Shown one piece after another: positions 1 to 64,000 of a stretch of 64,000 bases of DNA (positions are counted from its first letter, which is position 1; every line of letters begins with the position of its first letter). The stretch is from contig NZ_CP123897.1 in NCBI RefSeq assembly GCF_029910655.1, positions 4,701,547-4,765,546 of the forward strand, written 5' to 3'. Both the position numbers and the translations under genes were made by a program. Below the pieces are notes generated by a model that did no database searches, was not told the origin of the DNA, and saw nothing but the letters and a program-made list of their open reading frames with translations. The stretch is from Methylomonas sp. UP202. GTDB taxonomy: Bacteria; Pseudomonadota; Gammaproteobacteria; Methylococcales; Methylomonadaceae.

Positions 1-3000
1 GCCCGCAGCCGGACGGCGGGCAATCAGCCATACCCGGCCGGCCTTGTTCGCCACCAACCAGCCGGCAATAGCCAAACCCAAGCCGCCCAAGCCGCCGGTA
101 ATCAGGTAATCGCCGCGCGGATCGATGACGACAGCGGCTGCGGGTAAGGCGCTCGGTGTCAATCTGGCCACGTAGCAACCTTCCGGCCGAATCGCAATTT
201 GTTCGCCGCGAGGCGCTATCGCCATGATCGCCATCAACTTAGTCAACTGCTCCGGGCTGATGTCGGCCAAATCCAGCAAACCGCCGAACAGTGCCGGTTG
301 TTCCAAGCCAATCACCCGCCCAAGCCCCCACGCGGCGGCGCTTAACCAGCCGGTTGCCGCGTCGCCGTCAGCGGCGACTTGCGCGTTCTCGGTTAACCAC
401 CAAATCGGTAGCAGTTTATCCGCTTGTTTCAAAGCCCGGTAACAAGCAATAAACCGAGCCATCACCGCGCCGAGGGCTTCCGGCCCGCCATCGGCCAAAT
501 CGCAGGTTTGAAAATTCATCACCGCCAGTTCCCTCGAGGATGTCGAAGCAATATCCTCCAAACAACGTTGCCAATCCTGCTCGCTATCGAAAGGCAGCCG
601 ATAATGTTGCGCGCTTATTTTTTGATACTCGCGCCCCGATTCGAGCAAGACCATCGGCATCTTGGCGCCCGAACCGGCATTAAACAGCGTTTTGGCTCGC
701 CCTTGCCGGTCGGCGATCAACAACCAGGTTTTGGCGGCCCCGGCTGGCGGCAATTCGTAGCGCCGCCAGCTAATTTGATAAGCGCATTGCGCCTGCCGAT
801 CTTGCGAAATCGCCTGCTGATGCAATGCAGTCAGATTGTGCAGAATTTGCAGGGTTAATTTTCGTTCGTCCTCGTTCGGGGTTTTATCCTGCCATAAGGC
901 GGCCAACAAACTTTCGGTTTGGCCTTCGGCCAAGGCCTGTAAAACCGTAGACGCCGACTGAGCCTCGGTAATCGCTTGTTTAGCCGTAGGCGCAGCCAGC
1001 CAATAAAACTGGCGTTGCCAGGGATAGTTCGGCAATTTGATTTTTTCGCCGCCGGCGACGGCCCGCCAATCGGGCGTCAAACCCGCTTGATATAACCGAG
1101 CCAGCGCCCGGTAAGTTTCCACCCGGCTATCGCCCTTGCCGGTTTGGCCGTGCAGACAGATTTTTTCCGCGGCGGACTCGATCTGCTTGACCAAACCGAA
1201 TAAGACCGGCCTCGGTCCTATTTCCAGCAAAATATCCGCCCCTAGCGCGGCAAGTTGCCGCACGGCCGGATAAAATTGCACCGCTTGGCGGATGTGCTTA
1301 ACCCAATAATCCGCTCCGGCGATTTCCTCGCCCGCTATGCGGCCTGTCAAGGTCGATACCAGGGTCTTATCCGGCGCGCGAAAAGCAATGGTCTCAGCAA
1401 TCTCGGCAAAAACCGGTAAAGCCGCTTGCATGGCCGGCGAATGAAATCCGTGGGCGACATTCAACGGGGTAACGGAAAGCCCAGCCTGCTCCAACGCTAC
1501 GCTAATTTCTTGCAAAGCTTCCTTCAAGCCTGAAATCACCAGACTGTTGGCGGTATTCACCACCGCGATGCCGGCGCTATCGACGAAGGGAGCAAGCCAG
1601 GGCTGAACGGTTTTTTCGTCGGCGGCAACGGCGATCATCGCGCCGGGTACGGCATGCTCGTTGATACTGCTGCTACGCGCGGCAATCAATTTCAAGGCAT
1701 CGGACAACGCAAACACCCCGGCATGGCAAGCCGCCGCGTATTCGCCGATGCTATGCCCCAACACGAAATCGGCCTTGATCCCCCAACTTTGCCACAAGGC
1801 CAGCATCGCATACTGAAACACGAAAATCGCCGGCTGGGCATGGGTTCTCAGCCGTTGTTCGTCTGCTTCGTCGCACAACAAGGCCTTGACCGAATAACCA
1901 ACCCGAGGCGCCAAAATGGCGTCGCATTGGTCCACCGCCGCCCGGAATACCGCTTCACTGCGGTATAAATCCAAGCCCATGCGCGGATATTGACTACCTT
2001 GTCCGGTAAATAAAAAGGCCAATTTCGGCTTTTTCCATTCCGAGCACGGCCTGACGTCGTTCAACAACCCCGGATCGCGCAATTGTTGGATCAGCTCCTC
2101 GCCGCCGCTCGCAACCAGCGCCTTGCGGAAGGAAAAATGGCTGCGGCAGGTATTGGCGGTAAAGCAAAAATCCTGAATTCGACTGGCGGGCAATGCCTGT
2201 AACGCATCGGCATAGCGACTTGCGACGACTGGCAAAGCCGCTTGGGTTTTTGCCGACAGAGTCAAAAGGTGCAATCCGGTCGGCGTTTGACAGTCCCGCT
2301 TTTTCGGTGGCGGCGCTTGCAAAATGGCGTGTGCATTGGTGCCGCTCATGCCGAATGAACTGACGGCCACCTTACCCTGTTCGACCTTCTCCGGCCAAGC
2401 GGTTAACCGGGTCGGTACTTTTAGCTTGAATCTCTCCCAGGGAATATGGGGATTGGGCTCGGAAAAGCCCAAACTGGCCGGAATCTCGCGATGTTTTAAC
2501 ATCAAAGCGGCTTTAATCATGCTGGCAATACCGGCCGCCGCTTCCAGATGGCCGATATTGGTTTTCACCGAACCGATATACAACGGATTGTCCGGCGCCC
2601 GGTCTTGGCAATAGACCGTGCCCAAGGCTTCCGCTTCGATCGGATCGCCTAATACCGTGCCGGTCCCGTGGGCTTCGACGTAAACCACTTGTTCGGCGTT
2701 AATTTTGGCTTGCGCCAAGACTTGCCGTATCAGTTTTTGTTGAGCCAAACCGTTGGGCACCGTCAAGCCGCTACCGGGGCCGTCGTGATTCACGCCGCTA
2801 GCTTTGATCACTGCGATGATGTCGTCGCCGTCGGCCTCGGCATCGGACAGCCGCTTTAAGACCAACGCGCCGCAGCCTTCCCCTCGTCCATAACCGTCGG
2901 CCGAAGCATCGAAGGCTTTGCTATGCCCGTCTTCGGCCAGTGCCCCGACCCTGGATAGAAACATCGCCACGTTGGGGGTCAGCATCAATTGCACGCCGGC

Positions 3001-3684
3001 CGCCACCGCCACCCTGGACTCGGCCTTGCGCAAACTTTGGCAGGCCAAATGCACCGCTACCAACGCCGACGAACATGCGGTATCGATAGCAAGACATGGG
3101 CCTTGCCAGCCCATCACATAAGAAATCCGACCGGCGGCGAAACAAAATCCGTTGCCGCTACCGTCGTAGGTATTGATGCGCGAATAATCGTCGGCATAGA
3201 GCTGCAACAGGCCATAGTCGTTTTGGCCTATGCCGAGAAACAAACCGGTATCGCTATCGCGTAGCGAATCGGGAACGATGTTGGCATGCTCCAATGCCTG
3301 CCAACAAACCTCGAGCAGCAAGCGTTGTTGCGGGTCCATGCTTTTGGCTTCGCGCGGCGAAATACCGAAAAACTCGGGATCGAAATCCCCCGGCCGCTCG
3401 ATAAACCCGGCTTTGCGGGTATAGATTTTCCCCGGCACGCCGCGCTCGGCGCTGTACAGGCTAGCCATATCCCAACGGTCGCCAGGCACGTCGACGATGC
3501 CGTGTTCGCCGCGGCTCAATAACTGCCAGAACGCTTCCGGCGTATCAATGCCGCCCGGCAAGCGGCAACCGATGCCGACGATCGCAATCGGCTCGTTCGC
3601 CTTGGCTTCCTGGTCGAGCAAACGCTGTTTCATTTTTGCCAATGCCAGCGAAGCGCGTTTTAATTGATCTTCAGTCTCCGACAC
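1..3684 (-). CDS. Type I modular PKS, KS-AT-KR..., 3' end outside window
   Basis: One chain-extension module of the assembly line, open to the left edge (1228 codons visible). The start chosen is GTG at 3684, preceded by a GGGGAGAG ribosome site and lying 32 bases after the stop of the upstream PKS. The first ~35 residues are a charged helix like a PKS N-terminal docking domain. KS: DTACSSALV with the active Cys near residue 204. AT: GHSIGEYAAA near residue 640 and HGFHS near 745; a HxFH motif is the malonyl-CoA type. After the AT comes a PKS linker (NYPWQRQFYW) and then a KR-type structural half, with no DH motif. The NADPH loop of a KR, ITGGLGGLG, begins near residue 1190, and the gene leaves the window inside this KR. 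The ACP and any later domains are not visible. Inferred role: adds malonate and reduces the keto group to an alcohol. Confidence 0.95.
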   Translation of the reverse strand, partial: MSETEDQLKRASLALAKMKQRLLDQEAKANEPIAIVGIGCRLPGGIDTPEAFWQLLSRGEHGIVDVPGDRWDMASLYSAERGVPGKIYTRKAGFIERPGDFDPEFFGISPREAKSMDPQQRLLLEVCWQALEHANIVPDSLRDSDTGLFLGIGQNDYGLLQLYADDYSRINTYDGSGNGFCFAAGRISYVMGWQGPCLAIDTACSSALVAVHLACQSLRKAESRVAVAAGVQLMLTPNVAMFLSRVGALAEDGHSKAFDASADGYGRGEGCGALVLKRLSDAEADGDDIIAVIKASGVNHDGPGSGLTVPNGLAQQKLIRQVLAQAKINAEQVVYVEAHGTGTVLGDPIEAEALGTVYCQDRAPDNPLYIGSVKTNIGHLEAAAGIASMIKAALMLKHREIPASLGFSEPNPHIPWERFKLKVPTRLTAWPEKVEQGKVAVSSFGMSGTNAHAILQAPPPKKRDCQTPTGLHLLTLSAKTQAALPVVASRYADALQALPASRIQDFCFTANTCRSHFSFRKALVASGGEELIQQLRDPGLLNDVRPCSEWKKPKLAFLFTGQGSQYPRMGLDLYRSEAVFRAAVDQCDAILAPRVGYSVKALLCDEADEQRLRTHAQPAIFVFQYAMLALWQSWGIKADFVLGHSIGEYAAACHAGVFALSDALKLIAARSSSINEHAVPGAMIAVAADEKTVQPWLAPFVDSAGIAVVNTANSLVISGLKEALQEISVALEQAGLSVTPLNVAHGFHSPAMQAALPVFAEIAETIAFRAPDKTLVSTLTGRIAGEEIAGADYWVKHIRQAVQFYPAVRQLAALGADILLEIGPRPVLFGLVKQIESAAEKICLHGQTGKGDSRVETYRALARLYQAGLTPDWRAVAGGEKIKLPNYPWQRQFYWLAAPTAKQAITEAQSASTVLQALAEGQTESLLAALWQDKTPNEDERKLTLQILHNLTALHQQAISQDRQAQCAYQISWRRYELPPAGAAKTWLLIADRQGRAKTLFNAGSGAKMPMVLLESGREYQKISAQHYRLPFDSEQDWQRCLEDIASTSSRELAVMNFQTCDLADGGPEALGAVMARFIACYRALKQADKLLPIWWLTENAQVAADGDAATGWLSAAAWGLGRVIGLEQPALFGGLLDLADISPEQLTKLMAIMAIAPRGEQIAIRPEGCYVARLTPSALPAAAVVIDPRGDYLITGGLGGLGLAIAGWLVANKAGRVWLIARRPAAG

Positions 3685-3716
3685 GTCTCTCCCCGTACTT
3701 TGTCTGCCGACATGAT

Positions 3717-6700
3717 TCAGAAGTGTTCCAAAAACCGGTCTATATCGGCTAATTGTTCGTCCAAGGATAATATCGGCTCCTCGCTGTTTATCGCGTTTTT
3801 TGCGTCGGCAACAGGCTCGGCGCTCGGCTCTTCCTGCTTGGGCCTAGTATCCACCAGCAAGCTCAACAGATAATCCGCCAACGCCGACAAGGTCGGATAT
3901 TTAAAGGTCAAGGTCGCATCCAACGGCGGTTCGAACTCGCGTTGCAAGCGGTTGCGCAGTTCCATCGCCGTCAACGAATCCATGCCCAGCTCGAAAAATC
4001 CGCGCCTAGCGTCGATGTCGCCGGCAATCCCCAATACCGACCCGAGTAAGCGACTGACATGCTCCAGCATGACTTCCCGTTGCCGATCGGGGTTTTGCCG
4101 CAACAAAGACACAATAGACTCCCCGCCGTTAGAAGCGGCCTTGGTCGCCTGCCCCTGTTCCCGGCGGCTCAATAGCGCTTGAAAATAACCGTCGTTATCT
4201 TGGTTGCCGGCATAGCGATCGAAGTCGATGTCGATAATCGCCAGATTGGCGTCGTCGGATTCGATCGCGGTCCGCATCGCGGCCAATGCAGTATCTGCCG
4301 CCATCGGCTTGACGCCCATCGTTTGCCATTGTTGGCGGCGAATATCGTTGACCGCCGCCGCCATGCCGGTATCTTGCCAGACCCCCCAATTGATAGCGTG
4401 CGCCGGCAGATTTTGCCGACGCCGGTAAGCCGCCAAGGCATCGACAAAGGCGTTGGCGGCCACGTAATTGGCCAAACCGCCGGCGGCCAATACCGACGCC
4501 GAAGAAGAAAACAGCACGAAATAATCCGGAGAGCTTTCAAGCTCCAGACTCAGCCTATGCAAATTCCAAGCGCCCGCCACCTTGGCCGGAAAAACGCTGC
4601 TGAACACCTGCCAATCGTAGTCTTGCAGCAAACAATCGGCGAACACGCCGGCACTATGGAAAATACCGGCCAAGCCTTGCCGACCCGGTACATCGACCGC
4701 CCGACGCAAAGCGTCGTAATCGCTGACGTCGACGGCTTGGATATGGATCTCGACGCCCCCCGCCGCCGCTTGGTCCAGCGCTTGCTTCACTGCCGGGGAC
4801 GGTGCCGTTCTCGCCAACAAGATTAAGCGCTTGGCGCCGCTCTCGATCAACCATTGGGTTAGCTTAAAGCCCATGCCGCCGAATGCACCGGTCACCAGAT
4901 AAACGCCTTGTTCGCGTATCGTCAAAGGCTGATTGCCGCCGGGGAGGCAAGACACTAAACGCGGCACGAATAGCCGCCCGTCTCGCACCGCATTTTGCAA
5001 TTCGGCCTTGGCATCGGTTTGGCAAACCAGTTGGCAAGTCGGTAAATCCAAGTCCATCCCTGCTTGCAAATCGAATAAGCGACATTGAAGCCGCGGATAT
5101 TCCTTGGCGGCGACTCTGACCATGCCCCACAAGGCCGCCATCACGGCTTGCGGCCTATCGCCATCGACAACCGCTTGCGCGCCTTGGGTCAGCACATTGA
5201 AAGCCTGTAATCCGATAGACGCCGCCCCTAAGGCCTGCAACAAATGCAAAGTGCCGGCGCAAACGATAGCCAGCGTTTTTTCCACCGCCCGACTGTCGCT
5301 GGTTTCGTCGATAACGCCGTCCAGGCCCGAACAAACCAGCACCGCATATTGGCCATTTTCTTCAGGCTCAAACCAATGTTCCAGCACGCGCTCGAAATCC
5401 CGGCGTTGGAATGGATCCACGGTCCACGAAGCGTCGGCGTGTTGGGAAAACGCTTGGCCGTAATGGATCCTGGTACAACGATCGCCACGCGCGTTTAAAT
5501 AATCCGCCAACCGGTCCGCCGCGCCTTGGCTATCGTCGACGATCAACCAATGGCGGCCGCGGATTCGCGCCGCCTGAGTCAAAATCACGCTTTGCCGGCA
5601 TAGGCGTTCGGTAGCGTCTAACGGCGCGGTAATGAAGGCCGTCGACGCAAATCCAGTTTCGCTCAATAAACCCTGCCAGCCGTCTTGATCCAACAACGGA
5701 TAATTTGCCTGGCACCGCTGATCGTTGAACGCCCACCAACCGTCGGTCAACCCGAAAATCAAGTCCACCCATAACCGGGGCCGTAAACCTTCCAACAACA
5801 GCAATACGCCGTGATCGTTTAACAATTGCCGGACATGGGACAGCGTTTGCGGTAAATCGGCGGTGGCATGAACGACGTTGGCGGCGATGACCAAATCAAA
5901 CTCATGTTCGGCAAAACCTTGACTGAAAGGGTCTTTGGCGATGTCCAAGGTTTGATACTTAAGCTGCGAATAGCCGGCGAAATTTGCTTCGGCCGAACTA
6001 AAAAAAGCCGACGACAAATCGGTATACAGGTACTCGAAATCGACCCTGCCGGCCAACAGCGGCAAGAGATGTCGCGTCGTACCGCCGGTACCGGCGCCGA
6101 TTTCCAAGACCCTTAATTTGCGGCCTTTGGGGATTAAGGCCAACCAGCCGTCCAAGGCCTGAACCGCGCTACGGTTCAAAATCGTAAAACCTTCCGCTTG
6201 GCTATATAAAGTCGCGGCGGAAATGTTGCTGTTTTCCGGAAACAGCAACGGCAGAAAATCGATGCTGCCGTTTAATACGCCGGCCAAAGCCCGCCCGCAT
6301 TGCCTGAGCAGTTGCCATTCAATGCCGCCGGCTATCGAACTCTGTTCCGGCCCGGCGACCAGCGGTTTCAACACTCGCCATTGCTCCTGTTCCAGACTCA
6401 AATATTGCGCTTGGCTTAACACCGTTAAACAGCGCTGCAGCAACTTCGAATAACGCGGTAAAACCCCTAATTGCCGCAGGCACTGCGCCAATTCGAAACC
6501 TTCACCCACTTGGTACGGAAACGCCAAATCCTGCAAGGCTTTCAGCACATAATTCAAGGCCTCGGCTTCCAAAACCTCAACCTGGTTTTCGGCTATGCCT
6601 GGTGGCTGCGGCCAGTATTGCTCGGGGACTTGGGCAATTTGCGCCAGCCAAGCCGCGCTTGCCTCGGGGTTTATCTCGTCGCTCGGGTTAGCGACGGCTT

Positions 6701-9700
6701 GCCATTGAGTTTTATAAAAAAGCCCGTCTTGCCGATTGGACGGCAATCGCTTTAAGCCCAAACCTTGTATGCGGGCGATAGTCTCGCCGTCTTCGGCCAG
6801 AACATCGATATCGAAAAGCCATTGCCCGGCTTCGACACCCGTTAACCGTGCGTGCGCATGGATATCGCCCCGACCAATCGGCCGGTAATACCTCAGCGAC
6901 ACCAGACTCGTTTGCACATAGGTTTCTTGGTCCTGCGGCAGCAAAGCGCCCGCCACTTGGAAACACGCATCCAGCATCGGCGGATAAAGAAAATAAGCAT
7001 TGTCTCGCCGGGCGGCTTTGATCTTGCCCAGCGCCTGCTGGTCTTGCGCGGACAGGCTGTCCAGTAAGCGGTAAGCCGGACCGAAATCGATGCCTCGCTC
7101 GGCCATGGCCCGGTAATAGCGCTCGACATCCAAACCTTGGTTGAATACCGGGATAGGCGACATCGATTCAGCCGCTTGATTCAGCGTCTCTATCCTGGCG
7201 CTAAAATGGCATTGCCAGGGTAAATCATCCGCACACCGCGCATAAATAGCGCAAGCGTAGCCGTCGGTATCGGCCGTCAGTAATAATTGCAGGCTCACCG
7301 CCTGCTCCTCGTCGAATAGCAATGGCGCGGGATAACTCACCTGCGCTATACGGCAAGGCAGACCGCCCAATGCCGCAACCGCCATTTCCAAATAATGGGC
7401 GGCGGGCAGCAAGAGCTTGCCGTGGTAACGATGGTCGCGGTGGAAAGCCAGATGGCTGTCTTGCAAAACAGCGCTAAAGACTTGTTTTTCCGGCTGATCG
7501 GCGGTTTCGAATGGGTTTTGCAAAAAAGGATGCAAGGCCGGCGCTTGCTCGGCCGTTCTCGGCGCGGCTTTAAACCAGTAACGCTGCCTACTGAAAGGAT
7601 AAGCCGGCACATTCAAATGACGGCCTTTAAAATCCTGATAGTAAGCCTGCCAATCGATCTTCATCCCGCCGCGATAAAGCGCCGCCAGCGTATCCAGCAA
7701 ACCGCCGTCGGCTTGCCGGCTATCGAGGGAACTGATGGCCTTAACCCGGCCATCCGGGTATTCGCGCTGTACCAATTTGCTCAGCACGTTTTGTGGCCCC
7801 ACTTCCAACATCCCAGTCACCTGGTTGGCGACAAGCTCGGCTAGGGCCTGACTAAACAAGACCGGGCTGCTGATCTGCTTCTGCCAATACTCGGCATTCG
7901 CCATTTCCGCACCGATTAACTGACCGGTCAGCGTGGAAATAATGTTTTTAGTCGGCGACCGATACGCGATGTCGGCCGCACTAGCCGCGAATTCCCGAAG
8001 CATCGGCGCCATCAGCGGCGAATGAAAGGCGCGATCGACATTCAAGGCCACATAAGCTATCCCTTGCTGCTCCAGATAACGGCTGAAGCGGTGCAGTTCG
8101 TGTTTGGCGCCGGATACCACGGTATTGGTTTTGCCGTTGTAGCCGGCGACGCAGAGGCTACTGCCGCCATCTTGCAAGGCAAGACCGACTTTATCGGCCT
8201 CGGCCAACACGGCCAGCATGCCGCCCTCTTCGCTCAGCGCGGCCATCAGCCGGCCGCGCTGTTTGATCAGCGCCAGGCCGTCCTCGAAACTGAACACCTC
8301 GGCCAAACAAGCGGCGGCATATTCGCCGACGCTATGGCCGAGCAAATAATCCGCTTCGACGCCCAAGGCCAGCCAAGTCCTAGCCAGAGCCACTTGAAAA
8401 CAATACAAGGCCGGTTGGGCATACTCCGTCGATGCCAGCCGCGCCGCGCCCTGCTCGGTAAACAGCAATTCGCGCAAGGAAACGCCCATTTGCTGATCGA
8501 ATGCCGCTTCGCAGGCAGCGAAATCATCGGCAAACAACGGCAAATCGGCGAACACGTCTAAAAGCGGGCCGTTAAACGCGCCCTGGCCGGTGAACAGCAA
8601 GGCCATGCGCCTTTCCTCGCCGGCTTGGCCTTCGCTAAGCTTACGCAAACCGTCGACCGCTTCGGCCATATTGGTGCACGGCAAGGCCAGCCGATAGGCG
8701 AAATGATCGCGCCGCACATTGACCGTATAACAAAAGTCGGCCAGCTCCAAGCCCGGATTGGCCGACAAATAGTCGCTATAAGCCTGTGCTAGCGCGCGCA
8801 ATTCGAGCGGAGTCCGCGCCGACAGCGTCAATAGCTGCCGGCGATGGCGGCAAACGGCAGCCTCGTGCGCCTGTTTCGGCGCTTCGGCGACCAAAACGTG
8901 CGCGTTACTCCCACCAAAGCCGAAGGAACTGACGCCGGCAATCCTCGGCTGGCCCTGCTCGACCGGCCAATCGGCCAATTGCCGGCTGACCGTCAGATTC
9001 ATGGATTGCCAATCGACGTGCCGGTTCGGCTGCTGAAAATGCAATTGCTTGGGAATTTTTTGGTGTTGCAGCATCAACACGGTCTTGATAAAGCCGGCAA
9101 TACCGGCCGCCCCTTCCAGATGGCCGATGTTGCTTTTCACCGAACCGATCGTCAACGGCGTTTGCCGCCGGCTGCCGTAAACGGCCTGCAAGGCTTCGAT
9201 CTCGATAGGATCGCCCAGGCTGGTGCCGGTACCGTGCGCTTCGACATAAGCGACTTGTTCGGCTTTCAATCCGGCGGCTTGCAAGGCTTGTTTCAGCACT
9301 TGGCGCTGAGCGCTACCGTTGGGCGCGGTCAAACCGCTGCTGCGTCCATCCTGGTTGGTGGCCGAACCCTTGATCACCGCCAAGATCTTGTCGCCGTCGC
9401 GCTGGGCATCGGCCAATTTTTTCAAGACCACGACACCGCAGCCTTCACCGCGCACATAACCGTCCGCGCCGTCGTCGAAGGTTTTGCATCGCCCGTCCGG
9501 CGACAGCATGCCGGCTCGCGAAAAATTGATGCTGAATTCGGGCGCCAATAAGGCGTTGACGCCGCTGGCCAAGGCCAATCGGCATTCTCCGGCGCGCAGA
9601 CTTTGACAAGCTAAGTGAATTGCCACCAACGACGAAGAACACGCGGTATCGACAGCCACCGCCGGCCCTTGCGTCCCCAAATAAAAGGCCAAGCGGCCGA

Positions 9701-10274
9701 CGGCGGTGCTATGCGCGGTACCGGACGCCATATAACTGTCGATTTCGCGATAGTCACGGCTGGCCAGCAGATGGTAATAATCGTTGCCGCAGATACCGGC
9801 GAACAACCCGGTTTGACTGCCCATTAACGAAGAAGGCGGAATGCCGGCCTGTTCCAACGCCCGCCAATGGCTTTCCAACAACAGGCGTTGCTGCGGATCG
9901 AGACTGTCGGCTTCGCGCGGCGAAATATAAAAAAACTCGGCGGCAAATTGATCGATATCGTTGAGGTATCCGCCTTGAATGCTCAGGATTTTACCGGCGG
10001 CATCGGGATTGGGGTCGTAAAATTGCGCTTTGCTCAAACGCTGCTCCGGCGCCTCTCTGACGGCGTCCACGCCGTCGGCCAAAACCTGCCAAAAGGCATC
10101 CAAATCCTGGGCATCCCGATCGCCGCCCGGAAAACGGCACGCCGCGCCAATAACGGCAATGTCGGCCTGTTCGCGGTTTTGCTCCAATTCGGCGATAGTG
10201 GCTTTTAGCCTTCGAATTTCGACTAAAGCGTTTTTGACCAATTGCTGATAATCGGGGGCTTCGATACTCGCCAT
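3717..10274 (-). CDS. Type I modular PKS, KS-AT-DH-MT-KR-ACP
   Basis: A single complete module of 2185 residues. An N-terminal coiled helix (about 1-38) looks like a docking domain. [11 protein letters not shown] (Cys near 212), [12 protein letters not shown] and a KSNIGHLEG His. [12 protein letters not shown] near 646 and RAFHS near 749, malonyl type. [12 protein letters not shown] near 950 fits HxxxGxxxxP, and LDACFQ supplies the second catalytic Asp. C-methyltransferase: [11 protein letters not shown] near 1391. [11 protein letters not shown] near 1798 with Ser and NYVAAN near 1938; FAD at the LDD position suggests B-type. No ER is present. [12 protein letters not shown] near 2098. The C-terminal ~25 residues resemble a docking tail. 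It follows the previous PKS stop by only 2 bases, with AGGA before the ATG. Predicted outcome: alpha-methylated, alpha,beta-unsaturated two-carbon extension. Confidence 0.97.
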
Positions 10275-10276
10275 AT

Positions 10277-13200
10277 TTATCCTAATTCCTTCGCCAGTAA
10301 TTCAGCCGCTTGTTCCAAGGACAGCCCCTCCAGTTCGTCGCCGGCCGTTTCGGTTGTCCCGGCAACCCGTTCGTCGTTTGCCAGCAGCGTCATTAAATGG
10401 CCGCTCAAGGCTTGAATCGTCGGAAAGTCGAAAATCGCCGACGCCGGCAATTTGACCGCCAAGCCGTGATTGATCTTGTTTTTGAACTCCACCGAGGTTA
10501 GCGAATCCAGCCCCAGATCGAAAAAGCCGGAATGACGTTGACTCAAGGCATTGAGTTGCGCCACGTCCATCCCCAATACCGCCGCCAACTCGGTGGTAAG
10601 AAACTGTTTCAGCTTATGGCCGCGGTCGGCTTCGCTCAAGCGCCGCAGCGCCTCCGCATCGAATTGTCCGGAATTTGCAACCGGCACCGTTTCAATCGTG
10701 GGCGCCGCCGTACCGAAGGCCGCAAAAAACTCCCGCATCGGTGCATCGGCCAGGAATACCGGCCAATCGATGGGTAAGGCCGCCAGTTGTACCTCGTTAC
10801 GTTTTAGGGCTTCGTTTAAAACAAGCCCGCCCTGCTCCGGCGAAATGTCGGCCAAGCCCTTGCGAATCCGGTCGCTCAGCTTCAGTTCGGCGGCGGAACC
10901 AATTTCCGACCAGCCGCACCAATTGATGCTTTGTGCCGGCAAGCCCCGCGCCCGCCGGTAAGCGGCAAAGGCATCCAAAAACGCATTGGCGGCGGCATGG
11001 TTAGACTGCCCGGCGCTACCGAGCAAAGAGGCCACCGAAGAATACATCAGGAAAAAGTCCAAATCGTCCGCTTGGCTGAGACTATGCAATTGCCATGCGC
11101 CTTTGATTTTCGGCTCCAATACCGTCCGAAAACGCTGCCAATTTTGTTGCCTTAACGTACCGTCGCTCAACACGCCAACCGAATGCACGACCCCCTTCAA
11201 CGGCCTGCCGGTTTGCCGGATTCGCTGAAAAACGGCCTGCATGGCCGCCTCGTCACTGACGTCGGCAATCAAGACTTCAACCTCGGCACCCCGAGCCCGC
11301 AGTTCTGTTATTTTGGCTTCGTTGACTTCCGTCGGCACGGAGCGCCCGAGCAAAAACAGCTGCTTGGCGCCTTTTTCAACCAACCACCGCGCACTATACA
11401 AACCCAGCCCTTTCAGGCCACCGGTGATCAGATAACTGGCATTGGCATCGCAAACGAAATCGTCGACATTGGCGCGGTTGGTCAATACGATTTTGCCGAC
11501 ATGTTTGGCCTGCTGCATGTGCCGGAACGCCTGTTGCATTTGCGGCCACTCGAAGCGGGTATAGGGCAAGGGCCGGTAGGTTTGCCGTTCGATATGCGCG
11601 ATAACCGTTTGCAATAATTGCTGAATCATCCGCGGCTGGCTTTGGCATAAGACTCTGACATCGACCGGCTGATAATCGACAGCCGGCGCGAAGGCCGCCA
11701 ACTGTTCGTCCGTCAATAGCTCGCGCTTGCCGATCTCTAAAAAGCAACCGCCCGCTTTCAACAAGCTCAAACCCGCCGGGATAAAATCGCCGGTCAGGCT
11801 ATTGAATACAACGTCGACGCCTTTGCCGCCGCTTGCCTGCTTAACTTGCTCGACGAACGACAGGTCGCGGGAATTCATCACTAATTCGACGCCCAACTGC
11901 CGCACTTGCGGCCATTTGGCGACACTGGCCGTTGCATACACTTCGGCGCCGGCCGCTAAGGCAACTTGTACCGCCGCCATGCCGGTAGCGCCCGCCGCGG
12001 CGTGGATCAACACCCGCTGTCCGGACTGCAGCTGCGCCACCTCGAGTAAGGCATGGCGGGCAGTCACAAAAGCGACCGGCAGGGTCGCCGCCGCCAAAGA
12101 AGGAATCGTGTCCGGCAATGCGGCGACGCAAAAAGCATCGACGATCAGTTCATCGGTAAACGCACCTTCGGCCAGGGCGATCACCCGCTGTCCGACGCTA
12201 AAATCGACAACCTCGGCGCCGCAACGGCTAATCACTCCGACGCATTCCATGCCCAGGCCTTCGCGCTCGAACGGCAGCAAACCCAGTACATCCATGACAT
12301 CGATGAAATTCAGGCCGGCCTGTTGCACCTTGATTTCGACCTGATGCGGACCCAGCGCGGTTTTGGCCACCTCCACGAGTCGCAGGGCATCGATAGCGCC
12401 TGCATTGGCTTCGGTTACCCGCCAGGTACGCTGGCTTTCCGCACCGTTCCGTTGGTCGATCGCCGCCAGTCTGGGCACGAAACGTTGACCGTTCCGGTAA
12501 ACCTGCTGCGATTCCAGCGCACCTTGCAACAAGTCTTGTATCAACAACGCGGCACTGGCCGGCTGATCGTCAAGATCGGCAACGACACTGTTCAATTCGG
12601 GGTGTTCCAACAAGCTGACTTTATTGATCCCCCATAGGGTTGCTGCTTCCGGGCAAGTGCTTTGGTCTTGTTGATCGATGCTTTGCGAGTGCCGGGTCAG
12701 GTGGCACAAAAGGCTTGCCGGGCGCTCGCCGGCCAGTAATGCTTGAATCAAGGCCAAGGCGCCGACACTCATAAAACGCGTGTTCTCCATCAGCAGTTCG
12801 CCAGACCGCGACTCCGCGGCCGATAACGACAAAGGCCAGCAGTTGACCACTACGTCGATATGCTGGCGGCGTTCGATGGCGGCTATCGCCTGCCGGTAAT
12901 CGTCCGCTTGCTCCAGGTTAATTTCAAACCGCTTCGACTCCAAGGGTTTAAATTGCTCACCGGCAACCAGTCGAAAACAAGCTATGCCCCGCTGTTCCAG
13001 AATTCGACTTAACTGCTCGGCCAAGCCATTTTGATCGCCCGCCACCAACCAGGTCTTCGCGACCGGCTTCGGAGCCGAAGCCAACACCAAGGCTTGTTTA
13101 AATGGCGCATCCCGATGATCCGCGACCAAGCATTCGGCCTCCAAACCCAAATCTTGCAAGGCCTGTTGCCATTGCCGGCTATTCAATAACGGATAATCCC

Positions 13201-16200
13201 TGCGCAGGTTATCGTTAAAGGCCCACCAACCCTCGGTCAGACCGAATACCGCATCGATCCAAGGCGTTGCTTCCACGCCTTCCAGTAAGACTAGATGTCC
13301 GCCGCCGGCTAATAACTGCCGACAATGACTTAAAGTGCGATGCAAATCGGTCGTGGCGTGCAACACATTGGAAGCAATGACGATGTCGAAAGACTGAGCC
13401 GCGAAACCCTGTGCTTGCGGATCGGCGGCAATATCCAAGATTCGGTAATCGACGAACACGTGGCCGGCAAAGGCTTGTTTGGCCTGCTCGGTAAAATAAC
13501 GCGAGACGTCGGTGAAGGTATAGCGGCATCGCTCAGCGTCCAGGGCGTTCAGAATATGGTAAGTCGCCGACCCGGTTCCCGCGCCGATTTCCAAGATGCG
13601 GCAAGCGTTAGTGGTTGCCGTGCCGCGCGCCAATTGGGCAACGGCAACCGCCAAGGCTTGGTTCAGCACGGCAAACGACGGCGAGTGCCGATAAAAATCA
13701 GTAATCGCCGAAGGATTATCCGCCGGAAAAATCAATGGCAAGGGATCGCGTTCGCCCCGCCAAACCGATGCCAGTTGTTCGCCGCAACGGGCCAGTAAAT
13801 CGACTTCCGCCGCCAGCGCCGGATACTCCAGCCGTAACCGCTCCGCCAACATCCTAGCCGATGAAGGCAAAGTCCGCCGAAAACGCCAACCGCCATCGAC
13901 CACATCAATGCAGCCGGCTTCACGCAAAATGGCGAGCATGCGCTCGAACAAACGGCTAAAACGCCGCTGAACGCCAGAGCTCGCCATCAAGTCGGCGCTG
14001 TCGGCATAGACCCGTGAAGGTTCCATCCCCAGTTGCTCCAAGGCCTGCAGAAAATATCCCACCGCGACTTGATTCAAGCGGCCGCCGGTGCCCTTGACGG
14101 CCTCGAAGCTTAGTCCCTGCGCAAACTCTTGCCGCAAGGTGCTAATCACCTCGCTCTTACCCGCTGCGGCTTCTTGGTGTTGCCACTGGATTCGATAGAG
14201 CCCGTCCATGATCGCTAGGCTGGCTTGAGCGGCTCGCGCGGCGACCCGTTTCAGCATCACACCGTTGAGGGCGGCAATCGCTAAACCTTCGCTGTCGTAA
14301 ATGTCGATATCGACCAATAGCGCATCGTCGTAGCGCTTTACGAGCTTCGCCAAGCTCCATAATGCCGAGCCGGGCTGGCCCCATAAGGCAAAGCGCTCGA
14401 TACTGAACGGCATGTAACGCTGAACCCCGTCCCGAGGCAGCAACATCAAGCCGCATTGAATGGCAGCGTCGAGCAATACGGGATGCAGGCGGTAACCGGC
14501 GCCCGGTTGATTGCAAGAGGCATAGGCCAACGCACTATCCCGGCCTTGGTAGAGTTGTTCCAAACTTTGGAAACAACCGCCGAAACGGTAACCGCGTAGC
14601 GCTTGTTGCCGGTAAAAATCATCCTTGGATAGCGTTTGCAATTGCCCTTGTATTTGGAGCGTATCCAAACGCCTGTCGCCGGTCTCGCGGCTCTCTACGG
14701 CGGCAACCGAGCAGCTGAAATGTTGCCGCCAATCGCCGTCTTGGCGGCTGTAAATGGTAATGTTATCGGCCTGTTTGACGGTATGCAGCGTCAAAGCGGT
14801 TTCGGAAACGGCGCAGGCTTTAGCGACGACAATCTCTTTCAACGCCAGCCCGGTACTCGCCGCCGCGACGGCCATTTCGAGATAAGCGGCCATCGGCAAG
14901 ATGACCTCCTCGTCAATGGCATGGCCGGCCAACCAAGCCAAGTCGCTTAAACCCAGACTGGCTTGATATTCGTCAGCCAGCGGCGAGGAAATAGCCTGGC
15001 CCAGCAACGGATGGCAATAGGCGGCGCTTAATGCCGCCGGTTTGGTCTGATAAACGTCGTCAAGCCAATAGCGTTGTCGCTGAAACGGATAGGTCGGTAA
15101 CGAAACCTTGCTATACGGCAGACCGCGATAAAACGCCTGCCAATCAATGTTCAAGCCTAACTCGTACAAACGGCCGACATTTTCCGCCACCCTAAGATCG
15201 TCGTCCACGCCGGGATCCAAAGCCGGTAAGAACACGATATTTTCCGTTTGGCCGGCGACTTGCTTGGCCAAGCTCGTCAATACGCTTCTCGGTCCAACTT
15301 CCAACAATACTTGCTCGTGACTGGTAAGGCGCAAGGCATTGATTGCCCCGGCAAAATCGACCGGTTCGACGATTTGCCGCAACCAATAATCGGCATGGCT
15401 CATCTGGTCGCTCACCGCCTGCCCCGACAAGGTGGAAATGATTCGTATCGCCGGCTTACTGAATTGAACCTTTGCCAATGCCAGGCTGAATTCGGGCAAA
15501 GCCCCCGCCATCAGCGGCGAATGAAAGGCGTGGGACACTTTTAGCTCGGTAGCGGAGAAGCCGGCATCGGTTAAGCGTTCCAACAAACGGTCCACGCCGC
15601 TTGCAGAACCGGATACCACCAGCCGCTCCGGGGCGTTGAAGCAAGCGATCACCACGTCTTCGCCGGCACTCAGAAAAGGCGCCAATTGCGCTTGCCGGCA
15701 ATTGACCGCCGCCATTTTGCCGTTGGCCGGTAACGCTTGCATCACTTGGCCGCGCTTGGCCACCAGCATCACGGCTTGATTCAGATCGAACACCCCCGCC
15801 AAGCACGCCGCGGCGTACTCGCCGATGCTGTGGCCTATCATGACGTCCGGCTCGACACCCCATTGCTGCCATTGTTTGGCCAACGCATATTCCAGCGTGA
15901 ATAAAGCCGGTTGAGTCAGCCCCGTTTGTCGCAGCGCTTGTTCTGAACCGTCTTCACCGAACAACACGTCCACGATAGAGCAATCCAGATAAGCGGCGAA
16001 CAGTTCGGAACATTGGTCAAAAACCTGCCGGAAATAGCTACGGCTAGCATAAAGTCCCCGCGCCATTTGCAGATATTGCGCGCCTTGGCCGGTGAATAAG
16101 AACACCGTTTCAGGTCGAGCGCGTATGGAATAGTCTGCTTGGCCGCAATGATTTAATTTCTCCAGCAACTGCTCGCTATTGGCCGCGGCAACCGCCAATC

Positions 16201-19200
16201 GAAAATCGAAATGCTGTCTTCCGGTTGCCGCTGTCGCGGCGATGCTCAACAAATTGAGCGACTTACCCGTCGTTAAGTACCGTTTATAGTCTTGAACCAA
16301 GGCTTGCAAAGCCTCGGGCGTTTGCGCCGATAACGGCAATACGCAGGCTAAATCTATAGGCTCCGGGCGTTCGGTTTCCTCGGCCTCGGCAATAATCATG
16401 TGCACATTGGTGCCGCTAAAGCCGAACGCACTGATCGCCGCGGTTCTGGGTCTGTCGGCTTGTTTGGGCCAAGCCATGCCTTCGGACGGTATCTTAGCCG
16501 GAATTTCGGCCAACGGAATGCGCGGATTGAGGTGTTTGAAATGCAGATGCGGCGGGATGAATCGATGTTTCAGCGCCAAACACAATTTAATCAATCCGGC
16601 TACGCCGGCCGCCGCTTCGGTGTGGCCGATATTGGTTTTAACGGAGCCTATCACCAAGGGATTGTCCGCCGTCCGGCCTTCACCGTATATTTTCGCGACC
16701 GACGCTATCTCGATAGGGTCGCCCAACGGCGTTCCGGTACCATGCGCCTCCAACACCGAAACCGCCGCGGCCGGTAGCTTGGCATCAATCAAGGCTTGCC
16801 GCATCAGCGCTTCCTGCGCCAAACCGTTCGGTGCGGTAATACCGTTGCTCGCGCCGTCTTGGTTGACGGCGCTGCCTTTGATGACCGCGAAAATCTGGTC
16901 CCTGTCGCGAACAGCGTCCGTCAACGGTTTTAACAACACTAAACCGCAACCTTCGCTACGCACATAGCCATCCGCCTCGGCATCAAAGGTTTTACAACGC
17001 CCGTCGGCGGCCAGCATGCCGCTTTTGGAAAAGGCCATCGTCAAATCGGGCGCCAGCATTAAGTTGACGCCGCCGGCCAACGCCAAACGGCAATCGGCAA
17101 GACGCAAGCTTTCACAAGCCTGCCGGACAGCCAGCAACGACGAGGAACAGGCGGTATCGACACTGACGGCAGGACCGTTAAAACCGAAAAAGTAAGCCAA
17201 ACGCCCAGCGGCCATCGCCGCTGAATTACCGATGGCATGATAGACGTCGTAATGTCTATCCCGATTTATTTCGGCCGCCAGCAACTCGTAATCGTGCCCT
17301 GATAAACCGACGAACACCCCGGTCTGTTGAGCCGACCGCGGATTAATCCCCGCCTGCTCGAACGCTTCCCAAGCCGTTTCCAATAATAAACGGTGTTGAG
17401 GGTCTATTAAACGCGCCTCTCGCGGGGTCACATTGAAGAACTCGGCATCGAATCGATCGACATCGTCAATAAAACCGCCGTACGGATTGGCATCGGGCTG
17501 GTAGGACCGGTAATCCCAACGTTCCGGCGGTACTTGGCCGATACCATGCAAACCGGCGCGCAAATACTGCCAAAAGCCATCGGCCGAACGAACGCCGCCA
17601 GGAAAGCGGCAAGCCATGCCGACAATCGCGACGTCGAACGGCCGCTGTTGTGCTGCTGGCCTTTCCGTTGCAACCGGTTCTGGAAAACCGAGCAACGGAG
17701 GCATTGCCGAGGGTTTCGCCGATTCGCCGTTAAAATAAGCGCTGATCTCATTGGCCGTGCCGTAAGAAAAGAAAAACATCGGCTCTAGCGGGACGCCCAA
17801 TTGCTTGCTTAACAGCGTGCGCAGCTCCAACAAGTCCAAGGAGTCCAAGCCCATCTCCATGAGGGCACGCTCGGGAGAAAACATCGTTTTTCTGGATTCG
17901 CCGAGTATCGTCCGTATCGCTTCGTTAACAATCTTAGCTTTCGAAACCGCATCGGCAACGGAACCCGCCGCTATAGAATCTTGGCAATGGCGTTCAGCCT
18001 CGGCCATCGAATACCGAACTAAAATGCCGTAGCCCTGATTCTCAACGTCATCGGGCCAGTAATCGGCAATCGGCTTGACCACTTCGGCTCCGTGATGAAC
18101 GTGAAAATGCAGCACCGTATCCCACTGGCCGCTGTCGCGGCATTTTTGCAAATACTGCGGCATCGTCAAACTGCCCTGTTCGGCAAACTGCTTGCAACGG
18201 CTGATGCCCACGACCGCTTCGCAGTTACCGTCCAAACCACAGACGTACAATAAAAAATCCAGTATTTGATCGCCCAGGCCCAAATGTTGAACGCTGGGCT
18301 TAATATTCATACCCAGAATTTGTAGGATCGAGCCTTGAGGATCATGGAGCTGCGGCAATTGCAGGAAAGTCGCCTGATCGAGAATCGCCTGCTCTTTAAT
18401 GCGTTGCGTATAGAGCGCGCCTAACACCTCGCCTTGTTGTTCGAGCACATATTGGCCTTGCGGGTAACGTGCCAACCTTGCCGCGATCACGTCGCGTCCG
18501 GCGGTTAAATGCACGGGCCAGCAGGCTTGATCGAGATCGACCAGGGCTTCCAGGTCCCCGCTAAATGCGGGCCGCAGCCGATAAGGGCGCTTTTCGAACC
18601 AATTTAACGTAATGCGGCTAAACGGTAGGGTTCTAGGATAATGTCGAGCATAAGCCAGACGCGGAAATAAGCCGCTTTCCGCCGCCGCCCATAAAAACTC
18701 GTCGGCATCGGCCAACATCTGCCCCGAAAAGGCGTGATAGGCGTCGAAATGCAGGTTTTCGCATTGATCCAAATAGCGGGCAATCACCTGGGGCGGCAAG
18801 CTGTGGACCTCCAAGAACATCGCCCCGCTGTCGCCGATAATCGCCGACCAGCGCGCCAAATGTTCGACCAGGCTCTGATAAACCACCTTTGCGGGGATCG
18901 CCTGACCATCGCTGTCGATATAAACCCCGTGCGTCCGTCCTTCGGCTCTTTGCCGCAATTGATCTCGAAGCATCGGCGCAATGTAGGGCCGGTCATGATC
19001 GAGAAAAGAACGGATATGTAAAATTTTTCCGGTATTCGCGATGCCGGCAGCTTGTAAATCCGCCAAAAACCGGGCTGGATTGCCAATGTCGGCTTGAATG
19101 GTTGTATGCGGAAATTCAGCCAAGGTCGCCGCCGTTGCCGATAGCGCCTTTTGATTGTAATCGGCGCCGATCAACATTAACGGGTAGCGATCGAGCTGCC

Positions 19201-20116
19201 GGCCTCGCTCGGTTTGGCTCTGAATGACCCGATAAACGCGCTTTAATAAGGTGCCGTCGCCGCAGCCCATATCGGCAATATAATCGGGCTGAGTTTCGAT
19301 CGGCGTTTGATTAAAGATTTCAACGATGATGGCTTGGCAATCTTTAAAATATCGTTCATGCTGAAATCCGCTGGCCTGAACGTTTAACAAGCGGTCCAAA
19401 TGATTTTCATGGCCTTCCGCGTCGCGACAAAATACCTTGCCGACGTCGCCGAATAACAGTTCGCCCATATTTGCCAGCATCGGCCGATAGGAAAACACCG
19501 TACCGGCAACAAAAATACGCTCACACAAATGCCGACCGGCGGCACTGAAAACCCATCGCTCGGCTTGGCGCTCTATCCAGCCTTTATTTAAAAAACACTG
19601 TCGCAGTCGGTCGCGCTGAGCTAAAAAATGAAACGTTTCGTCGAAATCCCGACCGTCGCGATCCGGTTTTTGTTGAAAAAACAATGGCAGTAGCCATAAA
19701 CCATCCAGAAAATCGGCCAACAACGAATCCTGAGTAGACCAATGCCCTAAGGACTGATCCAACCAATAGTCGATGGTCTGTTGGCTATCGGTAGAAAAAT
19801 CAAGCCTTAATAAAGACTCGAAGTTATCCGGTAGCCGAGCCGGCCAATCAAACCTAGAACCCGCTCGATAAGTTTGATTCAACGCCAATATTTCTAAAGA
19901 CTCGAGTAGCCTCAACGCGGCTTTCAAATGCCCTGAGTTGCCTTGCGTACGCGCTAACAGAGCATCGAAACTAACGGCCTTGCCGTCGTTGAAAATGCTA
20001 AAAAATGTTTGTTTCCGCAAACCATGTATGACGGGAAGAGCAACAAATCCGTGACAATAGCGGTTGATCAGTTCTAACATTTCAACGTATTCCGATGAAA
20101 AATGGCACGTAGCCAA
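10277..20116 (-). CDS. PKS starter plus first module: MT1-GNAT-ACP-KS-AT-DH-MT-ER-KR-ACP
   Basis: 3279 residues that start the polyketide. The N terminus is a helical domain plus SAM methyltransferase (DMGCGDGT near 283, then HIRSFLDHDRPY), followed by a GNAT-like domain (about 510-720, with CWPVHL and HFHVHHGAEV) and an ACP (MGLDSLDLL near 757). This order is that of the AprA (apratoxin) and GphF (gephyronic acid) loading modules, which methylate malonyl-ACP and decarboxylate it. Then come KS (DTACSSSLL near 990), AT (GHSIGEYAAA, HAFHS, malonyl type), DH (HAIDEEVILP near 1731, Gly replaced by Glu), C-methyltransferase ([11 protein letters not shown] near 2175), ER (GATGMAAVQ near 2715), KR (ITGGLKGLG near 2899, but HAAAN instead of YAAAN near 3039) and ACP (LGLDSLTSV near 3204). 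The C-terminal tail looks like a docking helix. The start shown is TTG; ATG at 20080, with GGAA nine bases upstream, is an attractive alternative. Confidence 0.95.
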   Translation of the reverse strand: MATCHFSSEYVEMLELINRYCHGFVALPVIHGLRKQTFFSIFNDGKAVSFDALLARTQGNSGHLKAALRLLESLEILALNQTYRAGSRFDWPARLPDNFESLLRLDFSTDSQQTIDYWLDQSLGHWSTQDSLLADFLDGLWLLPLFFQQKPDRDGRDFDETFHFLAQRDRLRQCFLNKGWIERQAERWVFSAAGRHLCERIFVAGTVFSYRPMLANMGELLFGDVGKVFCRDAEGHENHLDRLLNVQASGFQHERYFKDCQAIIVEIFNQTPIETQPDYIADMGCGDGTLLKRVYRVIQSQTERGRQLDRYPLMLIGADYNQKALSATAATLAEFPHTTIQADIGNPARFLADLQAAGIANTGKILHIRSFLDHDRPYIAPMLRDQLRQRAEGRTHGVYIDSDGQAIPAKVVYQSLVEHLARWSAIIGDSGAMFLEVHSLPPQVIARYLDQCENLHFDAYHAFSGQMLADADEFLWAAAESGLFPRLAYARHYPRTLPFSRITLNWFEKRPYRLRPAFSGDLEALVDLDQACWPVHLTAGRDVIAARLARYPQGQYVLEQQGEVLGALYTQRIKEQAILDQATFLQLPQLHDPQGSILQILGMNIKPSVQHLGLGDQILDFLLYVCGLDGNCEAVVGISRCKQFAEQGSLTMPQYLQKCRDSGQWDTVLHFHVHHGAEVVKPIADYWPDDVENQGYGILVRYSMAEAERHCQDSIAAGSVADAVSKAKIVNEAIRTILGESRKTMFSPERALMEMGLDSLDLLELRTLLSKQLGVPLEPMFFFSYGTANEISAYFNGESAKPSAMPPLLGFPEPVATERPAAQQRPFDVAIVGMACRFPGGVRSADGFWQYLRAGLHGIGQVPPERWDYRSYQPDANPYGGFIDDVDRFDAEFFNVTPREARLIDPQHRLLLETAWEAFEQAGINPRSAQQTGVFVGLSGHDYELLAAEINRDRHYDVYHAIGNSAAMAAGRLAYFFGFNGPAVSVDTACSSSLLAVRQACESLRLADCRLALAGGVNLMLAPDLTMAFSKSGMLAADGRCKTFDAEADGYVRSEGCGLVLLKPLTDAVRDRDQIFAVIKGSAVNQDGASNGITAPNGLAQEALMRQALIDAKLPAAAVSVLEAHGTGTPLGDPIEIASVAKIYGEGRTADNPLVIGSVKTNIGHTEAAAGVAGLIKLCLALKHRFIPPHLHFKHLNPRIPLAEIPAKIPSEGMAWPKQADRPRTAAISAFGFSGTNVHMIIAEAEETERPEPIDLACVLPLSAQTPEALQALVQDYKRYLTTGKSLNLLSIAATAATGRQHFDFRLAVAAANSEQLLEKLNHCGQADYSIRARPETVFLFTGQGAQYLQMARGLYASRSYFRQVFDQCSELFAAYLDCSIVDVLFGEDGSEQALRQTGLTQPALFTLEYALAKQWQQWGVEPDVMIGHSIGEYAAACLAGVFDLNQAVMLVAKRGQVMQALPANGKMAAVNCRQAQLAPFLSAGEDVVIACFNAPERLVVSGSASGVDRLLERLTDAGFSATELKVSHAFHSPLMAGALPEFSLALAKVQFSKPAIRIISTLSGQAVSDQMSHADYWLRQIVEPVDFAGAINALRLTSHEQVLLEVGPRSVLTSLAKQVAGQTENIVFLPALDPGVDDDLRVAENVGRLYELGLNIDWQAFYRGLPYSKVSLPTYPFQRQRYWLDDVYQTKPAALSAAYCHPLLGQAISSPLADEYQASLGLSDLAWLAGHAIDEEVILPMAAYLEMAVAAASTGLALKEIVVAKACAVSETALTLHTVKQADNITIYSRQDGDWRQHFSCSVAAVESRETGDRRLDTLQIQGQLQTLSKDDFYRQQALRGYRFGGCFQSLEQLYQGRDSALAYASCNQPGAGYRLHPVLLDAAIQCGLMLLPRDGVQRYMPFSIERFALWGQPGSALWSLAKLVKRYDDALLVDIDIYDSEGLAIAALNGVMLKRVAARAAQASLAIMDGLYRIQWQHQEAAAGKSEVISTLRQEFAQGLSFEAVKGTGGRLNQVAVGYFLQALEQLGMEPSRVYADSADLMASSGVQRRFSRLFERMLAILREAGCIDVVDGGWRFRRTLPSSARMLAERLRLEYPALAAEVDLLARCGEQLASVWRGERDPLPLIFPADNPSAITDFYRHSPSFAVLNQALAVAVAQLARGTATTNACRILEIGAGTGSATYHILNALDAERCRYTFTDVSRYFTEQAKQAFAGHVFVDYRILDIAADPQAQGFAAQSFDIVIASNVLHATTDLHRTLSHCRQLLAGGGHLVLLEGVEATPWIDAVFGLTEGWWAFNDNLRRDYPLLNSRQWQQALQDLGLEAECLVADHRDAPFKQALVLASAPKPVAKTWLVAGDQNGLAEQLSRILEQRGIACFRLVAGEQFKPLESKRFEINLEQADDYRQAIAAIERRQHIDVVVNCWPLSLSAAESRSGELLMENTRFMSVGALALIQALLAGERPASLLCHLTRHSQSIDQQDQSTCPEAATLWGINKVSLLEHPELNSVVADLDDQPASAALLIQDLLQGALESQQVYRNGQRFVPRLAAIDQRNGAESQRTWRVTEANAGAIDALRLVEVAKTALGPHQVEIKVQQAGLNFIDVMDVLGLLPFEREGLGMECVGVISRCGAEVVDFSVGQRVIALAEGAFTDELIVDAFCVAALPDTIPSLAAATLPVAFVTARHALLEVAQLQSGQRVLIHAAAGATGMAAVQVALAAGAEVYATASVAKWPQVRQLGVELVMNSRDLSFVEQVKQASGGKGVDVVFNSLTGDFIPAGLSLLKAGGCFLEIGKRELLTDEQLAAFAPAVDYQPVDVRVLCQSQPRMIQQLLQTVIAHIERQTYRPLPYTRFEWPQMQQAFRHMQQAKHVGKIVLTNRANVDDFVCDANASYLITGGLKGLGLYSARWLVEKGAKQLFLLGRSVPTEVNEAKITELRARGAEVEVLIADVSDEAAMQAVFQRIRQTGRPLKGVVHSVGVLSDGTLRQQNWQRFRTVLEPKIKGAWQLHSLSQADDLDFFLMYSSVASLLGSAGQSNHAAANAFLDAFAAYRRARGLPAQSINWCGWSEIGSAAELKLSDRIRKGLADISPEQGGLVLNEALKRNEVQLAALPIDWPVFLADAPMREFFAAFGTAAPTIETVPVANSGQFDAEALRRLSEADRGHKLKQFLTTELAAVLGMDVAQLNALSQRHSGFFDLGLDSLTSVEFKNKINHGLAVKLPASAIFDFPTIQALSGHLMTLLANDERVAGTTETAGDELEGLSLEQAAELLAKELG

Positions 20117-20156
20117 TATCCGCCAAAACGGCCCGTCAAACTCGCCGAGCGCCTAA

Positions 20157-20357
20157 TTATTGATCCATAGCCCGCCGCAAACTCAGCGGCCGCATGTCTG
20201 TCCACACTTTTTCAATATGATCCAAACACACTTGCTTAAGGCCTTCCGTACCGTCGGCTGTCCAGCCGGATGGCAAATCGCGGCTTTTCGGCCAAATTGA
20301 GTATTGTCCCTCGTGGTTCAATACCACCCTAAATATTGTATTTTCGTCGTCGAACAC
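20157..20357 (-). CDS. MbtH-like NRPS adenylation partner
   Basis: About 66 residues carrying the MbtH signature: FDDEN near the N terminus, then [27 protein letters not shown] and SLR. MbtH-like proteins bind the core of many NRPS adenylation domains and are needed for their folding or activity, so this one probably serves some of the six A domains encoded to the right. I chose GTG at 20357 because it has GGAG seven bases upstream and gives the usual MbtH N terminus; an in-frame TTG at 20372 would add five residues. It lies between the type II thioesterase gene and the starter PKS gene, within one apparent operon. Placement with PKS rather than NRPS genes argues that both halves of the cluster make one product. 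Confidence 0.95.
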
Positions 20358-20407
20358 AAGTAATCTCCACAATAGTTATATAGTCATTTAAAAATACGAT
20401 GCGCAAC

Positions 20408-21097
20408 TTAGCCCGCCAGCGCGTCAATGATCTTTTTGGCCAATTGCTTCAACAAGAATTCATCATCTTTAAAATAAAAATGACCTCCATCGAAATACGT
20501 AATATCAATCGGCTGCAAAGTCTCCAGTTGCCAAGCTAGCGCTTGCTCGTCGCTAACATTGTCATAGCGGCCTAAAAACAAATGTACGGGAATATCCAAC
20601 GCATTCTGCTTTTGATGACAATAAGTCTCTATCATCTGAAAATCCGATCGAATAATAGGTTCGAACAGCGACATGATTTCCTCATCCCGCCAAACCGCAT
20701 CCGGGATGCCACCCAGCTCTCGCAATACTTGCCTAAATCGCTGACTGGGCATTTTATGTTTTGGTTCGTCTTCGATCACGGAAGGCGCTCTACGGCCGGA
20801 TAAAATCAATTTCTTAGGTAACGGCATATTTTCACTATCGATCTTCCTGCAGAGCATATAAGCGATAAATGCCCCCATACTGTGACCAAAAAAGGCGTAA
20901 GGCCGTTGTAGGCTATCCTTGATCCGTTCGAAAAGGTAATCGGCCATTTCCTCGCTACAGGATATACACGGCCGCGACATCAGGCTGCCCCGCCCCGGCA
21001 ACGGCAGAACATTCAAGCGAATGCCGGTTAAACTATTACCCAACTCACGATAACAATGTTCGTTACCCCCGGCAAATGGAAATGCAAAAAGCTCCAT
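20408..21097 (-). CDS. Type II thioesterase (assembly-line editing)
   Basis: 229 residues, normal for a stand-alone type II thioesterase of the alpha/beta-hydrolase fold. Seen: FPFAGG at the N terminus, the nucleophile elbow GHSMGA near residue 88, an Asp region in GRYDNVSDEQ and a terminal GGHFYF His. Such enzymes hydrolyse stalled or wrong acyl groups from carrier domains and so keep PKS/NRPS lines running; they do not release the final product. The ATG has a strong GAGGAAGGA site directly upstream. It is the first gene of the left-hand operon (thioesterase, MbtH-like, three PKS) and sits behind about 550 bases without genes that contain a perfect palindrome and a long inverted repeat, so expression of the PKS half probably starts here. 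Confidence 0.94.
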   Translation of the reverse strand: MELFAFPFAGGNEHCYRELGNSLTGIRLNVLPLPGRGSLMSRPCISCSEEMADYLFERIKDSLQRPYAFFGHSMGAFIAYMLCRKIDSENMPLPKKLILSGRRAPSVIEDEPKHKMPSQRFRQVLRELGGIPDAVWRDEEIMSLFEPIIRSDFQMIETYCHQKQNALDIPVHLFLGRYDNVSDEQALAWQLETLQPIDITYFDGGHFYFKDDEFLLKQLAKKIIDALAG

Positions 21098-21109
21098 TCC
21101 TTCCTCAAC

Positions 21110-21123
21110 CTTAACTAGTTAAG
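21110..21123. promoter_or_regulatory. 14-base perfect palindrome upstream of the type II thioesterase
   Basis: CTTAACTAGTTAAG is perfectly self-complementary. It lies 13-26 bases before the ATG of the thioesterase gene, just outside its ribosome site. A site of this size and symmetry is typical of an operator for a dimeric repressor, but no regulator gene is present in the window. Operator function is inference. Confidence 0.4.
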
Positions 21124-21131
21124 ACTTCAAT

Positions 21132-21202
21132 CCGCTTAATTTGTGTAGCCGTCAAAAAGTAATTTTGTACCGTCGTTGAAAAACATGGCAAAAATTAAGC
21201 GG
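21132..21202. promoter_or_regulatory. 11-base inverted repeat, arms 49 bases apart, upstream of the PKS operon
   Basis: CCGCTTAATTT at 21132-21142 is matched by its exact reverse complement AAATTAAGCGG at 21192-21202. A further AGCCG/CGGCT pair lies at 21147-21151 and about 21201-21205. The element lies 35-105 bases before the thioesterase start. It could bind a regulator at two half sites or fold in the 5' leader. The sequence does not decide which. Confidence 0.35.
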
Positions 21203-21583
21203 CTGTATAATTTGCAACAATTCGTTAACTCTAGAAACCGTTCGATAGCTGGTACATCAAAATAGTCCACACACAAATACCGAGTTGTTTAACCTTGAAT
21301 TACACTGGCCACCGGTTCAGCACAAAATTCAAATTACCGACCACCTAACCCTCCCGGCAATCCGTCATAGATTTGCCATTTAACCAACGCCCAATCACTA
21401 ACGTTTGTTACTGGCGAATAACCGCGTACTCGACTAGCACCATACCTTCTTCCGAAATGGAGAATAATCGTTCTTAGTCAGTCCGCCGAAAGTCTATACT
21501 CGGGAAACCGTTTTTTCCGCTTCAATTCCCAGAAAACCGCCTTCCATATTACCCAATTATCCACAATCCATATTGGATCAAAA

Positions 21584-21639
21584 TAGTGATCGGCTACTAG
21601 AAAACCCGAACCGCGCCAACGCCGAAATCATGATCACTA
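21584..21639 (-). terminator. Possible terminator of the symporter gene
   Basis: TAGTGATC at 21584-21591 and GATCACTA at 21632-21639 form an 8-base perfect inverted repeat starting eight bases after the symporter stop. On the minus strand the second arm is followed by TTTTG. The loop is about 40 bases, unusually long for an intrinsic terminator, so this is a weak call. Confidence 0.3.
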
Positions 21640-21646
21640 AAACGAG

Positions 21647-22960
21647 CTAAACCCGAGCCGGAGTACAGGTGACGTCGCTATCGGTTTCCGATAACGATAC
21701 CGCCAACGCACAATTGGCTTGCACATTAAGTGCGGTCACTATCGGATCGACAACGGGATCAATTGCAATGAGCAGAATGATAGCTACACTGCTCGGTAAT
21801 CCCAACGGATCAAGAATCATCGCGATCATACTCAAAGCCACCATACTCGGCGCACTCGACGAAGCCACGCCGGCCAGTATCGATCCCATAAAAATAATCA
21901 AAAGTTGCTCAAAACCAAGCTCCGCACCATAGATTTGCGCAATGAAAATGCTGGATATCGCAAATTGCAATACAGATGCCGGAGGATTGATCGTAGCCCC
22001 TAACGGAACAATCAAATCCGAAACATTTTCATCAACTTGCAAATTATCTTTCAAAGCAGCCAACGCGGAAGGAATAGTAGCGAAACTGCTAGCGGTACCC
22101 AACGCGACAATCATAGGCTGCCGCAATCCGGAAACCGTTTGCCAATAAGATAATCTGTGCTTTAATTTCCACCAAATAATTACACTGTAAACGATTATCG
22201 TAACCACGCATGCGATATAAATATATTGTATCAATTTAACGGTGGCCCAAACGATATCGATACCCACTTGGGCAATTTGTCCGGCAAATAGGCATAACAA
22301 ACCAAACGGCAATAAATGCATCATCCAGCCGATAATAGATAAAAACACATGGTAAAACGCATTCACTACCGCCAAAGCGGTTTTATTGGCTTCGGTATCT
22401 ATCATACCCATGCTAATACCGATCAGTATCGAAAAAAACAAAATTGCCAACGTGTCGCCTCTATCGAGCGAGCTAAAGATATTCTCCGGAATGATCGCTT
22501 GAGCATAGGAAAAAACAGTCGGCTTTTGGACTTCCGGCGGCGCCGTTACACTCAATTCTGAACGATTAATAGTCTTACCCAGCGTAACTTGGGCATCGTG
22601 TTGCAATCCGTCCCCAGGATGCCCAAGAACCCCGAACGCCACGCCTACGCTGCTGGCAATAACCAAGCCTAAAAACAAAAAACTACCCAGCCTCGAAAGC
22701 TGGCTTTTTTTTATGCCCGAAACAAACAAATTACCCAGACCGGATATCACTGCCGATATCAGAATCGGCAATACCAACATCTGCAGCAACCTTAAATATA
22801 AGGTACCTATCGGAAGCAGTTGCCCAGCTAACGACTTATCGAATATGCCAATAGCCACACCGGAAAAAACACCGCCAAAGATCACCCACGGACTCAGCAA
22901 CCAGTTTTTTTGAGGCTTAAATGAGGCTATTTTTAAAAAAAAACGCTTAAATAAACACAT
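21647..22960 (-). CDS. Divergent DAACS-type (glutamate/dicarboxylate:cation symporter fold) transporter
   Basis: 437 residues with the hydrophobic pattern of the SDF/DAACS family: several N-terminal membrane helices (IFGGVFSGVAIGIF, MLVLPILISAVISGLG), an HP1-like SSFATIPSALAALKD, a TM7-like LGATINPPASVL and a TM8-like IDPVVDPIVTALNVQAN. Known relatives (GltP, DctA, GltPh) import acidic amino acids or C4-dicarboxylates with Na+ or H+. Here TM7 NMDGT is replaced by NPPAS. In TM8 the Arg that binds the substrate carboxylate (GltPh R397) aligns with Val, and the last ion-binding Asp (D405) aligns with Asn, while the two earlier Asp are kept. Substrate and coupling are therefore likely to differ from the classical members. 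It is the last gene of the accessory block, 105 bases after the solute-binding protein gene. No clear ribosome site precedes its ATG. Confidence 0.85.
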   Translation of the reverse strand: MCLFKRFFLKIASFKPQKNWLLSPWVIFGGVFSGVAIGIFDKSLAGQLLPIGTLYLRLLQMLVLPILISAVISGLGNLFVSGIKKSQLSRLGSFLFLGLVIASSVGVAFGVLGHPGDGLQHDAQVTLGKTINRSELSVTAPPEVQKPTVFSYAQAIIPENIFSSLDRGDTLAILFFSILIGISMGMIDTEANKTALAVVNAFYHVFLSIIGWMMHLLPFGLLCLFAGQIAQVGIDIVWATVKLIQYIYIACVVTIIVYSVIIWWKLKHRLSYWQTVSGLRQPMIVALGTASSFATIPSALAALKDNLQVDENVSDLIVPLGATINPPASVLQFAISSIFIAQIYGAELGFEQLLIIFMGSILAGVASSSAPSMVALSMIAMILDPLGLPSSVAIILLIAIDPVVDPIVTALNVQANCALAVSLSETDSDVTCTPARV

Positions 22961-23065
22961 TGTTGTTAATAAATACCGTATTCCCTAGCGACGGAGGCTG
23001 CCCGCCCCCAATATGCAACTTAGATGGGAAATATATAAACAGCCAATAGATATAAAAATATCAAA

Positions 23066-23890
23066 CTACTGAATATTCGAATATTTCGCATTCAATTCCG
23101 ATATAAAATTATTTTTGGCGTGTTGGATGTATAAATTGAGCCATGCCAACAAGTGAGTATCCCGCCAGTTTACCGCCATCGCCAAAGTATCTTCGCTTTT
23201 CTTGATAAACTCCGACTTTAAAAACAAACTATCTTCAGGATGCTGCTTGCTCCAATTCATAACCTCTACTTCGTCATAAAGAAAAGCCAGCACTTTTGCT
23301 TTCTTGGTGTTTTCTATTCCTTCGGCCACACTGTCGTAACTAACAACCCCAGCCAGCGGAAATATTTTAGCGGCAAAGTCCACATAAGAACTGCCTTTTA
23401 AAACACCAATTTGGATACCGTTTTGATTTAATAATCGCTCGATTTGATTAAAGTCCGGATGATCCTTATATGCGGATAACTTCAGGCGGTTAATCAGCAG
23501 CGCTTGTCTCAGCGACCAATAGGGAACGGTAAAGCGCACCATCATCGCTCTATCCAAAGTATCGCTTAACGAGCTAATTCCGACATCCGCTTTTCCTTGG
23601 GCGATAATTTGAGCGACCTCGTCAAAAGTCCTGGCTTCTCTGTTTAAAACCAGCTTTACATTCAATTTTTCCGCGATATCTTGTGCGATTTCAATATCAA
23701 TCCCTTTAAGTTGTTGGTTGCTCACCCTCTCGCAAAACAGAGGCACGTCATCGTAATACATCGCAACGATTAATTCGCCGCGCTGTTTGATACGCATAAT
23801 GTCGGAAGGCATTAAGCTGGAATCGTCGGCAACCGCTCCAAAAATCATAAAAAACAGCGACAAAAACAATTTAAAATTTAAATGACGCAT
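23066..23890 (-). CDS. Periplasmic family-3 (amino-acid type) solute-binding protein
   Basis: Type-3 extracellular solute-binding fold: IMRIKQRGELIVAMYYDD, then GIDIEIAQDIAEKLNVKL, FDEVAQIIAQGKADVG and MVRFTVPYW are the usual landmarks. I place the start at ATG 23890, which gives a clean signal peptide (RHLNFKLFLSLFFMIFGAVA) and about 274 residues; this ATG overlaps the last 20 bases of the upstream outer-membrane protein gene, so the two are translationally coupled. An upstream in-frame start would add 30 residues without signal character. Such proteins normally deliver amino acids to an ABC importer, but no permease or ATPase of an importer is present nearby, so it may act as a sensor or as a binding partner of the barrel protein. 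Ligand unknown. Confidence 0.85.
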   Translation of the reverse strand: MRHLNFKLFLSLFFMIFGAVADDSSLMPSDIMRIKQRGELIVAMYYDDVPLFCERVSNQQLKGIDIEIAQDIAEKLNVKLVLNREARTFDEVAQIIAQGKADVGISSLSDTLDRAMMVRFTVPYWSLRQALLINRLKLSAYKDHPDFNQIERLLNQNGIQIGVLKGSSYVDFAAKIFPLAGVVSYDSVAEGIENTKKAKVLAFLYDEVEVMNWSKQHPEDSLFLKSEFIKKSEDTLAMAVNWRDTHLLAWLNLYIQHAKNNFISELNAKYSNIQ

Positions 23891-25274
23891 AAACCATAGT
23901 TTGAATCCACATTTCATTGCCACCGCCAAATACCTGCTTCCCGCCTTTGTTTGGGATAAATGTTTCGATGCCCGCGGCAATATCTACAGCGTCGCTTACG
24001 GCCCAATCAGCGACTAAATCAACTTCATTACCGTAGTCGGATGAACTGACACTCCATACCGCCGGATCGTCCAGCTGGTAATTCAAATAAATTAAATTAA
24101 CGGTAACGCTTTCAGTCGGCGACAACACCAATCTCGTAGTATTAGTGATAAGATCGGTATTATCAAATATAAACTCGCCATTAATTTCACCTTGAAACCA
24201 AGTGCCCCAAGTTTTAAACCCGAAATTCATGAAGTCAAAACCTCTTTGCATGTAAGCATAGCGATAACTTAGCGTCGGCTGCCAAGGAGTTTCTGAAAAA
24301 CGGTATTCAATTTGACCAAAACCGCCGGAAATGGATTTTTCACCCATATCCCCGTACCAATAAAGAGTCGGATTATTCGGATCAACGTCGGTTAACTTAT
24401 TGTTAAGCTGATAAACATATTCAGTGCTAATCGATAAATCAGGCAATTCATGCGGCAATGGCTTAAAGTCCAACCGAAAGTCATACGCATCGGTGACAGC
24501 AGTCAAACTGCCACCATAATGATCATCGTTAATATAGCTGAATCCGACATTAACAACATCCTTATAATTATATTCCATATTCATCCCTGTATATCTCTTC
24601 CGATTCTCCGGATTTCTGGGATTGTTTTCCAAATAAAAGCCTTCGAATTTCAGGCCTTTGAAGTTAATGCGGGCAATCAGTGTATTGACAAAGACCGTTC
24701 TCGAGCCTATCCAATAAGAACCTCGAAAACCACCATCGTCGGTACCGTTTGCCAATAACAAGCCGGTTCCCAACTTGTAATCTTGAGACCCGGCTGAAAA
24801 GTCAATCGCGTCCTGTCCCAATGCTTCAAATAATTTGCCGGACTTCCAGCCGATATGCATTTGTTCCGCCATCATCCATTCTTTAAAGTCCGGGTAAGGG
24901 GCATAATCATCTCTAGAGGAATGTGGGTGCCCCCTAAAAGTAATACCAGAAGGATCGTGTCCAAGCATCGCGCTATAAATCATACTAAAATCGCTGTATA
25001 GCTGACTGCCCTCGCCCAGATTCAGCCCCCCGCGTATTTCCGGCTCGAAAGTATGTTCCCAATAAATATTACTTAACTTATCCGCGCCAGGGTCTCCGGA
25101 GCGTTCGTTAATTTCCCCCAAGGCCGCCATTTGAACTTGCATTCTGCCGGAAAGAAAGCCATATTCTCCTTGATACACAGAATATTCCGCGCTTGCCGAA
25201 GACGCCGTCAGCGAAATAGTAATAAAAAAAATCCGCCGCCATGGATTTTGGTTTAAAAATGAATTAATCTTCAT
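23871..25274 (-). CDS. Outer-membrane beta-barrel protein, alginate-export-like porin
   Basis: About 467 residues starting at ATG 25274, which overlaps the stop of the Cys-rich gene by 11 bases. A signal peptide ends near SASAEY. The rest alternates hydrophobic and polar residues in strand-sized stretches rich in Tyr, Phe, Trp and Gly, and the chain ends in Phe (YASFKF), the usual C-terminal signal for outer-membrane insertion. Landmarks such as WEHTFEPEIRGGL, a central WYGDMGEKSISGGFGQIEYRF and FNTLIARI-like strands recall alginate-export-type or related anion porins, but I am only moderately sure of the family. Inferred role: passage of a small solute or of the cluster product across the outer membrane. 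It is coupled to the downstream solute-binding protein. Confidence 0.75.
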   Translation of the reverse strand: MKINSFLNQNPWRRIFFITISLTASSASAEYSVYQGEYGFLSGRMQVQMAALGEINERSGDPGADKLSNIYWEHTFEPEIRGGLNLGEGSQLYSDFSMIYSAMLGHDPSGITFRGHPHSSRDDYAPYPDFKEWMMAEQMHIGWKSGKLFEALGQDAIDFSAGSQDYKLGTGLLLANGTDDGGFRGSYWIGSRTVFVNTLIARINFKGLKFEGFYLENNPRNPENRKRYTGMNMEYNYKDVVNVGFSYINDDHYGGSLTAVTDAYDFRLDFKPLPHELPDLSISTEYVYQLNNKLTDVDPNNPTLYWYGDMGEKSISGGFGQIEYRFSETPWQPTLSYRYAYMQRGFDFMNFGFKTWGTWFQGEINGEFIFDNTDLITNTTRLVLSPTESVTVNLIYLNYQLDDPAVWSVSSSDYGNEVDLVADWAVSDAVDIAAGIETFIPNKGGKQVFGGGNEMWIQTMVYASFKF

Positions 25275-25872
25275 CTTCAGGCGTGCTTGTTGCAGTATAA
25301 CCAGCTTGATTGCTCGTCCATTCCATGCAAACATAATCTACGGAAAACTCGGTGGGCAGCGTAATTTCCAATAACTCTTCCGGCGACATTTCCAATACAG
25401 CCTGATTGTCGAATTTATATGGAAACGGTTTATAACCAACGAAATCGCGACTTAACGCGACAATTCGCTTTAAGGTACCTGGAAAACGCTTTTCCCACGC
25501 TAACGCGGCTGTCTGTACCGAACGCATTTTATCGATTAAATATTTATTGGGAATTGGGCACTTCCGATGATCGGCAACTAAAAACTTTGTCGCTGTTTCA
25601 TTTGCCGGAAAAAGCGGGTACCAAGAACAGTCCATAGGCTTAAAATCCCCGTTTTTACAAGGCTTTGAACATATAGCGTGAAGATTGTCTTGAAAAGCCA
25701 AATGATCGGTTTTCAGATCTACTTCGCCAGCCAACTCATATTCACCAGGCAACAGCATAATCCAATTACCACCGCGGAATTTACAGCAGGCGTATCCGCA
25801 GAGCGCTTGGCGCTCCATGCATGCCGAGAAAACACCGTCATCATTTAAAACTGTATTTCCCGTGTTGTACAT
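25264..25872 (-). CDS. Cys-rich protein of unknown function, possibly metal-binding
   Basis: 202 residues without signal peptide or membrane segment. The N-terminal half is rich in cysteine: CMERQALCGYACC around residues 18-31, then CSKPC and DCSWYPLFP around 88-105, and CPIPNKY further on. Arrangements of this kind resemble YkgJ-like zinc/iron-chelating or Fe-S proteins, which is only a resemblance. The C-terminal tail is acidic (PEDED). The gene begins 70 bases after the small membrane-protein gene and its stop overlaps the start of the outer-membrane protein gene, so it belongs to the accessory operon. No function is assigned. It could be a redox or metal-handling cytoplasmic partner of the transport proteins next to it. 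Confidence 0.7.
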   Translation of the reverse strand: MYNTGNTVLNDDGVFSACMERQALCGYACCKFRGGNWIMLLPGEYELAGEVDLKTDHLAFQDNLHAICSKPCKNGDFKPMDCSWYPLFPANETATKFLVADHRKCPIPNKYLIDKMRSVQTAALAWEKRFPGTLKRIVALSRDFVGYKPFPYKFDNQAVLEMSPEELLEITLPTEFSVDYVCMEWTSNQAGYTATSTPEDED

Positions 25873-25942
25873 AAACCGCTATTGACCTATTTAAGCAATG
25901 CCATAACCGAGGATGAATAAATGTGTAACAGTTAGATATTGA

Positions 25943-26110
25943 TTACTTATCCTTCACGACATCCGAAGCGCATAATAAAATTATTCCGATGAATGGGGTG
26001 AACAGCAAAGAACCGAATAAATACCCCCAAAAGCCAAACTTTTTATTTCTCCCCAAAAACGCGATAAACCAGCTGACAAGCACATAAACTAGCGAAATTA
26101 CGATTACCAT
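25943..26110 (-). CDS. 55-residue small membrane protein
   Basis: An ATG at 26110 follows the stop of the LivJ-like gene by eight bases and has a strong AGAGGGG site six bases upstream. The reading frame gives MVIVISLVYVLVSWFIAFLG, a short basic turn (RNKKFG), a second hydrophobic stretch ending IIGIILL-like, and a charged end VVKDK: two membrane helices with a basic loop. The coupling to its neighbour and the ribosome site make it a real gene despite its size. I do not recognise a family. Small two-helix proteins often regulate or stabilise larger membrane complexes, and the SPFH and anchored binding proteins encoded just upstream would be candidate partners; that is inference. Confidence 0.72.
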   Translation of the reverse strand: MVIVISLVYVLVSWFIAFLGRNKKFGFWGYLFGSLLFTPFIGIILLCASDVVKDK

Positions 26111-26118
26111 AAACCCCT

Positions 26119-27306
26119 CTATTCGACCAGGACAAAACGCCCATCAACTATCTGCTTGATATATATTTCTTTATTGCTAGCCAAGCCATTTTTGTCAAAA
26201 AAATATCCGCCGTAACCTTGCGCGTAACCATATTTCAACGTTGAAGCCACTTGAATAGGGTTGCTGCTCCCGGTCTTTTGAATAGCATCGGCTAAAACCC
26301 GTATCGCCTCGTAGCCCTGATAAGCGCTATAGCTACCCTCTACGCCATATGTGCTCTTGAATTTTTCGTTAAATTCATTTTTTCCCGAAAAAATCGATGC
26401 TACATAGGTTTGATTCGCAGTTTGGTTAGACCAATCCCATATTTTTAGGATATCCAGACCGTCCCCTCCAATAATCGGCTTATTAACCCCCATTTCACGC
26501 AATTGCTCAATCATTTTAGCCGCATGCTCTTCCGCAGCCGCCATCACAACCGCGTCAAAATCCTTATTCATCAAATCGTAAATCATTCCTTTATAATCGG
26601 ATTGCTCCACGAAAAACGATCGAGCGGCTACGATTTCCAGCGGTGGCTCAACTTGGGCGGAAAAACGCTGATACAAATTTAAACCATACAAATTCCTAGA
26701 AAATACCAGCAAAAGCTTATTCCAGTTTCTTTCCTTAGAAAATTTAATTAATTTACCAACAAAAAATTCCTCGGTTGGAATAATGCTAAAAGTATATATA
26801 AAGTTATGCTCCGTCAACAAATCAGCAGTGGCTGCCGTAGAAATGAATAAAATACCGTTATATTCGTAAGTAATCGAGGCTGGTATTGCGGATGCCGAAG
26901 AAGAATGCCCTACGACCGCGACAATTTTATGATCCTCCGCGATGCTTAGCCTCGAGTCCTGCGCACTATCATCAGTCGTATCGTCATACTCGTGAATAAC
27001 CAATTTAGCCTTAACCTTTTTATCATCCAATTTAAGCACAAGCCCTTGTTCATTTACTTCCTTTACGGCAAGGTTAACGCCATCCATAAAAGCTCTATCG
27101 CTGTCCAGCCAAACCGCTGCGACATGAATCTCGCCATCCCCTTGATTAGCAATGTCCGAACGCGTATTCAACGAATAGTCGTAGGTTAATGTGTACGAAA
27201 AAAAGCCTCTGTAAATTCCAAAAGAAATACCGAAAAATAATACAACGTGAAAAATGGTCCGTAAAGTTGCCTTTATATTTCTAAGTATACTAACCTGTAT
27301 GCGCAT
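26119..27306 (-). CDS. Membrane-anchored LivJ-like periplasmic binding protein
   Basis: 395 residues. An N-terminal hydrophobic segment (about residues 17-38, after basic residues) has no obvious cleavage site and probably anchors the protein in the inner membrane. The rest is a type I periplasmic binding fold of the branched-chain amino-acid/leucine-binding kind: a core beginning HVAAVWLDSDRAFMDGVNLA, VAVVGHSSSASAIPAS, ILFISTAATADLLTE, KLLLVFSRNLYG, PIIGGDGL and YSAYQGYEAIRVLADAI. Such proteins bind small polar ligands, for ABC importers or, when anchored, for sensing. No Liv permease genes are present. The ATG lies two bases after the SPFH gene stop, so the two are surely co-expressed. Confidence 0.85.
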   Translation of the reverse strand: MRIQVSILRNIKATLRTIFHVVLFFGISFGIYRGFFSYTLTYDYSLNTRSDIANQGDGEIHVAAVWLDSDRAFMDGVNLAVKEVNEQGLVLKLDDKKVKAKLVIHEYDDTTDDSAQDSRLSIAEDHKIVAVVGHSSSASAIPASITYEYNGILFISTAATADLLTEHNFIYTFSIIPTEEFFVGKLIKFSKERNWNKLLLVFSRNLYGLNLYQRFSAQVEPPLEIVAARSFFVEQSDYKGMIYDLMNKDFDAVVMAAAEEHAAKMIEQLREMGVNKPIIGGDGLDILKIWDWSNQTANQTYVASIFSGKNEFNEKFKSTYGVEGSYSAYQGYEAIRVLADAIQKTGSSNPIQVASTLKYGYAQGYGGYFFDKNGLASNKEIYIKQIVDGRFVLVE

Positions 27307-27308
27307 CT

Positions 27309-28130
27309 TTATTGCCCGGACTCACCACCAATGATAATAGGCAATTGATTACCGCCATTACCAATAATGACAGTTTTCGCATTATTCGATTCAGCTAATG
27401 CACGCGTCGCCTCTATACCCTTCCATTTCAAAACGTCATTATTCAAAGATTGACTGATTCGAGTATTGTAGTTATATATCCCATCCGCCTCGATTTTCTT
27501 TCTTTCCGCCTCCTGCGTTTCTCTCGCCAACTTATATTGATAGGCTTCGGATAATTGCTTCTGCTCGATCTTTGCCTCAATTGCATCCTCGACTTGTTTG
27601 GGTAAGATTACTTGCTGTAAAACAACATCCTGAATATAAATGTAATTTTTTTCTACTTCGGACGCCGCTTGAACGATAATGTTATGCAGACTTTCCCCTT
27701 TGGTCGTATAAATATCACTAACAGAGGTTTTACCGGCATGTACCCGAAGCGTATGATCAACTTCCGGTATAACAATTTTTTCCAGGTAATCCGGTCCAAT
27801 TTTTTGATGCAATATACCGACCGAATCACGCTCCGGATAGTAGCGTATCGAAACTATAAGCTCTATTCTTAATCCTTCTTGAGTAAGCACCGAGAGTGAG
27901 TGTCCTTGTTGCTGAACCCTAGTGTTGTAAATCGCCATAGAGTTCCAAGGAAAAATTATGTGGAACCCTTCCTTATACACTCTATCGGTAACGGTACCGC
28001 CAGCGAACCTCTTATATAGAACGCCCGCCTCACCCGCCTTGATAGTAATAAACATCGTCTGATAAAAATACGCAACGACTAATAAAACAATAATCGTAGA
28101 GGTGATTACGGCAGGTAGAAAGCGCTTCAT
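27309..28130 (-). CDS. SPFH-domain protein, prohibitin family
   Basis: 273 residues: one N-terminal membrane helix (about 7-28), then the SPFH core (ITIKAGEAGVLYKRFAGGT, YKEGFHIIFPWNSMAIY, VLTQEGLRIELIVSIRY, VDHTLRVHAGKTSVSDIY), and a charged coiled-coil stretch (about 185-225, KIEQKQLSEAYQYKLARE). The C terminus is short and glycine-rich. Prohibitin/HflK-C-like proteins assemble into large rings or cages on the inner membrane that organise lipids and enclose membrane proteins or proteases. This gene starts the tight accessory operon and sits just after a strong terminator, so it probably has its own promoter in the region 28131-28186. It may scaffold the anchored binding protein and the small membrane protein encoded next to it. 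Confidence 0.88.
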   Translation of the reverse strand: MKRFLPAVITSTIIVLLVVAYFYQTMFITIKAGEAGVLYKRFAGGTVTDRVYKEGFHIIFPWNSMAIYNTRVQQQGHSLSVLTQEGLRIELIVSIRYYPERDSVGILHQKIGPDYLEKIVIPEVDHTLRVHAGKTSVSDIYTTKGESLHNIIVQAASEVEKNYIYIQDVVLQQVILPKQVEDAIEAKIEQKQLSEAYQYKLARETQEAERKKIEADGIYNYNTRISQSLNNDVLKWKGIEATRALAESNNAKTVIIGNGGNQLPIIIGGESGQ

Positions 28131-28180
28131 CGTTTAAATTGAGCTCAGAGTTAAATATGAAGCTCATGCCTCAAAGGAAA

Positions 28181-28234
28181 TTAAAAATGAGCCAATCGCG
28201 GTCAGTCGTTGATAACGAACCGCGATCCGCTCAT
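28181..28234 (-). terminator. Strong intrinsic terminator after the DUF697 gene
   Basis: Three nested stems share one axis: ATGAGC/GCTCAT (28187-28192 with 28229-28234), ATCGCGGT/ACCGCGAT, and TCGTT/AACGA closed by a GAT loop. On the minus strand the hairpin is followed directly by TTTTTAA. It ends the DUF697 transcript and separates it from the SPFH operon. The plus-strand side has a shorter T-rich tail (TTATATTTTT), so it might work in both directions. Confidence 0.85.
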
Positions 28235-28259
28235 CGTTATATTTTTAATTCTCAAAAGA

Positions 28260-28748
28260 TCAGGCAGTTACTTTTTTAGCGTCAGAGGATGCCGCCACGG
28301 CTTTACCCTCTTTAAATTTTTCGGAATAGTAGGCTCTAACTTGTTCTGGGTCGAATGTCAGAAAAGTACCGCCCGATTCAAAATGTTGAATAAAGACTTT
28401 ACCAACCGCATAAGTCGAGGCACCGGCAATCAACGGCAAACTCACCGCACCGACCGTTGAACCGACAACCGGTATCGATTTAAATAAACTCATGACCAGT
28501 GGCGTTACCGAAGTCGGAAAGCTACCACCTATTAAAGCGGCCAAAGCATTTTTGCCCTTACCCTCCATAAAAGTCACGCCATAAAGATGGCTTAATCTTC
28601 TCAGCATCTCCAGTTGTATACCGGATACCGCCAAAAAATCAAAAATAGGCACTGGCACTAAACCAGCAGCCATCGAAGCATACATGCTTTTCTTTACCAA
28701 ATCATGAGCAGCATCTATTGCATTATCAGTTTTTACTAAGTCAGTCAT
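28260..28748 (-). CDS. DUF697-type membrane-associated protein
   Basis: About 162 residues from the ATG at 28748, which has AGGTG nine bases upstream; an earlier in-frame ATG at 28781 would add 11 residues. The pattern AHDLVKKSMYASMAAGLVPVPIFDF, LEMLRRLSHLYGV, GGSFPTSVTP, SIPVVGSTVGAVSLPLIAGASTYAVGKVFIQHFESGG is that of DUF697 (the YcjF-like hydrophobic module often attached to dynamin-like or Era-like GTPases). It contains two or three hydrophobic hairpins and no GTPase domain of its own. Biochemical role unknown. It is transcribed alone, between the lipoprotein gene and the terminator, and is probably membrane-associated. Confidence 0.8.
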   Translation of the reverse strand: MTDLVKTDNAIDAAHDLVKKSMYASMAAGLVPVPIFDFLAVSGIQLEMLRRLSHLYGVTFMEGKGKNALAALIGGSFPTSVTPLVMSLFKSIPVVGSTVGAVSLPLIAGASTYAVGKVFIQHFESGGTFLTFDPEQVRAYYSEKFKEGKAVAASSDAKKVTA

Positions 28749-29169
28749 TACATCACACCTCGGTAATTTGCGAAAAATCAAACCTCACTGCTATTCAACA
28801 AATCGATACATCGATAGCAAGCAAGACGAAATATTACAATTCATGACAAAAGGCGGTGTACGCATAACAGAATGCAACCGAACATTGCCACGACTCCTCT
28901 ACAATAAGCAACCCAATACCAATTGCTTAACACTTTTATTCAAACTATCAATATCAAACCTCCTTCAGAAACAGCCACTTCTAAAACACCACCAGTATTT
29001 TCCATTCTTTAAAATGCGAAAGATGGAATAAAAACCATGCTCCAGATATTGCCAATCGTTACTACCAAATATTGATATCCTCCATTAGAGAGAGAATTTA
29101 AAATATAACCTCCATACTTTAGAAACAACTCAATAAATTCGGTTTTATATCGATTGCGATGTATTGACC
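28749..29169. other. Gene-free stretch upstream of DUF697
   Basis: About 420 bases, rich in A+T, with no convincing gene. It probably holds the promoter of the DUF697 gene on the minus strand. A near-palindromic pair ATCGAT-AC-ATCGAT lies at 28802-28815, about 55-67 bases before the start. Several GGAGG-like hexamers (minus strand, about 28960, 29080 and 29110) are not followed by usable reading frames. Confidence 0.4.
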
Positions 29170-30285
29170 CTAGTATACCTTTATCAGTTGTTGAACCGGC
29201 ATATCTTTAGGATCCAACGAAACGATCGTGAATAAGTCATTTAACACTCTAAACGAATCCCTGTTCCAGGTAACGTACCCCCCATCGTTGAGATCCGCTA
29301 TCTTATATTGGTTTCCGTTATATTCTACTTCCAAACCTGAGTCCACTAATTGCGCACCTTCAGACCATTGCAGAGTCAAAATTGGCCTGCGCTCGGTTTC
29401 CGGAACATCCTGCAAGTTTTGACCGGAAGCCAACCAACGCTCAAAATGTTTTTGCGCCAGTCCCAACGCCCCTAAAACACCGTCGAATGAGCGCATGACA
29501 AAAGAAACCTTAGGAATGCCGTCGCTTACTCCAAGCACAAACGGACTGTCTTCCCAAAAACCGTACTCGTGCGAAGAGTACAATTTTTCTAATAACGGCA
29601 AGGCCTCGGGCGGAATAGTCAACACATTTTGGCCATTTTCAGTATCGATTCTTAGGACTTGCTGCAACTGCATTTGTCTAGCAAGACCCGCCAAGCGTAA
29701 AAAATTTCGAAAATTCTTGGGTTGGTCCTGATCGGCGATATTGTTTAAAACCAATCTTTTTCCTGACGGATAATCGAGAACAATTGAGACAACCAAAATA
29801 CGCATTAGTTGATTAACCGGTACACCTTGCCTTAATTGTTCGAAAAAAATCCTACTATCGACCGGTGTATACGCGGTTTTGGCAAACGAAGCACCGCTCA
29901 ACGGCGCGAAGGAGAAGGTCGGCGATTCAGTCGCGCTTAAGCCCACAGTACCTGTAAAACTAAATACCTTAGTAGCGAGAGTAGCCAACGATGCCAGCGC
30001 GGCAACCAACGGCATCGATGTATTGGTGTGGGTTGTCTGCGTACCGACAGTTGCTCCAAAGGAAAACGACGCGTTGACGCCTGACATCTGTAGAAAATGT
30101 GACGGAACGGAATTCGCTCTACGCGCCAAGTTTAGCAACATTTGCTCGTCGGACAACGACGCATGATTTTCCGAAACGTCCCGGAATTCGCTTTTCAAGG
30201 CCGCGCCGCCACATCCGGACGTAGCGAGCGATATTGCAAGTAACGAAACCAAATAACCCGACTTTTTTCTATTTATTATCTTCAA
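29170..30285 (-). CDS. Predicted lipoprotein of unknown function
   Basis: 371 residues. Basic N terminus (KIINRKKSG), hydrophobic stretch and lipobox ATSGCGG around residues 22-27 give a type II signal peptide with Cys 25 as the lipidated residue; Gly at +2 favours the outer membrane in Gram-negative bacteria. The start is TTG, supported by GAGGAGG six bases upstream. The mature part contains a Ser/Thr-rich hydrophobic section (about 75-130) that may be a membrane-active or beta structure, then a mixed domain with GFWEDSPFVLGVSDGIPKV. I recognise no family. The gene follows the peptide exporter gene by 115 bases and may be read from it or from its own promoter. Confidence 0.75.
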   Translation of the reverse strand: MKIINRKKSGYLVSLLAISLATSGCGGAALKSEFRDVSENHASLSDEQMLLNLARRANSVPSHFLQMSGVNASFSFGATVGTQTTHTNTSMPLVAALASLATLATKVFSFTGTVGLSATESPTFSFAPLSGASFAKTAYTPVDSRIFFEQLRQGVPVNQLMRILVVSIVLDYPSGKRLVLNNIADQDQPKNFRNFLRLAGLARQMQLQQVLRIDTENGQNVLTIPPEALPLLEKLYSSHEYGFWEDSPFVLGVSDGIPKVSFVMRSFDGVLGALGLAQKHFERWLASGQNLQDVPETERRPILTLQWSEGAQLVDSGLEVEYNGNQYKIADLNDGGYVTWNRDSFRVLNDLFTIVSLDPKDMPVQQLIKVY

Positions 30286-30301
30286 CTTATGCCTCCTCTG
30301 T

Positions 30302-30338
30302 ATAAATTTTTCACTCTTCGGTACGGCCGTAAATTTAT
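30302..30338. promoter_or_regulatory. Inverted repeat with inner palindrome upstream of the lipoprotein gene
   Basis: ATAAATTT at 30302-30309 pairs with AAATTTAT at 30331-30338, and TACGGCCGTA at 30322-30331 is a perfect 10-base palindrome inside it. The element sits 17-53 bases before the TTG start. It could be an operator, or a weak hairpin terminating the exporter transcript. Confidence 0.3.
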
Positions 30339-30400
30339 GTATAAAGCTATCAACTCTAAGTGAATTCGTATTATTTTATTAACCCAAAAGCCAGTGGAGC

Positions 30401-32065
30401 TTATGTATTAACGTTTTCTTCTTCCCTCAGCTGCCCCATGTCGACAACCAATAAGCGGTCACAATGGGTAAAATATTTTTCGTCGTGAGTAACAACAATC
30501 ACGGTCTTTTGTTTTTCCTTCAACTTTTGCAAAATAACATCATAAAAAAACTGACGAAACTCTGGATCTTGGTCGGCAGCTACTTCATCGAACACATAAA
30601 TAGCTTTATCTTCCAAGAGAGCAATTACCAAGGCCAAACGTTTTTTCTGCCCGGTCGATAAATTAATATTGGTGAACCTGCCATTCTTGAAGCCGGTTTT
30701 CTTCTCCAAACCCATTAGAATCAAATATTCGTTGACCATTTCGACATCAACATTTTTCTGCCCGTAAAATCGGTCAAATAAATGAAAGTCGGTGAAAATA
30801 ATCGAAAAAAGGCTTCTATAATCAATCAATAAGTCATTTCCTATGGTCTTATTGTCTACGATGATCGCGCCCGAACTCGGCTCGTATAAGCCCGTCACCA
30901 GCTTAAGAATAGTCGATTTTCCGCTACCGTTACCGCCACGAATAAAAACAAGCTCGCCTCTGTTCAAGTTCAAACTGAAGGGGCCTACAGAAAACGGCCG
31001 CCCCTGGTCTGTGTTCGGATAACTAAAATATAGTTGACTGATGGAAATCCGATTAAAATAATCCGGAGAAACAAACGCGCGTTGTCCACTTGAAACACTT
31101 TCCTGCGCGACATTCAATTGCGACTCCAATTGATGCAAAAAATCGATCGCCACATTCGCTCTAGCCATGCTAGGAACCATATCGATAATGACGACGATGG
31201 GCCCCATGATAAAAAATATAATCGTAGTGATCGACATAATTTTATCGGCCGTTAAACTACTTAACTGCGGCAATAAAAACACAACCGATGCCATTAAAAT
31301 ATAAAAATATAACTGCGCATAAAGTTGCAAATTGACATTACTAATGTCGGTCGACACATTATTCCGCCAAGCTTCTTCCGAAACCTGCCTCATATAATTG
31401 CCATATAAGTCATCCGTCTTTTCCCGGTTGATCTTCAGTTCCTTAAAGCCGTCCAACACATGTTGCATATAAGCAAAATATTCATTATCTTTTTCCATGG
31501 CTTGTTGCATCGAAACGCTGATCGATTGAACGAGGACATAAATACTTATCATGGCGCCGGCGATACAGACCAAGGCCATCATCAACGCCATCTTCGAAAT
31601 CGTCGCCATATAAATGAAAGAGCAAATCAACATCACAGTAGCTGGAACACCTTCGGCAAGTCGATGCGCCGCTTGGGAAATCAACTCGGTCTTTTCCGAT
31701 AACAACGAAAGAATCTGCGACTTGCCTATAGACTCATAAGACAGAAGCTTTATTCCTCGCAACAAATACAATACGCGTGTTCTATAATCAAAAATTCCAC
31801 CCTGTACTAACTCGGTGATCCTATGCGTCACATAACGCTTAGAGACAAAATATAAAGCCACCGACAACACAAATAAAATGAATAAACGTTCGTCCAAATC
31901 CGGCTTATCAAAGTCTTTTGCCGCGGCATTCAAGATTACCAACGTCAAAGCGTTAATAATCCCCGATATTAACGCGGAAGAAACCAATAAAAATTTTTTT
32001 TCTTGGTTTTGTATATTTATAAATTCCAACAATTTAGGCCGAAACAGGCCCAATTTTCCCGTCAT
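30401..32065 (-). CDS. Cyclic-peptide/siderophore-type ABC exporter (SyrD/PvdE-like)
   Basis: 554 residues with a membrane domain fused to an ATPase domain, as in the half-size exporters SyrD and PvdE. Membrane domain about 1-330 with several hydrophobic helices. ATPase domain: Walker A GGNGSGKST near 380, Q-loop region FTDFHLFD, signature LSTGQKKRLAL near 470, Walker B AIYVFDEVAADQD near 490 and switch His in VVVTHDEKYF near 530. Members export nonribosomal peptides from cytoplasm to periplasm as homodimers. The gene starts seven bases after the hydroxylase gene, at the end of the NRPS operon, so it almost certainly exports the product or its precursor. The TGQ in the signature in place of SGQ or SGG is usual for this subfamily. 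Confidence 0.92.
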   Translation of the reverse strand: MTGKLGLFRPKLLEFINIQNQEKKFLLVSSALISGIINALTLVILNAAAKDFDKPDLDERLFILFVLSVALYFVSKRYVTHRITELVQGGIFDYRTRVLYLLRGIKLLSYESIGKSQILSLLSEKTELISQAAHRLAEGVPATVMLICSFIYMATISKMALMMALVCIAGAMISIYVLVQSISVSMQQAMEKDNEYFAYMQHVLDGFKELKINREKTDDLYGNYMRQVSEEAWRNNVSTDISNVNLQLYAQLYFYILMASVVFLLPQLSSLTADKIMSITTIIFFIMGPIVVIIDMVPSMARANVAIDFLHQLESQLNVAQESVSSGQRAFVSPDYFNRISISQLYFSYPNTDQGRPFSVGPFSLNLNRGELVFIRGGNGSGKSTILKLVTGLYEPSSGAIIVDNKTIGNDLLIDYRSLFSIIFTDFHLFDRFYGQKNVDVEMVNEYLILMGLEKKTGFKNGRFTNINLSTGQKKRLALVIALLEDKAIYVFDEVAADQDPEFRQFFYDVILQKLKEKQKTVIVVTHDEKYFTHCDRLLVVDMGQLREEENVNT

Positions 32066-32072
32066 CTTGTTG

Positions 32073-32972
32073 TTAACTTTTTTTAAATTGATAAATAAAC
32101 CGATTAAAACGCAACACCCATCGCCAGGGAAACAAATTCATCGCTTGGATTACAAAGCCCCGTATCGTTTGGAAACGGCGGCGCCAAGGCTTCACTTTCC
32201 AAAAATGATTGCAGGAGCATACATAACCTTCACCTTGCGCAATAACCTCGTGCCACCATTGAGTCGGTATAAACAAGAGCTGGCCGGGGCTTAGTACCAC
32301 CTCAAACCGATCCGCGGCCGCCTTACTAAAATCGGGATAGGCGTCAAGATCGGGGGCTAGGCTATTCACCTGACTCACCCAGAATGGTAGAACATCGTAA
32401 AATCCAAATGGGTAAAGATGCTTGCTTTGTTTCGGCGGATACAAAACCACTCGTTTTTCGCCGTGCATCATGATCAACGTACCGTCGCCGGGATCGAAAT
32501 GCATCGGTTCGACATGGCCAGAAGCTCCTAACCACAAATTTAACGAAGCCTCCGGAATAATCGGCTCGAATCCTAAGGTTTCAGTTAAAAACCGCATTTC
32601 ATCGGCAATCGTTTTGACGGCCTCGCTATCGCCGATAGGGTTTTGCGCCAAATACAAATTCCTGGATTTTGCACTGCCATCGCGTAAATGCGCGGCAAAA
32701 TCGCCCATCGTCATCTGAATATGGTCACAATACTTCGTCCATTCTCTTCTCGGTGCATCAAAATGGCCCGATCCGTAATCGCGTACTTGAAATTTCCGTC
32801 CATCTAAATGCTTACATAAAAAATCCAGATCCCAATCGACGGTTTCGGCCAAAAAGTCCGTGATAACCAGCGGTTTTCCGGGAACTCGATATTTCCGATT
32901 GAATTCTTCCCGGTTTAATTCGGCAACGCTTAAACGATCGATGGGTTTGCCAGCACTGGGTGCATTAGTCAT
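32073..32972 (-). CDS. JmjC/cupin-like Fe(II)/2-oxoglutarate hydroxylase
   Basis: About 299 residues. The Cupin_8/JmjC core is visible: VEPMHFDPGDG with the HxD iron ligands near residue 170, HGEKRVVLYPP, then GQLLFIPTQWWHEV with the second iron His near 245. The Arg or Lys that would bind 2-oxoglutarate lies in the strand between them (KRVVLYPP is a candidate). Relatives hydroxylate carbons of proteins, peptides or free amino acids. In this place, between the terminal NRPS and the exporter, a beta-hydroxylation of an amino-acid residue of the peptide is the likely job. I prefer the ATG at 32972 (GAGGGAAG just upstream), overlapping the NRPS stop in ATGACTAA; an ATG at 32984 would add four residues. 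Confidence 0.85.
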   Translation of the reverse strand: MTNAPSAGKPIDRLSVAELNREEFNRKYRVPGKPLVITDFLAETVDWDLDFLCKHLDGRKFQVRDYGSGHFDAPRREWTKYCDHIQMTMGDFAAHLRDGSAKSRNLYLAQNPIGDSEAVKTIADEMRFLTETLGFEPIIPEASLNLWLGASGHVEPMHFDPGDGTLIMMHGEKRVVLYPPKQSKHLYPFGFYDVLPFWVSQVNSLAPDLDAYPDFSKAAADRFEVVLSPGQLLFIPTQWWHEVIAQGEGYVCSCNHFWKVKPWRRRFQTIRGFVIQAMNLFPWRWVLRFNRFIYQFKKS

Positions 32973-35900
32973 CACTTCCCTCATGGGCTTCGGATTGCTC
33001 TAACATTTCTTTGATCAAGCGAGCGATGTCCCCGACGTGCGGCGGCTCCATCATATTTTCATGTTGTCCCGGCAACCAACGTAAATGAAGTTGCAAGCCT
33101 GCCACTTGTCCCCAAGCCAGATAATCATCCGCGCTGACACGCCGACTACCGTCCCGGGCCCGGATCAAAACCACGGGCGCTTCGATCTTTGGCGGGAAAT
33201 AAACCATCTGTAAATTACATCGGCAAACGTTGAAATAACGTTCGATGGCTTCGTTGTCCATCGCCCTGGGAACGAATCCCGCCTGCTTAGCTTGGCTAAA
33301 CACTTGCGCCAATTGCTCCGCTCTCGGCAACCGCCTCAATCGCTCGCTCTCGAAACCCAATGCGGGAAATAACGCGACCAATAGTTCGGCATCGTCGGTG
33401 TTTTGCGCCGTTTCGGCCGTCAACGACGGATGCGCGGTATCCAGCAAAGCGACGAATTCGACCTTGTCGCCGTTTTTCTCCAATTGCCGAGCGACCTCAT
33501 ACGCCAAAAGCCCACCAAAAGAATAGCCTAACAGCCGATAATGTCCCTCCGACTGAACAGATTTAATAAACGGCAAGTAATAAGACGCCAATTCCGGCAA
33601 TTGCGTGATAAGCGCTTGCTCCGACTCCATGCCCGGCGCTCGCAGCCCGTAGACCGGCAGGTCTTCGGGCAAGGATTTAGCCAAGTCGTTATAACAAATG
33701 ACGTGTCCCCCGACGGGATGAAAACAAAACAATGCCGGATTTTCCCCTTGGCGCTTTAAAGGAACTAAGGGCGACCACTCCGGCGATAGCACATTGTCGT
33801 TCAGTAACTGGCTTAACGCCGAAATCGTCGGGGCCTGAAAAATAGTAGCTAGGGGTAGCGCTTTACCGAAGGCCGACTTGATTTGAGTCATCAAGTCCAA
33901 GACCAGCAAGGAATGACCTCCCAACGCGAAAAAATCCTCATCGACCGAGACTTCCCGGTCAATGTCTAGAATCTCTCGCCAAATCGCCGCCAGCGTCTTT
34001 TGTACGAACCCGGTAGGCGACATCTCCGGGGACAAGGAGAGCTCCAATTCCGGTTCGGGTAAGGCCTTCCTATCGATCTTCCCGTTTGCCGTCAGCGGCA
34101 GATGCTCCAAAACGACAATCGCCGAAGGCACCATGAACCGAGGCAATTGCCGTCGGGCGACATCCAGCAGGCGGGTTTCCAGCACTTGTCCAGCGGCAGA
34201 TGCAATATAAGCCACCAATTTCCGGTCGCTGGCAGCCGCTTCACCGACCGTCAAGACGACGCAATCATCGACACCGGCCACCGATTTTAAAACCGCTTCA
34301 ACTTCGCCCAACTCGATGCGAAACCCTCTGACCTTAACTTGGTGATCCAAACGGCCGTGATAAATTAGCCGACCTCGGTCGTCGTAGCTCACCAAGTCGC
34401 CCGTCCTATATAGCCTTGCCCCCGCTTGTGCGCTAAAAGGGTTGGGAACGAATTTTTCCGCGGTCAACGCCGCTTTGGCGTGATAGCCACGCGCCAAGCC
34501 CATGCCTCCCAAGTACAACTCGCCCGGCACGCCCGGCGGCAAGGGCTGCATATAGGCATCCAGCACATAGGCGCAGCTATTGCCGATTGGGCGCCCGATA
34601 CTGGGTTGGGCATTCACCTGGCGCAAGCAATACGTCGAATACGTCGTATCTTCCGAAGGCCCGTATAAGTCGTACACTTCCTTGATGTGCGGTTTCGCGT
34701 ATAGCCTATCGACCAATTCTCTGGACAACGGCTCACCAGCCAAATTAACCGTTGTTACCGTATCGGGTATCGCATCGGCTTTCATCAGTTCCTCCGCCGC
34801 GGACGGCACCGTATTGATCAAGGTCGGAACACACTCCGGGCATTCCACCAATTCGAGCACGTTACGCAATAAAACCAAGGTTCCGCCACTGGCGAGAGTC
34901 AGGAAAATTTCGAAGACCGATAAGTCGAAACAGATCGAGGTACCGGCCAACACTCGACTCAATTGTTCAGGTCGATAAACGCTTCTAGCCCAAGCGATCA
35001 TGGCCAAGGCATTAGCATGAGTAATCGCCACGCCTTTGGGTTTGCCGGTCGAACCCGAGGTATACAACACGTAAGCCAGATTTTCGGCTCTTCGCTCGGG
35101 CAAGACCTGAACGCCGATCTCCGGCAAGGCTTGATCCAACAGAATTTTGGAGGCCCCAGCCAGCCCCGGAATGGCGTTGGCTAAATCCAACTCGGTCAAT
35201 AACAGCAAAACCTTGGCATCGGCCAACATATGCTCCAGTCTGGCACTGGGGTAATCCGGATCTAACGGCACATAAGCCGAACCGCTTTTAAGAATCGCCA
35301 ACATCGCAACGATCAAACGCGGCGAACGCTTTAAACAAACCCCAATCAACACCTCCGGGCCAGCTCCGAGACTCAGCAACACATTCGCCAAGGCATCGAC
35401 GCTATCGCTTAGTGCTTGATAACTGAGTTGAACATCGCCCTGAACCAAAGCGATTTGGTCGGCGGCATTCGCGACACTCCGCGCGAATAAATCGTACAAA
35501 CCGGCGGCGGCACCGAACGGCATCGCATTTCGGTTCCAATCGACAACAACTTGCTTGTACAACACCTCGTTAATCAGTGAAAAATCGCCGACCCGCTTGT
35601 CCTGTCCACCTGGGAGTTGCTCAAACAAATACGCCAGTCCGTCGCACAATCCTTGCACTTTATCGGCCTTGAACAAATCGGCGTTATATTCGAAAGTGCC
35701 GATTAGGCTATTCCCACTCTCGTGCATTGCCAGGGTCAAATCGAACTTCACGTCTCTGCTGGCCAAAATCAGCGGCTCAATAGTTAAGCCATTCAATTCA
35801 GGTGTTTGCCGCGCGCCATGATGAAAAAGAAACATCACTTGAAACAAAGGCGTGCTTGAAAGATCGCGTTCAGGCTGTAAAGCTTCGACCAGTTTTTCGA

Positions 35901-38900
35901 ACGGCAATTCTTGATGGGCAAACGCGTCGATCACCGTCGCCTTAACTTGCGCTAAAAACGCCGACCATAATGGATTGCCCTGGATTCGATTCCGCAATAC
36001 CACGGTATTCGCGAAGAAACCAATCAAATTTTCGGTTGCCCGGTGACTACGGTTGGCAACAGGCGTACCGATGCCGAAATCGTATTGGCCGCAATACCGC
36101 GCCAAAAATAGATTGAAACCGGCCAACAACAAGACAAAAACCGAACAGTGTTGCCGTTCGGCCTGCTGCTTTAACGCCGACGTCAGCTTCGCATCCAGCG
36201 TAAACGACGCACTTTGCGCGCGAAACGTTTGGATTGCGGGACGCGGGAAATCGCTAGGCAAGCTCAAAGCCGGCGGCATATCCGCCAGGGTAGTCCTCCA
36301 ATAAGCCAATAATTGCTCCAAGCGCCTGGAATCCAGCCTATGTCGTTGCCAGACTGCGTAATCCTTGTATTGAAGCGATAAAGCCGGCAAATCGGCCTCA
36401 AGCGCCGACCGGTACAAAGTCAGCCACTCTTGCATGAATACGCTTTGCGACCAGCCGTCGGATATGATGTGGTGGTTATTAACGACCAACCAATGGCTTT
36501 GCGCGCCGGTTTTTACCAGCGCGATGCGGATCAGCTGCAAACGGTCCAAACGGAACACATGTCGGCTTTCTTGCGCCAGCAATTGCTCCAATTTCGACTG
36601 CTGCGTTGCACCATCCTCCGAAGACCAGTCCAGACTTTGGAAGGGTAACGGGGTGGCAGGCAAGATTTTTTGCCTCGGCCGAGCATTTTTCAGCACGAAA
36701 ACGGTGCTCAGGCTGTGATGCCGCTGAATAATCCGATCAAAGCAAGCTTGCAAGCGCTCGACATCCAAGGCGCCGCCGATGCTCAACGCAATCAGCATGT
36801 TATACGCACTGCTTTCGGGATATAACTGCTGTAAAAAATACAAGCGTTCCTGAGAAAAGGACAGCGGATAATCGTCGGCGTCGGCCGCGACGCCTAACTC
36901 AAAACCGTGTTCCCGCCCGCTAGCGTCGATTGCATCGGCCTGTTGTCGCAAGGTCGAATGCTGAAATAAGGTTCGGACATCGAGTTTGACTGAAAACTCG
37001 CTGAGAATACGGTTGGCCAACTGCATGGCCAACAGCGAATGTCCACCCAATGAGAAAAAGTCGCTATCCCGACTGGCCCGAACCCCTAATAACGCCTCCC
37101 AGATTGCCGCCAACTCCATTTCGGTAGCAGTCGCCGGCGGCTCCTGCGAAACCCCTTGTTGATAATCCGCCGCATCCGGCTCGGGCAGGGCTTTATCGTC
37201 GACTTTGCCGTTTGGATTCAGCGGCAGTTCCGGCATCTCGACCAAGGCCGCCGGCAGCATATAAGCCGGCAATTGCGCTTCGAGATAGCGGCGAAGGTCC
37301 CGAACGTCGATCTGCCGCCCAGATATAGCACTGAAATAAGCAATCAGGCATTTCCCTTGTCCGGCGATCTCTTTGACCCGAATGTAACTCTGCTTGATTG
37401 GCGGATAAGCGTTAACCGCCGTTTCGATATCGCCCAATTCGATACGGAAACCCCTGATCTTCACCTGATGATCGGCTCGGCCAACGAACTCGATCATGCC
37501 CACGGCATTCCAGCGGACGCTATCGCCACTGCGATACATGCGCTCGCCAGGTTGACAGGAAAAAATATCCGGCACGAATTTAAGCGCCGTCTCCGCGGCT
37601 TGATTCAAATAGCCGCAAGACAAACCCTCGCCGGCAATGTAAAGGTCGCCAACGATCCCCTCGGGTACAGGCCTAAGCGCTTGATCCAATACATACAGAC
37701 GAGTGTTTGCCAAAGCCGAGCCGATAGCGACGGTTCGCGCGTTGTCGCCGACCGTTTCGATCTCATACCACGAAGAAAAACTGGTACCTTCCGTTGGCCC
37801 ATAAACGTGTAAAAAGTGCTCGGGCTTGCCATGCTTCAACACTTTTTTGACCTGTTCGGGATCAACCAACTCGCCACCGAACAATAAATACCGCAAGCCT
37901 AAAAAAGCATCGGCCCGCTGCTGCACCATTTGATTAAACAGCGCCGTCGTCAAAAACAACGCGCTAATCCGGCTTTGGCGTAAAAAATCGACAAACCGGT
38001 CGGTAGACAAACTCGTATCGCGGTCGGCAATTTCCAGACTGGCACCGTTCAGCAACGCCCCCCAAATTTCAAAGGTCGCCGCATCGAATGCGGTATTACT
38101 GACCTGCGCGATTCGGTCAGTCGGTTTCAAATCGATATAATTGCTGTTCAAAACGAGTCTGGCGATGGCCAAATGCTGAATGCCGATGCCTTTAGGCACC
38201 CCGGTAGAACCTGAGGTATACATCACATAGGCCAAGGCATTGGCCGGCACGGCAACGGCCGGATTCAAGTTTGGATAACCCAGCAAATCCAAGCGGTCCA
38301 ATATCAATAGTTTGGCCTCGCCGAAGACTTGTGCGTTATCCTGCAAGGCGCTTTCGCTCAACAGTAGCTCGCAATCGGCTTGCCGGTACATCGCCGCCAG
38401 TCGCTCCAGCGGATAAGCGGTATCGAGCGGTAAATAGGCCGCGCCTGTCTTTAAAACCGCCAGCATCGCGACCACGCAATCGCAGCCTCGCTCCAAATAC
38501 AATGCCGCCAAATGGCCCGGACTCAACCCTTGTTCGAGCAAAAGAGAAGCTAATCGATTGGCCCGCTCGTCCAGTTGACGATACGTTAAGCGGCGCTGCC
38601 CATGAATCAAGGCCGTCTGTTCGGGCCGCTGTTCAACTTGTTTTTGAAAATGTTGAACCAAATTAAGCCGGCGAGGAAAAGCGCTGGCGCAATTGTTCCA
38701 GTCGTAAATAATGCGCTGGTAATCTTCGGCGGACAATAAATTGATGTCCTCGATCAACACCTCCGGCTCAAGGACAACGGTATCGAGAATACGCAAGTAT
38801 GATTTCGTCATTCGCGCCAGGGTTTCCGGCAGAAACAACGCGGTCGCGTACTCAAACAAACCGCTGAAAGACTGGCCTTGCTCTTGTATCGACAGGGTTA

Positions 38901-40167
38901 AATCGAATTTCGCCGCGCTTCTGGGCGCGGGAATCATCTCGACCGATAAATCCGCTAAAGACGCACTCGCGACGGTATCGTTGACGTAGGTGAACATGAC
39001 CTGGAACAAGGGGCTATATGCTTCGTTCCGTTCCGGTTGCAGGGCATCGACGATTTTCTCGAACGGCAGATCCTGATGGCTATCGGCGGCAAAAAAAGAT
39101 TGCCGGGTTTGCTGCAAGACTTCAACAAACGATTGCTTATTCGAACACGCGACTTTAATCGGCAAACTATTAACAAAGAAACCGATCAAGTCTTCCAGCT
39201 CTTTTTGATTCCGCCCTGCGAAAGGCGTACCGATCAAAAGCCGACGCTGCCCGGAATATTTTGCTAGCAACACGGCAAAGGCGCTCAGCAACAACACAAA
39301 AACCGACACCTGCTGTTTTTTGGCTAAGTCGAATACCCTAGCCCGGGTATCGGCATCGATAGCAAACTCGTAACACCCACCCTGATGATCGGCGGTTTTC
39401 GGACGCTTAAAATCGCTGGGCAAATCCAAGAAATAAGGCACGTCTTTTAAGTAAGCTTGCCAAAATGCCGTGGCCTTCTTACCGGCGTCAGACATCAAGT
39501 TTTTTTGCTGCCAAAGCGCATAATCGCCAAACTGAATCGGCAAAGCCGGTAAATCCACGCGCTCCTGCACGAGGCCGGCGCCATAAAGCGCCGCAAAATC
39601 GCGCATGAACACAGTGGCCGACCAGCCGTCGCTAATCATATGGTGCACGCAACTGGCCAACACATAGTCGCGTTCGGCCAATTTGACCAGCCGTATACGG
39701 ATTAAGGTCTCGTGCTCCAAATCGAATGCATGACTGCTCATCTCCAGCAACACGGTTTGCAAGTCCTGCTCCCGGCAGTCGCTGTCGGTTAGATCGACGA
39801 CAGCCAACTTAAAGGGCGCGACCGGTTTAATATCGATAAAAAAACCCTGGTCATTCTGATAGAAATTCGCCCGTAATATTTCATGGCGCTCAATCACGCA
39901 GGCCAATGCCTGTTCCATGCTCTCGGGCGCTAGCCTCCCGTGCAAACGCAAAAATACCGGGATATTGTATAAACTGTCAGATCCGCTATAGCGCTGCAAA
40001 AACCACAAGCGCTGCTGGGCGGAAGTCATGGGTATCCGCTCCCCCGCCTCTCTGCGCGGAATCCCGAGCTTTGCGCCTTGCTCTTTATTCTTGGCCGACA
40101 GCTTCTGGAACAGCAGCGCTTTTTGGGCCGGGGTTAATAGCGCGAGTTTATCTTTCAAGTCAGTCAT
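32965..40167 (-). CDS. Terminal NRPS, C-A-T-C-A-T-TE
   Basis: 2400 residues, two elongation modules and release. C1: SAQQRLWFLQ and HHMISDGW near 175. A1: TSGSTGVPKG near 652; lining residues read D-A-F-F-L-G-V-S-F (K in GKVDD), an aliphatic pocket close to Ile and Val codes. T1: GGHSLLAM near 1042. C2: FSQERLYFLQ and HHIISDGWS near 1231. A2: TSGSTGKPKG near 1705; lining residues D-L-F-N-N-A-L-T-Y, which I remember as an Ala code from cyanobacterial synthetases. T2: GGHSLLVL near 2085. TE: GYSFGGLLAY near 2215 with a late His in GQHENM. Both C domains are of the LCL kind, matching upstream modules without epimerase. As the only terminal TE in the window it ends the line, by hydrolysis or cyclisation. 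The gene follows NRPS 3 by 15 bases. Confidence 0.96.
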   Translation of the reverse strand: MTDLKDKLALLTPAQKALLFQKLSAKNKEQGAKLGIPRREAGERIPMTSAQQRLWFLQRYSGSDSLYNIPVFLRLHGRLAPESMEQALACVIERHEILRANFYQNDQGFFIDIKPVAPFKLAVVDLTDSDCREQDLQTVLLEMSSHAFDLEHETLIRIRLVKLAERDYVLASCVHHMISDGWSATVFMRDFAALYGAGLVQERVDLPALPIQFGDYALWQQKNLMSDAGKKATAFWQAYLKDVPYFLDLPSDFKRPKTADHQGGCYEFAIDADTRARVFDLAKKQQVSVFVLLLSAFAVLLAKYSGQRRLLIGTPFAGRNQKELEDLIGFFVNSLPIKVACSNKQSFVEVLQQTRQSFFAADSHQDLPFEKIVDALQPERNEAYSPLFQVMFTYVNDTVASASLADLSVEMIPAPRSAAKFDLTLSIQEQGQSFSGLFEYATALFLPETLARMTKSYLRILDTVVLEPEVLIEDINLLSAEDYQRIIYDWNNCASAFPRRLNLVQHFQKQVEQRPEQTALIHGQRRLTYRQLDERANRLASLLLEQGLSPGHLAALYLERGCDCVVAMLAVLKTGAAYLPLDTAYPLERLAAMYRQADCELLLSESALQDNAQVFGEAKLLILDRLDLLGYPNLNPAVAVPANALAYVMYTSGSTGVPKGIGIQHLAIARLVLNSNYIDLKPTDRIAQVSNTAFDAATFEIWGALLNGASLEIADRDTSLSTDRFVDFLRQSRISALFLTTALFNQMVQQRADAFLGLRYLLFGGELVDPEQVKKVLKHGKPEHFLHVYGPTEGTSFSSWYEIETVGDNARTVAIGSALANTRLYVLDQALRPVPEGIVGDLYIAGEGLSCGYLNQAAETALKFVPDIFSCQPGERMYRSGDSVRWNAVGMIEFVGRADHQVKIRGFRIELGDIETAVNAYPPIKQSYIRVKEIAGQGKCLIAYFSAISGRQIDVRDLRRYLEAQLPAYMLPAALVEMPELPLNPNGKVDDKALPEPDAADYQQGVSQEPPATATEMELAAIWEALLGVRASRDSDFFSLGGHSLLAMQLANRILSEFSVKLDVRTLFQHSTLRQQADAIDASGREHGFELGVAADADDYPLSFSQERLYFLQQLYPESSAYNMLIALSIGGALDVERLQACFDRIIQRHHSLSTVFVLKNARPRQKILPATPLPFQSLDWSSEDGATQQSKLEQLLAQESRHVFRLDRLQLIRIALVKTGAQSHWLVVNNHHIISDGWSQSVFMQEWLTLYRSALEADLPALSLQYKDYAVWQRHRLDSRRLEQLLAYWRTTLADMPPALSLPSDFPRPAIQTFRAQSASFTLDAKLTSALKQQAERQHCSVFVLLLAGFNLFLARYCGQYDFGIGTPVANRSHRATENLIGFFANTVVLRNRIQGNPLWSAFLAQVKATVIDAFAHQELPFEKLVEALQPERDLSSTPLFQVMFLFHHGARQTPELNGLTIEPLILASRDVKFDLTLAMHESGNSLIGTFEYNADLFKADKVQGLCDGLAYLFEQLPGGQDKRVGDFSLINEVLYKQVVVDWNRNAMPFGAAAGLYDLFARSVANAADQIALVQGDVQLSYQALSDSVDALANVLLSLGAGPEVLIGVCLKRSPRLIVAMLAILKSGSAYVPLDPDYPSARLEHMLADAKVLLLLTELDLANAIPGLAGASKILLDQALPEIGVQVLPERRAENLAYVLYTSGSTGKPKGVAITHANALAMIAWARSVYRPEQLSRVLAGTSICFDLSVFEIFLTLASGGTLVLLRNVLELVECPECVPTLINTVPSAAEELMKADAIPDTVTTVNLAGEPLSRELVDRLYAKPHIKEVYDLYGPSEDTTYSTYCLRQVNAQPSIGRPIGNSCAYVLDAYMQPLPPGVPGELYLGGMGLARGYHAKAALTAEKFVPNPFSAQAGARLYRTGDLVSYDDRGRLIYHGRLDHQVKVRGFRIELGEVEAVLKSVAGVDDCVVLTVGEAAASDRKLVAYIASAAGQVLETRLLDVARRQLPRFMVPSAIVVLEHLPLTANGKIDRKALPEPELELSLSPEMSPTGFVQKTLAAIWREILDIDREVSVDEDFFALGGHSLLVLDLMTQIKSAFGKALPLATIFQAPTISALSQLLNDNVLSPEWSPLVPLKRQGENPALFCFHPVGGHVICYNDLAKSLPEDLPVYGLRAPGMESEQALITQLPELASYYLPFIKSVQSEGHYRLLGYSFGGLLAYEVARQLEKNGDKVEFVALLDTAHPSLTAETAQNTDDAELLVALFPALGFESERLRRLPRAEQLAQVFSQAKQAGFVPRAMDNEAIERYFNVCRCNLQMVYFPPKIEAPVVLIRARDGSRRVSADDYLAWGQVAGLQLHLRWLPGQHENMMEPPHVGDIARLIKEMLEQSEAHEGSDD

Positions 40168-40182
40168 AAAACCAAAACCGCC

Positions 40183-43100
40183 CTAAAGCAAATCACTCGT
40201 TTGATCGTCGGACAATCGAGCCAAATCACCGAGCAAGTCCGCTTGCTCTTCGACGTCGAGCGCATCGAATTGGGAAGCGAGTATCCAATCCGCTTGCCGT
40301 TTAATGCTGGGATGTTCGAAAACCACGCGCATCGGTAACTCCAAGTCGAATTCTTGTTTGATCCTGCTGACGATCTGAGTTGCCGTCAAAGAATGGCCGC
40401 CCAAATCGAAGAAATTCTGTTCGGTGCCGATTTCCGGCACTTGCAAAACCTCTCTCCAGATGCGTAACAAACTTTCCTCTATCTCGTTTTCGGGCGCCAG
40501 CAACGCCCCACGGACGATCCCGTCGTCGGCCACATCGGGCAAGGCACGGCGATCCACTTTGCCGCTGGGCGTCAAAGGTAATTTATCCAACATCAGCCAT
40601 TTCTGCGGCACCATGTAGTGCGGCAAGCGTTGCGCCAAATAATCCCTGATCTCCGCCGCGTCAAGCCGGTCATCGCCAACGACCAAATACGCCGTTAAAT
40701 AACCGTCTTCACGTTCGCCTTTGACGGCGGTGACCACAGCCTCCTTGACAGCGGGATGAGTATGCAAAGCCAATTCTATTTCCGCCAAATCGATCCGAAA
40801 TCCCCGAACCTTGACCTGATGATCGTTGCGACACAGAAATTCGAAACCACCCGCCAACGTAAACTTTACTTGGTCGCCGGTTCTATACAAGCGACTCCCC
40901 GGCTGCTCGCCGAAAGGATCGGGCAAAAAATATTCCGCCGTACGCGCCTTATCGTTCAAATAACCCACGCCAACGCCAGTTCCGCCCACGCAAAGCTCCC
41001 CCGGCAGACCGAACGGCAGCGGATTCAAGGCTTCGTCGACGACATACAAGCGAGCATTGCCGATCGCCTCGCCAAGCGGTACCGTACTTTGCCAATAGCG
41101 ATCGACGGGATCGATGGGGAAAAACAGGCACACATCGGCGCATTCGGTCGGCCCGTAACTGTTGACGACGGTTGTCGTCCGCTGTACAGACTCAAACCAA
41201 GGTCGAATCCGCCCCAAGGCGATGGGCTCGCCGCCGAGAAACACATATTTCAACGACGCCAGCGAACCCGGCCGGCCGGCCGCAATATCGGCGAGCGGAT
41301 AGAAAGCGCTAGGCGTCGCGTTGACCCAACCGATTCGGTAGCGATCGATTAACTCAACGATCAAGGAAGGATCGTATTCCGGCGTCTCATATAAATATAA
41401 AGTGCCGCCCACTACGAGCGGCGCGAAAAAGTTTTTTTGGGTTAAATCGAAGCTTAACGACGTATAAACCAAGGTCGATGCCGCTTGACGCAAATCGAAA
41501 TCGGCGACATACCAATTCAACACCAAGTTGGCGAAACTGCGGTGTTGCACCCCCGCCCCTTTCGGAACGCCGGTCGAACCGGAAGTGAAGATCATATAGA
41601 TCAATTGCTCGGCGGCGATTTCCGGTAGTTCGCGCCGGACCGGACTAGCCGCCAATAAATCTTCGATATAAAACAGCGCCAACGTGCCGTTATCGCTCAA
41701 ATGAGCCAGAGCGAACGATAAGCTCCGCTGCGATAACACATGCTTGATGCCCGCTGCGCCGACCATCAATCGGACCCGTTGCTCGGGATATTTCGGATCT
41801 ATCGGCACATAAGCGGCTCCGGCCTTTAGGATCGCCAACATCGCAACCAACATGTCGACGCTGCGTTCCACACACAGACCGACCAAGTCGCCGGGCGCGA
41901 CGCCGGCGTCGGCTAAGAGCCGAGCCACATGCGAGGCGCGTTGCCCCAATGCGCCGTAGCTCAGGCGCTGGTCGCCGCAGACCACGGCGGTCGCGTCGGG
42001 ATGCAAGGCCATTTGCCGTTCGATAACTTGCAAAACGTTACCGTCTTTCAGCTCTGGCTGCCGGCCGCGATTCCAGGCCGCCAGTACACCGTGGTATTCG
42101 CCGACCGCCATCAACGGAATGCTCCCCGGTTTTAAGGCGGCATTAGCGGCAACGGCCTCGCAACAATTGATGAAGTGCCGTCCAAAGGCATCGATCGTTT
42201 CCGGCTTGAATAAATCGGTGTTGTAACCGAACTCCAAGCTGATATCGTCGGTATTTTCCGACACCATCAATGCCAAATCGAATTGCGCATTGCTCCGCCG
42301 CAACTGCAACTGCTCGATGACGACCCCTGGCAGTTCAAATGCCTGCTCCGGCGCGTTTTGATAGCTAAACAGCGTCTGTATCAGCGGCGAATAACTTAAA
42401 CCGCGCTCCGGTCTCAGTTGGTCGACGATTTGCTCGAACGGGCAATCCTGATGCTCGACAGCCGCCAACAACAGCGCTTTTACGTGATGCAGCAATTCGC
42501 GAAACGTTAAATGCGGCTCGATACGGGCGCGCAGGACTAAAGTGTTGACGAAAAATCCGATTAAGGGCGCCAATTCGGGTTGGTTTCTGTTGGCGACCGG
42601 CGTGCCGACCACCAGATCCTGTTCCTGGCTATAGCGATGCAGTAAAACGAAATAGACGGTTAACAACACCATGTTCATGGTGGCGTTTTCCCGATGAGCC
42701 AAGGTTTTCAATGCCGCCGTCGTTTGCGAAGACAGCGCGAGCATCAGAGTTGATCCTTGAAATCGCTGCACCGGCGGCCGCGGATAATCGCTCGGCAAGG
42801 CAATCAACGGCGGCATGCCGGCCAACTGCCGTTGCCAGTAAGCCAATTGCCGTTCCCTAACGTCGCCGCTAAACCATTCCCGCTGCCAAATGGCGTAATC
42901 GCCGTATTGAATGTCCAAGGCCGGCAAATCGGCTAGCGGTCGATTTTCCTGATGGGCGCTGTAGAATTTCATCATTTCGTCGACAAACACGCCCATCGAC
43001 CAACCGTCGGAAATAATATGGTGCACGACCGACAGCAACACGTGCTCGCTATCCGAAAGAGTCAGCAGCTGCAACTTAATCAGCGGCCCTTTTTCCAAAT

Positions 43101-43458
43101 CGAAAACCATGCCCGCCAAATCGGCGGCGAGTTCGCGGCAAATTTGCAGTTGCCGGTCTATGTCGGCTTCGGCTACGACCTTTTGTTCCAATATCAATTC
43201 GCTCCCAGGTTCCACCCATTGACTAGGCTCACCGTTTACCGTGCGAAAAGTGGTTCGCAAAATCTCATGCCGCTCCACGATTTGCCGCAAGGCGGCTTCC
43301 AAGGCCAAGCAATCCAAGGAGCCGGTCAGCCGCAGCGCGCCGGTAATGTTATAAGCCGTACTTTCCGGCTGCATCTGTTGAAAAAGCCATAAGCGCTGTT
43401 GCGCGAATGACAATGGGAAAAAATAGGATTGCCGTGGCACCCGCGCCTCTTCGTTCAT
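40183..43458 (-). CDS. Single-module NRPS, C-A-T, residue not assigned
   Basis: 1091 residues, one elongation module. C: SFAQQRLWLFQQ and HHIISDGWS near 150, LCL type, which fits an L-configured upstream residue (Val from NRPS 2). A: TSGSTGVPKG near 627, SYGPTECADV, and GKVDRR near the end. The lining residues read D-L-K-N-F-G-S-D-V plus the invariant Lys. Asp 235 and Lys 517 are kept, so an alpha-amino acid is used; Lys at position 239 and Asp at 330 point to a polar or charged side chain, but I cannot name it with confidence. T: LGGHSLTATQ near 1019. There is no epimerase. The C-terminal ~40 residues are acidic and could dock to NRPS 4. The ATG has AGAGGAG upstream and lies 18 bases after the carbamoyltransferase stop. 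Confidence 0.95.
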   Translation of the reverse strand: MNEEARVPRQSYFFPLSFAQQRLWLFQQMQPESTAYNITGALRLTGSLDCLALEAALRQIVERHEILRTTFRTVNGEPSQWVEPGSELILEQKVVAEADIDRQLQICRELAADLAGMVFDLEKGPLIKLQLLTLSDSEHVLLSVVHHIISDGWSMGVFVDEMMKFYSAHQENRPLADLPALDIQYGDYAIWQREWFSGDVRERQLAYWQRQLAGMPPLIALPSDYPRPPVQRFQGSTLMLALSSQTTAALKTLAHRENATMNMVLLTVYFVLLHRYSQEQDLVVGTPVANRNQPELAPLIGFFVNTLVLRARIEPHLTFRELLHHVKALLLAAVEHQDCPFEQIVDQLRPERGLSYSPLIQTLFSYQNAPEQAFELPGVVIEQLQLRRSNAQFDLALMVSENTDDISLEFGYNTDLFKPETIDAFGRHFINCCEAVAANAALKPGSIPLMAVGEYHGVLAAWNRGRQPELKDGNVLQVIERQMALHPDATAVVCGDQRLSYGALGQRASHVARLLADAGVAPGDLVGLCVERSVDMLVAMLAILKAGAAYVPIDPKYPEQRVRLMVGAAGIKHVLSQRSLSFALAHLSDNGTLALFYIEDLLAASPVRRELPEIAAEQLIYMIFTSGSTGVPKGAGVQHRSFANLVLNWYVADFDLRQAASTLVYTSLSFDLTQKNFFAPLVVGGTLYLYETPEYDPSLIVELIDRYRIGWVNATPSAFYPLADIAAGRPGSLASLKYVFLGGEPIALGRIRPWFESVQRTTTVVNSYGPTECADVCLFFPIDPVDRYWQSTVPLGEAIGNARLYVVDEALNPLPFGLPGELCVGGTGVGVGYLNDKARTAEYFLPDPFGEQPGSRLYRTGDQVKFTLAGGFEFLCRNDHQVKVRGFRIDLAEIELALHTHPAVKEAVVTAVKGEREDGYLTAYLVVGDDRLDAAEIRDYLAQRLPHYMVPQKWLMLDKLPLTPSGKVDRRALPDVADDGIVRGALLAPENEIEESLLRIWREVLQVPEIGTEQNFFDLGGHSLTATQIVSRIKQEFDLELPMRVVFEHPSIKRQADWILASQFDALDVEEQADLLGDLARLSDDQTSDLL

Positions 43459-43476
43459 GGTGATGCTCCTCTAACG

Positions 43477-45480
43477 TTAACCGACAGCAGAGGGGGTCAA
43501 AACGATGTAACGCGATGACCATAATTCCTGAAAGGCCTCGTAAAGCGCCGATTCGTTATCGGAACCGACACTTGCTTGCGCCATCAAGGTTTGTAGCGGC
43601 ATTTTGCCGTCGGCCGCTTGCAATACGCGATAAAGGTCGTTGGGTATTAGCCGGCGCGAACTACCGCCGTAATTCCATTCGATATAGCTTTGTAGCGACC
43701 GGTGCTGGTTATCCCGGTAACAATCTTCCTGAATCAACCGTGCCGCTTTGGGCAAGGCCGGTATCAAACTCTTCAGTTCGGTCTCGCCCCAGGCTTTTTT
43801 TGTCAGCAAACAATCGCCGACGACCAAATAATCCAAGCCTGACGTCAGGTAGCAGACCATAGCGTCGTCGGCACTATCCACGATCGGTTCGGCATGGTTA
43901 TTGAACGAGGTATTGAGCACCATCGCAATGCCGGTTTTTTGCCTGAAAGCGTCGATCAATTCCCAATACTCTGGATTATGAACTTTACTGACAGTTTGTA
44001 ACCTCGCGCTACCGTCAACGTGAGTAATCGCCGCCAGGGTATCTCTATGCGCCGACTTGACCGGCAAAACGAAGGCCATGAACGGAAAGTCTCGCTCGTC
44101 GCCCGGCACGTCGAAAAAATCGCCGACATATTCTTCCAACACCGACGGCGCGAAGGGTCGATAACTTTCGCGCATCTTAATCATTGCGTTAATGGTCTCC
44201 TTATGCGAACCCAAACGCGGGTCGGCGATAATGCTGCGGTTACCCAAGGCCCTGGGACCGAACTCGGAACGCCCTTGCACCCAGCCGACCACTTTGCCCG
44301 CTATCATCAAGTCGCTAACCCGGTCGGCGCGATCCGTCATTTTTTCGATGGTCGCGAAAGCTTGCCATTTAGCCAGGGTTCGGTACAAATCGTCCCCGGC
44401 CAAGGTCGGCGTACCCCAATAAGCGTGCGGTACGCGTTTAAACGGCAGCTCAGGCAGGCTGCAATGCGCCGCATACATCGCCGCGCCGAAAGCGCAACCG
44501 GAGTCGGCGGCAAAGGACGGCGCAAACACTTTTTCGAACAAGCCGGACTGCATAATCTTGCCGTTCATACTGCTGTTTTGCCCGACTCCGCCCGCCAACG
44601 CCAGCCTCTTATGTCCGGTCGTTTGCTGAAAATGACTCAACATATGCATGACGATCGTTTCCAAGGCTTGTTGCAAGGCAGCGGCCAAATCTTTATGGAT
44701 TTGCTCGAACGGCTGATCGCCATGCCTCGGCATTAAGGCTTCGTATAAGCCAACGATTTTCTCGCGGTGCAACGTGTAATCGCCGTTCGGCAATAGCGTA
44801 TAGAATCCGGAAAACTGATCGGCGAAACGGTTGGCGTCACCGTAAGGCGCCAATCCCATGACTTTATATTCATCAAAAATTCTGTATCCCAGAAAGCGGA
44901 TGACGTCGAGGTAGAAAAAACCCAGGGATTCGTGCACCGGTTTGGTCATCAAGGTGTTAAACGTATTCGCCCGCACGTCGACCACGGTTGTCGACACATT
45001 GTCGCCGGAACCATCTATGGTCAACACCAAGCTCTGTTCGAAGCCCGACATGTAATAAGCCGTCGCGGCATGAGCCAAATGGTGGTTGACGAAACTAAAT
45101 TTCTCGCGCGGTAGATCGACGCCAAACTCGCGCCTGAACAAGTACTGATACATAGCCCGCCCGTCTTCGACGGCGGCCATGTCGGTTTTGACCAATCGCA
45201 GTTGCTTTAGCGACTCGTCCAAAAAAGCTTCGCTGACGTAAACGGCGATTAGGTCCAGCTCCTCTAAGCGAATATCGGCTTGTTGCAAACAAAACCGAAC
45301 TGCGGAATGCCAGATTTTATTGGTATGTTTAATCCGGTTTAAGCGCTCTTCCTCTATGCCGGCGACGACCTCACCGTCCCGAACAATAACCGCCGCGGCA
45401 TCGTGCAGCAAATCGGCGCCGAAATCGAAAAACGATTCGTACAACCGATCGAAACCGCCTGCCAGACCTAAAATTATCAC
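43477..45480 (-). CDS. O-carbamoyltransferase (NodU/TobZ family)
   Basis: 667 residues, the usual length. N-terminal kinase-like domain with LHDAAAVIVRDGEVVAGIEEER, a metal-binding HHLAHAATAYY motif near 133 and LTIDGSGDN near 154; C-terminal half with LALAGGVGQNSSMNGK, the hallmark GRSEFGPRALGNRSI near 402 and MVLNTSFNNHAEPI. These enzymes make carbamoyl-adenylate from carbamoyl phosphate and ATP and transfer the carbamoyl group to a hydroxyl of a natural product. Possible acceptors here are a polyketide alcohol, the Thr side chain or a hydroxylated residue. The start is GTG, with AAGAGGAG upstream, 29 bases after NRPS 2. The C-terminal ~110 residues carry a tail (about 560-667, QSYIEWNYGGSSRRLIPNDL) beyond the minimal catalytic core. 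Confidence 0.95.
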   Translation of the reverse strand: MIILGLAGGFDRLYESFFDFGADLLHDAAAVIVRDGEVVAGIEEERLNRIKHTNKIWHSAVRFCLQQADIRLEELDLIAVYVSEAFLDESLKQLRLVKTDMAAVEDGRAMYQYLFRREFGVDLPREKFSFVNHHLAHAATAYYMSGFEQSLVLTIDGSGDNVSTTVVDVRANTFNTLMTKPVHESLGFFYLDVIRFLGYRIFDEYKVMGLAPYGDANRFADQFSGFYTLLPNGDYTLHREKIVGLYEALMPRHGDQPFEQIHKDLAAALQQALETIVMHMLSHFQQTTGHKRLALAGGVGQNSSMNGKIMQSGLFEKVFAPSFAADSGCAFGAAMYAAHCSLPELPFKRVPHAYWGTPTLAGDDLYRTLAKWQAFATIEKMTDRADRVSDLMIAGKVVGWVQGRSEFGPRALGNRSIIADPRLGSHKETINAMIKMRESYRPFAPSVLEEYVGDFFDVPGDERDFPFMAFVLPVKSAHRDTLAAITHVDGSARLQTVSKVHNPEYWELIDAFRQKTGIAMVLNTSFNNHAEPIVDSADDAMVCYLTSGLDYLVVGDCLLTKKAWGETELKSLIPALPKAARLIQEDCYRDNQHRSLQSYIEWNYGGSSRRLIPNDLYRVLQAADGKMPLQTLMAQASVGSDNESALYEAFQELWSSRYIVLTPSAVG

Positions 45481-45509
45481 GCTAACTCCTCTTTTGTTGT
45501 TTCATCCGT

Positions 45510-48500
45510 TCAGACAACCTTTTGCTGGCTGCGGTCCCGCTTAACCAGTTTTGGCCCCGCCTGACCGGCCTTTTCGATTGTCGACAATCTTTCGGCCAAC
45601 AAGGCAATGGTCGGTGCTTCGAAAATTAGCCTTAACGGCACTTCGATCTGCAATTGCTTGCGGATTAACGCGACGATCCGCGTCGCTTTTAACGAATGTC
45701 CACCCAAATTGAAAAAATCGTCGCAAACACCAATAGCTTCGTTATTCAAAACCTGTTGCCAGATCGCCAACAGTTCTCGCTCCGTTTCATTGCGCGGGGC
45801 GACTTTCAGCGCCGATGTCGATGCGAAGGGATCGGGCAATAGAGCGTAGTCGACCTTACCGTTTTTATTTAACGGAAATTCGCCGACCTCCATCCAGACG
45901 TCCGGCAGCAAATAGCGCGGCAAGCGCTCAGCCGTTGCCGCCACCAAGCCGTCGCGATCGAACGTACAACCGGACTTGACAATGACATACGCCACCAAGG
46001 TGTTATCGCCGCCGGGATCTTTAACGGCCTGCACCAGCACATCCCGCACCGAATCCTGCGCCTTAATCGCCGCCTCCACTTCTTGCGCCTCGATGCGGTA
46101 ACCCCTGATCTTGAATTGCCTATCGGCACGACCGAGAAACTCCAAACTGCCGTCCATTCTCATGGAAACCAAATCACCGGTCGCATACAGCCTGCTGCCG
46201 GGCCGCTTGGCATAAGGATGGGGAATAAATGCCGCAGCCGTGAGTGCCGGCTTGCGGTAATAGCCGTAAGCAACTCCCTCCCCCGCGACATACAAGCGGC
46301 CTAGCGCACCAATGGGTTGCAAGCGCAGTTCGCTATCCAATACCCACGCCTCCGAATGGGCAATGGCCTTGCCGATGGGCACGCTAGCTGCCAACGCGGA
46401 CGCTTGAGTTATCCGCTGACAACAACTAAAAGTGGTGTTTTCGGTAGGCCCGTAACCGTTAACAAAGGTCGCGGCAGGAAAGCGCTGCAATAGGCGGCGC
46501 ACGTGTTCCGCCGACACCACGTCGCCGCCGGCTAGCAACTGCCGGACGCTGGCCAGGTTCTCGAGCTGTTCGTCGACCATCTGCTGGAACAGGCCGGCCG
46601 TCAACCAGAGGATCGTAATGCCTTGCTGCTCGATATAAACACCCAGCTGTTGCAAGCTGGGTTGGTCTTGTTCCAATACCGACAATTCCGCGCCATTCAA
46701 TAACGGCGCCCAAATTTCGAAAGTCGAAGCGTCGAACGACAACGGCGCAAACTGCAAGAATTTGTCTTTTTCCGAAATTGTCAGGTAATCGCTATCGACA
46801 ACCAAACGAATCACGCTACGCTGACTGACAAAAACCCCTTTCGGTTTGCCGGTGGAACCGGAAGTATAGGAGACATAAGCGACAGCCGCCGACGGAATCA
46901 CTCGCCGAGGAGGCGTTTCGCCGAGGTCTTGATTTATTGGCTCATAGGGATCGAAGCCCCGCACGCCGTTGAGTTCGAATCCGCCGCGCTGAATCGATAG
47001 ACGCACGCCAGCATCCCGGCAGATTGCCTCGGCCCGTTGCGTGGGAAGATCCAACTCCAATCCAAGATAAGCGGCGCCAGCCTTAATAATGCCGAGCACG
47101 GCAATAATCCGCATGCAGGACCTCGGCAACGCAACCGCGACGATGTCGCCCGGTTTTACCCCGGCTACCGTTAAACGTTTGGCGATATGATTGGCCTCGG
47201 CGTTCAGCTCGGCGTAACTGTAACGGGCATCCAGGCCGCGCAAGGCAATTTTTTCCCCATAACGCGCGGCAGTTTGCTCGAATAAACCGGCCAAATCCGG
47301 CGTCGGCAGCGGCGGTTCAATCCCGGCACTGATCTGCGTCAGCCAAGTCTGCTCGGCGACCGTCAGCATTTTCAAGTCGGCTATGCGTTGCTCGGCGGAT
47401 TCGGCCAAACCGTTTAACAAGCCTATGAAATGCCGCATCACTTGTTGCAAATAGCTTTCCGCATAACGGGCTTTGTTGTACAGACAAGTCAACCGCCATG
47501 GCCGACCGGGGCTGATGACGACGGTCAAATCGTAGTGGGTCTGTTCCCTGGTTTGCACATCGGTGACCGTTAATTCGGCCTGACTATCGCCTTCCTCGGC
47601 TTGTAGATGATAGTTTTCGAACACCAACAAGTGGTCGGGCGCACCTTGTTTAGGCTGGCTCTCCGCCATGGTTAAAAATTGGTAAGCCTGGCTGCTGCTA
47701 TTGTGTTGGTGCAAACGGTTTAACAACACAAAAACCGGTTCCGCTTCGTCAAACCTAACCCGCACCGGCACCGCATTAATCAACAAACCCACCATCTGCT
47801 CGATATTGGCGATGGCGCTCGGCCGGCCCGAAACCACGGTGCCGAAAACCACGTCCCGCCTGTCGTTATAGCGCCCGAGCAAGATGCCCCAGGCCGCTTG
47901 CATCAAGGCATTGACGGTAACCTTATAGCGTTTGGCGGTCTGCTGCAGCCGCTCCGGCAAATCGGCCGGCAGCGTTTGCTTGAATTCGGCTTGGCCTTGC
48001 TGTTGGGTGGGATGAGACGGCAATGCGGCCACTTCGTCGTAGCCTTCCAGATAATCAGCCCAGAATCGGCCGGCGGCCTGTGTATCCTGCTCCTGCAACC
48101 AGCGCAAATATTGGCTGAAGGGCGGCGACGCCGGCAGCTGCGGCTCGGCATGACTTAGAATGCCCAAATAAAGCCGGGTCATTTCGTTCATCAAGATTCC
48201 GACACTCCAGCCATCCAATAAAATATGATGAAAACTCCAAACCAAATACCAGCGCTGGTCGGGTAAGCGAATCAACTTAACCCTCACCGGCGGTCGTTCG
48301 GCTAAGTTAAACGGCTGCTCCAAATCCTGTCGTAAATAATCCGCCAAGCTCCGCAATGCCTTTCCGTCCTCGCGCCAATCTTCCACTCCAAAATTCGAGT
48401 CGGCGTGCTTCAGCACAATTTGCAAGGGTTTACGCGCTTGGTCGTCGACGAATATCGTGCGTAATATGCCGTGCCGCGCAACCAGCTGATCCCAAGCCTT

Positions 48501-51500
48501 GCGATAGCTGTCGCAGTCCAAGGCCCCCTGCAAGCTAAAGCTGATCTGCTCGTGGTAAGCACTGGAAGCGGGTTCCCGTACGGCGTGATAGAGCATGCCT
48601 TCCTGCATCGGCGTCAACGGGCAAACATCGCCGAGGTTTTGCCGGTAAGCACTCAGCAGTTCGTCCAATTCATCAAGGCTCAAATTGCCGTGGCAAAGAT
48701 CGGACGGCGTCGGCACGGCTGAGGTTTGCCGCAGGCAATGGTCGATGACCGCCTCTAAGTTTTCTTTGTATAAGCGGCTCAAGCGCTGCATGGCATCTTC
48801 GGCAAACAAATGCCGGTCATAGCGCCAATCGATACACAAGCGATCTTCCAACACCATCGCACTGAATTCCAAGGCGGCGGGCCTCATTCCCTGCCCCGCG
48901 ACCGCCGCGCCGACGTCGTTGCTCAAGGCGCGATACAGGCCGGCGTCGTCGTTGCGCTCGAAACGCCCCAAATAATTGAACACCAAGTCCGCGGCAAACC
49001 CCAAGTCAGCCGCCGACCTTAATTCGGCCGGCGTCAAATAGCGCAACACCCCGTAGCCTATGCCTTTATTGGGCACTCGCCGCAGATGTTCTTTCAGCCA
49101 GCGAATTTGATAACTTAACTCGCGATTCAACTGGTTTTCCAATACCAGCGGATAAAGGGAAGTAAACCAACCGACGGTGCGGCTAACATCCACTCCCGGC
49201 ACGACCGGTTCGCGGCCATGGCCTTCCAGCAATAACACGGTTCGGGTCAAACCGTTCCTGGCTTCCAAGGTCGGTAACAAGGCCGCCAACAACAAGTCTT
49301 CGACCCGCGTGTTATAGGCAGTATGGGCTTGCTGCAATAATTGCCGCGTCCGGTCGGCGCTTAATTGAGACTGATGGCTCAGCGCATCCTGGTAGCAACA
49401 AGCTTTTCCGGACCAGGAAGCGGCGCTTTTACTAGCCGATTGCGCACGCCAATAGGCCAATTCGTCCAGCAAGGCCGGCTGCCGGCTATAGCGCGACAAG
49501 CCTTCCGCCCAGTCGGCATAACTGTCGGTTTGCCGAGGCAGTTCATGCACTTCCCCGCGGCTCAAGGCATCGTATAAGGCGCTGAAATCTTCCAATAAAA
49601 TGCGCCACGACACACCGTCGATCAGCAAATGATGCACGACTATCAATAAGCGGTCGGCGGCCGGGCATTGGTACACCACCAAGCGGATTAACGGCGCTTG
49701 ATCCACCGCGAAACTTTGCTGCACGACGGCGGCATGCGCGACCATGGCCGCTTCGACGTCCGCCGCCGACAACAGCGAAACCGCTTGCACCGCGATGCGG
49801 CAGCGATCCTCCGCTAGAATCTCGGCTGCCATGCCTTGCTCTACCGAATGAAAATAACTGCGCAAGGCCTCGTGGTGTTGCAATAACTGCTGCCAAGCGC
49901 TCTCCAGATAGGGGATTTGCCAGTTGCCACCTTGCGCTTCCAGCAAGGCTGTGTGATTAAAATGATGGGCTTGACTGCCCTGCTGGTCGAAAAACCATCG
50001 TTGTATCGGCGTCAATGGCAAACGACCGCTGAGCTGGCGCGTTTTGTTTTCGACGGACAGCACTTTTAACTGCGGCGCTAAAGCCTGGATGGTCGGGTAG
50101 CGGAACAAATCCTGAACGTCGATTCGATAACCCTGCTTACGCAAGTGAGACACCACCCGAATCGCCTGAATCGAATCCCCGCCCAAGGCGAAAAAATCGT
50201 CTTGCACGCCGACATGCTCTTGTTGCAACAGTTTTTGCCAAACTTGAACCAATAAATCTTCTTCCGCCGTTTCGGCCGCCGAATAAGGCTGGTCCGCCGC
50301 CGTTTCGGGTGCCGGCAAAGCCTGCCGGTTTACCTTCCCGTTGACCGTCAACGGAAACTGCGACATATACACAAAGCAGCCAGGTACCATGTAAATCGGC
50401 AACTGTTTGGCGACCAGCTCCCTTAATTCGGCGGTTTTTAACGCCTCTCCGGTCCGTGTGAGGTAATAAGCAACCAAGGTTTGCTGGCCTTGCTGGTTTT
50501 CGATCAGCATGACCACCGCTTGTTCGATAACCGGTTCCCGTAGCAAGGCTTGCTCGATCTCGCCCAATTCGATCCGGAAGCCATGAAATTGGACTTGTTG
50601 GTCCAGACGTCCCAAATACTCCAGCTCGCCATCGTCCAAATAACGGCCGCTATCTCCGGTACGATAAAACAGCGTATCCAATCCTAATTGGGGTAAGTGC
50701 ACAAAACGCTGAGCCGACAGTTCGGCCCGGTTCCAATAACCCAAACACACCCCGGCACCACCGACGTACAATTCGCCGGGCACACCCGGCGCGACCAACT
50801 GACCGTAGCGATTCAAAAGATAAACCGATAGATCCGGCAAGGGCTTGCCGATCACGCTGCCGGGTAAACTGATTTGCTCGGGGGCAATTTTTTTAAAGGT
50901 GACGTGTACGGTGGTTTCGGTGATGCCGTACATATTGATCAATTGCGGCCGGTCTCCGTAGGCGTCGAACCAGGGTTTCAACTGCTTGAATTCCAGGGTT
51001 TCGCCACCGAAAACCACGTAACGCAACGCCGATAGCTTGGCGGTGTGTTGCCGGTCGACATCGATCAACTGTTTGAACGCGGTCGGCGTCTGGTTCAGCA
51101 CCGTCACCTTTTCCCTGCCCAACAAGGCATGAAAATCGTCCGGCGAACGGCTGATCCAATACGGCACGATCACTAACCGGCCGCCGTAGGCCAGAGCCCC
51201 CCAGATTTCCCAAACCGAAAAATCGAAGGCGTAAGAATGGAACAAACACCAAACATCGTCGGCATTGAATTCGAACAGCGTATCGGCCGCCGAAAACAAT
51301 CTCGCCATATTGCCATGGCTGACCAACACGCCCTTGGGCTGGCCGGTGGACCCCGAGGTATAAATCACATAGCCCGGACTATCCTGCCTTGCCTGCCAAT
51401 TCAATGGCAAATGGGCAGCGGCATTCAACTCGGCGAGAGCTACCGTTTCCAGGCGTGGCGCCACATCCGCCAACTGAACGGCTTTGTCTTTGGTCGTCAA

Positions 51501-53186
51501 CAGCATTTTGACCCCCGAATCCCCGGCGATAAAACACATCCGTTGTTCGGGCAACAGTGGGTCCAGCGGCACATAAACCATACCCGCTTTCAATACCGCC
51601 AAAACGGCGACCACCAACTCCAGGGAGCGATCGAAGCATAAGCCCACGAAGTCTTCGTTCGCTAAACCTAGAACTAACAAACGCCGGCCAAGATGATTGG
51701 CATAAGCATCCAGCTCGGCATAACTAAGCTGTTGCGCTTCATAGCTCAACGCAATGGCGTCGGGAGTGGCAGCAACGGCGCGTTCGAAACGTAGCAATAA
51801 AGAATCGAACCTAAAGCGCGTTAAACCTTGCTCGGTCTGTTGAATGATCGTCTGCCGGCTTTGCTCGTCCAGCAACGAAATCTCCGCCAATTTCGATTCC
51901 GGCACTTCGATGATTTGCCGCAAAATCCGGCATAAATGAGCCTCTATGTAGCGATGCATATCGGCTTGGTAATCCGAGCCGTAGGCCATTTGCACCTTCA
52001 TGCCGCGCTCGGCGGGCAAAAACTGGATGTCAAACGGATAATGGGTGCGCTCGACCACCTCGTTGGCTTGCACGCTCAATCCGGCATTCTCGTGTCCCGA
52101 CATCTGCTTAAAGCGCTCGTCGAGCGGAAAATTTTCCAAAGTCACATGGGTGCTGATCAGGCGGTTTTGCAAGGGGTGTTGGCTCTGGATGGTCGAAAGC
52201 AGCGAATAATGATGCGCCTCCGCTTCTATCGCCCGCTGCTGAACAATCAACAATAATTCCCTAACGCTAATCGTCGGCGTAAGCAATACCCTAACCGGAA
52301 TGGTATTGATAAACAAACCGACGATTCGCTCGACATGGTCGATCTCGGCCGGCCGGCCCGACACCGTGGTACCGAAAACCACGTCCTCGCTGCCGTTGTA
52401 ATGGGCCAGTAATAAGGCCCAAGCCGCGTGCAAGATGGTGTTCAGACTAACTTGAACGGTTTTGATCAAGCCTTGAATGCCGTTAAAAATAGCCTCGGGT
52501 AATAGAAAAGTAGCTCGGATACGATCGGAATTCTGGAATGAAGAAGTCGAAATAAACGGCAATTTCACTTCGTCTTGATAGTCCGCCAGATAATGGCGCC
52601 AAAACGCCAAAGACCGTTGCTTGTCCTTTCCTTCCAACCATTTCACATACTGTGCGAAGGGAGTCGTAAACGGCAATTCGCTATTTGGATTCGCATAGAG
52701 CGCGGTACATTCCGCCAATAGAATCCCTAAAGACCAGCCGTCCAAAATAATATGATGGTGGGTCCAAATGACCTCGGTCAAATCGTCCCGCAACTGCAAC
52801 AAGGTAAAACGCGTCAGGCAATCTTGCTGTAACCGAAATCCGCGTTTACGGTCTTTAGACTTAATTTGCCGGCGCCGCTGTAACTGCTCCTGCACCTCTA
52901 AATGGCGCAAATCGATAGTCTCGAAAACCGGGGATTGTTTTTTCAAAATCACCTGTAACGGACGCTCGGCTCCGGCATGAAAGAACAAGGCCCGCAAAAT
53001 TTCGTGACGTTCGAATAATTTGTCCCATACTTGGCTGAATCGTCGCGGATCGAAGCGCCCATTTAACAAATAGGCAATCTGCTGAATATAAGAATCGTCC
53101 TGATTGGATAAGGCGTGAAATAAAAACCCTTCCTGTAACGGCGTCAACGGGTAAATATTCGCCACATTTTGTTTATCGACAGCCAA
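45510..53186 (-). CDS. Two-module NRPS, C-A(Thr)-T-E-C-A(Val)-T
   Basis: 2558 residues. C1: YPLTPLQEGFLFH and HHIILDGWS near 146, the DCL type that accepts a D-residue, matching the epimerase at the end of NRPS 1. A1: TSGSTGQPKG near 613; lining residues D-F-W-N-V-G-M-V-H, the classical Thr code. T1: LGGDSIQAI near 1000. E: HHLLIDGVSWR near 1188, LLLEGHGRE, RTVGWFTSLYPL and VFNYLGRF, all landmarks intact, so D-Thr (or D-allo-Thr) is expected. C2: CPLTPMQEGMLYH and HHILLDGWS near 1655, again DCL. A2: TSGSTGKPKG near 2112; residues D-A-F-W-L-G-G-T-F, a Val code. T2: LGGHSLKAT near 2495. The start is TTG, the only option after an in-frame stop; GGAT upstream is a weak ribosome site. The Thr hydroxyl is a natural site for lactone formation or carbamoylation. 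Confidence 0.96.
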   Translation of the reverse strand: MAVDKQNVANIYPLTPLQEGFLFHALSNQDDSYIQQIAYLLNGRFDPRRFSQVWDKLFERHEILRALFFHAGAERPLQVILKKQSPVFETIDLRHLEVQEQLQRRRQIKSKDRKRGFRLQQDCLTRFTLLQLRDDLTEVIWTHHHIILDGWSLGILLAECTALYANPNSELPFTTPFAQYVKWLEGKDKQRSLAFWRHYLADYQDEVKLPFISTSSFQNSDRIRATFLLPEAIFNGIQGLIKTVQVSLNTILHAAWALLLAHYNGSEDVVFGTTVSGRPAEIDHVERIVGLFINTIPVRVLLTPTISVRELLLIVQQRAIEAEAHHYSLLSTIQSQHPLQNRLISTHVTLENFPLDERFKQMSGHENAGLSVQANEVVERTHYPFDIQFLPAERGMKVQMAYGSDYQADMHRYIEAHLCRILRQIIEVPESKLAEISLLDEQSRQTIIQQTEQGLTRFRFDSLLLRFERAVAATPDAIALSYEAQQLSYAELDAYANHLGRRLLVLGLANEDFVGLCFDRSLELVVAVLAVLKAGMVYVPLDPLLPEQRMCFIAGDSGVKMLLTTKDKAVQLADVAPRLETVALAELNAAAHLPLNWQARQDSPGYVIYTSGSTGQPKGVLVSHGNMARLFSAADTLFEFNADDVWCLFHSYAFDFSVWEIWGALAYGGRLVIVPYWISRSPDDFHALLGREKVTVLNQTPTAFKQLIDVDRQHTAKLSALRYVVFGGETLEFKQLKPWFDAYGDRPQLINMYGITETTVHVTFKKIAPEQISLPGSVIGKPLPDLSVYLLNRYGQLVAPGVPGELYVGGAGVCLGYWNRAELSAQRFVHLPQLGLDTLFYRTGDSGRYLDDGELEYLGRLDQQVQFHGFRIELGEIEQALLREPVIEQAVVMLIENQQGQQTLVAYYLTRTGEALKTAELRELVAKQLPIYMVPGCFVYMSQFPLTVNGKVNRQALPAPETAADQPYSAAETAEEDLLVQVWQKLLQQEHVGVQDDFFALGGDSIQAIRVVSHLRKQGYRIDVQDLFRYPTIQALAPQLKVLSVENKTRQLSGRLPLTPIQRWFFDQQGSQAHHFNHTALLEAQGGNWQIPYLESAWQQLLQHHEALRSYFHSVEQGMAAEILAEDRCRIAVQAVSLLSAADVEAAMVAHAAVVQQSFAVDQAPLIRLVVYQCPAADRLLIVVHHLLIDGVSWRILLEDFSALYDALSRGEVHELPRQTDSYADWAEGLSRYSRQPALLDELAYWRAQSASKSAASWSGKACCYQDALSHQSQLSADRTRQLLQQAHTAYNTRVEDLLLAALLPTLEARNGLTRTVLLLEGHGREPVVPGVDVSRTVGWFTSLYPLVLENQLNRELSYQIRWLKEHLRRVPNKGIGYGVLRYLTPAELRSAADLGFAADLVFNYLGRFERNDDAGLYRALSNDVGAAVAGQGMRPAALEFSAMVLEDRLCIDWRYDRHLFAEDAMQRLSRLYKENLEAVIDHCLRQTSAVPTPSDLCHGNLSLDELDELLSAYRQNLGDVCPLTPMQEGMLYHAVREPASSAYHEQISFSLQGALDCDSYRKAWDQLVARHGILRTIFVDDQARKPLQIVLKHADSNFGVEDWREDGKALRSLADYLRQDLEQPFNLAERPPVRVKLIRLPDQRWYLVWSFHHILLDGWSVGILMNEMTRLYLGILSHAEPQLPASPPFSQYLRWLQEQDTQAAGRFWADYLEGYDEVAALPSHPTQQQGQAEFKQTLPADLPERLQQTAKRYKVTVNALMQAAWGILLGRYNDRRDVVFGTVVSGRPSAIANIEQMVGLLINAVPVRVRFDEAEPVFVLLNRLHQHNSSSQAYQFLTMAESQPKQGAPDHLLVFENYHLQAEEGDSQAELTVTDVQTREQTHYDLTVVISPGRPWRLTCLYNKARYAESYLQQVMRHFIGLLNGLAESAEQRIADLKMLTVAEQTWLTQISAGIEPPLPTPDLAGLFEQTAARYGEKIALRGLDARYSYAELNAEANHIAKRLTVAGVKPGDIVAVALPRSCMRIIAVLGIIKAGAAYLGLELDLPTQRAEAICRDAGVRLSIQRGGFELNGVRGFDPYEPINQDLGETPPRRVIPSAAVAYVSYTSGSTGKPKGVFVSQRSVIRLVVDSDYLTISEKDKFLQFAPLSFDASTFEIWAPLLNGAELSVLEQDQPSLQQLGVYIEQQGITILWLTAGLFQQMVDEQLENLASVRQLLAGGDVVSAEHVRRLLQRFPAATFVNGYGPTENTTFSCCQRITQASALAASVPIGKAIAHSEAWVLDSELRLQPIGALGRLYVAGEGVAYGYYRKPALTAAAFIPHPYAKRPGSRLYATGDLVSMRMDGSLEFLGRADRQFKIRGYRIEAQEVEAAIKAQDSVRDVLVQAVKDPGGDNTLVAYVIVKSGCTFDRDGLVAATAERLPRYLLPDVWMEVGEFPLNKNGKVDYALLPDPFASTSALKVAPRNETERELLAIWQQVLNNEAIGVCDDFFNLGGHSLKATRIVALIRKQLQIEVPLRLIFEAPTIALLAERLSTIEKAGQAGPKLVKRDRSQQKVV

Positions 53187-53265
53187 GGTACAAATCCTAT
53201 TTATTATCTAATATTCAAGATGACCGACATTAAAAACCGAAACACATTCCGGATGGTTTATCTCG

Positions 53266-54066
53266 TCAATGCTTATCGATCAGGCGCAATGCGCTTTCAG
53301 TAATTGACTTTTGATCCCAATCCAGAAAATGTTCTTTGAACGCCGTTATTTTTCTTATTACGGTATAACTATTTTGGTGTAACTTATACGGCTCAAAAAA
53401 GCTGAGCAACTCAAAATCAGAAAATTGACTCACCTGTTTTAACTTCAGTTGCTTAACAAACATTGCACACTTTGGGCAGCCGTTAACCGTATTATGAAAA
53501 ATCATTAATCCGCCATTCGGATTCACAAGCGGCCAATATTCATCGAAAAACGCTTCATAGTCCAATGCATCATTCCAAGCCAGATCAATAGGCAGATGCG
53601 ATGGCGCGATAATCGAACTATGATTAATCGCCGACGATTTCGACAAAGTCATAAAGCGCTCCAAACCCAAGGCAGTCAATGCCTCCATTACCTTCGGAGC
53701 GGAGCTATATTCCTCAGAGAAATCATCAAAAGCATAAAGCATGGGCTGATACTCAGGTTCATAAAACCTGGGATCGGCACCGGTCGGCTGCGCTAAAAAC
53801 CAGTCTCTTCGAGAGTCAACGGTGTTTTCAGCTTGGTAAGCCCGTTGAGTTTTATTAATCAACAAAGGCCGTTCTCGGTCAACGTCCTGCTGATTATCTG
53901 AAAGCGCTTTGACAATGAAAGGCGTTGTATAACCCATGCCAAATTCCACTATAGATCTGGGACGCACGCTGCGAATCAAGCTATAAAGTAATGGCGCTAA
54001 ATGCTCCGTGCCTGATAAAGGACTATAGAGCGAAGCTGTTCCAGATATAAACCGAGCATCTAACAT
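53266..54066 (-). CDS. Putative class I SAM-dependent methyltransferase
   Basis: 266 residues. The glycine-rich SAM loop appears as SIVEFGMGYTT near residue 39, followed by an acidic strand end and, later, NPNGGLMIFHNTVN near 190, an arrangement seen in O-methyltransferases of the Methyltransf_24/CmcI kind. There is an unusual insertion of about 80 residues between motif I and the next core strand (residues about 60-140, with RRDWFLAQPTGADPRFYEPEY). The gene is free-standing between two NRPS genes, 99 bases after NRPS 1 and 79 before NRPS 2. Tailoring methylation of the product (O- or N-) is likely; the target cannot be read from the sequence. GGA nine bases upstream of the ATG serves as ribosome site. 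Confidence 0.65.
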   Translation of the reverse strand: MLDARFISGTASLYSPLSGTEHLAPLLYSLIRSVRPRSIVEFGMGYTTPFIVKALSDNQQDVDRERPLLINKTQRAYQAENTVDSRRDWFLAQPTGADPRFYEPEYQPMLYAFDDFSEEYSSAPKVMEALTALGLERFMTLSKSSAINHSSIIAPSHLPIDLAWNDALDYEAFFDEYWPLVNPNGGLMIFHNTVNGCPKCAMFVKQLKLKQVSQFSDFELLSFFEPYKLHQNSYTVIRKITAFKEHFLDWDQKSITESALRLIDKH

Positions 54067-54165
54067 AGATTTCGTCCACTTTTAATTTTAGATGCTTGAG
54101 TTCGCTCTTGAAACAAACACTCTATTAAGGCCAAAGGCTAAACAAAATAAAAACGTTAAAGCGGT

Positions 54166-57100
54166 TTATATTTGCGCCAGAAAATCGTCCAATTGATTGA
54201 TATCGAATCCATCGTAATCGATATCCGACGGCGTCAAGGATTGCGCCTTGCAAGTGGCGGCATGATCGATAATCGCCAATAAAGCCTGCTCGAACGCCGC
54301 CGCAAACTCGCCTATCCCTTCGCCTCGATACACCTGCCGGGGATACGCTATTTCAAACATTAATCGACCTGCCGCATGCCGACCGACAAATTCGATCAAA
54401 TACGGCGTCCGTGCATTGGGCGACATGATGGCGCCGATGTTTTCATCGGTGTAAGTAAAGCGGCCCCGACTATGCTCACCGAACTGGCCCAGATAGTTAA
54501 AACTGATCGCGGGGTCTTGAAACGAATGCCGGTTTGTAGCATCGTCCATATAGCGAACCAAACCGTAACCCAGGCCCTTGTCGGGAATTGCGCGCAGGGC
54601 TTCCTTGACGGTTTTGATCAAATACCCCAAATCCCGATTGGCGGGATATTCCAGGCTAACCGGATAACGCGTGGTAAACCAGCCTATCGTGCGGCTAAGA
54701 TCCACATCGTCCAGTACATCCCGGCCATGCCCTTCCAATATCAGACTCAGTGCCGAATCCCCCGCCCATTGGTGATAAGCCGACAGCAAGGCTGCCAACA
54801 ACAAATCGTTGGCTTCCGTGCCGTAAGCATGATGGACACCGGTCAAAAACCGTTCGCTATAGTCTTTATCGAATTCGATCTTAACGATCTCAAGGTCTTG
54901 ATATTTAACATCCCGGCCGTCCAAACCAGGCGATAAGGTTTGCCGCCGCCAATAATCGTGTTGTTCGGCGATGATCTTCGCGCCCTGTCGCCGCAACTGC
55001 TGCATCCAGACACTCAACGACGTGGTCTGCGGCGGCGCTTGCCAAGTGCTGCCTTGTTGATACGCTTCATCGAGTTCTTCCATCAATATCCGCCAAGATA
55101 CGCCGTCGATAATCAAATGGTGCGCCAGCAACAACAAAAACTGTTGGTCCGGCAGCCGGTAATATACGGCTTTCAGTAACGGCCCGACCGTCAAGTCGAA
55201 CGACTTTTGCAGTTCGGCCGCATGCACGCTTAAGGCCGCCATCGAAGGCAGTTCCTGCTCGAAAAAAGCCAGGCGCTCGCCGTCGGCATAAAACTGTCGC
55301 CACTGCCCGTCTTGGTATTGGTAGCGCAGCAAAAACGCATCGTGACCTTGGCAAACCTGCAGCAGTGCCTGACTTAGACGATCGGCATCCAGCGCTTCGG
55401 TTTCCAATAAAAAAGCCTGGTTGAAATGATGAAAATCGCAGCCGTGATACCTAAAAAAATGCTGCTGAATCGGCGTCAACGGCAGTTCGCCTTCGGCCTT
55501 GTCCAACACTTCCGCAACCGCCTTGAGCGGGCTCAATCTAGGCGCCAATCGGCTTAGCGACGGATAGGCAAACAAATCCCGCACTTCCAGCTTCCAACCT
55601 TGCTGCCGCAAGCGGGAAACGATCTGCAAAGCCTTGATCGAGTCCCCGCCGGAGGCGAAGAAATTATCCTCGCGGCCGATGCCGTCCAGCCCTAACACCC
55701 CGCACCAGACTTGCGCCAGCAGGCTTTCGCGCTCGCCCTGCGCCGCGCCGCCCAGTTCGTCGCTCAGACGCTGCGCCTCGGAACATTTCGGCAAGGCTTT
55801 TCGGTCGATTTTGCCGGAAGCGTTGACCGGCAAACGCTCCAACACCACAAAATGCGCGGGAATCATATACTCCGGCAGTTGCTTGGCCAGGCCGGCACGC
55901 AAATCGGCAAGGCTGGGCTGGGCTTGCACGACCAAGTAAGCGACGATCTCGACCGATTCGCCCCGATTGACCACGGCCACGGCTTGCAAAACACCGGGAA
56001 GCTTAAGCAATTGGGCATCGATTTCGCCCAACTCGATACGGTAGCCGCGAATTTTGACTTGTCCATCCAAGCGGCCCAGAAACTCGATTTCACCGTATCG
56101 ATTGACCCGCCCTTGATCGCCGGTTCGGTAATAGCGTTGGCCGCCGTCCGCCGGCACAAAGCGCTCCGCGGTCAATGCCGGTCGTTGCCAATAAGCCAAT
56201 GCCAACGCCCTGCCGCCGATCGCGATTTCCCCGGCCAAGCCGTCGGGCTGCCGGTTGCCGTAAATATCGACGATTTCCACCTCGGCATGGTCCAGCGCGC
56301 TGCCGATACTGACCGCGGCGGCGGCGTAACGGCGCTGTAGATCGACGCGATGCAGCGTGGCGTCGACGGTACATTCGGTCGGGCCGTAGACGTTGTAGAT
56401 TTCCAAGCGGCCGCCTTCAGAACCGCTCGCGATTGTTTCAATGAGCGGCGGCGGTAATGCCTCGCCGCCGACGATCAATTGTCTTAACCGCAAATCGCCG
56501 CGCTCGGCCAAACCCGCCTCGAGCATGATTTGCAACAAAGTCGGCGTGCAATCGCTTAAATCAATCGCTTGGCTTTGCAAAAAAGCCAACAACATCGGCC
56601 CGTCCCGCCGCGCTTCGTCGTCGCAAATATGCAAACAATGGCCCTGCAGCAGCGCGGCGAAAATCTGTTGCACCGAGGCGTCGAAAATAAACGAGGCCAT
56701 CAACGCGACATTCATCACCTCGCCGCGCTGACGGTAAATCCGGTCCGTCAAAGTGCCGACCAAACCCAGCACGGATTGTTGGCTGATCAACACCCCCTTG
56801 GGCTGGCCGGTCGAACCAGAGGTATAAATCAAATACGCCGGCGCTTGCGCGGGGATGTAAGGTACTGGCGAAGCGTTAACCGCCCGCGGCAAATCCCGGC
56901 AATCGATATGCGCATACGCCGGAAACGGGGATTCCCGGCCAACCACGGCGGCAACCTGAGCGTCCTGCAAGATAAATTCGATACGCGCCCGCGGCAACGT
57001 CGTTTCCAGCGGCAAATAAGCGCAACCGGCTTTTAAAATGCCGATCAACGCCACCAGATAATCGTTGCCGCGCGGTAAATAAATCGCCACGATAGCGCCG

Positions 57101-58830
57101 GGCCGAATGCCGGCCGACGCCAAGCGCCAAGCGAGCGCCGCGGCCCGATCCGACAATTGCCGGTAGGTCAAGACCTGCCGCCCGTCGTTCAAAGCCTTGG
57201 CCTCGGGAGTCTTCGCCACCTGAGCGTCGAATACCGAAATCAAATTTTCTCGGCCCGGCTCGGCAAGACTAGGCATACGACCGGCGCGAGGTTCGCGCAG
57301 CCGCACATCGGCGACCGCCACGTCCGGGTTTTCCACGATGCCTTGCAATATTTTGCTGTAATGCAGCACCATGTTTTCGATTGTCGGCGCATCGTACAAA
57401 TCGGTGCTGTATTCGAACACGCCCTGTATCCGGCCTTGTTCCAAGCCCAACTCCAAGGTTAAATCGAATTTGGCGGCTTCGCTAGGCAAGGGTTCGCGCT
57501 GCATGGTCAGCCCTTTGAGCGCGACGTCCGCTATCGGCGCGTTCTGCCAAAGAAACATGATTTGCACCAAAGGATTGGAACCGAAGTCCCGTTCCGGTTT
57601 CAGTGCTTCGACCAAACGCTCGAACGGCACATACTGCAAATCAAACGCCTTAAGACAAAACTCCTTAACCTGCGCCAAGAGCTCGGCAACCCTGGAATTG
57701 CCGTCGATACGGGCGCGCAACGGCAGAGTATTGACGAAAAAACCGACGATAGGCTCCAAACCCGGCTCGTTGCGGTTGGCGGCTTGAGTGCCGACCAATA
57801 CATCGTGCCTGCCGCTATAGCGCTGCAGCAAAATGAAATAGGCCGTTAACAGCAATACGAAAAGACTAACGCCTTGACTTTCGGCCAAGCGCTCCAGCTG
57901 TCCGCTCAATGTCGGATCAAGCCGTAGCGGACAAGTCGAACCGCGATAACTACGCGATTCCGGTCGTTTTTTACCGGTATTCAAATCCAGGCGGTATTCG
58001 CTACCCGCCAACAGCTCGCACCAACGCTGAACACCCTGCTCGATTAAGGCACGCTGCCTTGGCCTTTGCTGCCATACCGCATAATCCCGGTAACGAACGG
58101 CAATGTCCTCACTATGGGATTCTCTGCCGTCCCTATCCCGCTGATAAGCCAAGCCCAATTCTCGGCTCAAAATCCCCATCGACCAACCGTCACCGATGAT
58201 ATGGTGCATCGCCATTAACAACACCCATTCTTGATGGCTGTAACGGATCAGTCTCACCCTGGATAAAGGCGCCTGTGTCAAATCGAAACGAGTTGCGGCC
58301 ATCCGGCCTTTGGCTTGCTCCAATAAGGCTTGTTTTTCGCTGTCGGGGTCAGCGGAGATATCCTCCACCACCATCTCTAAATCGAAATCCTCGGCGATCA
58401 CTTGCCGCGCGAGTCCGTCGTCGTTTTCCCTGAAGGAGGTACGCAAGCTTTCGTGACGGCGAATCAAGTACTCGAAACTACGGCGTAACCTCGGAACGTC
58501 CAAGTCGCCCAGCAAGCGGCTGGCCATCAGGATGTTGTAGGTAGGCGTGGCGCCTTCCAACTTAAACAAAAACCATAGCCGCTGCTGAGCCATGGACAAA
58601 GGTACCTCGTCGGTACCGGCGAAGCGGCTCAACGGTTCGCTCAACGCACCTCGGCTTGCTTCGGCTTGTCTGAGCAAGGCCGTCAATTCGGCCTTATTGG
58701 TTTTCAACAGCGCCAGGGTATCCGGCGTCATAGCGCCCTTGGGCGCCTTAAAGCGCAGCTCGCCTTGCTCTAAATAAAGCCGGATACCTCGTTGGTTTAA
58801 CGGTTCGAGCAAATCGGCGACCGAACTCAA
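54166..58830 (-). CDS. First NRPS in window, docking-C-A(Gln)-T-E
   Basis: 1554 residues. Residues 1-55 look like a TubC-type N-terminal docking domain (NQRGIRLYLEQGELRFKAPK), which takes the chain from a PKS or NRPS partner. C: SMAQQRLWFLFKLEG and HHIIGDGWS near 213. A: TSGSTGQPKG near 673; lining residues D-A-Q-D-I-G-V-V-D, a Gln code (Glu differs mainly at position 239). T: GGDSIKALQ near 1060. E: HHLIIDGVSWR near 1243, LILEGHGRD, RTIGWFTTRYPV and SFNYLGQF, apparently active, so D-Gln. The C terminus (LTPSDIDYDGF...LDDFLAQI) resembles a COM donor and pairs with NRPS 2. The start is TTG, overlapping the PKS stop in TTGA, so translation is coupled to the PKS gene. Confidence 0.96.
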   Translation of the reverse strand: MSSVADLLEPLNQRGIRLYLEQGELRFKAPKGAMTPDTLALLKTNKAELTALLRQAEASRGALSEPLSRFAGTDEVPLSMAQQRLWFLFKLEGATPTYNILMASRLLGDLDVPRLRRSFEYLIRRHESLRTSFRENDDGLARQVIAEDFDLEMVVEDISADPDSEKQALLEQAKGRMAATRFDLTQAPLSRVRLIRYSHQEWVLLMAMHHIIGDGWSMGILSRELGLAYQRDRDGRESHSEDIAVRYRDYAVWQQRPRQRALIEQGVQRWCELLAGSEYRLDLNTGKKRPESRSYRGSTCPLRLDPTLSGQLERLAESQGVSLFVLLLTAYFILLQRYSGRHDVLVGTQAANRNEPGLEPIVGFFVNTLPLRARIDGNSRVAELLAQVKEFCLKAFDLQYVPFERLVEALKPERDFGSNPLVQIMFLWQNAPIADVALKGLTMQREPLPSEAAKFDLTLELGLEQGRIQGVFEYSTDLYDAPTIENMVLHYSKILQGIVENPDVAVADVRLREPRAGRMPSLAEPGRENLISVFDAQVAKTPEAKALNDGRQVLTYRQLSDRAAALAWRLASAGIRPGAIVAIYLPRGNDYLVALIGILKAGCAYLPLETTLPRARIEFILQDAQVAAVVGRESPFPAYAHIDCRDLPRAVNASPVPYIPAQAPAYLIYTSGSTGQPKGVLISQQSVLGLVGTLTDRIYRQRGEVMNVALMASFIFDASVQQIFAALLQGHCLHICDDEARRDGPMLLAFLQSQAIDLSDCTPTLLQIMLEAGLAERGDLRLRQLIVGGEALPPPLIETIASGSEGGRLEIYNVYGPTECTVDATLHRVDLQRRYAAAAVSIGSALDHAEVEIVDIYGNRQPDGLAGEIAIGGRALALAYWQRPALTAERFVPADGGQRYYRTGDQGRVNRYGEIEFLGRLDGQVKIRGYRIELGEIDAQLLKLPGVLQAVAVVNRGESVEIVAYLVVQAQPSLADLRAGLAKQLPEYMIPAHFVVLERLPVNASGKIDRKALPKCSEAQRLSDELGGAAQGERESLLAQVWCGVLGLDGIGREDNFFASGGDSIKALQIVSRLRQQGWKLEVRDLFAYPSLSRLAPRLSPLKAVAEVLDKAEGELPLTPIQQHFFRYHGCDFHHFNQAFLLETEALDADRLSQALLQVCQGHDAFLLRYQYQDGQWRQFYADGERLAFFEQELPSMAALSVHAAELQKSFDLTVGPLLKAVYYRLPDQQFLLLLAHHLIIDGVSWRILMEELDEAYQQGSTWQAPPQTTSLSVWMQQLRRQGAKIIAEQHDYWRRQTLSPGLDGRDVKYQDLEIVKIEFDKDYSERFLTGVHHAYGTEANDLLLAALLSAYHQWAGDSALSLILEGHGRDVLDDVDLSRTIGWFTTRYPVSLEYPANRDLGYLIKTVKEALRAIPDKGLGYGLVRYMDDATNRHSFQDPAISFNYLGQFGEHSRGRFTYTDENIGAIMSPNARTPYLIEFVGRHAAGRLMFEIAYPRQVYRGEGIGEFAAAFEQALLAIIDHAATCKAQSLTPSDIDYDGFDINQLDDFLAQI

Positions 58831-61800
58831 ATGACACCGCCTTCATATTGCGTTTCATCGTCTTCGTTGACATCCGTATCGGCAGCCGACAGGCGTAGCA
58901 CCGATTGCAGGGTCTGGATCCGGTCGGCCAAACGGGCGATGGTGCTGTATTCGAAGACTAACTTCACTTCCAGATTCATATCCAGCGCCTCTTTCAGCCG
59001 CGATACGACCCGAATCGCAATCAAGGAATCCCCGCCCAACGCTGCGAACTCGTCGTGTATGCCCGGCTGGGCGACGCCGAGCACATCGGACCAAACTCCG
59101 GCGATCAATTGCTGGATTTCGTTTTCCGGCGCGACATAGTGCTGGGCCAAATGCGGCCGCTGGTGGCCGCTTGGCCGAGACTCGGCGGCGGATTCCACTG
59201 TCGACGGACTCAGTTCCCGGCCGCGCCCGGTTCGAATCAACAACTGGCGGTAGCCCGATGCCAGCGCTCTACGCAGGGCTTCGCAACCTTCGACATCGCT
59301 AATGCCGCCTTGCAAAACAGCACCCGAGCTATCGGCGACCCGCCGCTCGAAAGCGACCGCCTGACCGATGCTTTGCCAACGGTCCCAATCCAACGCGTAA
59401 ACCCTACCCAAGTCGCGGTGACGGCAATAATGGGCAAAGGCATCCAAATAGCTGTTCGCCGCCGTATAGGCAATATTTCCCTGGCCGCCGGTGATGGCAT
59501 TCAACGACGAAAACAAGGCGACAAAATCCAGTTGTTTGAAATCCAGGCATTGTTGCAACACCTGGGTTCCGACGACTTTGGGTTGCAACTCGGCCAAGGA
59601 ACGGGACTGGTCTTGCAGATCGATTAAGCCCCGACTATCGCTGGCGGCGGTATGGAACACCCCATCCAATCCCCCGTAGGCCAAGCGGGCTTGCTCGACC
59701 GCAGCTTGCATGGCTTGCCGATCGCAAACGTCGGCCGTGCAAACCATCACTTCGGCGCCGAGTCTTTGCATATCCAACAAGGAGGCCACGGTTTCGGCCT
59801 GCGGCCTGGCGCGGGTATGGCCGTCTCCAGTTGCAAGCCGCTTTTGACCCGGCGCCCGACCGACGACCAGGCAACAATCGGTTTTCGCCCGCGCCTCGGC
59901 TTCGCGCGGGAACACCGCCACATCAGCGAACAAACCGCTACCTTGCAACACTTCTTGCCAAGCATCCGGACTCAACAATGGCGTCGTGCCGGACCGCAGT
60001 TCGGTATCGTTAAAATACCACCAACCCTCGGCCAGCCCCCAAACCATCTCGTACCAACGCGGAATCGGCGGGGTTTCCACCAAGCACAACGCCCCGCCCG
60101 GTTTCAATAAGCGGCTGAGCTGAGTCACCGCTTTAGCGACATCCGGCGTCGCATGCACGACATCCAAGCCGTAAATCAAATCGAAACTTTGAAACTCGAA
60201 ACCTTGGGCAACGGGATCCCGAAAAATATCGAATACCGCAAAGCGCATGAAATCGAAACCTTGCTGTTGCGCTTGTTGCTGTACTTTCAGCACAAACGAC
60301 TTGCCGATGTCGGTGAAATAATATTCGACCTTCTTGCCCAACAAGCCGGGCGCGATCTGACCGGTCAGCACGCCGCTGCCGCCGCCGACTTCGAGTATCC
60401 TGACGACGCCATCGGAACTATCGAGGGTGCGATGAACGAAATGTTTTAATAACTGGTAATAAACCCGGTGATTGGAGTGTTCGACGGTTTTTTTGCCGGT
60501 TTCCGAAATCAAGCTGCGATCGCCGTCGGGATACAACACGCCGATCGCTTCTATTTTGCCGGACAAGGCCTCGGCAAAATGGGCCACGCAATGCGCCACC
60601 ATTTCGTATAAGGCTTTAAAGCCGGGATAATCGCTATCGATCCGGCGTTCGAGTTGCCGAATTTCGATCGACCATTCGCAAGGCGCATCTAAATTGAAAC
60701 GAAAACGCTCGCCTTGCCAAACGACCAAACCGTCTCGTTGCAAAATCTCCAGTAGCAGGCCTAAAAATTTGTCGAATTTGGCCAGGAGTTGCAGCTGAGC
60801 ACCGATTTCGCTCACGGTCCACCACGTGCCACCGTAAGGCGAGATGCCGGACTGCGCGAAAAAATTCAACAAATGCAGACTGCATAATCGTTCCAGGCTT
60901 GATTGCAAGCCCGGAAAATCGTCCAAGCCGGGAATCCGCAGCTCGGCTATCAGCCTACGCTCGGTCTGCGTCAAGTCCGCGATCAAGTCATTAAAATCCT
61001 GGCTATCGTCTAGTTCGACGGCGGACGGCCATAGGCTAGGCTCAGGAAACGCTTGCCGGCTGGTCAACAGCAATCTGGCTTGATAATGACGCGCCAAAAA
61101 GCCTGCCAGCAATAGACCGATGCCGCCCAAGCCGCCGGTAATCAAGTAACGGCCGCCGCGTTTCAAAGCATCCCGGTCCGGTTCCGGCAAATCCAAGCTT
61201 TCGAGTACCGGCTGCCAATAATAACCGTTCCGCCACGCCACCACCGAAAGCTTGGGATGCAAGGCCAACATGTCCGGTCTCACGGACAGACTAGCGTCGA
61301 GATCGACCAAACGGCACTGTATGTGCGGATACTCCTGCGGCACGACTTTAACCGGGCCCAGCAATAAAGCCTGTAACGGCGACAGGGCGGTTTCCGCGCC
61401 GCTCACTTCGAACAAGTCGCGAGTGACGACGCTGATGCGGCACGGCGTACCCGGCGACAAGCGCTGCCATGCTTTGCAAAAATGCAACAAGCCCAGATAA
61501 GGCTCGGCGTAAGATGCTTGGCTCTGGTGCCAGGCATACACCACTTCCAGCACCTGGCCCGCCAAGCCCAAGTCGCCGATTAAACGCTCGAAATCGTCTT
61601 CCCGGGCCGGATTTAAAGTACAAACTCCATCGCTGACAGTTCGGTAATTCGCCGCCATGTTTATTTGGCGCCATGGTTGCGAAGTCGCTTCCAAATCCAG
61701 CCCTTCGGCGCCGACAAACGCCAAATAGCCGTCCGCCGCCGGCCGGTCGGTTGTCGGCGGCAACAAGTAGCGCTGCCAATTAACCGTAGAGAACCAATGG

Positions 61801-64000
61801 CTCAAATCCGCGCTCTCGTCCCGGCAAGGCGCTTGGCTATCGGCTGTTCTCGCCTCGACCCAGTAACGCTGGCGCTGAAAAGGATACGTCGGTAGGGCCA
61901 AGCGTTGCCGCTGCTGATCTTGATAAAAACGCTGCCAATCGACCGCGATGCCGGCGCGCCAAAGCTCGGCAACACAGGCCTGTAAATCGGAACCCGCATC
62001 GGCCAAGGTGCCCAAGGCCGCTTGTCCACCTTGCAACAGCGGCTTGGCCAAGACCTGCAAGGTATGGCCGGCGCCGACTTCCAATAACAGCAATTGCCCG
62101 AATTCGGCGCACAGCGTCTGCAAGCCGTCGGCGAAACGCACCGGTTTCAGCATGTGTTGTTGCCAATACGCAGCCGACGAATCGGTCGCATCGTACCAGC
62201 CACCGCTCAAGTTGGAGACAAAGGGAATGGCATTGGGCCGCAGGTTCAGCGTTTGGAACGACTCGGCAAACTGGTCAGCCGCCGTCTGCATCAACGGCGA
62301 ATGGAAAGCATGGGACACCGCCAAGGGATGATAGGCAATGCCTTGCTCTTTCAGGGTCGGCAATAAGCGATCGATGGCCGTTTGACTGCCGCTTAACACG
62401 CATTGGTTTTCGGCATTCACCGCCGCCAACACCAAGTCTTCAGTCAACCAGGGCCGGCATTGCGCTTCCGTCGCCCTGACCGCCAGCATACCGCCGGACG
62501 GCGCTTCCGCCATCAAGCGAGCGCGTTCCGCCACCAGCGTTAAAGCCTGTTCCAGGCTAAATACCCCAGCGAGACAGGCCGCGACGTATTCGCCCAAACT
62601 GTGGCCTATCATCGCCGCAGGTGCTATGCCCCAGGCAATCAATTGCCTGGCCAAGGCGTATTCGAAAACAAATAACGCCGGCTGAGTATGTTCGGTTTGC
62701 CGTAGCCGCTGCTCCGCCTGCTGCTCCTGCCCAGGCTCCGGAAACATCAACATCCTTAAATCCAAACCCAACAGCGCTTGTAAATAGTCGCAGCAAACAT
62801 CCACTTCCTGCTTAAACACCGCTTCGCTCTGGTAAAGCGCCCGCCCCATGCCGACTTTTTGCGTGCCCTGGCCGGGAAACATAAACACCAGCGCCGGTTT
62901 GACGGTTGCGTCATAACCCTCATCCGGGCAACGCAAGGCTTGCACCGCTTGCTCGAGGTTATCCGCGACGACGACGCACCGCAGCGGCAACTCCCGGCGA
63001 CCGACCGCTAGACTATAAGCCACATCGGCCAGCGACAATTCTTTCCGCTGGGTTAAATGCTCGGCCAGCGACACCGCCAGCCGCGCCAAGGCTTCCGGTG
63101 ATTTGGCCGATAAGGGCAAGATTTGCCGCGCTCTGCCGGCGTCGGCGGAATGCAGGATTTCGGGGAATTCTTCCAGCACCACGTGAGCGTTGGTGCCGCC
63201 GATACCGAAAGAACTGACGCCGGCGCGGCGCGGGCACTCGGTCCGCGGCCAATCCTGCAACTGTCGGTTGACGTAGAAAGGACTTTGGTGGAAATCGATG
63301 TTCGGATTGGCTTGATTGAAATGCAGCGACGCCGGGATTTGCTGGTGCCGCAACATCAATGCCGCCTTGATCAAACCGGCGATGCCGGCTGCGGTATCCA
63401 TATGGCCGAGATTGGTTTTAATCGAACCCAACGCACAATACTGCTTTTGCTTCGCCCTGGCGAAAGCCTGTTTCAGCGCGGCCACCTCGATCGGATCACC
63501 CAGCGGCGTCGCCGTGCCGTGGGCTTCGACATAACCGATGCTATCGGCCGATACGCCCGCCACGGCCAGGGCTTCGGCAATAACCGCCGCTTGGCCGTTG
63601 ACGCTGGGCGCGGTAAATCCCAGCTTATCGGCACCGTCGTTATTGACCGCCGAGCCTTTGATGACCGCATAAATCGTATCACTATCCCGTAGCGCATCCT
63701 CCAGGCGTTTGAGCAACACCAGCCCGGCGCCGCTGGCGGGTACCGTGCCGCCCGCCTGGGCGTCGAAGGCCCGGCAATGGCCGTCCGCCGAAGGAATTCC
63801 GCCTTCTTGGTAGAGATAGCCCGCCCGTTGCGGCACCAATAACGTCGCCCCGCCCGCGATGGCCGCGTCGCATTGATAATCCCACAGGCTTTGGCAGGCG
63901 TAATGCACGGTAACCAAAGACGTCGAACAGGCCGTATTGACCGCGACCGCTGGGCCTTTCAGATTCAATTTATACGCCAGCCGGGTGGCGGCAAAGTCTT
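58827..64000 (-). CDS. Type I PKS, KS-AT-KR(with embedded MT)-ACP, 5' end outside window
   Basis: The frame is open to the right edge, where the KS is already running (DFAATRLAYKLNLKGP), so the start and part of the KS are missing. KS: NTACSTSLV and EAHGTATPLGDP. AT: GHSLGEYVAA and HAFHS near visible residue 562, malonyl type. The KR begins with ITGGLGGIG and LLLTSR near 955, then a full C-methyltransferase (helical lid, LEVGGGSGVLT near 1200, GLDVVHATPDV) interrupts it, and the KR resumes with LGAEVMVCTADV, SSLNAITG and YTAANSY near 1509. No DH or ER. ACP: LGGDSLIAI near 1659. The acidic C terminus (NEDDETQYEGGVI) could be the partner of the TubC-like docking domain of NRPS 1. Predicted unit: alpha-methyl-beta-hydroxy extension handed to Gln. 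Confidence 0.96.
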   Translation of the reverse strand, partial: DFAATRLAYKLNLKGPAVAVNTACSTSLVTVHYACQSLWDYQCDAAIAGGATLLVPQRAGYLYQEGGIPSADGHCRAFDAQAGGTVPASGAGLVLLKRLEDALRDSDTIYAVIKGSAVNNDGADKLGFTAPSVNGQAAVIAEALAVAGVSADSIGYVEAHGTATPLGDPIEVAALKQAFARAKQKQYCALGSIKTNLGHMDTAAGIAGLIKAALMLRHQQIPASLHFNQANPNIDFHQSPFYVNRQLQDWPRTECPRRAGVSSFGIGGTNAHVVLEEFPEILHSADAGRARQILPLSAKSPEALARLAVSLAEHLTQRKELSLADVAYSLAVGRRELPLRCVVVADNLEQAVQALRCPDEGYDATVKPALVFMFPGQGTQKVGMGRALYQSEAVFKQEVDVCCDYLQALLGLDLRMLMFPEPGQEQQAEQRLRQTEHTQPALFVFEYALARQLIAWGIAPAAMIGHSLGEYVAACLAGVFSLEQALTLVAERARLMAEAPSGGMLAVRATEAQCRPWLTEDLVLAAVNAENQCVLSGSQTAIDRLLPTLKEQGIAYHPLAVSHAFHSPLMQTAADQFAESFQTLNLRPNAIPFVSNLSGGWYDATDSSAAYWQQHMLKPVRFADGLQTLCAEFGQLLLLEVGAGHTLQVLAKPLLQGGQAALGTLADAGSDLQACVAELWRAGIAVDWQRFYQDQQRQRLALPTYPFQRQRYWVEARTADSQAPCRDESADLSHWFSTVNWQRYLLPPTTDRPAADGYLAFVGAEGLDLEATSQPWRQINMAANYRTVSDGVCTLNPAREDDFERLIGDLGLAGQVLEVVYAWHQSQASYAEPYLGLLHFCKAWQRLSPGTPCRISVVTRDLFEVSGAETALSPLQALLLGPVKVVPQEYPHIQCRLVDLDASLSVRPDMLALHPKLSVVAWRNGYYWQPVLESLDLPEPDRDALKRGGRYLITGGLGGIGLLLAGFLARHYQARLLLTSRQAFPEPSLWPSAVELDDSQDFNDLIADLTQTERRLIAELRIPGLDDFPGLQSSLERLCSLHLLNFFAQSGISPYGGTWWTVSEIGAQLQLLAKFDKFLGLLLEILQRDGLVVWQGERFRFNLDAPCEWSIEIRQLERRIDSDYPGFKALYEMVAHCVAHFAEALSGKIEAIGVLYPDGDRSLISETGKKTVEHSNHRVYYQLLKHFVHRTLDSSDGVVRILEVGGGSGVLTGQIAPGLLGKKVEYYFTDIGKSFVLKVQQQAQQQGFDFMRFAVFDIFRDPVAQGFEFQSFDLIYGLDVVHATPDVAKAVTQLSRLLKPGGALCLVETPPIPRWYEMVWGLAEGWWYFNDTELRSGTTPLLSPDAWQEVLQGSGLFADVAVFPREAEARAKTDCCLVVGRAPGQKRLATGDGHTRARPQAETVASLLDMQRLGAEVMVCTADVCDRQAMQAAVEQARLAYGGLDGVFHTAASDSRGLIDLQDQSRSLAELQPKVVGTQVLQQCLDFKQLDFVALFSSLNAITGGQGNIAYTAANSYLDAFAHYCRHRDLGRVYALDWDRWQSIGQAVAFERRVADSSGAVLQGGISDVEGCEALRRALASGYRQLLIRTGRGRELSPSTVESAAESRPSGHQRPHLAQHYVAPENEIQQLIAGVWSDVLGVAQPGIHDEFAALGGDSLIAIRVVSRLKEALDMNLEVKLVFEYSTIARLADRIQTLQSVLRLSAADTDVNEDDETQYEGGVI

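Follow-up and report, generated by a model that had tools for sequence, protein, structure and literature searches.

The seven-gene block described here lies inside an NRPS/PKS cluster of Methylomonas sp. UP202, and it is two recurring gene sets, A and B, rather than one obligatory system. Set A consists of an SPFH protein, an anchored LivJ-like binding protein and a 55-aa membrane protein. Set B consists of a Cys-rich protein, an outer-membrane barrel, a lone family-3 solute-binding protein (SBP3) and an SDF-fold transporter that has lost acidic residues of its ion sites. The last two appear to be a novel means of small-molecule uptake or sensing. All coordinates are positions in the window, the whole 64,000-nucleotide stretch that was analysed, and the block genes are all on the minus strand. 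The cluster extends past the window, to about G000:C1:4796133. The host is a methane-eating bacterium.

1..20116, minus: PKS portion of the cluster, comprising three large ORFs that match the Methylobacter cluster at 66-72%
20408..21097, minus: free-standing thioesterase of the cluster (PF00975)
21647..22960, minus: set B, SDF-fold transporter lacking NMDGT, the TM8 Arg and the final TM8 Asp (PF00375, E 3.4e-75)
23066..23890, minus: set B, SBP3, 274 aa, likely start ATG 23890 (PF00497, E 5.5e-18)
23871..25274, minus: set B, outer-membrane barrel, alginate-export-like by its homologs, 467 aa, likely start ATG 25274
25264..25872, minus: set B, Cys-rich 202-aa protein
25943..26110, minus: set A, 55-aa membrane protein with two hydrophobic segments (hydropathy and homologs)
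26119..27306, minus: set A, LivJ-like periplasmic binding domain preceded by a TM-like anchor at the N-terminus (PF13458, Peripla_BP_6, E 3.4e-23)
27309..28130, minus: set A, SPFH / Band_7 protein, prohibitin-type (PF01145, E 1.2e-22)
28260..28781, minus: DUF697 protein (PF05128)
29170..30285, minus: lipoprotein-like protein, family unassigned (lipobox-like Cys25, judged by eye)
30401..32065, minus: YojI/PvdE-type ABC exporter, cyclic-peptide type (PRK10522 and TIGR01194, both under curated cut-offs)
32073..32984, minus: Cupin_8 (cupin-like) protein, likely a tailoring enzyme
32965..63968, minus: NRPS/PKS portion of the cluster; includes a carbamoyltransferase (43477-45480)

The initial annotation described a row of genes from the SPFH protein to an SDF symporter, and the gene coordinates bear out its order, tiny gaps and overlaps. 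The gaps are 2 nt (SPFH to LivJ-like), 8 nt (LivJ-like to 55-aa), 70 nt (55-aa to Cys-rich) and 105 nt (SBP3 to SDF); the Cys-rich and barrel genes overlap by 11 nt, the barrel and SBP3 genes by 20 nt. The block is not free-standing, since the DUF697, lipoprotein-like, exporter and cupin genes continue upstream on the same strand. It was correctly said to contain no ABC importer: its sole ABC protein is of exporter type, and no permease or ATPase genes adjoin either binding protein. The Band_7, Peripla_BP_6, SBP_bac_3 and SDF domains all exceed the Pfam cut-offs, and a Pfam search at E 0.001 gave no family for the 55-aa, Cys-rich and barrel proteins. By hydropathy the SPFH and LivJ-like proteins each carry a single N-terminal TM-like segment (13-31 in the latter), the 55-aa protein carries two, and the Cys-rich protein has none. 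Counts of promoter-like and terminator-like sites in the region hardly differ from those in shuffled sequence (24 vs 26.9 and 18 vs 15.5), so they are uninformative about transcription units.

The idea of one functional system had been made to depend on the genes being found together elsewhere, and they do recur together. The seven-gene order is kept in L031 (Methylomonas STC_4) and L034 (Methylococcaceae Tobar13m), as well as in the conspecific L027. This ordered recurrence, together with the presence of both sets in Methylobacter G374, leads us to reject the suggestion that the block is an unrelated insertion. However, the genes form two separable modules. In 33 of 37 SPFH loci, some of them cut by contig ends, the 8 kb to either side of the SPFH gene hold no Cys-rich gene, and set B occurs with no set A nearby in several loci, so joint action of the sets is not obligatory. 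L032 has the Cys-rich gene only. Methylobacter G374 has a syntenic counterpart of the entire cluster, 65-89% identical (66-69% for the counterparts of the window's first two PKS ORFs), with both sets present. There about 65 kb of the cluster separates the sets, and set B is placed elsewhere than in the window. The overlaps are conserved as well. We examined nine loci, eight of which were testable (L036 gave no testable overlap). The 20-nt overlap of barrel and SBP3 is identical in 8/8; the Cys-rich and barrel genes overlap by 11-14 nt in 6/8 and are separated by 4-5 nt in the other two. Conservation of this kind across loci means the arrangement is more than chance.

The best PDB match to the SPFH profile is prohibitin-2 (8rrh, E 8.6e-17), and the protein has the Band_7 domain behind one N-terminal TM-like segment that marks the prohibitin branch. 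This is the likeness to the prohibitin and HflKC cages, but here the block has no FtsH or HflK/C partner gene and the SPFH gene is linked instead to an exporter and a binding protein. Our SPFH survey covered 37 loci in 35 genomes, leaving out the seven genomes with the weakest matches (E 1.6e-13 to 7.9e-11). DUF697 is the usual neighbour, within 8 kb in 29/37 loci; a YojI-type exporter is that close in 18/37 and relatives of the lipoprotein-like protein in 5/37. The LivJ-like gene is absent within 3 kb in ten. Homologs of the 55-aa protein are found in L031 (57%), L034 (61%) and G374 (72%). The window's exporter scores 277.4 bits against TIGR01194 (cut-off 286.2, E 2.3e-82) and 344.6 against PRK10522 (cut-off 604, E 1e-102). 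It appears to be of the ABC exporter type that stands beside NRPS genes in PvdE/YojI-type export of nonribosomal peptides, but here it is accompanied by SPFH and mostly also by DUF697 and the anchored LivJ-like protein.

The Cys-rich protein has eight invariant cysteines, and the searches placed it in no known family. It resembles the YkgJ/CxxCxxCC family (PF03692) in being small and Cys-rich, and two of its homologs are named Fe-S-cluster containing protein. We reject that assignment since there is no PF03692 match even at E 10 and the profile comparison was negative. A class-wide search found 2/274, the window and one weak match only.

The SBP3 residues of ligand type, Arg114 and Asp206 (116 and 208 in the aligned sequence), are invariant in 9/9. 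Its apparent partner has the full-length SDF fold, with PF00375 over 25-424 and a PDB aspartate transporter match at E 1.1e-42. Like GltPh and GltTk, its homologues in the SDF/DAACS family, it keeps the TM8 Asp, Thr and Asn and the TM7 Asn. We take the kept D394, T398 and N401 (GltPh numbering) to be substrate-contact positions. It differs from them in reading NPPAS at the NMDGT position, so that the Na3 Asp is absent, and in having Asn and Val in place of the last TM8 Asp (Na1) and the TM8 Arg. The roles of these acidic residues as Na1 and Na3 sodium ligands are given in the accessible parts of PMC8431971 and PMC5110648, and on that account the acidic ligands of both sites are missing in the window SDF. 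Among the 120 SDF homologs listed, only P0249-P0252 keep NMDGT.

SBP3 lies near 10 of 13 NPP-type SDF genes, and two of the other three are cut by contig ends. L185 has an NPP-type SDF gene with neither SBP3 nor barrel nearby, and SBP3 was not seen near the SDF gene of L196. SBP3 also adjoins a related SDF gene once in L194 and twice in L195, and in P0231 it is fused to one. P0231 falls in the spirochaete branch of our tree, which holds 55 of the 120 homologs listed as well as the window protein; fused proteins were trimmed to 470 residues for it. The adjacency is found in methanotrophs and in at least two other Pseudomonadota genomes. G681 was considered as an NPP-type SDF outside the family and rejected, since the pattern falls within a 2093-aa ORF. 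The gene arrangement by which an SBP-dependent secondary transporter is recognised has no ABC ATPase and places the SBP gene beside that of a secondary-transporter protein, or joins the two by fusion. The known kinds are TRAP (membrane proteins DctQ/DctM) and TTT (TctA/TctB), which have other membrane folds and other SBP families. The likeness is an SBP apparently serving an ATPase-less membrane protein; the difference is that SBP_bac_3 is here paired with the SDF fold. The ten proteins scanned gave no Pfam match to TRAP or TTT membrane proteins; the apparent membrane partner is the SDF protein.

The initial annotation raised product-linked uptake or sensing, and proximity to NRPS/PKS genes across loci supports the link to a product. 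Such genes are near 4/9 Cys-rich loci (conspecific dropped) vs 0/18 barrel loci without an intact Cys-rich gene, and near 12/35 SPFH loci (window and conspecific dropped); 2.1% of the window's own genome is no further than 10 kb from a condensation domain, a figure for NRPS condensation domains only, not PKS, and the Fisher and binomial values count related genomes as if they were independent. The 18 controls are L109-L126, some on short contigs, and the genome of L126 has the Cys-rich gene only as a fragment. No NRPS/PKS genes lie within 10 kb in 23/37 SPFH loci, many of them on short contigs, nor in the stretches fetched for L029, L031, L033, L035 and L036, which carry set B or part of it. 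The accessible part of PMC11964084 does not mention these genes.

We lean, tentatively, towards the block being the envelope section of the NRPS/PKS cluster, with set A as a cage around the exporter and set B as an inward route for a ligand. Set A, together with DUF697, the lipoprotein and the exporter, would most likely build a prohibitin-like cage at the periplasmic face of the inner membrane, gathering the product exporter and the membrane-tethered binding protein. Set B would most likely move an amino-acid-like ligand inward: the porin may admit it, SBP3 may bind it, and the non-canonical SDF may import it or report its presence. A cytoplasmic role would fall to the Cys-rich protein, which probably binds metal. 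Here the ligand could be the product itself, part of it or one of its building blocks, so that the line would serve recapture or feedback. The analysis shows the gene order and its recurrence, the conserved overlaps, the nearness to NRPS/PKS genes, the SBP3-SDF linkage and the missing SDF ion-site residues; from these we infer the protein contacts, the direction of flux, the ligand, the metal binding and all function.

A different idea, which we consider rather unlikely, is that set B does not transport but acts as a signalling receptor: the SDF would be transport-dead and, with SBP3, would signal an amino acid-like ligand to regulators in the cytoplasm. The missing acidic ligands of Na1 and Na3, as those are described in the portions of the transporter papers available, would fit, and so would the neighbours of set B relatives. 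In L033 (Pfam) and L036 (same blastp cluster) the gene that immediately precedes set B encodes a Ser/Thr kinase, and L121 has such a gene next to SBP3-SDF-barrel (Pfam); SpoIIE and RsbW-type genes occur in L109, with candidate look-alikes in L185. There is also a precedent in GlnH-GlnX, which senses for PknG in Corynebacterium according to the available part of PMC9769921. As in that system of Corynebacterium and Mycobacterium, a lone SBP_bac_3 precedes a membrane protein, but that part of the source does not describe GlnX as an SDF protein, and the window block itself has no kinase or SpoIIE gene. The dedicated porin and the kept residues that we presume to contact substrate suit transport. 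If set B were instead an export route, the barrel might release a periplasmic product as AlgE does alginate, with SBP3 and SDF handling a by-product. We think this quite improbable. One close barrel homolog is named alginate export and distant ones carry PF13372, the AlgE family, but the window barrel itself has no Pfam match and none of its neighbours was identified as an alginate gene. TolC-type OEP genes do occur in some SPFH loci without set B (L133, L142, L178, L173). However, L031 carries both a TolC-type gene and the barrel, so the barrel is no simple TolC replacement and that notion is weakened. Barrel, SBP3 and SDF also stand together with no NRPS/PKS genes in the stretch in L109 and L121, and again together in L187 (barrel fragment), which suits uptake of a small molecule that is common.

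Immunity, in which the block would remove or sequester the producer's own product from its envelope, is less probable again. The block's place within the cluster, and its association with clusters of several types, would suit it, but both sets are also found away from NRPS/PKS genes, no known resistance family is among the block's Pfam and NCBIfam matches, and the type of SBP3 and SDF points to small amino-acid-like ligands. Least probable is that ordinary nutrient genes have simply collected in insertion-accepting regions of clusters. The different placement of set B in two homologous clusters and the several loci with no cluster nearby are in its favour; against it are the finding that none of the 18 control barrel loci is near NRPS/PKS genes and the seven-gene order with its coupled overlaps, kept in three different contexts.

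A broader claim, which we hold more loosely, is that there may be a further class of SBP-dependent membrane system, a non-canonical SDF without acidic sodium ligands plus SBP_bac_3. In methanotrophs this system would have gained a dedicated porin and the orphan protein with eight cysteines, and would have been recruited into NRPS/PKS clusters for product recapture or feedback. If SBP_bac_3 truly feeds or switches SDF, SBP-dependent secondary transporters would extend beyond TRAP and TTT, and it would be shown how an elevator-type transporter works without acidic sodium ligands. Among the literature matches listed there is no description of the SBP3-SDF pair, nor of a set of SPFH, DUF697 and anchored LivJ-like protein. 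The Cys-rich protein is a target of interest in its own right, with a confident predicted structure and no PDB match in the comparison made. An SPFH protein near the exporter of an NRPS product is already published. By proximity labelling in an actinomycete, a paraslipin was found close to Tba, the ABC transporter of balhimycin (an NRPS glycopeptide), and the authors proposed a membrane microdomain (PMC11960670). The anchored binding protein, DUF697, porin and SDF present here are unmentioned in the accessible part of that paper. If SBP3 does act on SDF as proposed, the block would also open SPFH proteins next to exporters of NRPS products to genetic study.

The seven genes from SPFH to the symporter-type gene SDF all lie on the minus strand (7/7) within G000:C1:4701547-4765546, in a genome of 5.68 Mb and two contigs. 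The initial annotation called this block a tight operon and its layout bears that out: consecutive genes are first 2, 8 and 70 nt apart, then overlap by 11 and 20 nt, and 105 nt separate the last pair, ahead of the symporter gene. The following features of the window are referred to below.

21647-22960, minus strand: SDF, the symporter-type gene
start most likely at ATG 23890, not the longest-ORF start, minus strand: SBP3, the family-3 solute-binding protein
start most likely at ATG 25274, not the longest-ORF start, minus strand: alginate-export-like outer-membrane barrel
43477-45480, NRPS part: carbamoyltransferase gene (PF02543, PF16861)
53266-54066, NRPS part: 266-aa ORF with no Pfam match at E 1e-8

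Upstream on the same strand come DUF697, a lipoprotein-like gene, a YojI/PvdE-type ABC exporter and a cupin-like gene, and then the NRPS genes. The carbamoyltransferase gene among these suggests that the product is perhaps carbamoylated.

We regard the anatomy and recurrence of the block as established. The Cys-rich protein is rare, with 47 homologs in a collection of 5.8 billion proteins (232 candidates scored), and every homolog there with a named organism comes from a methanotroph. Its gene is found in 12/237 family genomes, once as a fragment (E 9.3e-5), and in 2/274 genomes of the class sample, which are the window and one weak match. Comparing the gene neighborhoods at ten named Cys-rich loci, as the initial annotation had proposed to do for gene order, recovers the full seven-gene order in L027, L031 and L034. 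L027 is the conspecific Methylomonas koyamae R-45383, which has the same cluster at 98.5-100% protein identity. The order Cys-rich, barrel, SBP3, SDF is present in L028, L030 and L033. L029 and L035 have the first three of these before the contig ends, the L035 barrel being split over two frames; L036 has the Cys-rich gene and part of a broken barrel, and L032 the Cys-rich gene only. Relatives of the barrel occur in 37/237 family genomes and the window's SPFH type (E 1e-10) in 42/237. These recurrence patterns are the reason to divide the block into two sets: set A (SPFH, LivJ-like, the 55-aa protein) and set B (Cys-rich, barrel, SBP3, SDF). The idea of one functional system therefore stands in part: the block recurs and lies near NRPS/PKS genes, but it is made of two modules that are not always together. 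Two further neighbors were seen by eye: VgrG-like ORFs immediately upstream of the Cys-rich gene (L035:291-2250), and three pmoCAB-like (methane monooxygenase) ORFs ending about 0.7 kb ahead of it (L029:6321-9292).

Rows in the tests that follow are related genomes, so all of their p values overstate certainty. Cys-rich and SPFH genes share a genome in 6/11 versus 36/226 cases (p 0.005), or 5/10 versus 36/226 with our own genome left out (p 0.016). Genes matching the window's megasynthases were present in the stretch fetched around 5/10 Cys-rich loci (4/9 with the conspecific removed) and around 0/18 control barrel loci, which lack an intact Cys-rich gene (p 0.007, Fisher). For SPFH, an NRPS/PKS block lies within 10 kb at 14/37 loci; with the window and conspecific removed this is 12/35 versus 0/18 control barrel loci (p 0.004). 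Condensation domains number 20 in the genome itself and fall in three places; 2.1% of its bases lie within 10 kb of one, a figure based on these domains and not on PKS-only stretches. NRPS/PKS genes directly flank SPFH on both sides in L141 and L146. Set B in L030 and the whole seven-gene block in L034 are next to an NRPS gene accompanied by an asparagine-synthase-like gene (recognized by eye); in L133 such a pair is about 2-5 kb from LivJ-SPFH.

The Methylobacter FW305_bin.9 locus (L028; G374:C110) contains the window's cluster. From the PKS at 15.9 kb to the PKS at 107.6 kb its order is shared with the window and the next 31 kb, and matched genes are 65-89% identical. It has an extra 628-aa ORF between PKS genes, and no homolog of the window's 266-aa gene was found on that contig. 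In the window, set B sits between the thioesterase and the 55-aa protein; in Methylobacter a phosphopantetheinyl transferase gene is there, and set B lies past the last PKS gene on the opposite strand, about 65 kb from SPFH, reaching the contig end. Our cluster stops at the same PKS gene (4796133), followed by housekeeping-like genes (by eye). Thus set B occupies two different positions in one orthologous cluster.

The reading we favor is that set A would organize export while set B may import or sense an amino-acid-like ligand, which would give the cluster a route for recapture or feedback. The closest PDB chain to the SPFH profile is prohibitin-2. Among 37 SPFH loci, a LivJ-like gene lies within 3 kb at 27; the 8-kb surroundings include DUF697 at 29, a YojI-type ABC gene at 18, a lipoprotein at 5 and the Cys-rich gene at 4. 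OEP genes are close to SPFH in L031, L133, L142, L173 and L178. Longer LivJ forms elsewhere carry TSP_3 domains (L138, L144) and an OmpA domain (L144), and near SPFH-LivJ a Peripla_BP_6 domain is fused to MscS-like channel domains (L132:6144-9041, L143:2129-4900), making these candidate ligand-gated mechanosensitive-type channels. A published precedent for set A, in passages of PMC11960670, concerns Tba, an ABC transporter for the glycopeptide balhimycin: proximity labeling of Tba caught a paraslipin, an SPFH-superfamily protein, and the authors there propose that Tba shares a membrane microdomain with biosynthetic enzymes.

The strongest rival is sensing by set B without transport. In the window SDF the Asn of TM7 is retained, as are Asp, Thr and Asn of TM8; NPPAS stands in place of NMDGT, and the TM8 Arg and last TM8 Asp are absent. 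Passages of PMC5110648 and PMC8431971 describe two of these residues as sodium ligands, the NMDGT Asp for Na3 and the final Asp of TM8 for Na1. Among the best 120 of 1060 SDF homologs only 4 keep NMDGT, Arg and Asp together (three rows are gapped there), and some non-NMDGT homologs, in spirochaete and Variovorax branches, retain the Arg. A tree of 56 rows, several on long branches, sets the four NMDGT homologs apart from the other 52 at SH-aLRT 100. Signaling genes also adjoin relatives of set B: a Ser/Thr kinase gene ahead of it in L033 and L036 (the latter by blastp cluster) and beside SBP3-SDF-barrel in L121, SpoIIE and RsbW-type (PF13581) genes, along with a Na/H exchanger gene, in L109, SpoIIE/RsbW/STAS look-alikes (by appearance) in L185, and a histidine kinase (Pfam) next to a divergent barrel in L111. 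A precedent for sensing by a lone SBP_bac_3 like that of set B is GlnH-GlnX-PknG, in which, according to passages of PMC9769921, such a protein signals to a kinase by way of a membrane protein.

Whether set B transports or senses, SBP3 recurs with SDF. The pattern PLGxTINPP occurs in 13/237 family genomes and, in the phylum sample, 2/398 (the window and a chance match). SBP3 is near 10/13 of these genes; contig ends cut L186 and L188, and it is absent from L185. In P0231, whose nearest tree row is P0230 from Spirochaeta, SDF is fused to an SBP_bac_3 domain that scores above the Pfam cut-off; in other long SDF homologs the C-terminal SBP_bac_3 match is weak and below cut-off in 8/9 and missing in 1/9. 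A Variovorax SDF query (E 1e-40) matches 4/259 genomes of a phylum sample, including the window's. SBP3 is immediately upstream of SDF in L194, L195 has two SBP3-SDF pairs, and none was seen beside the SDF of L196, which is at a contig start. An Arg and an Asp of SBP3 are kept in 9/9 (aligned positions 116 and 208; 114 and 206 from the ATG), and we take them to contact the carboxylate and the amino group of a bound amino acid. Among the open-access matches listed we recognized no description of the block or the SBP3-SDF pair.

Several minor observations accompany these. L109 has two barrels and two SDF genes, the second alginate-export-type barrel (PF13372; 13088-14467) adjoining SBP3 and SDF. 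Divergent barrels (40-46% identity) occur in L111-L118, several adjoining or near large sensor-like genes. At L148:5154-10834 another lone SBP, of the SBP_bac_3 type, is next to a channel-type protein, here 647 aa long with an ammonium-transporter domain at its C terminus; SPFH and a LivJ-like gene (with ABC_sub_bind) stand in the same row. A 430-440-aa exported-looking protein near SPFH/ABC/DUF697 (L144:5623-6927; similar-looking ORFs in L138, L139, L142, L147) weakly matches acyl-CoA:6-APA acyltransferase (PF03417), below cut-off; scanning the L138 counterpart gave no such match. The triplet DUF697, YojI-type ABC and SPFH recurs in L172-L176, beside RND/OEP-like efflux genes in L173-L175 (L173 OEP scanned, others by eye) and within 10 kb of PKS/NRPS genes in L172, L175 and L176.
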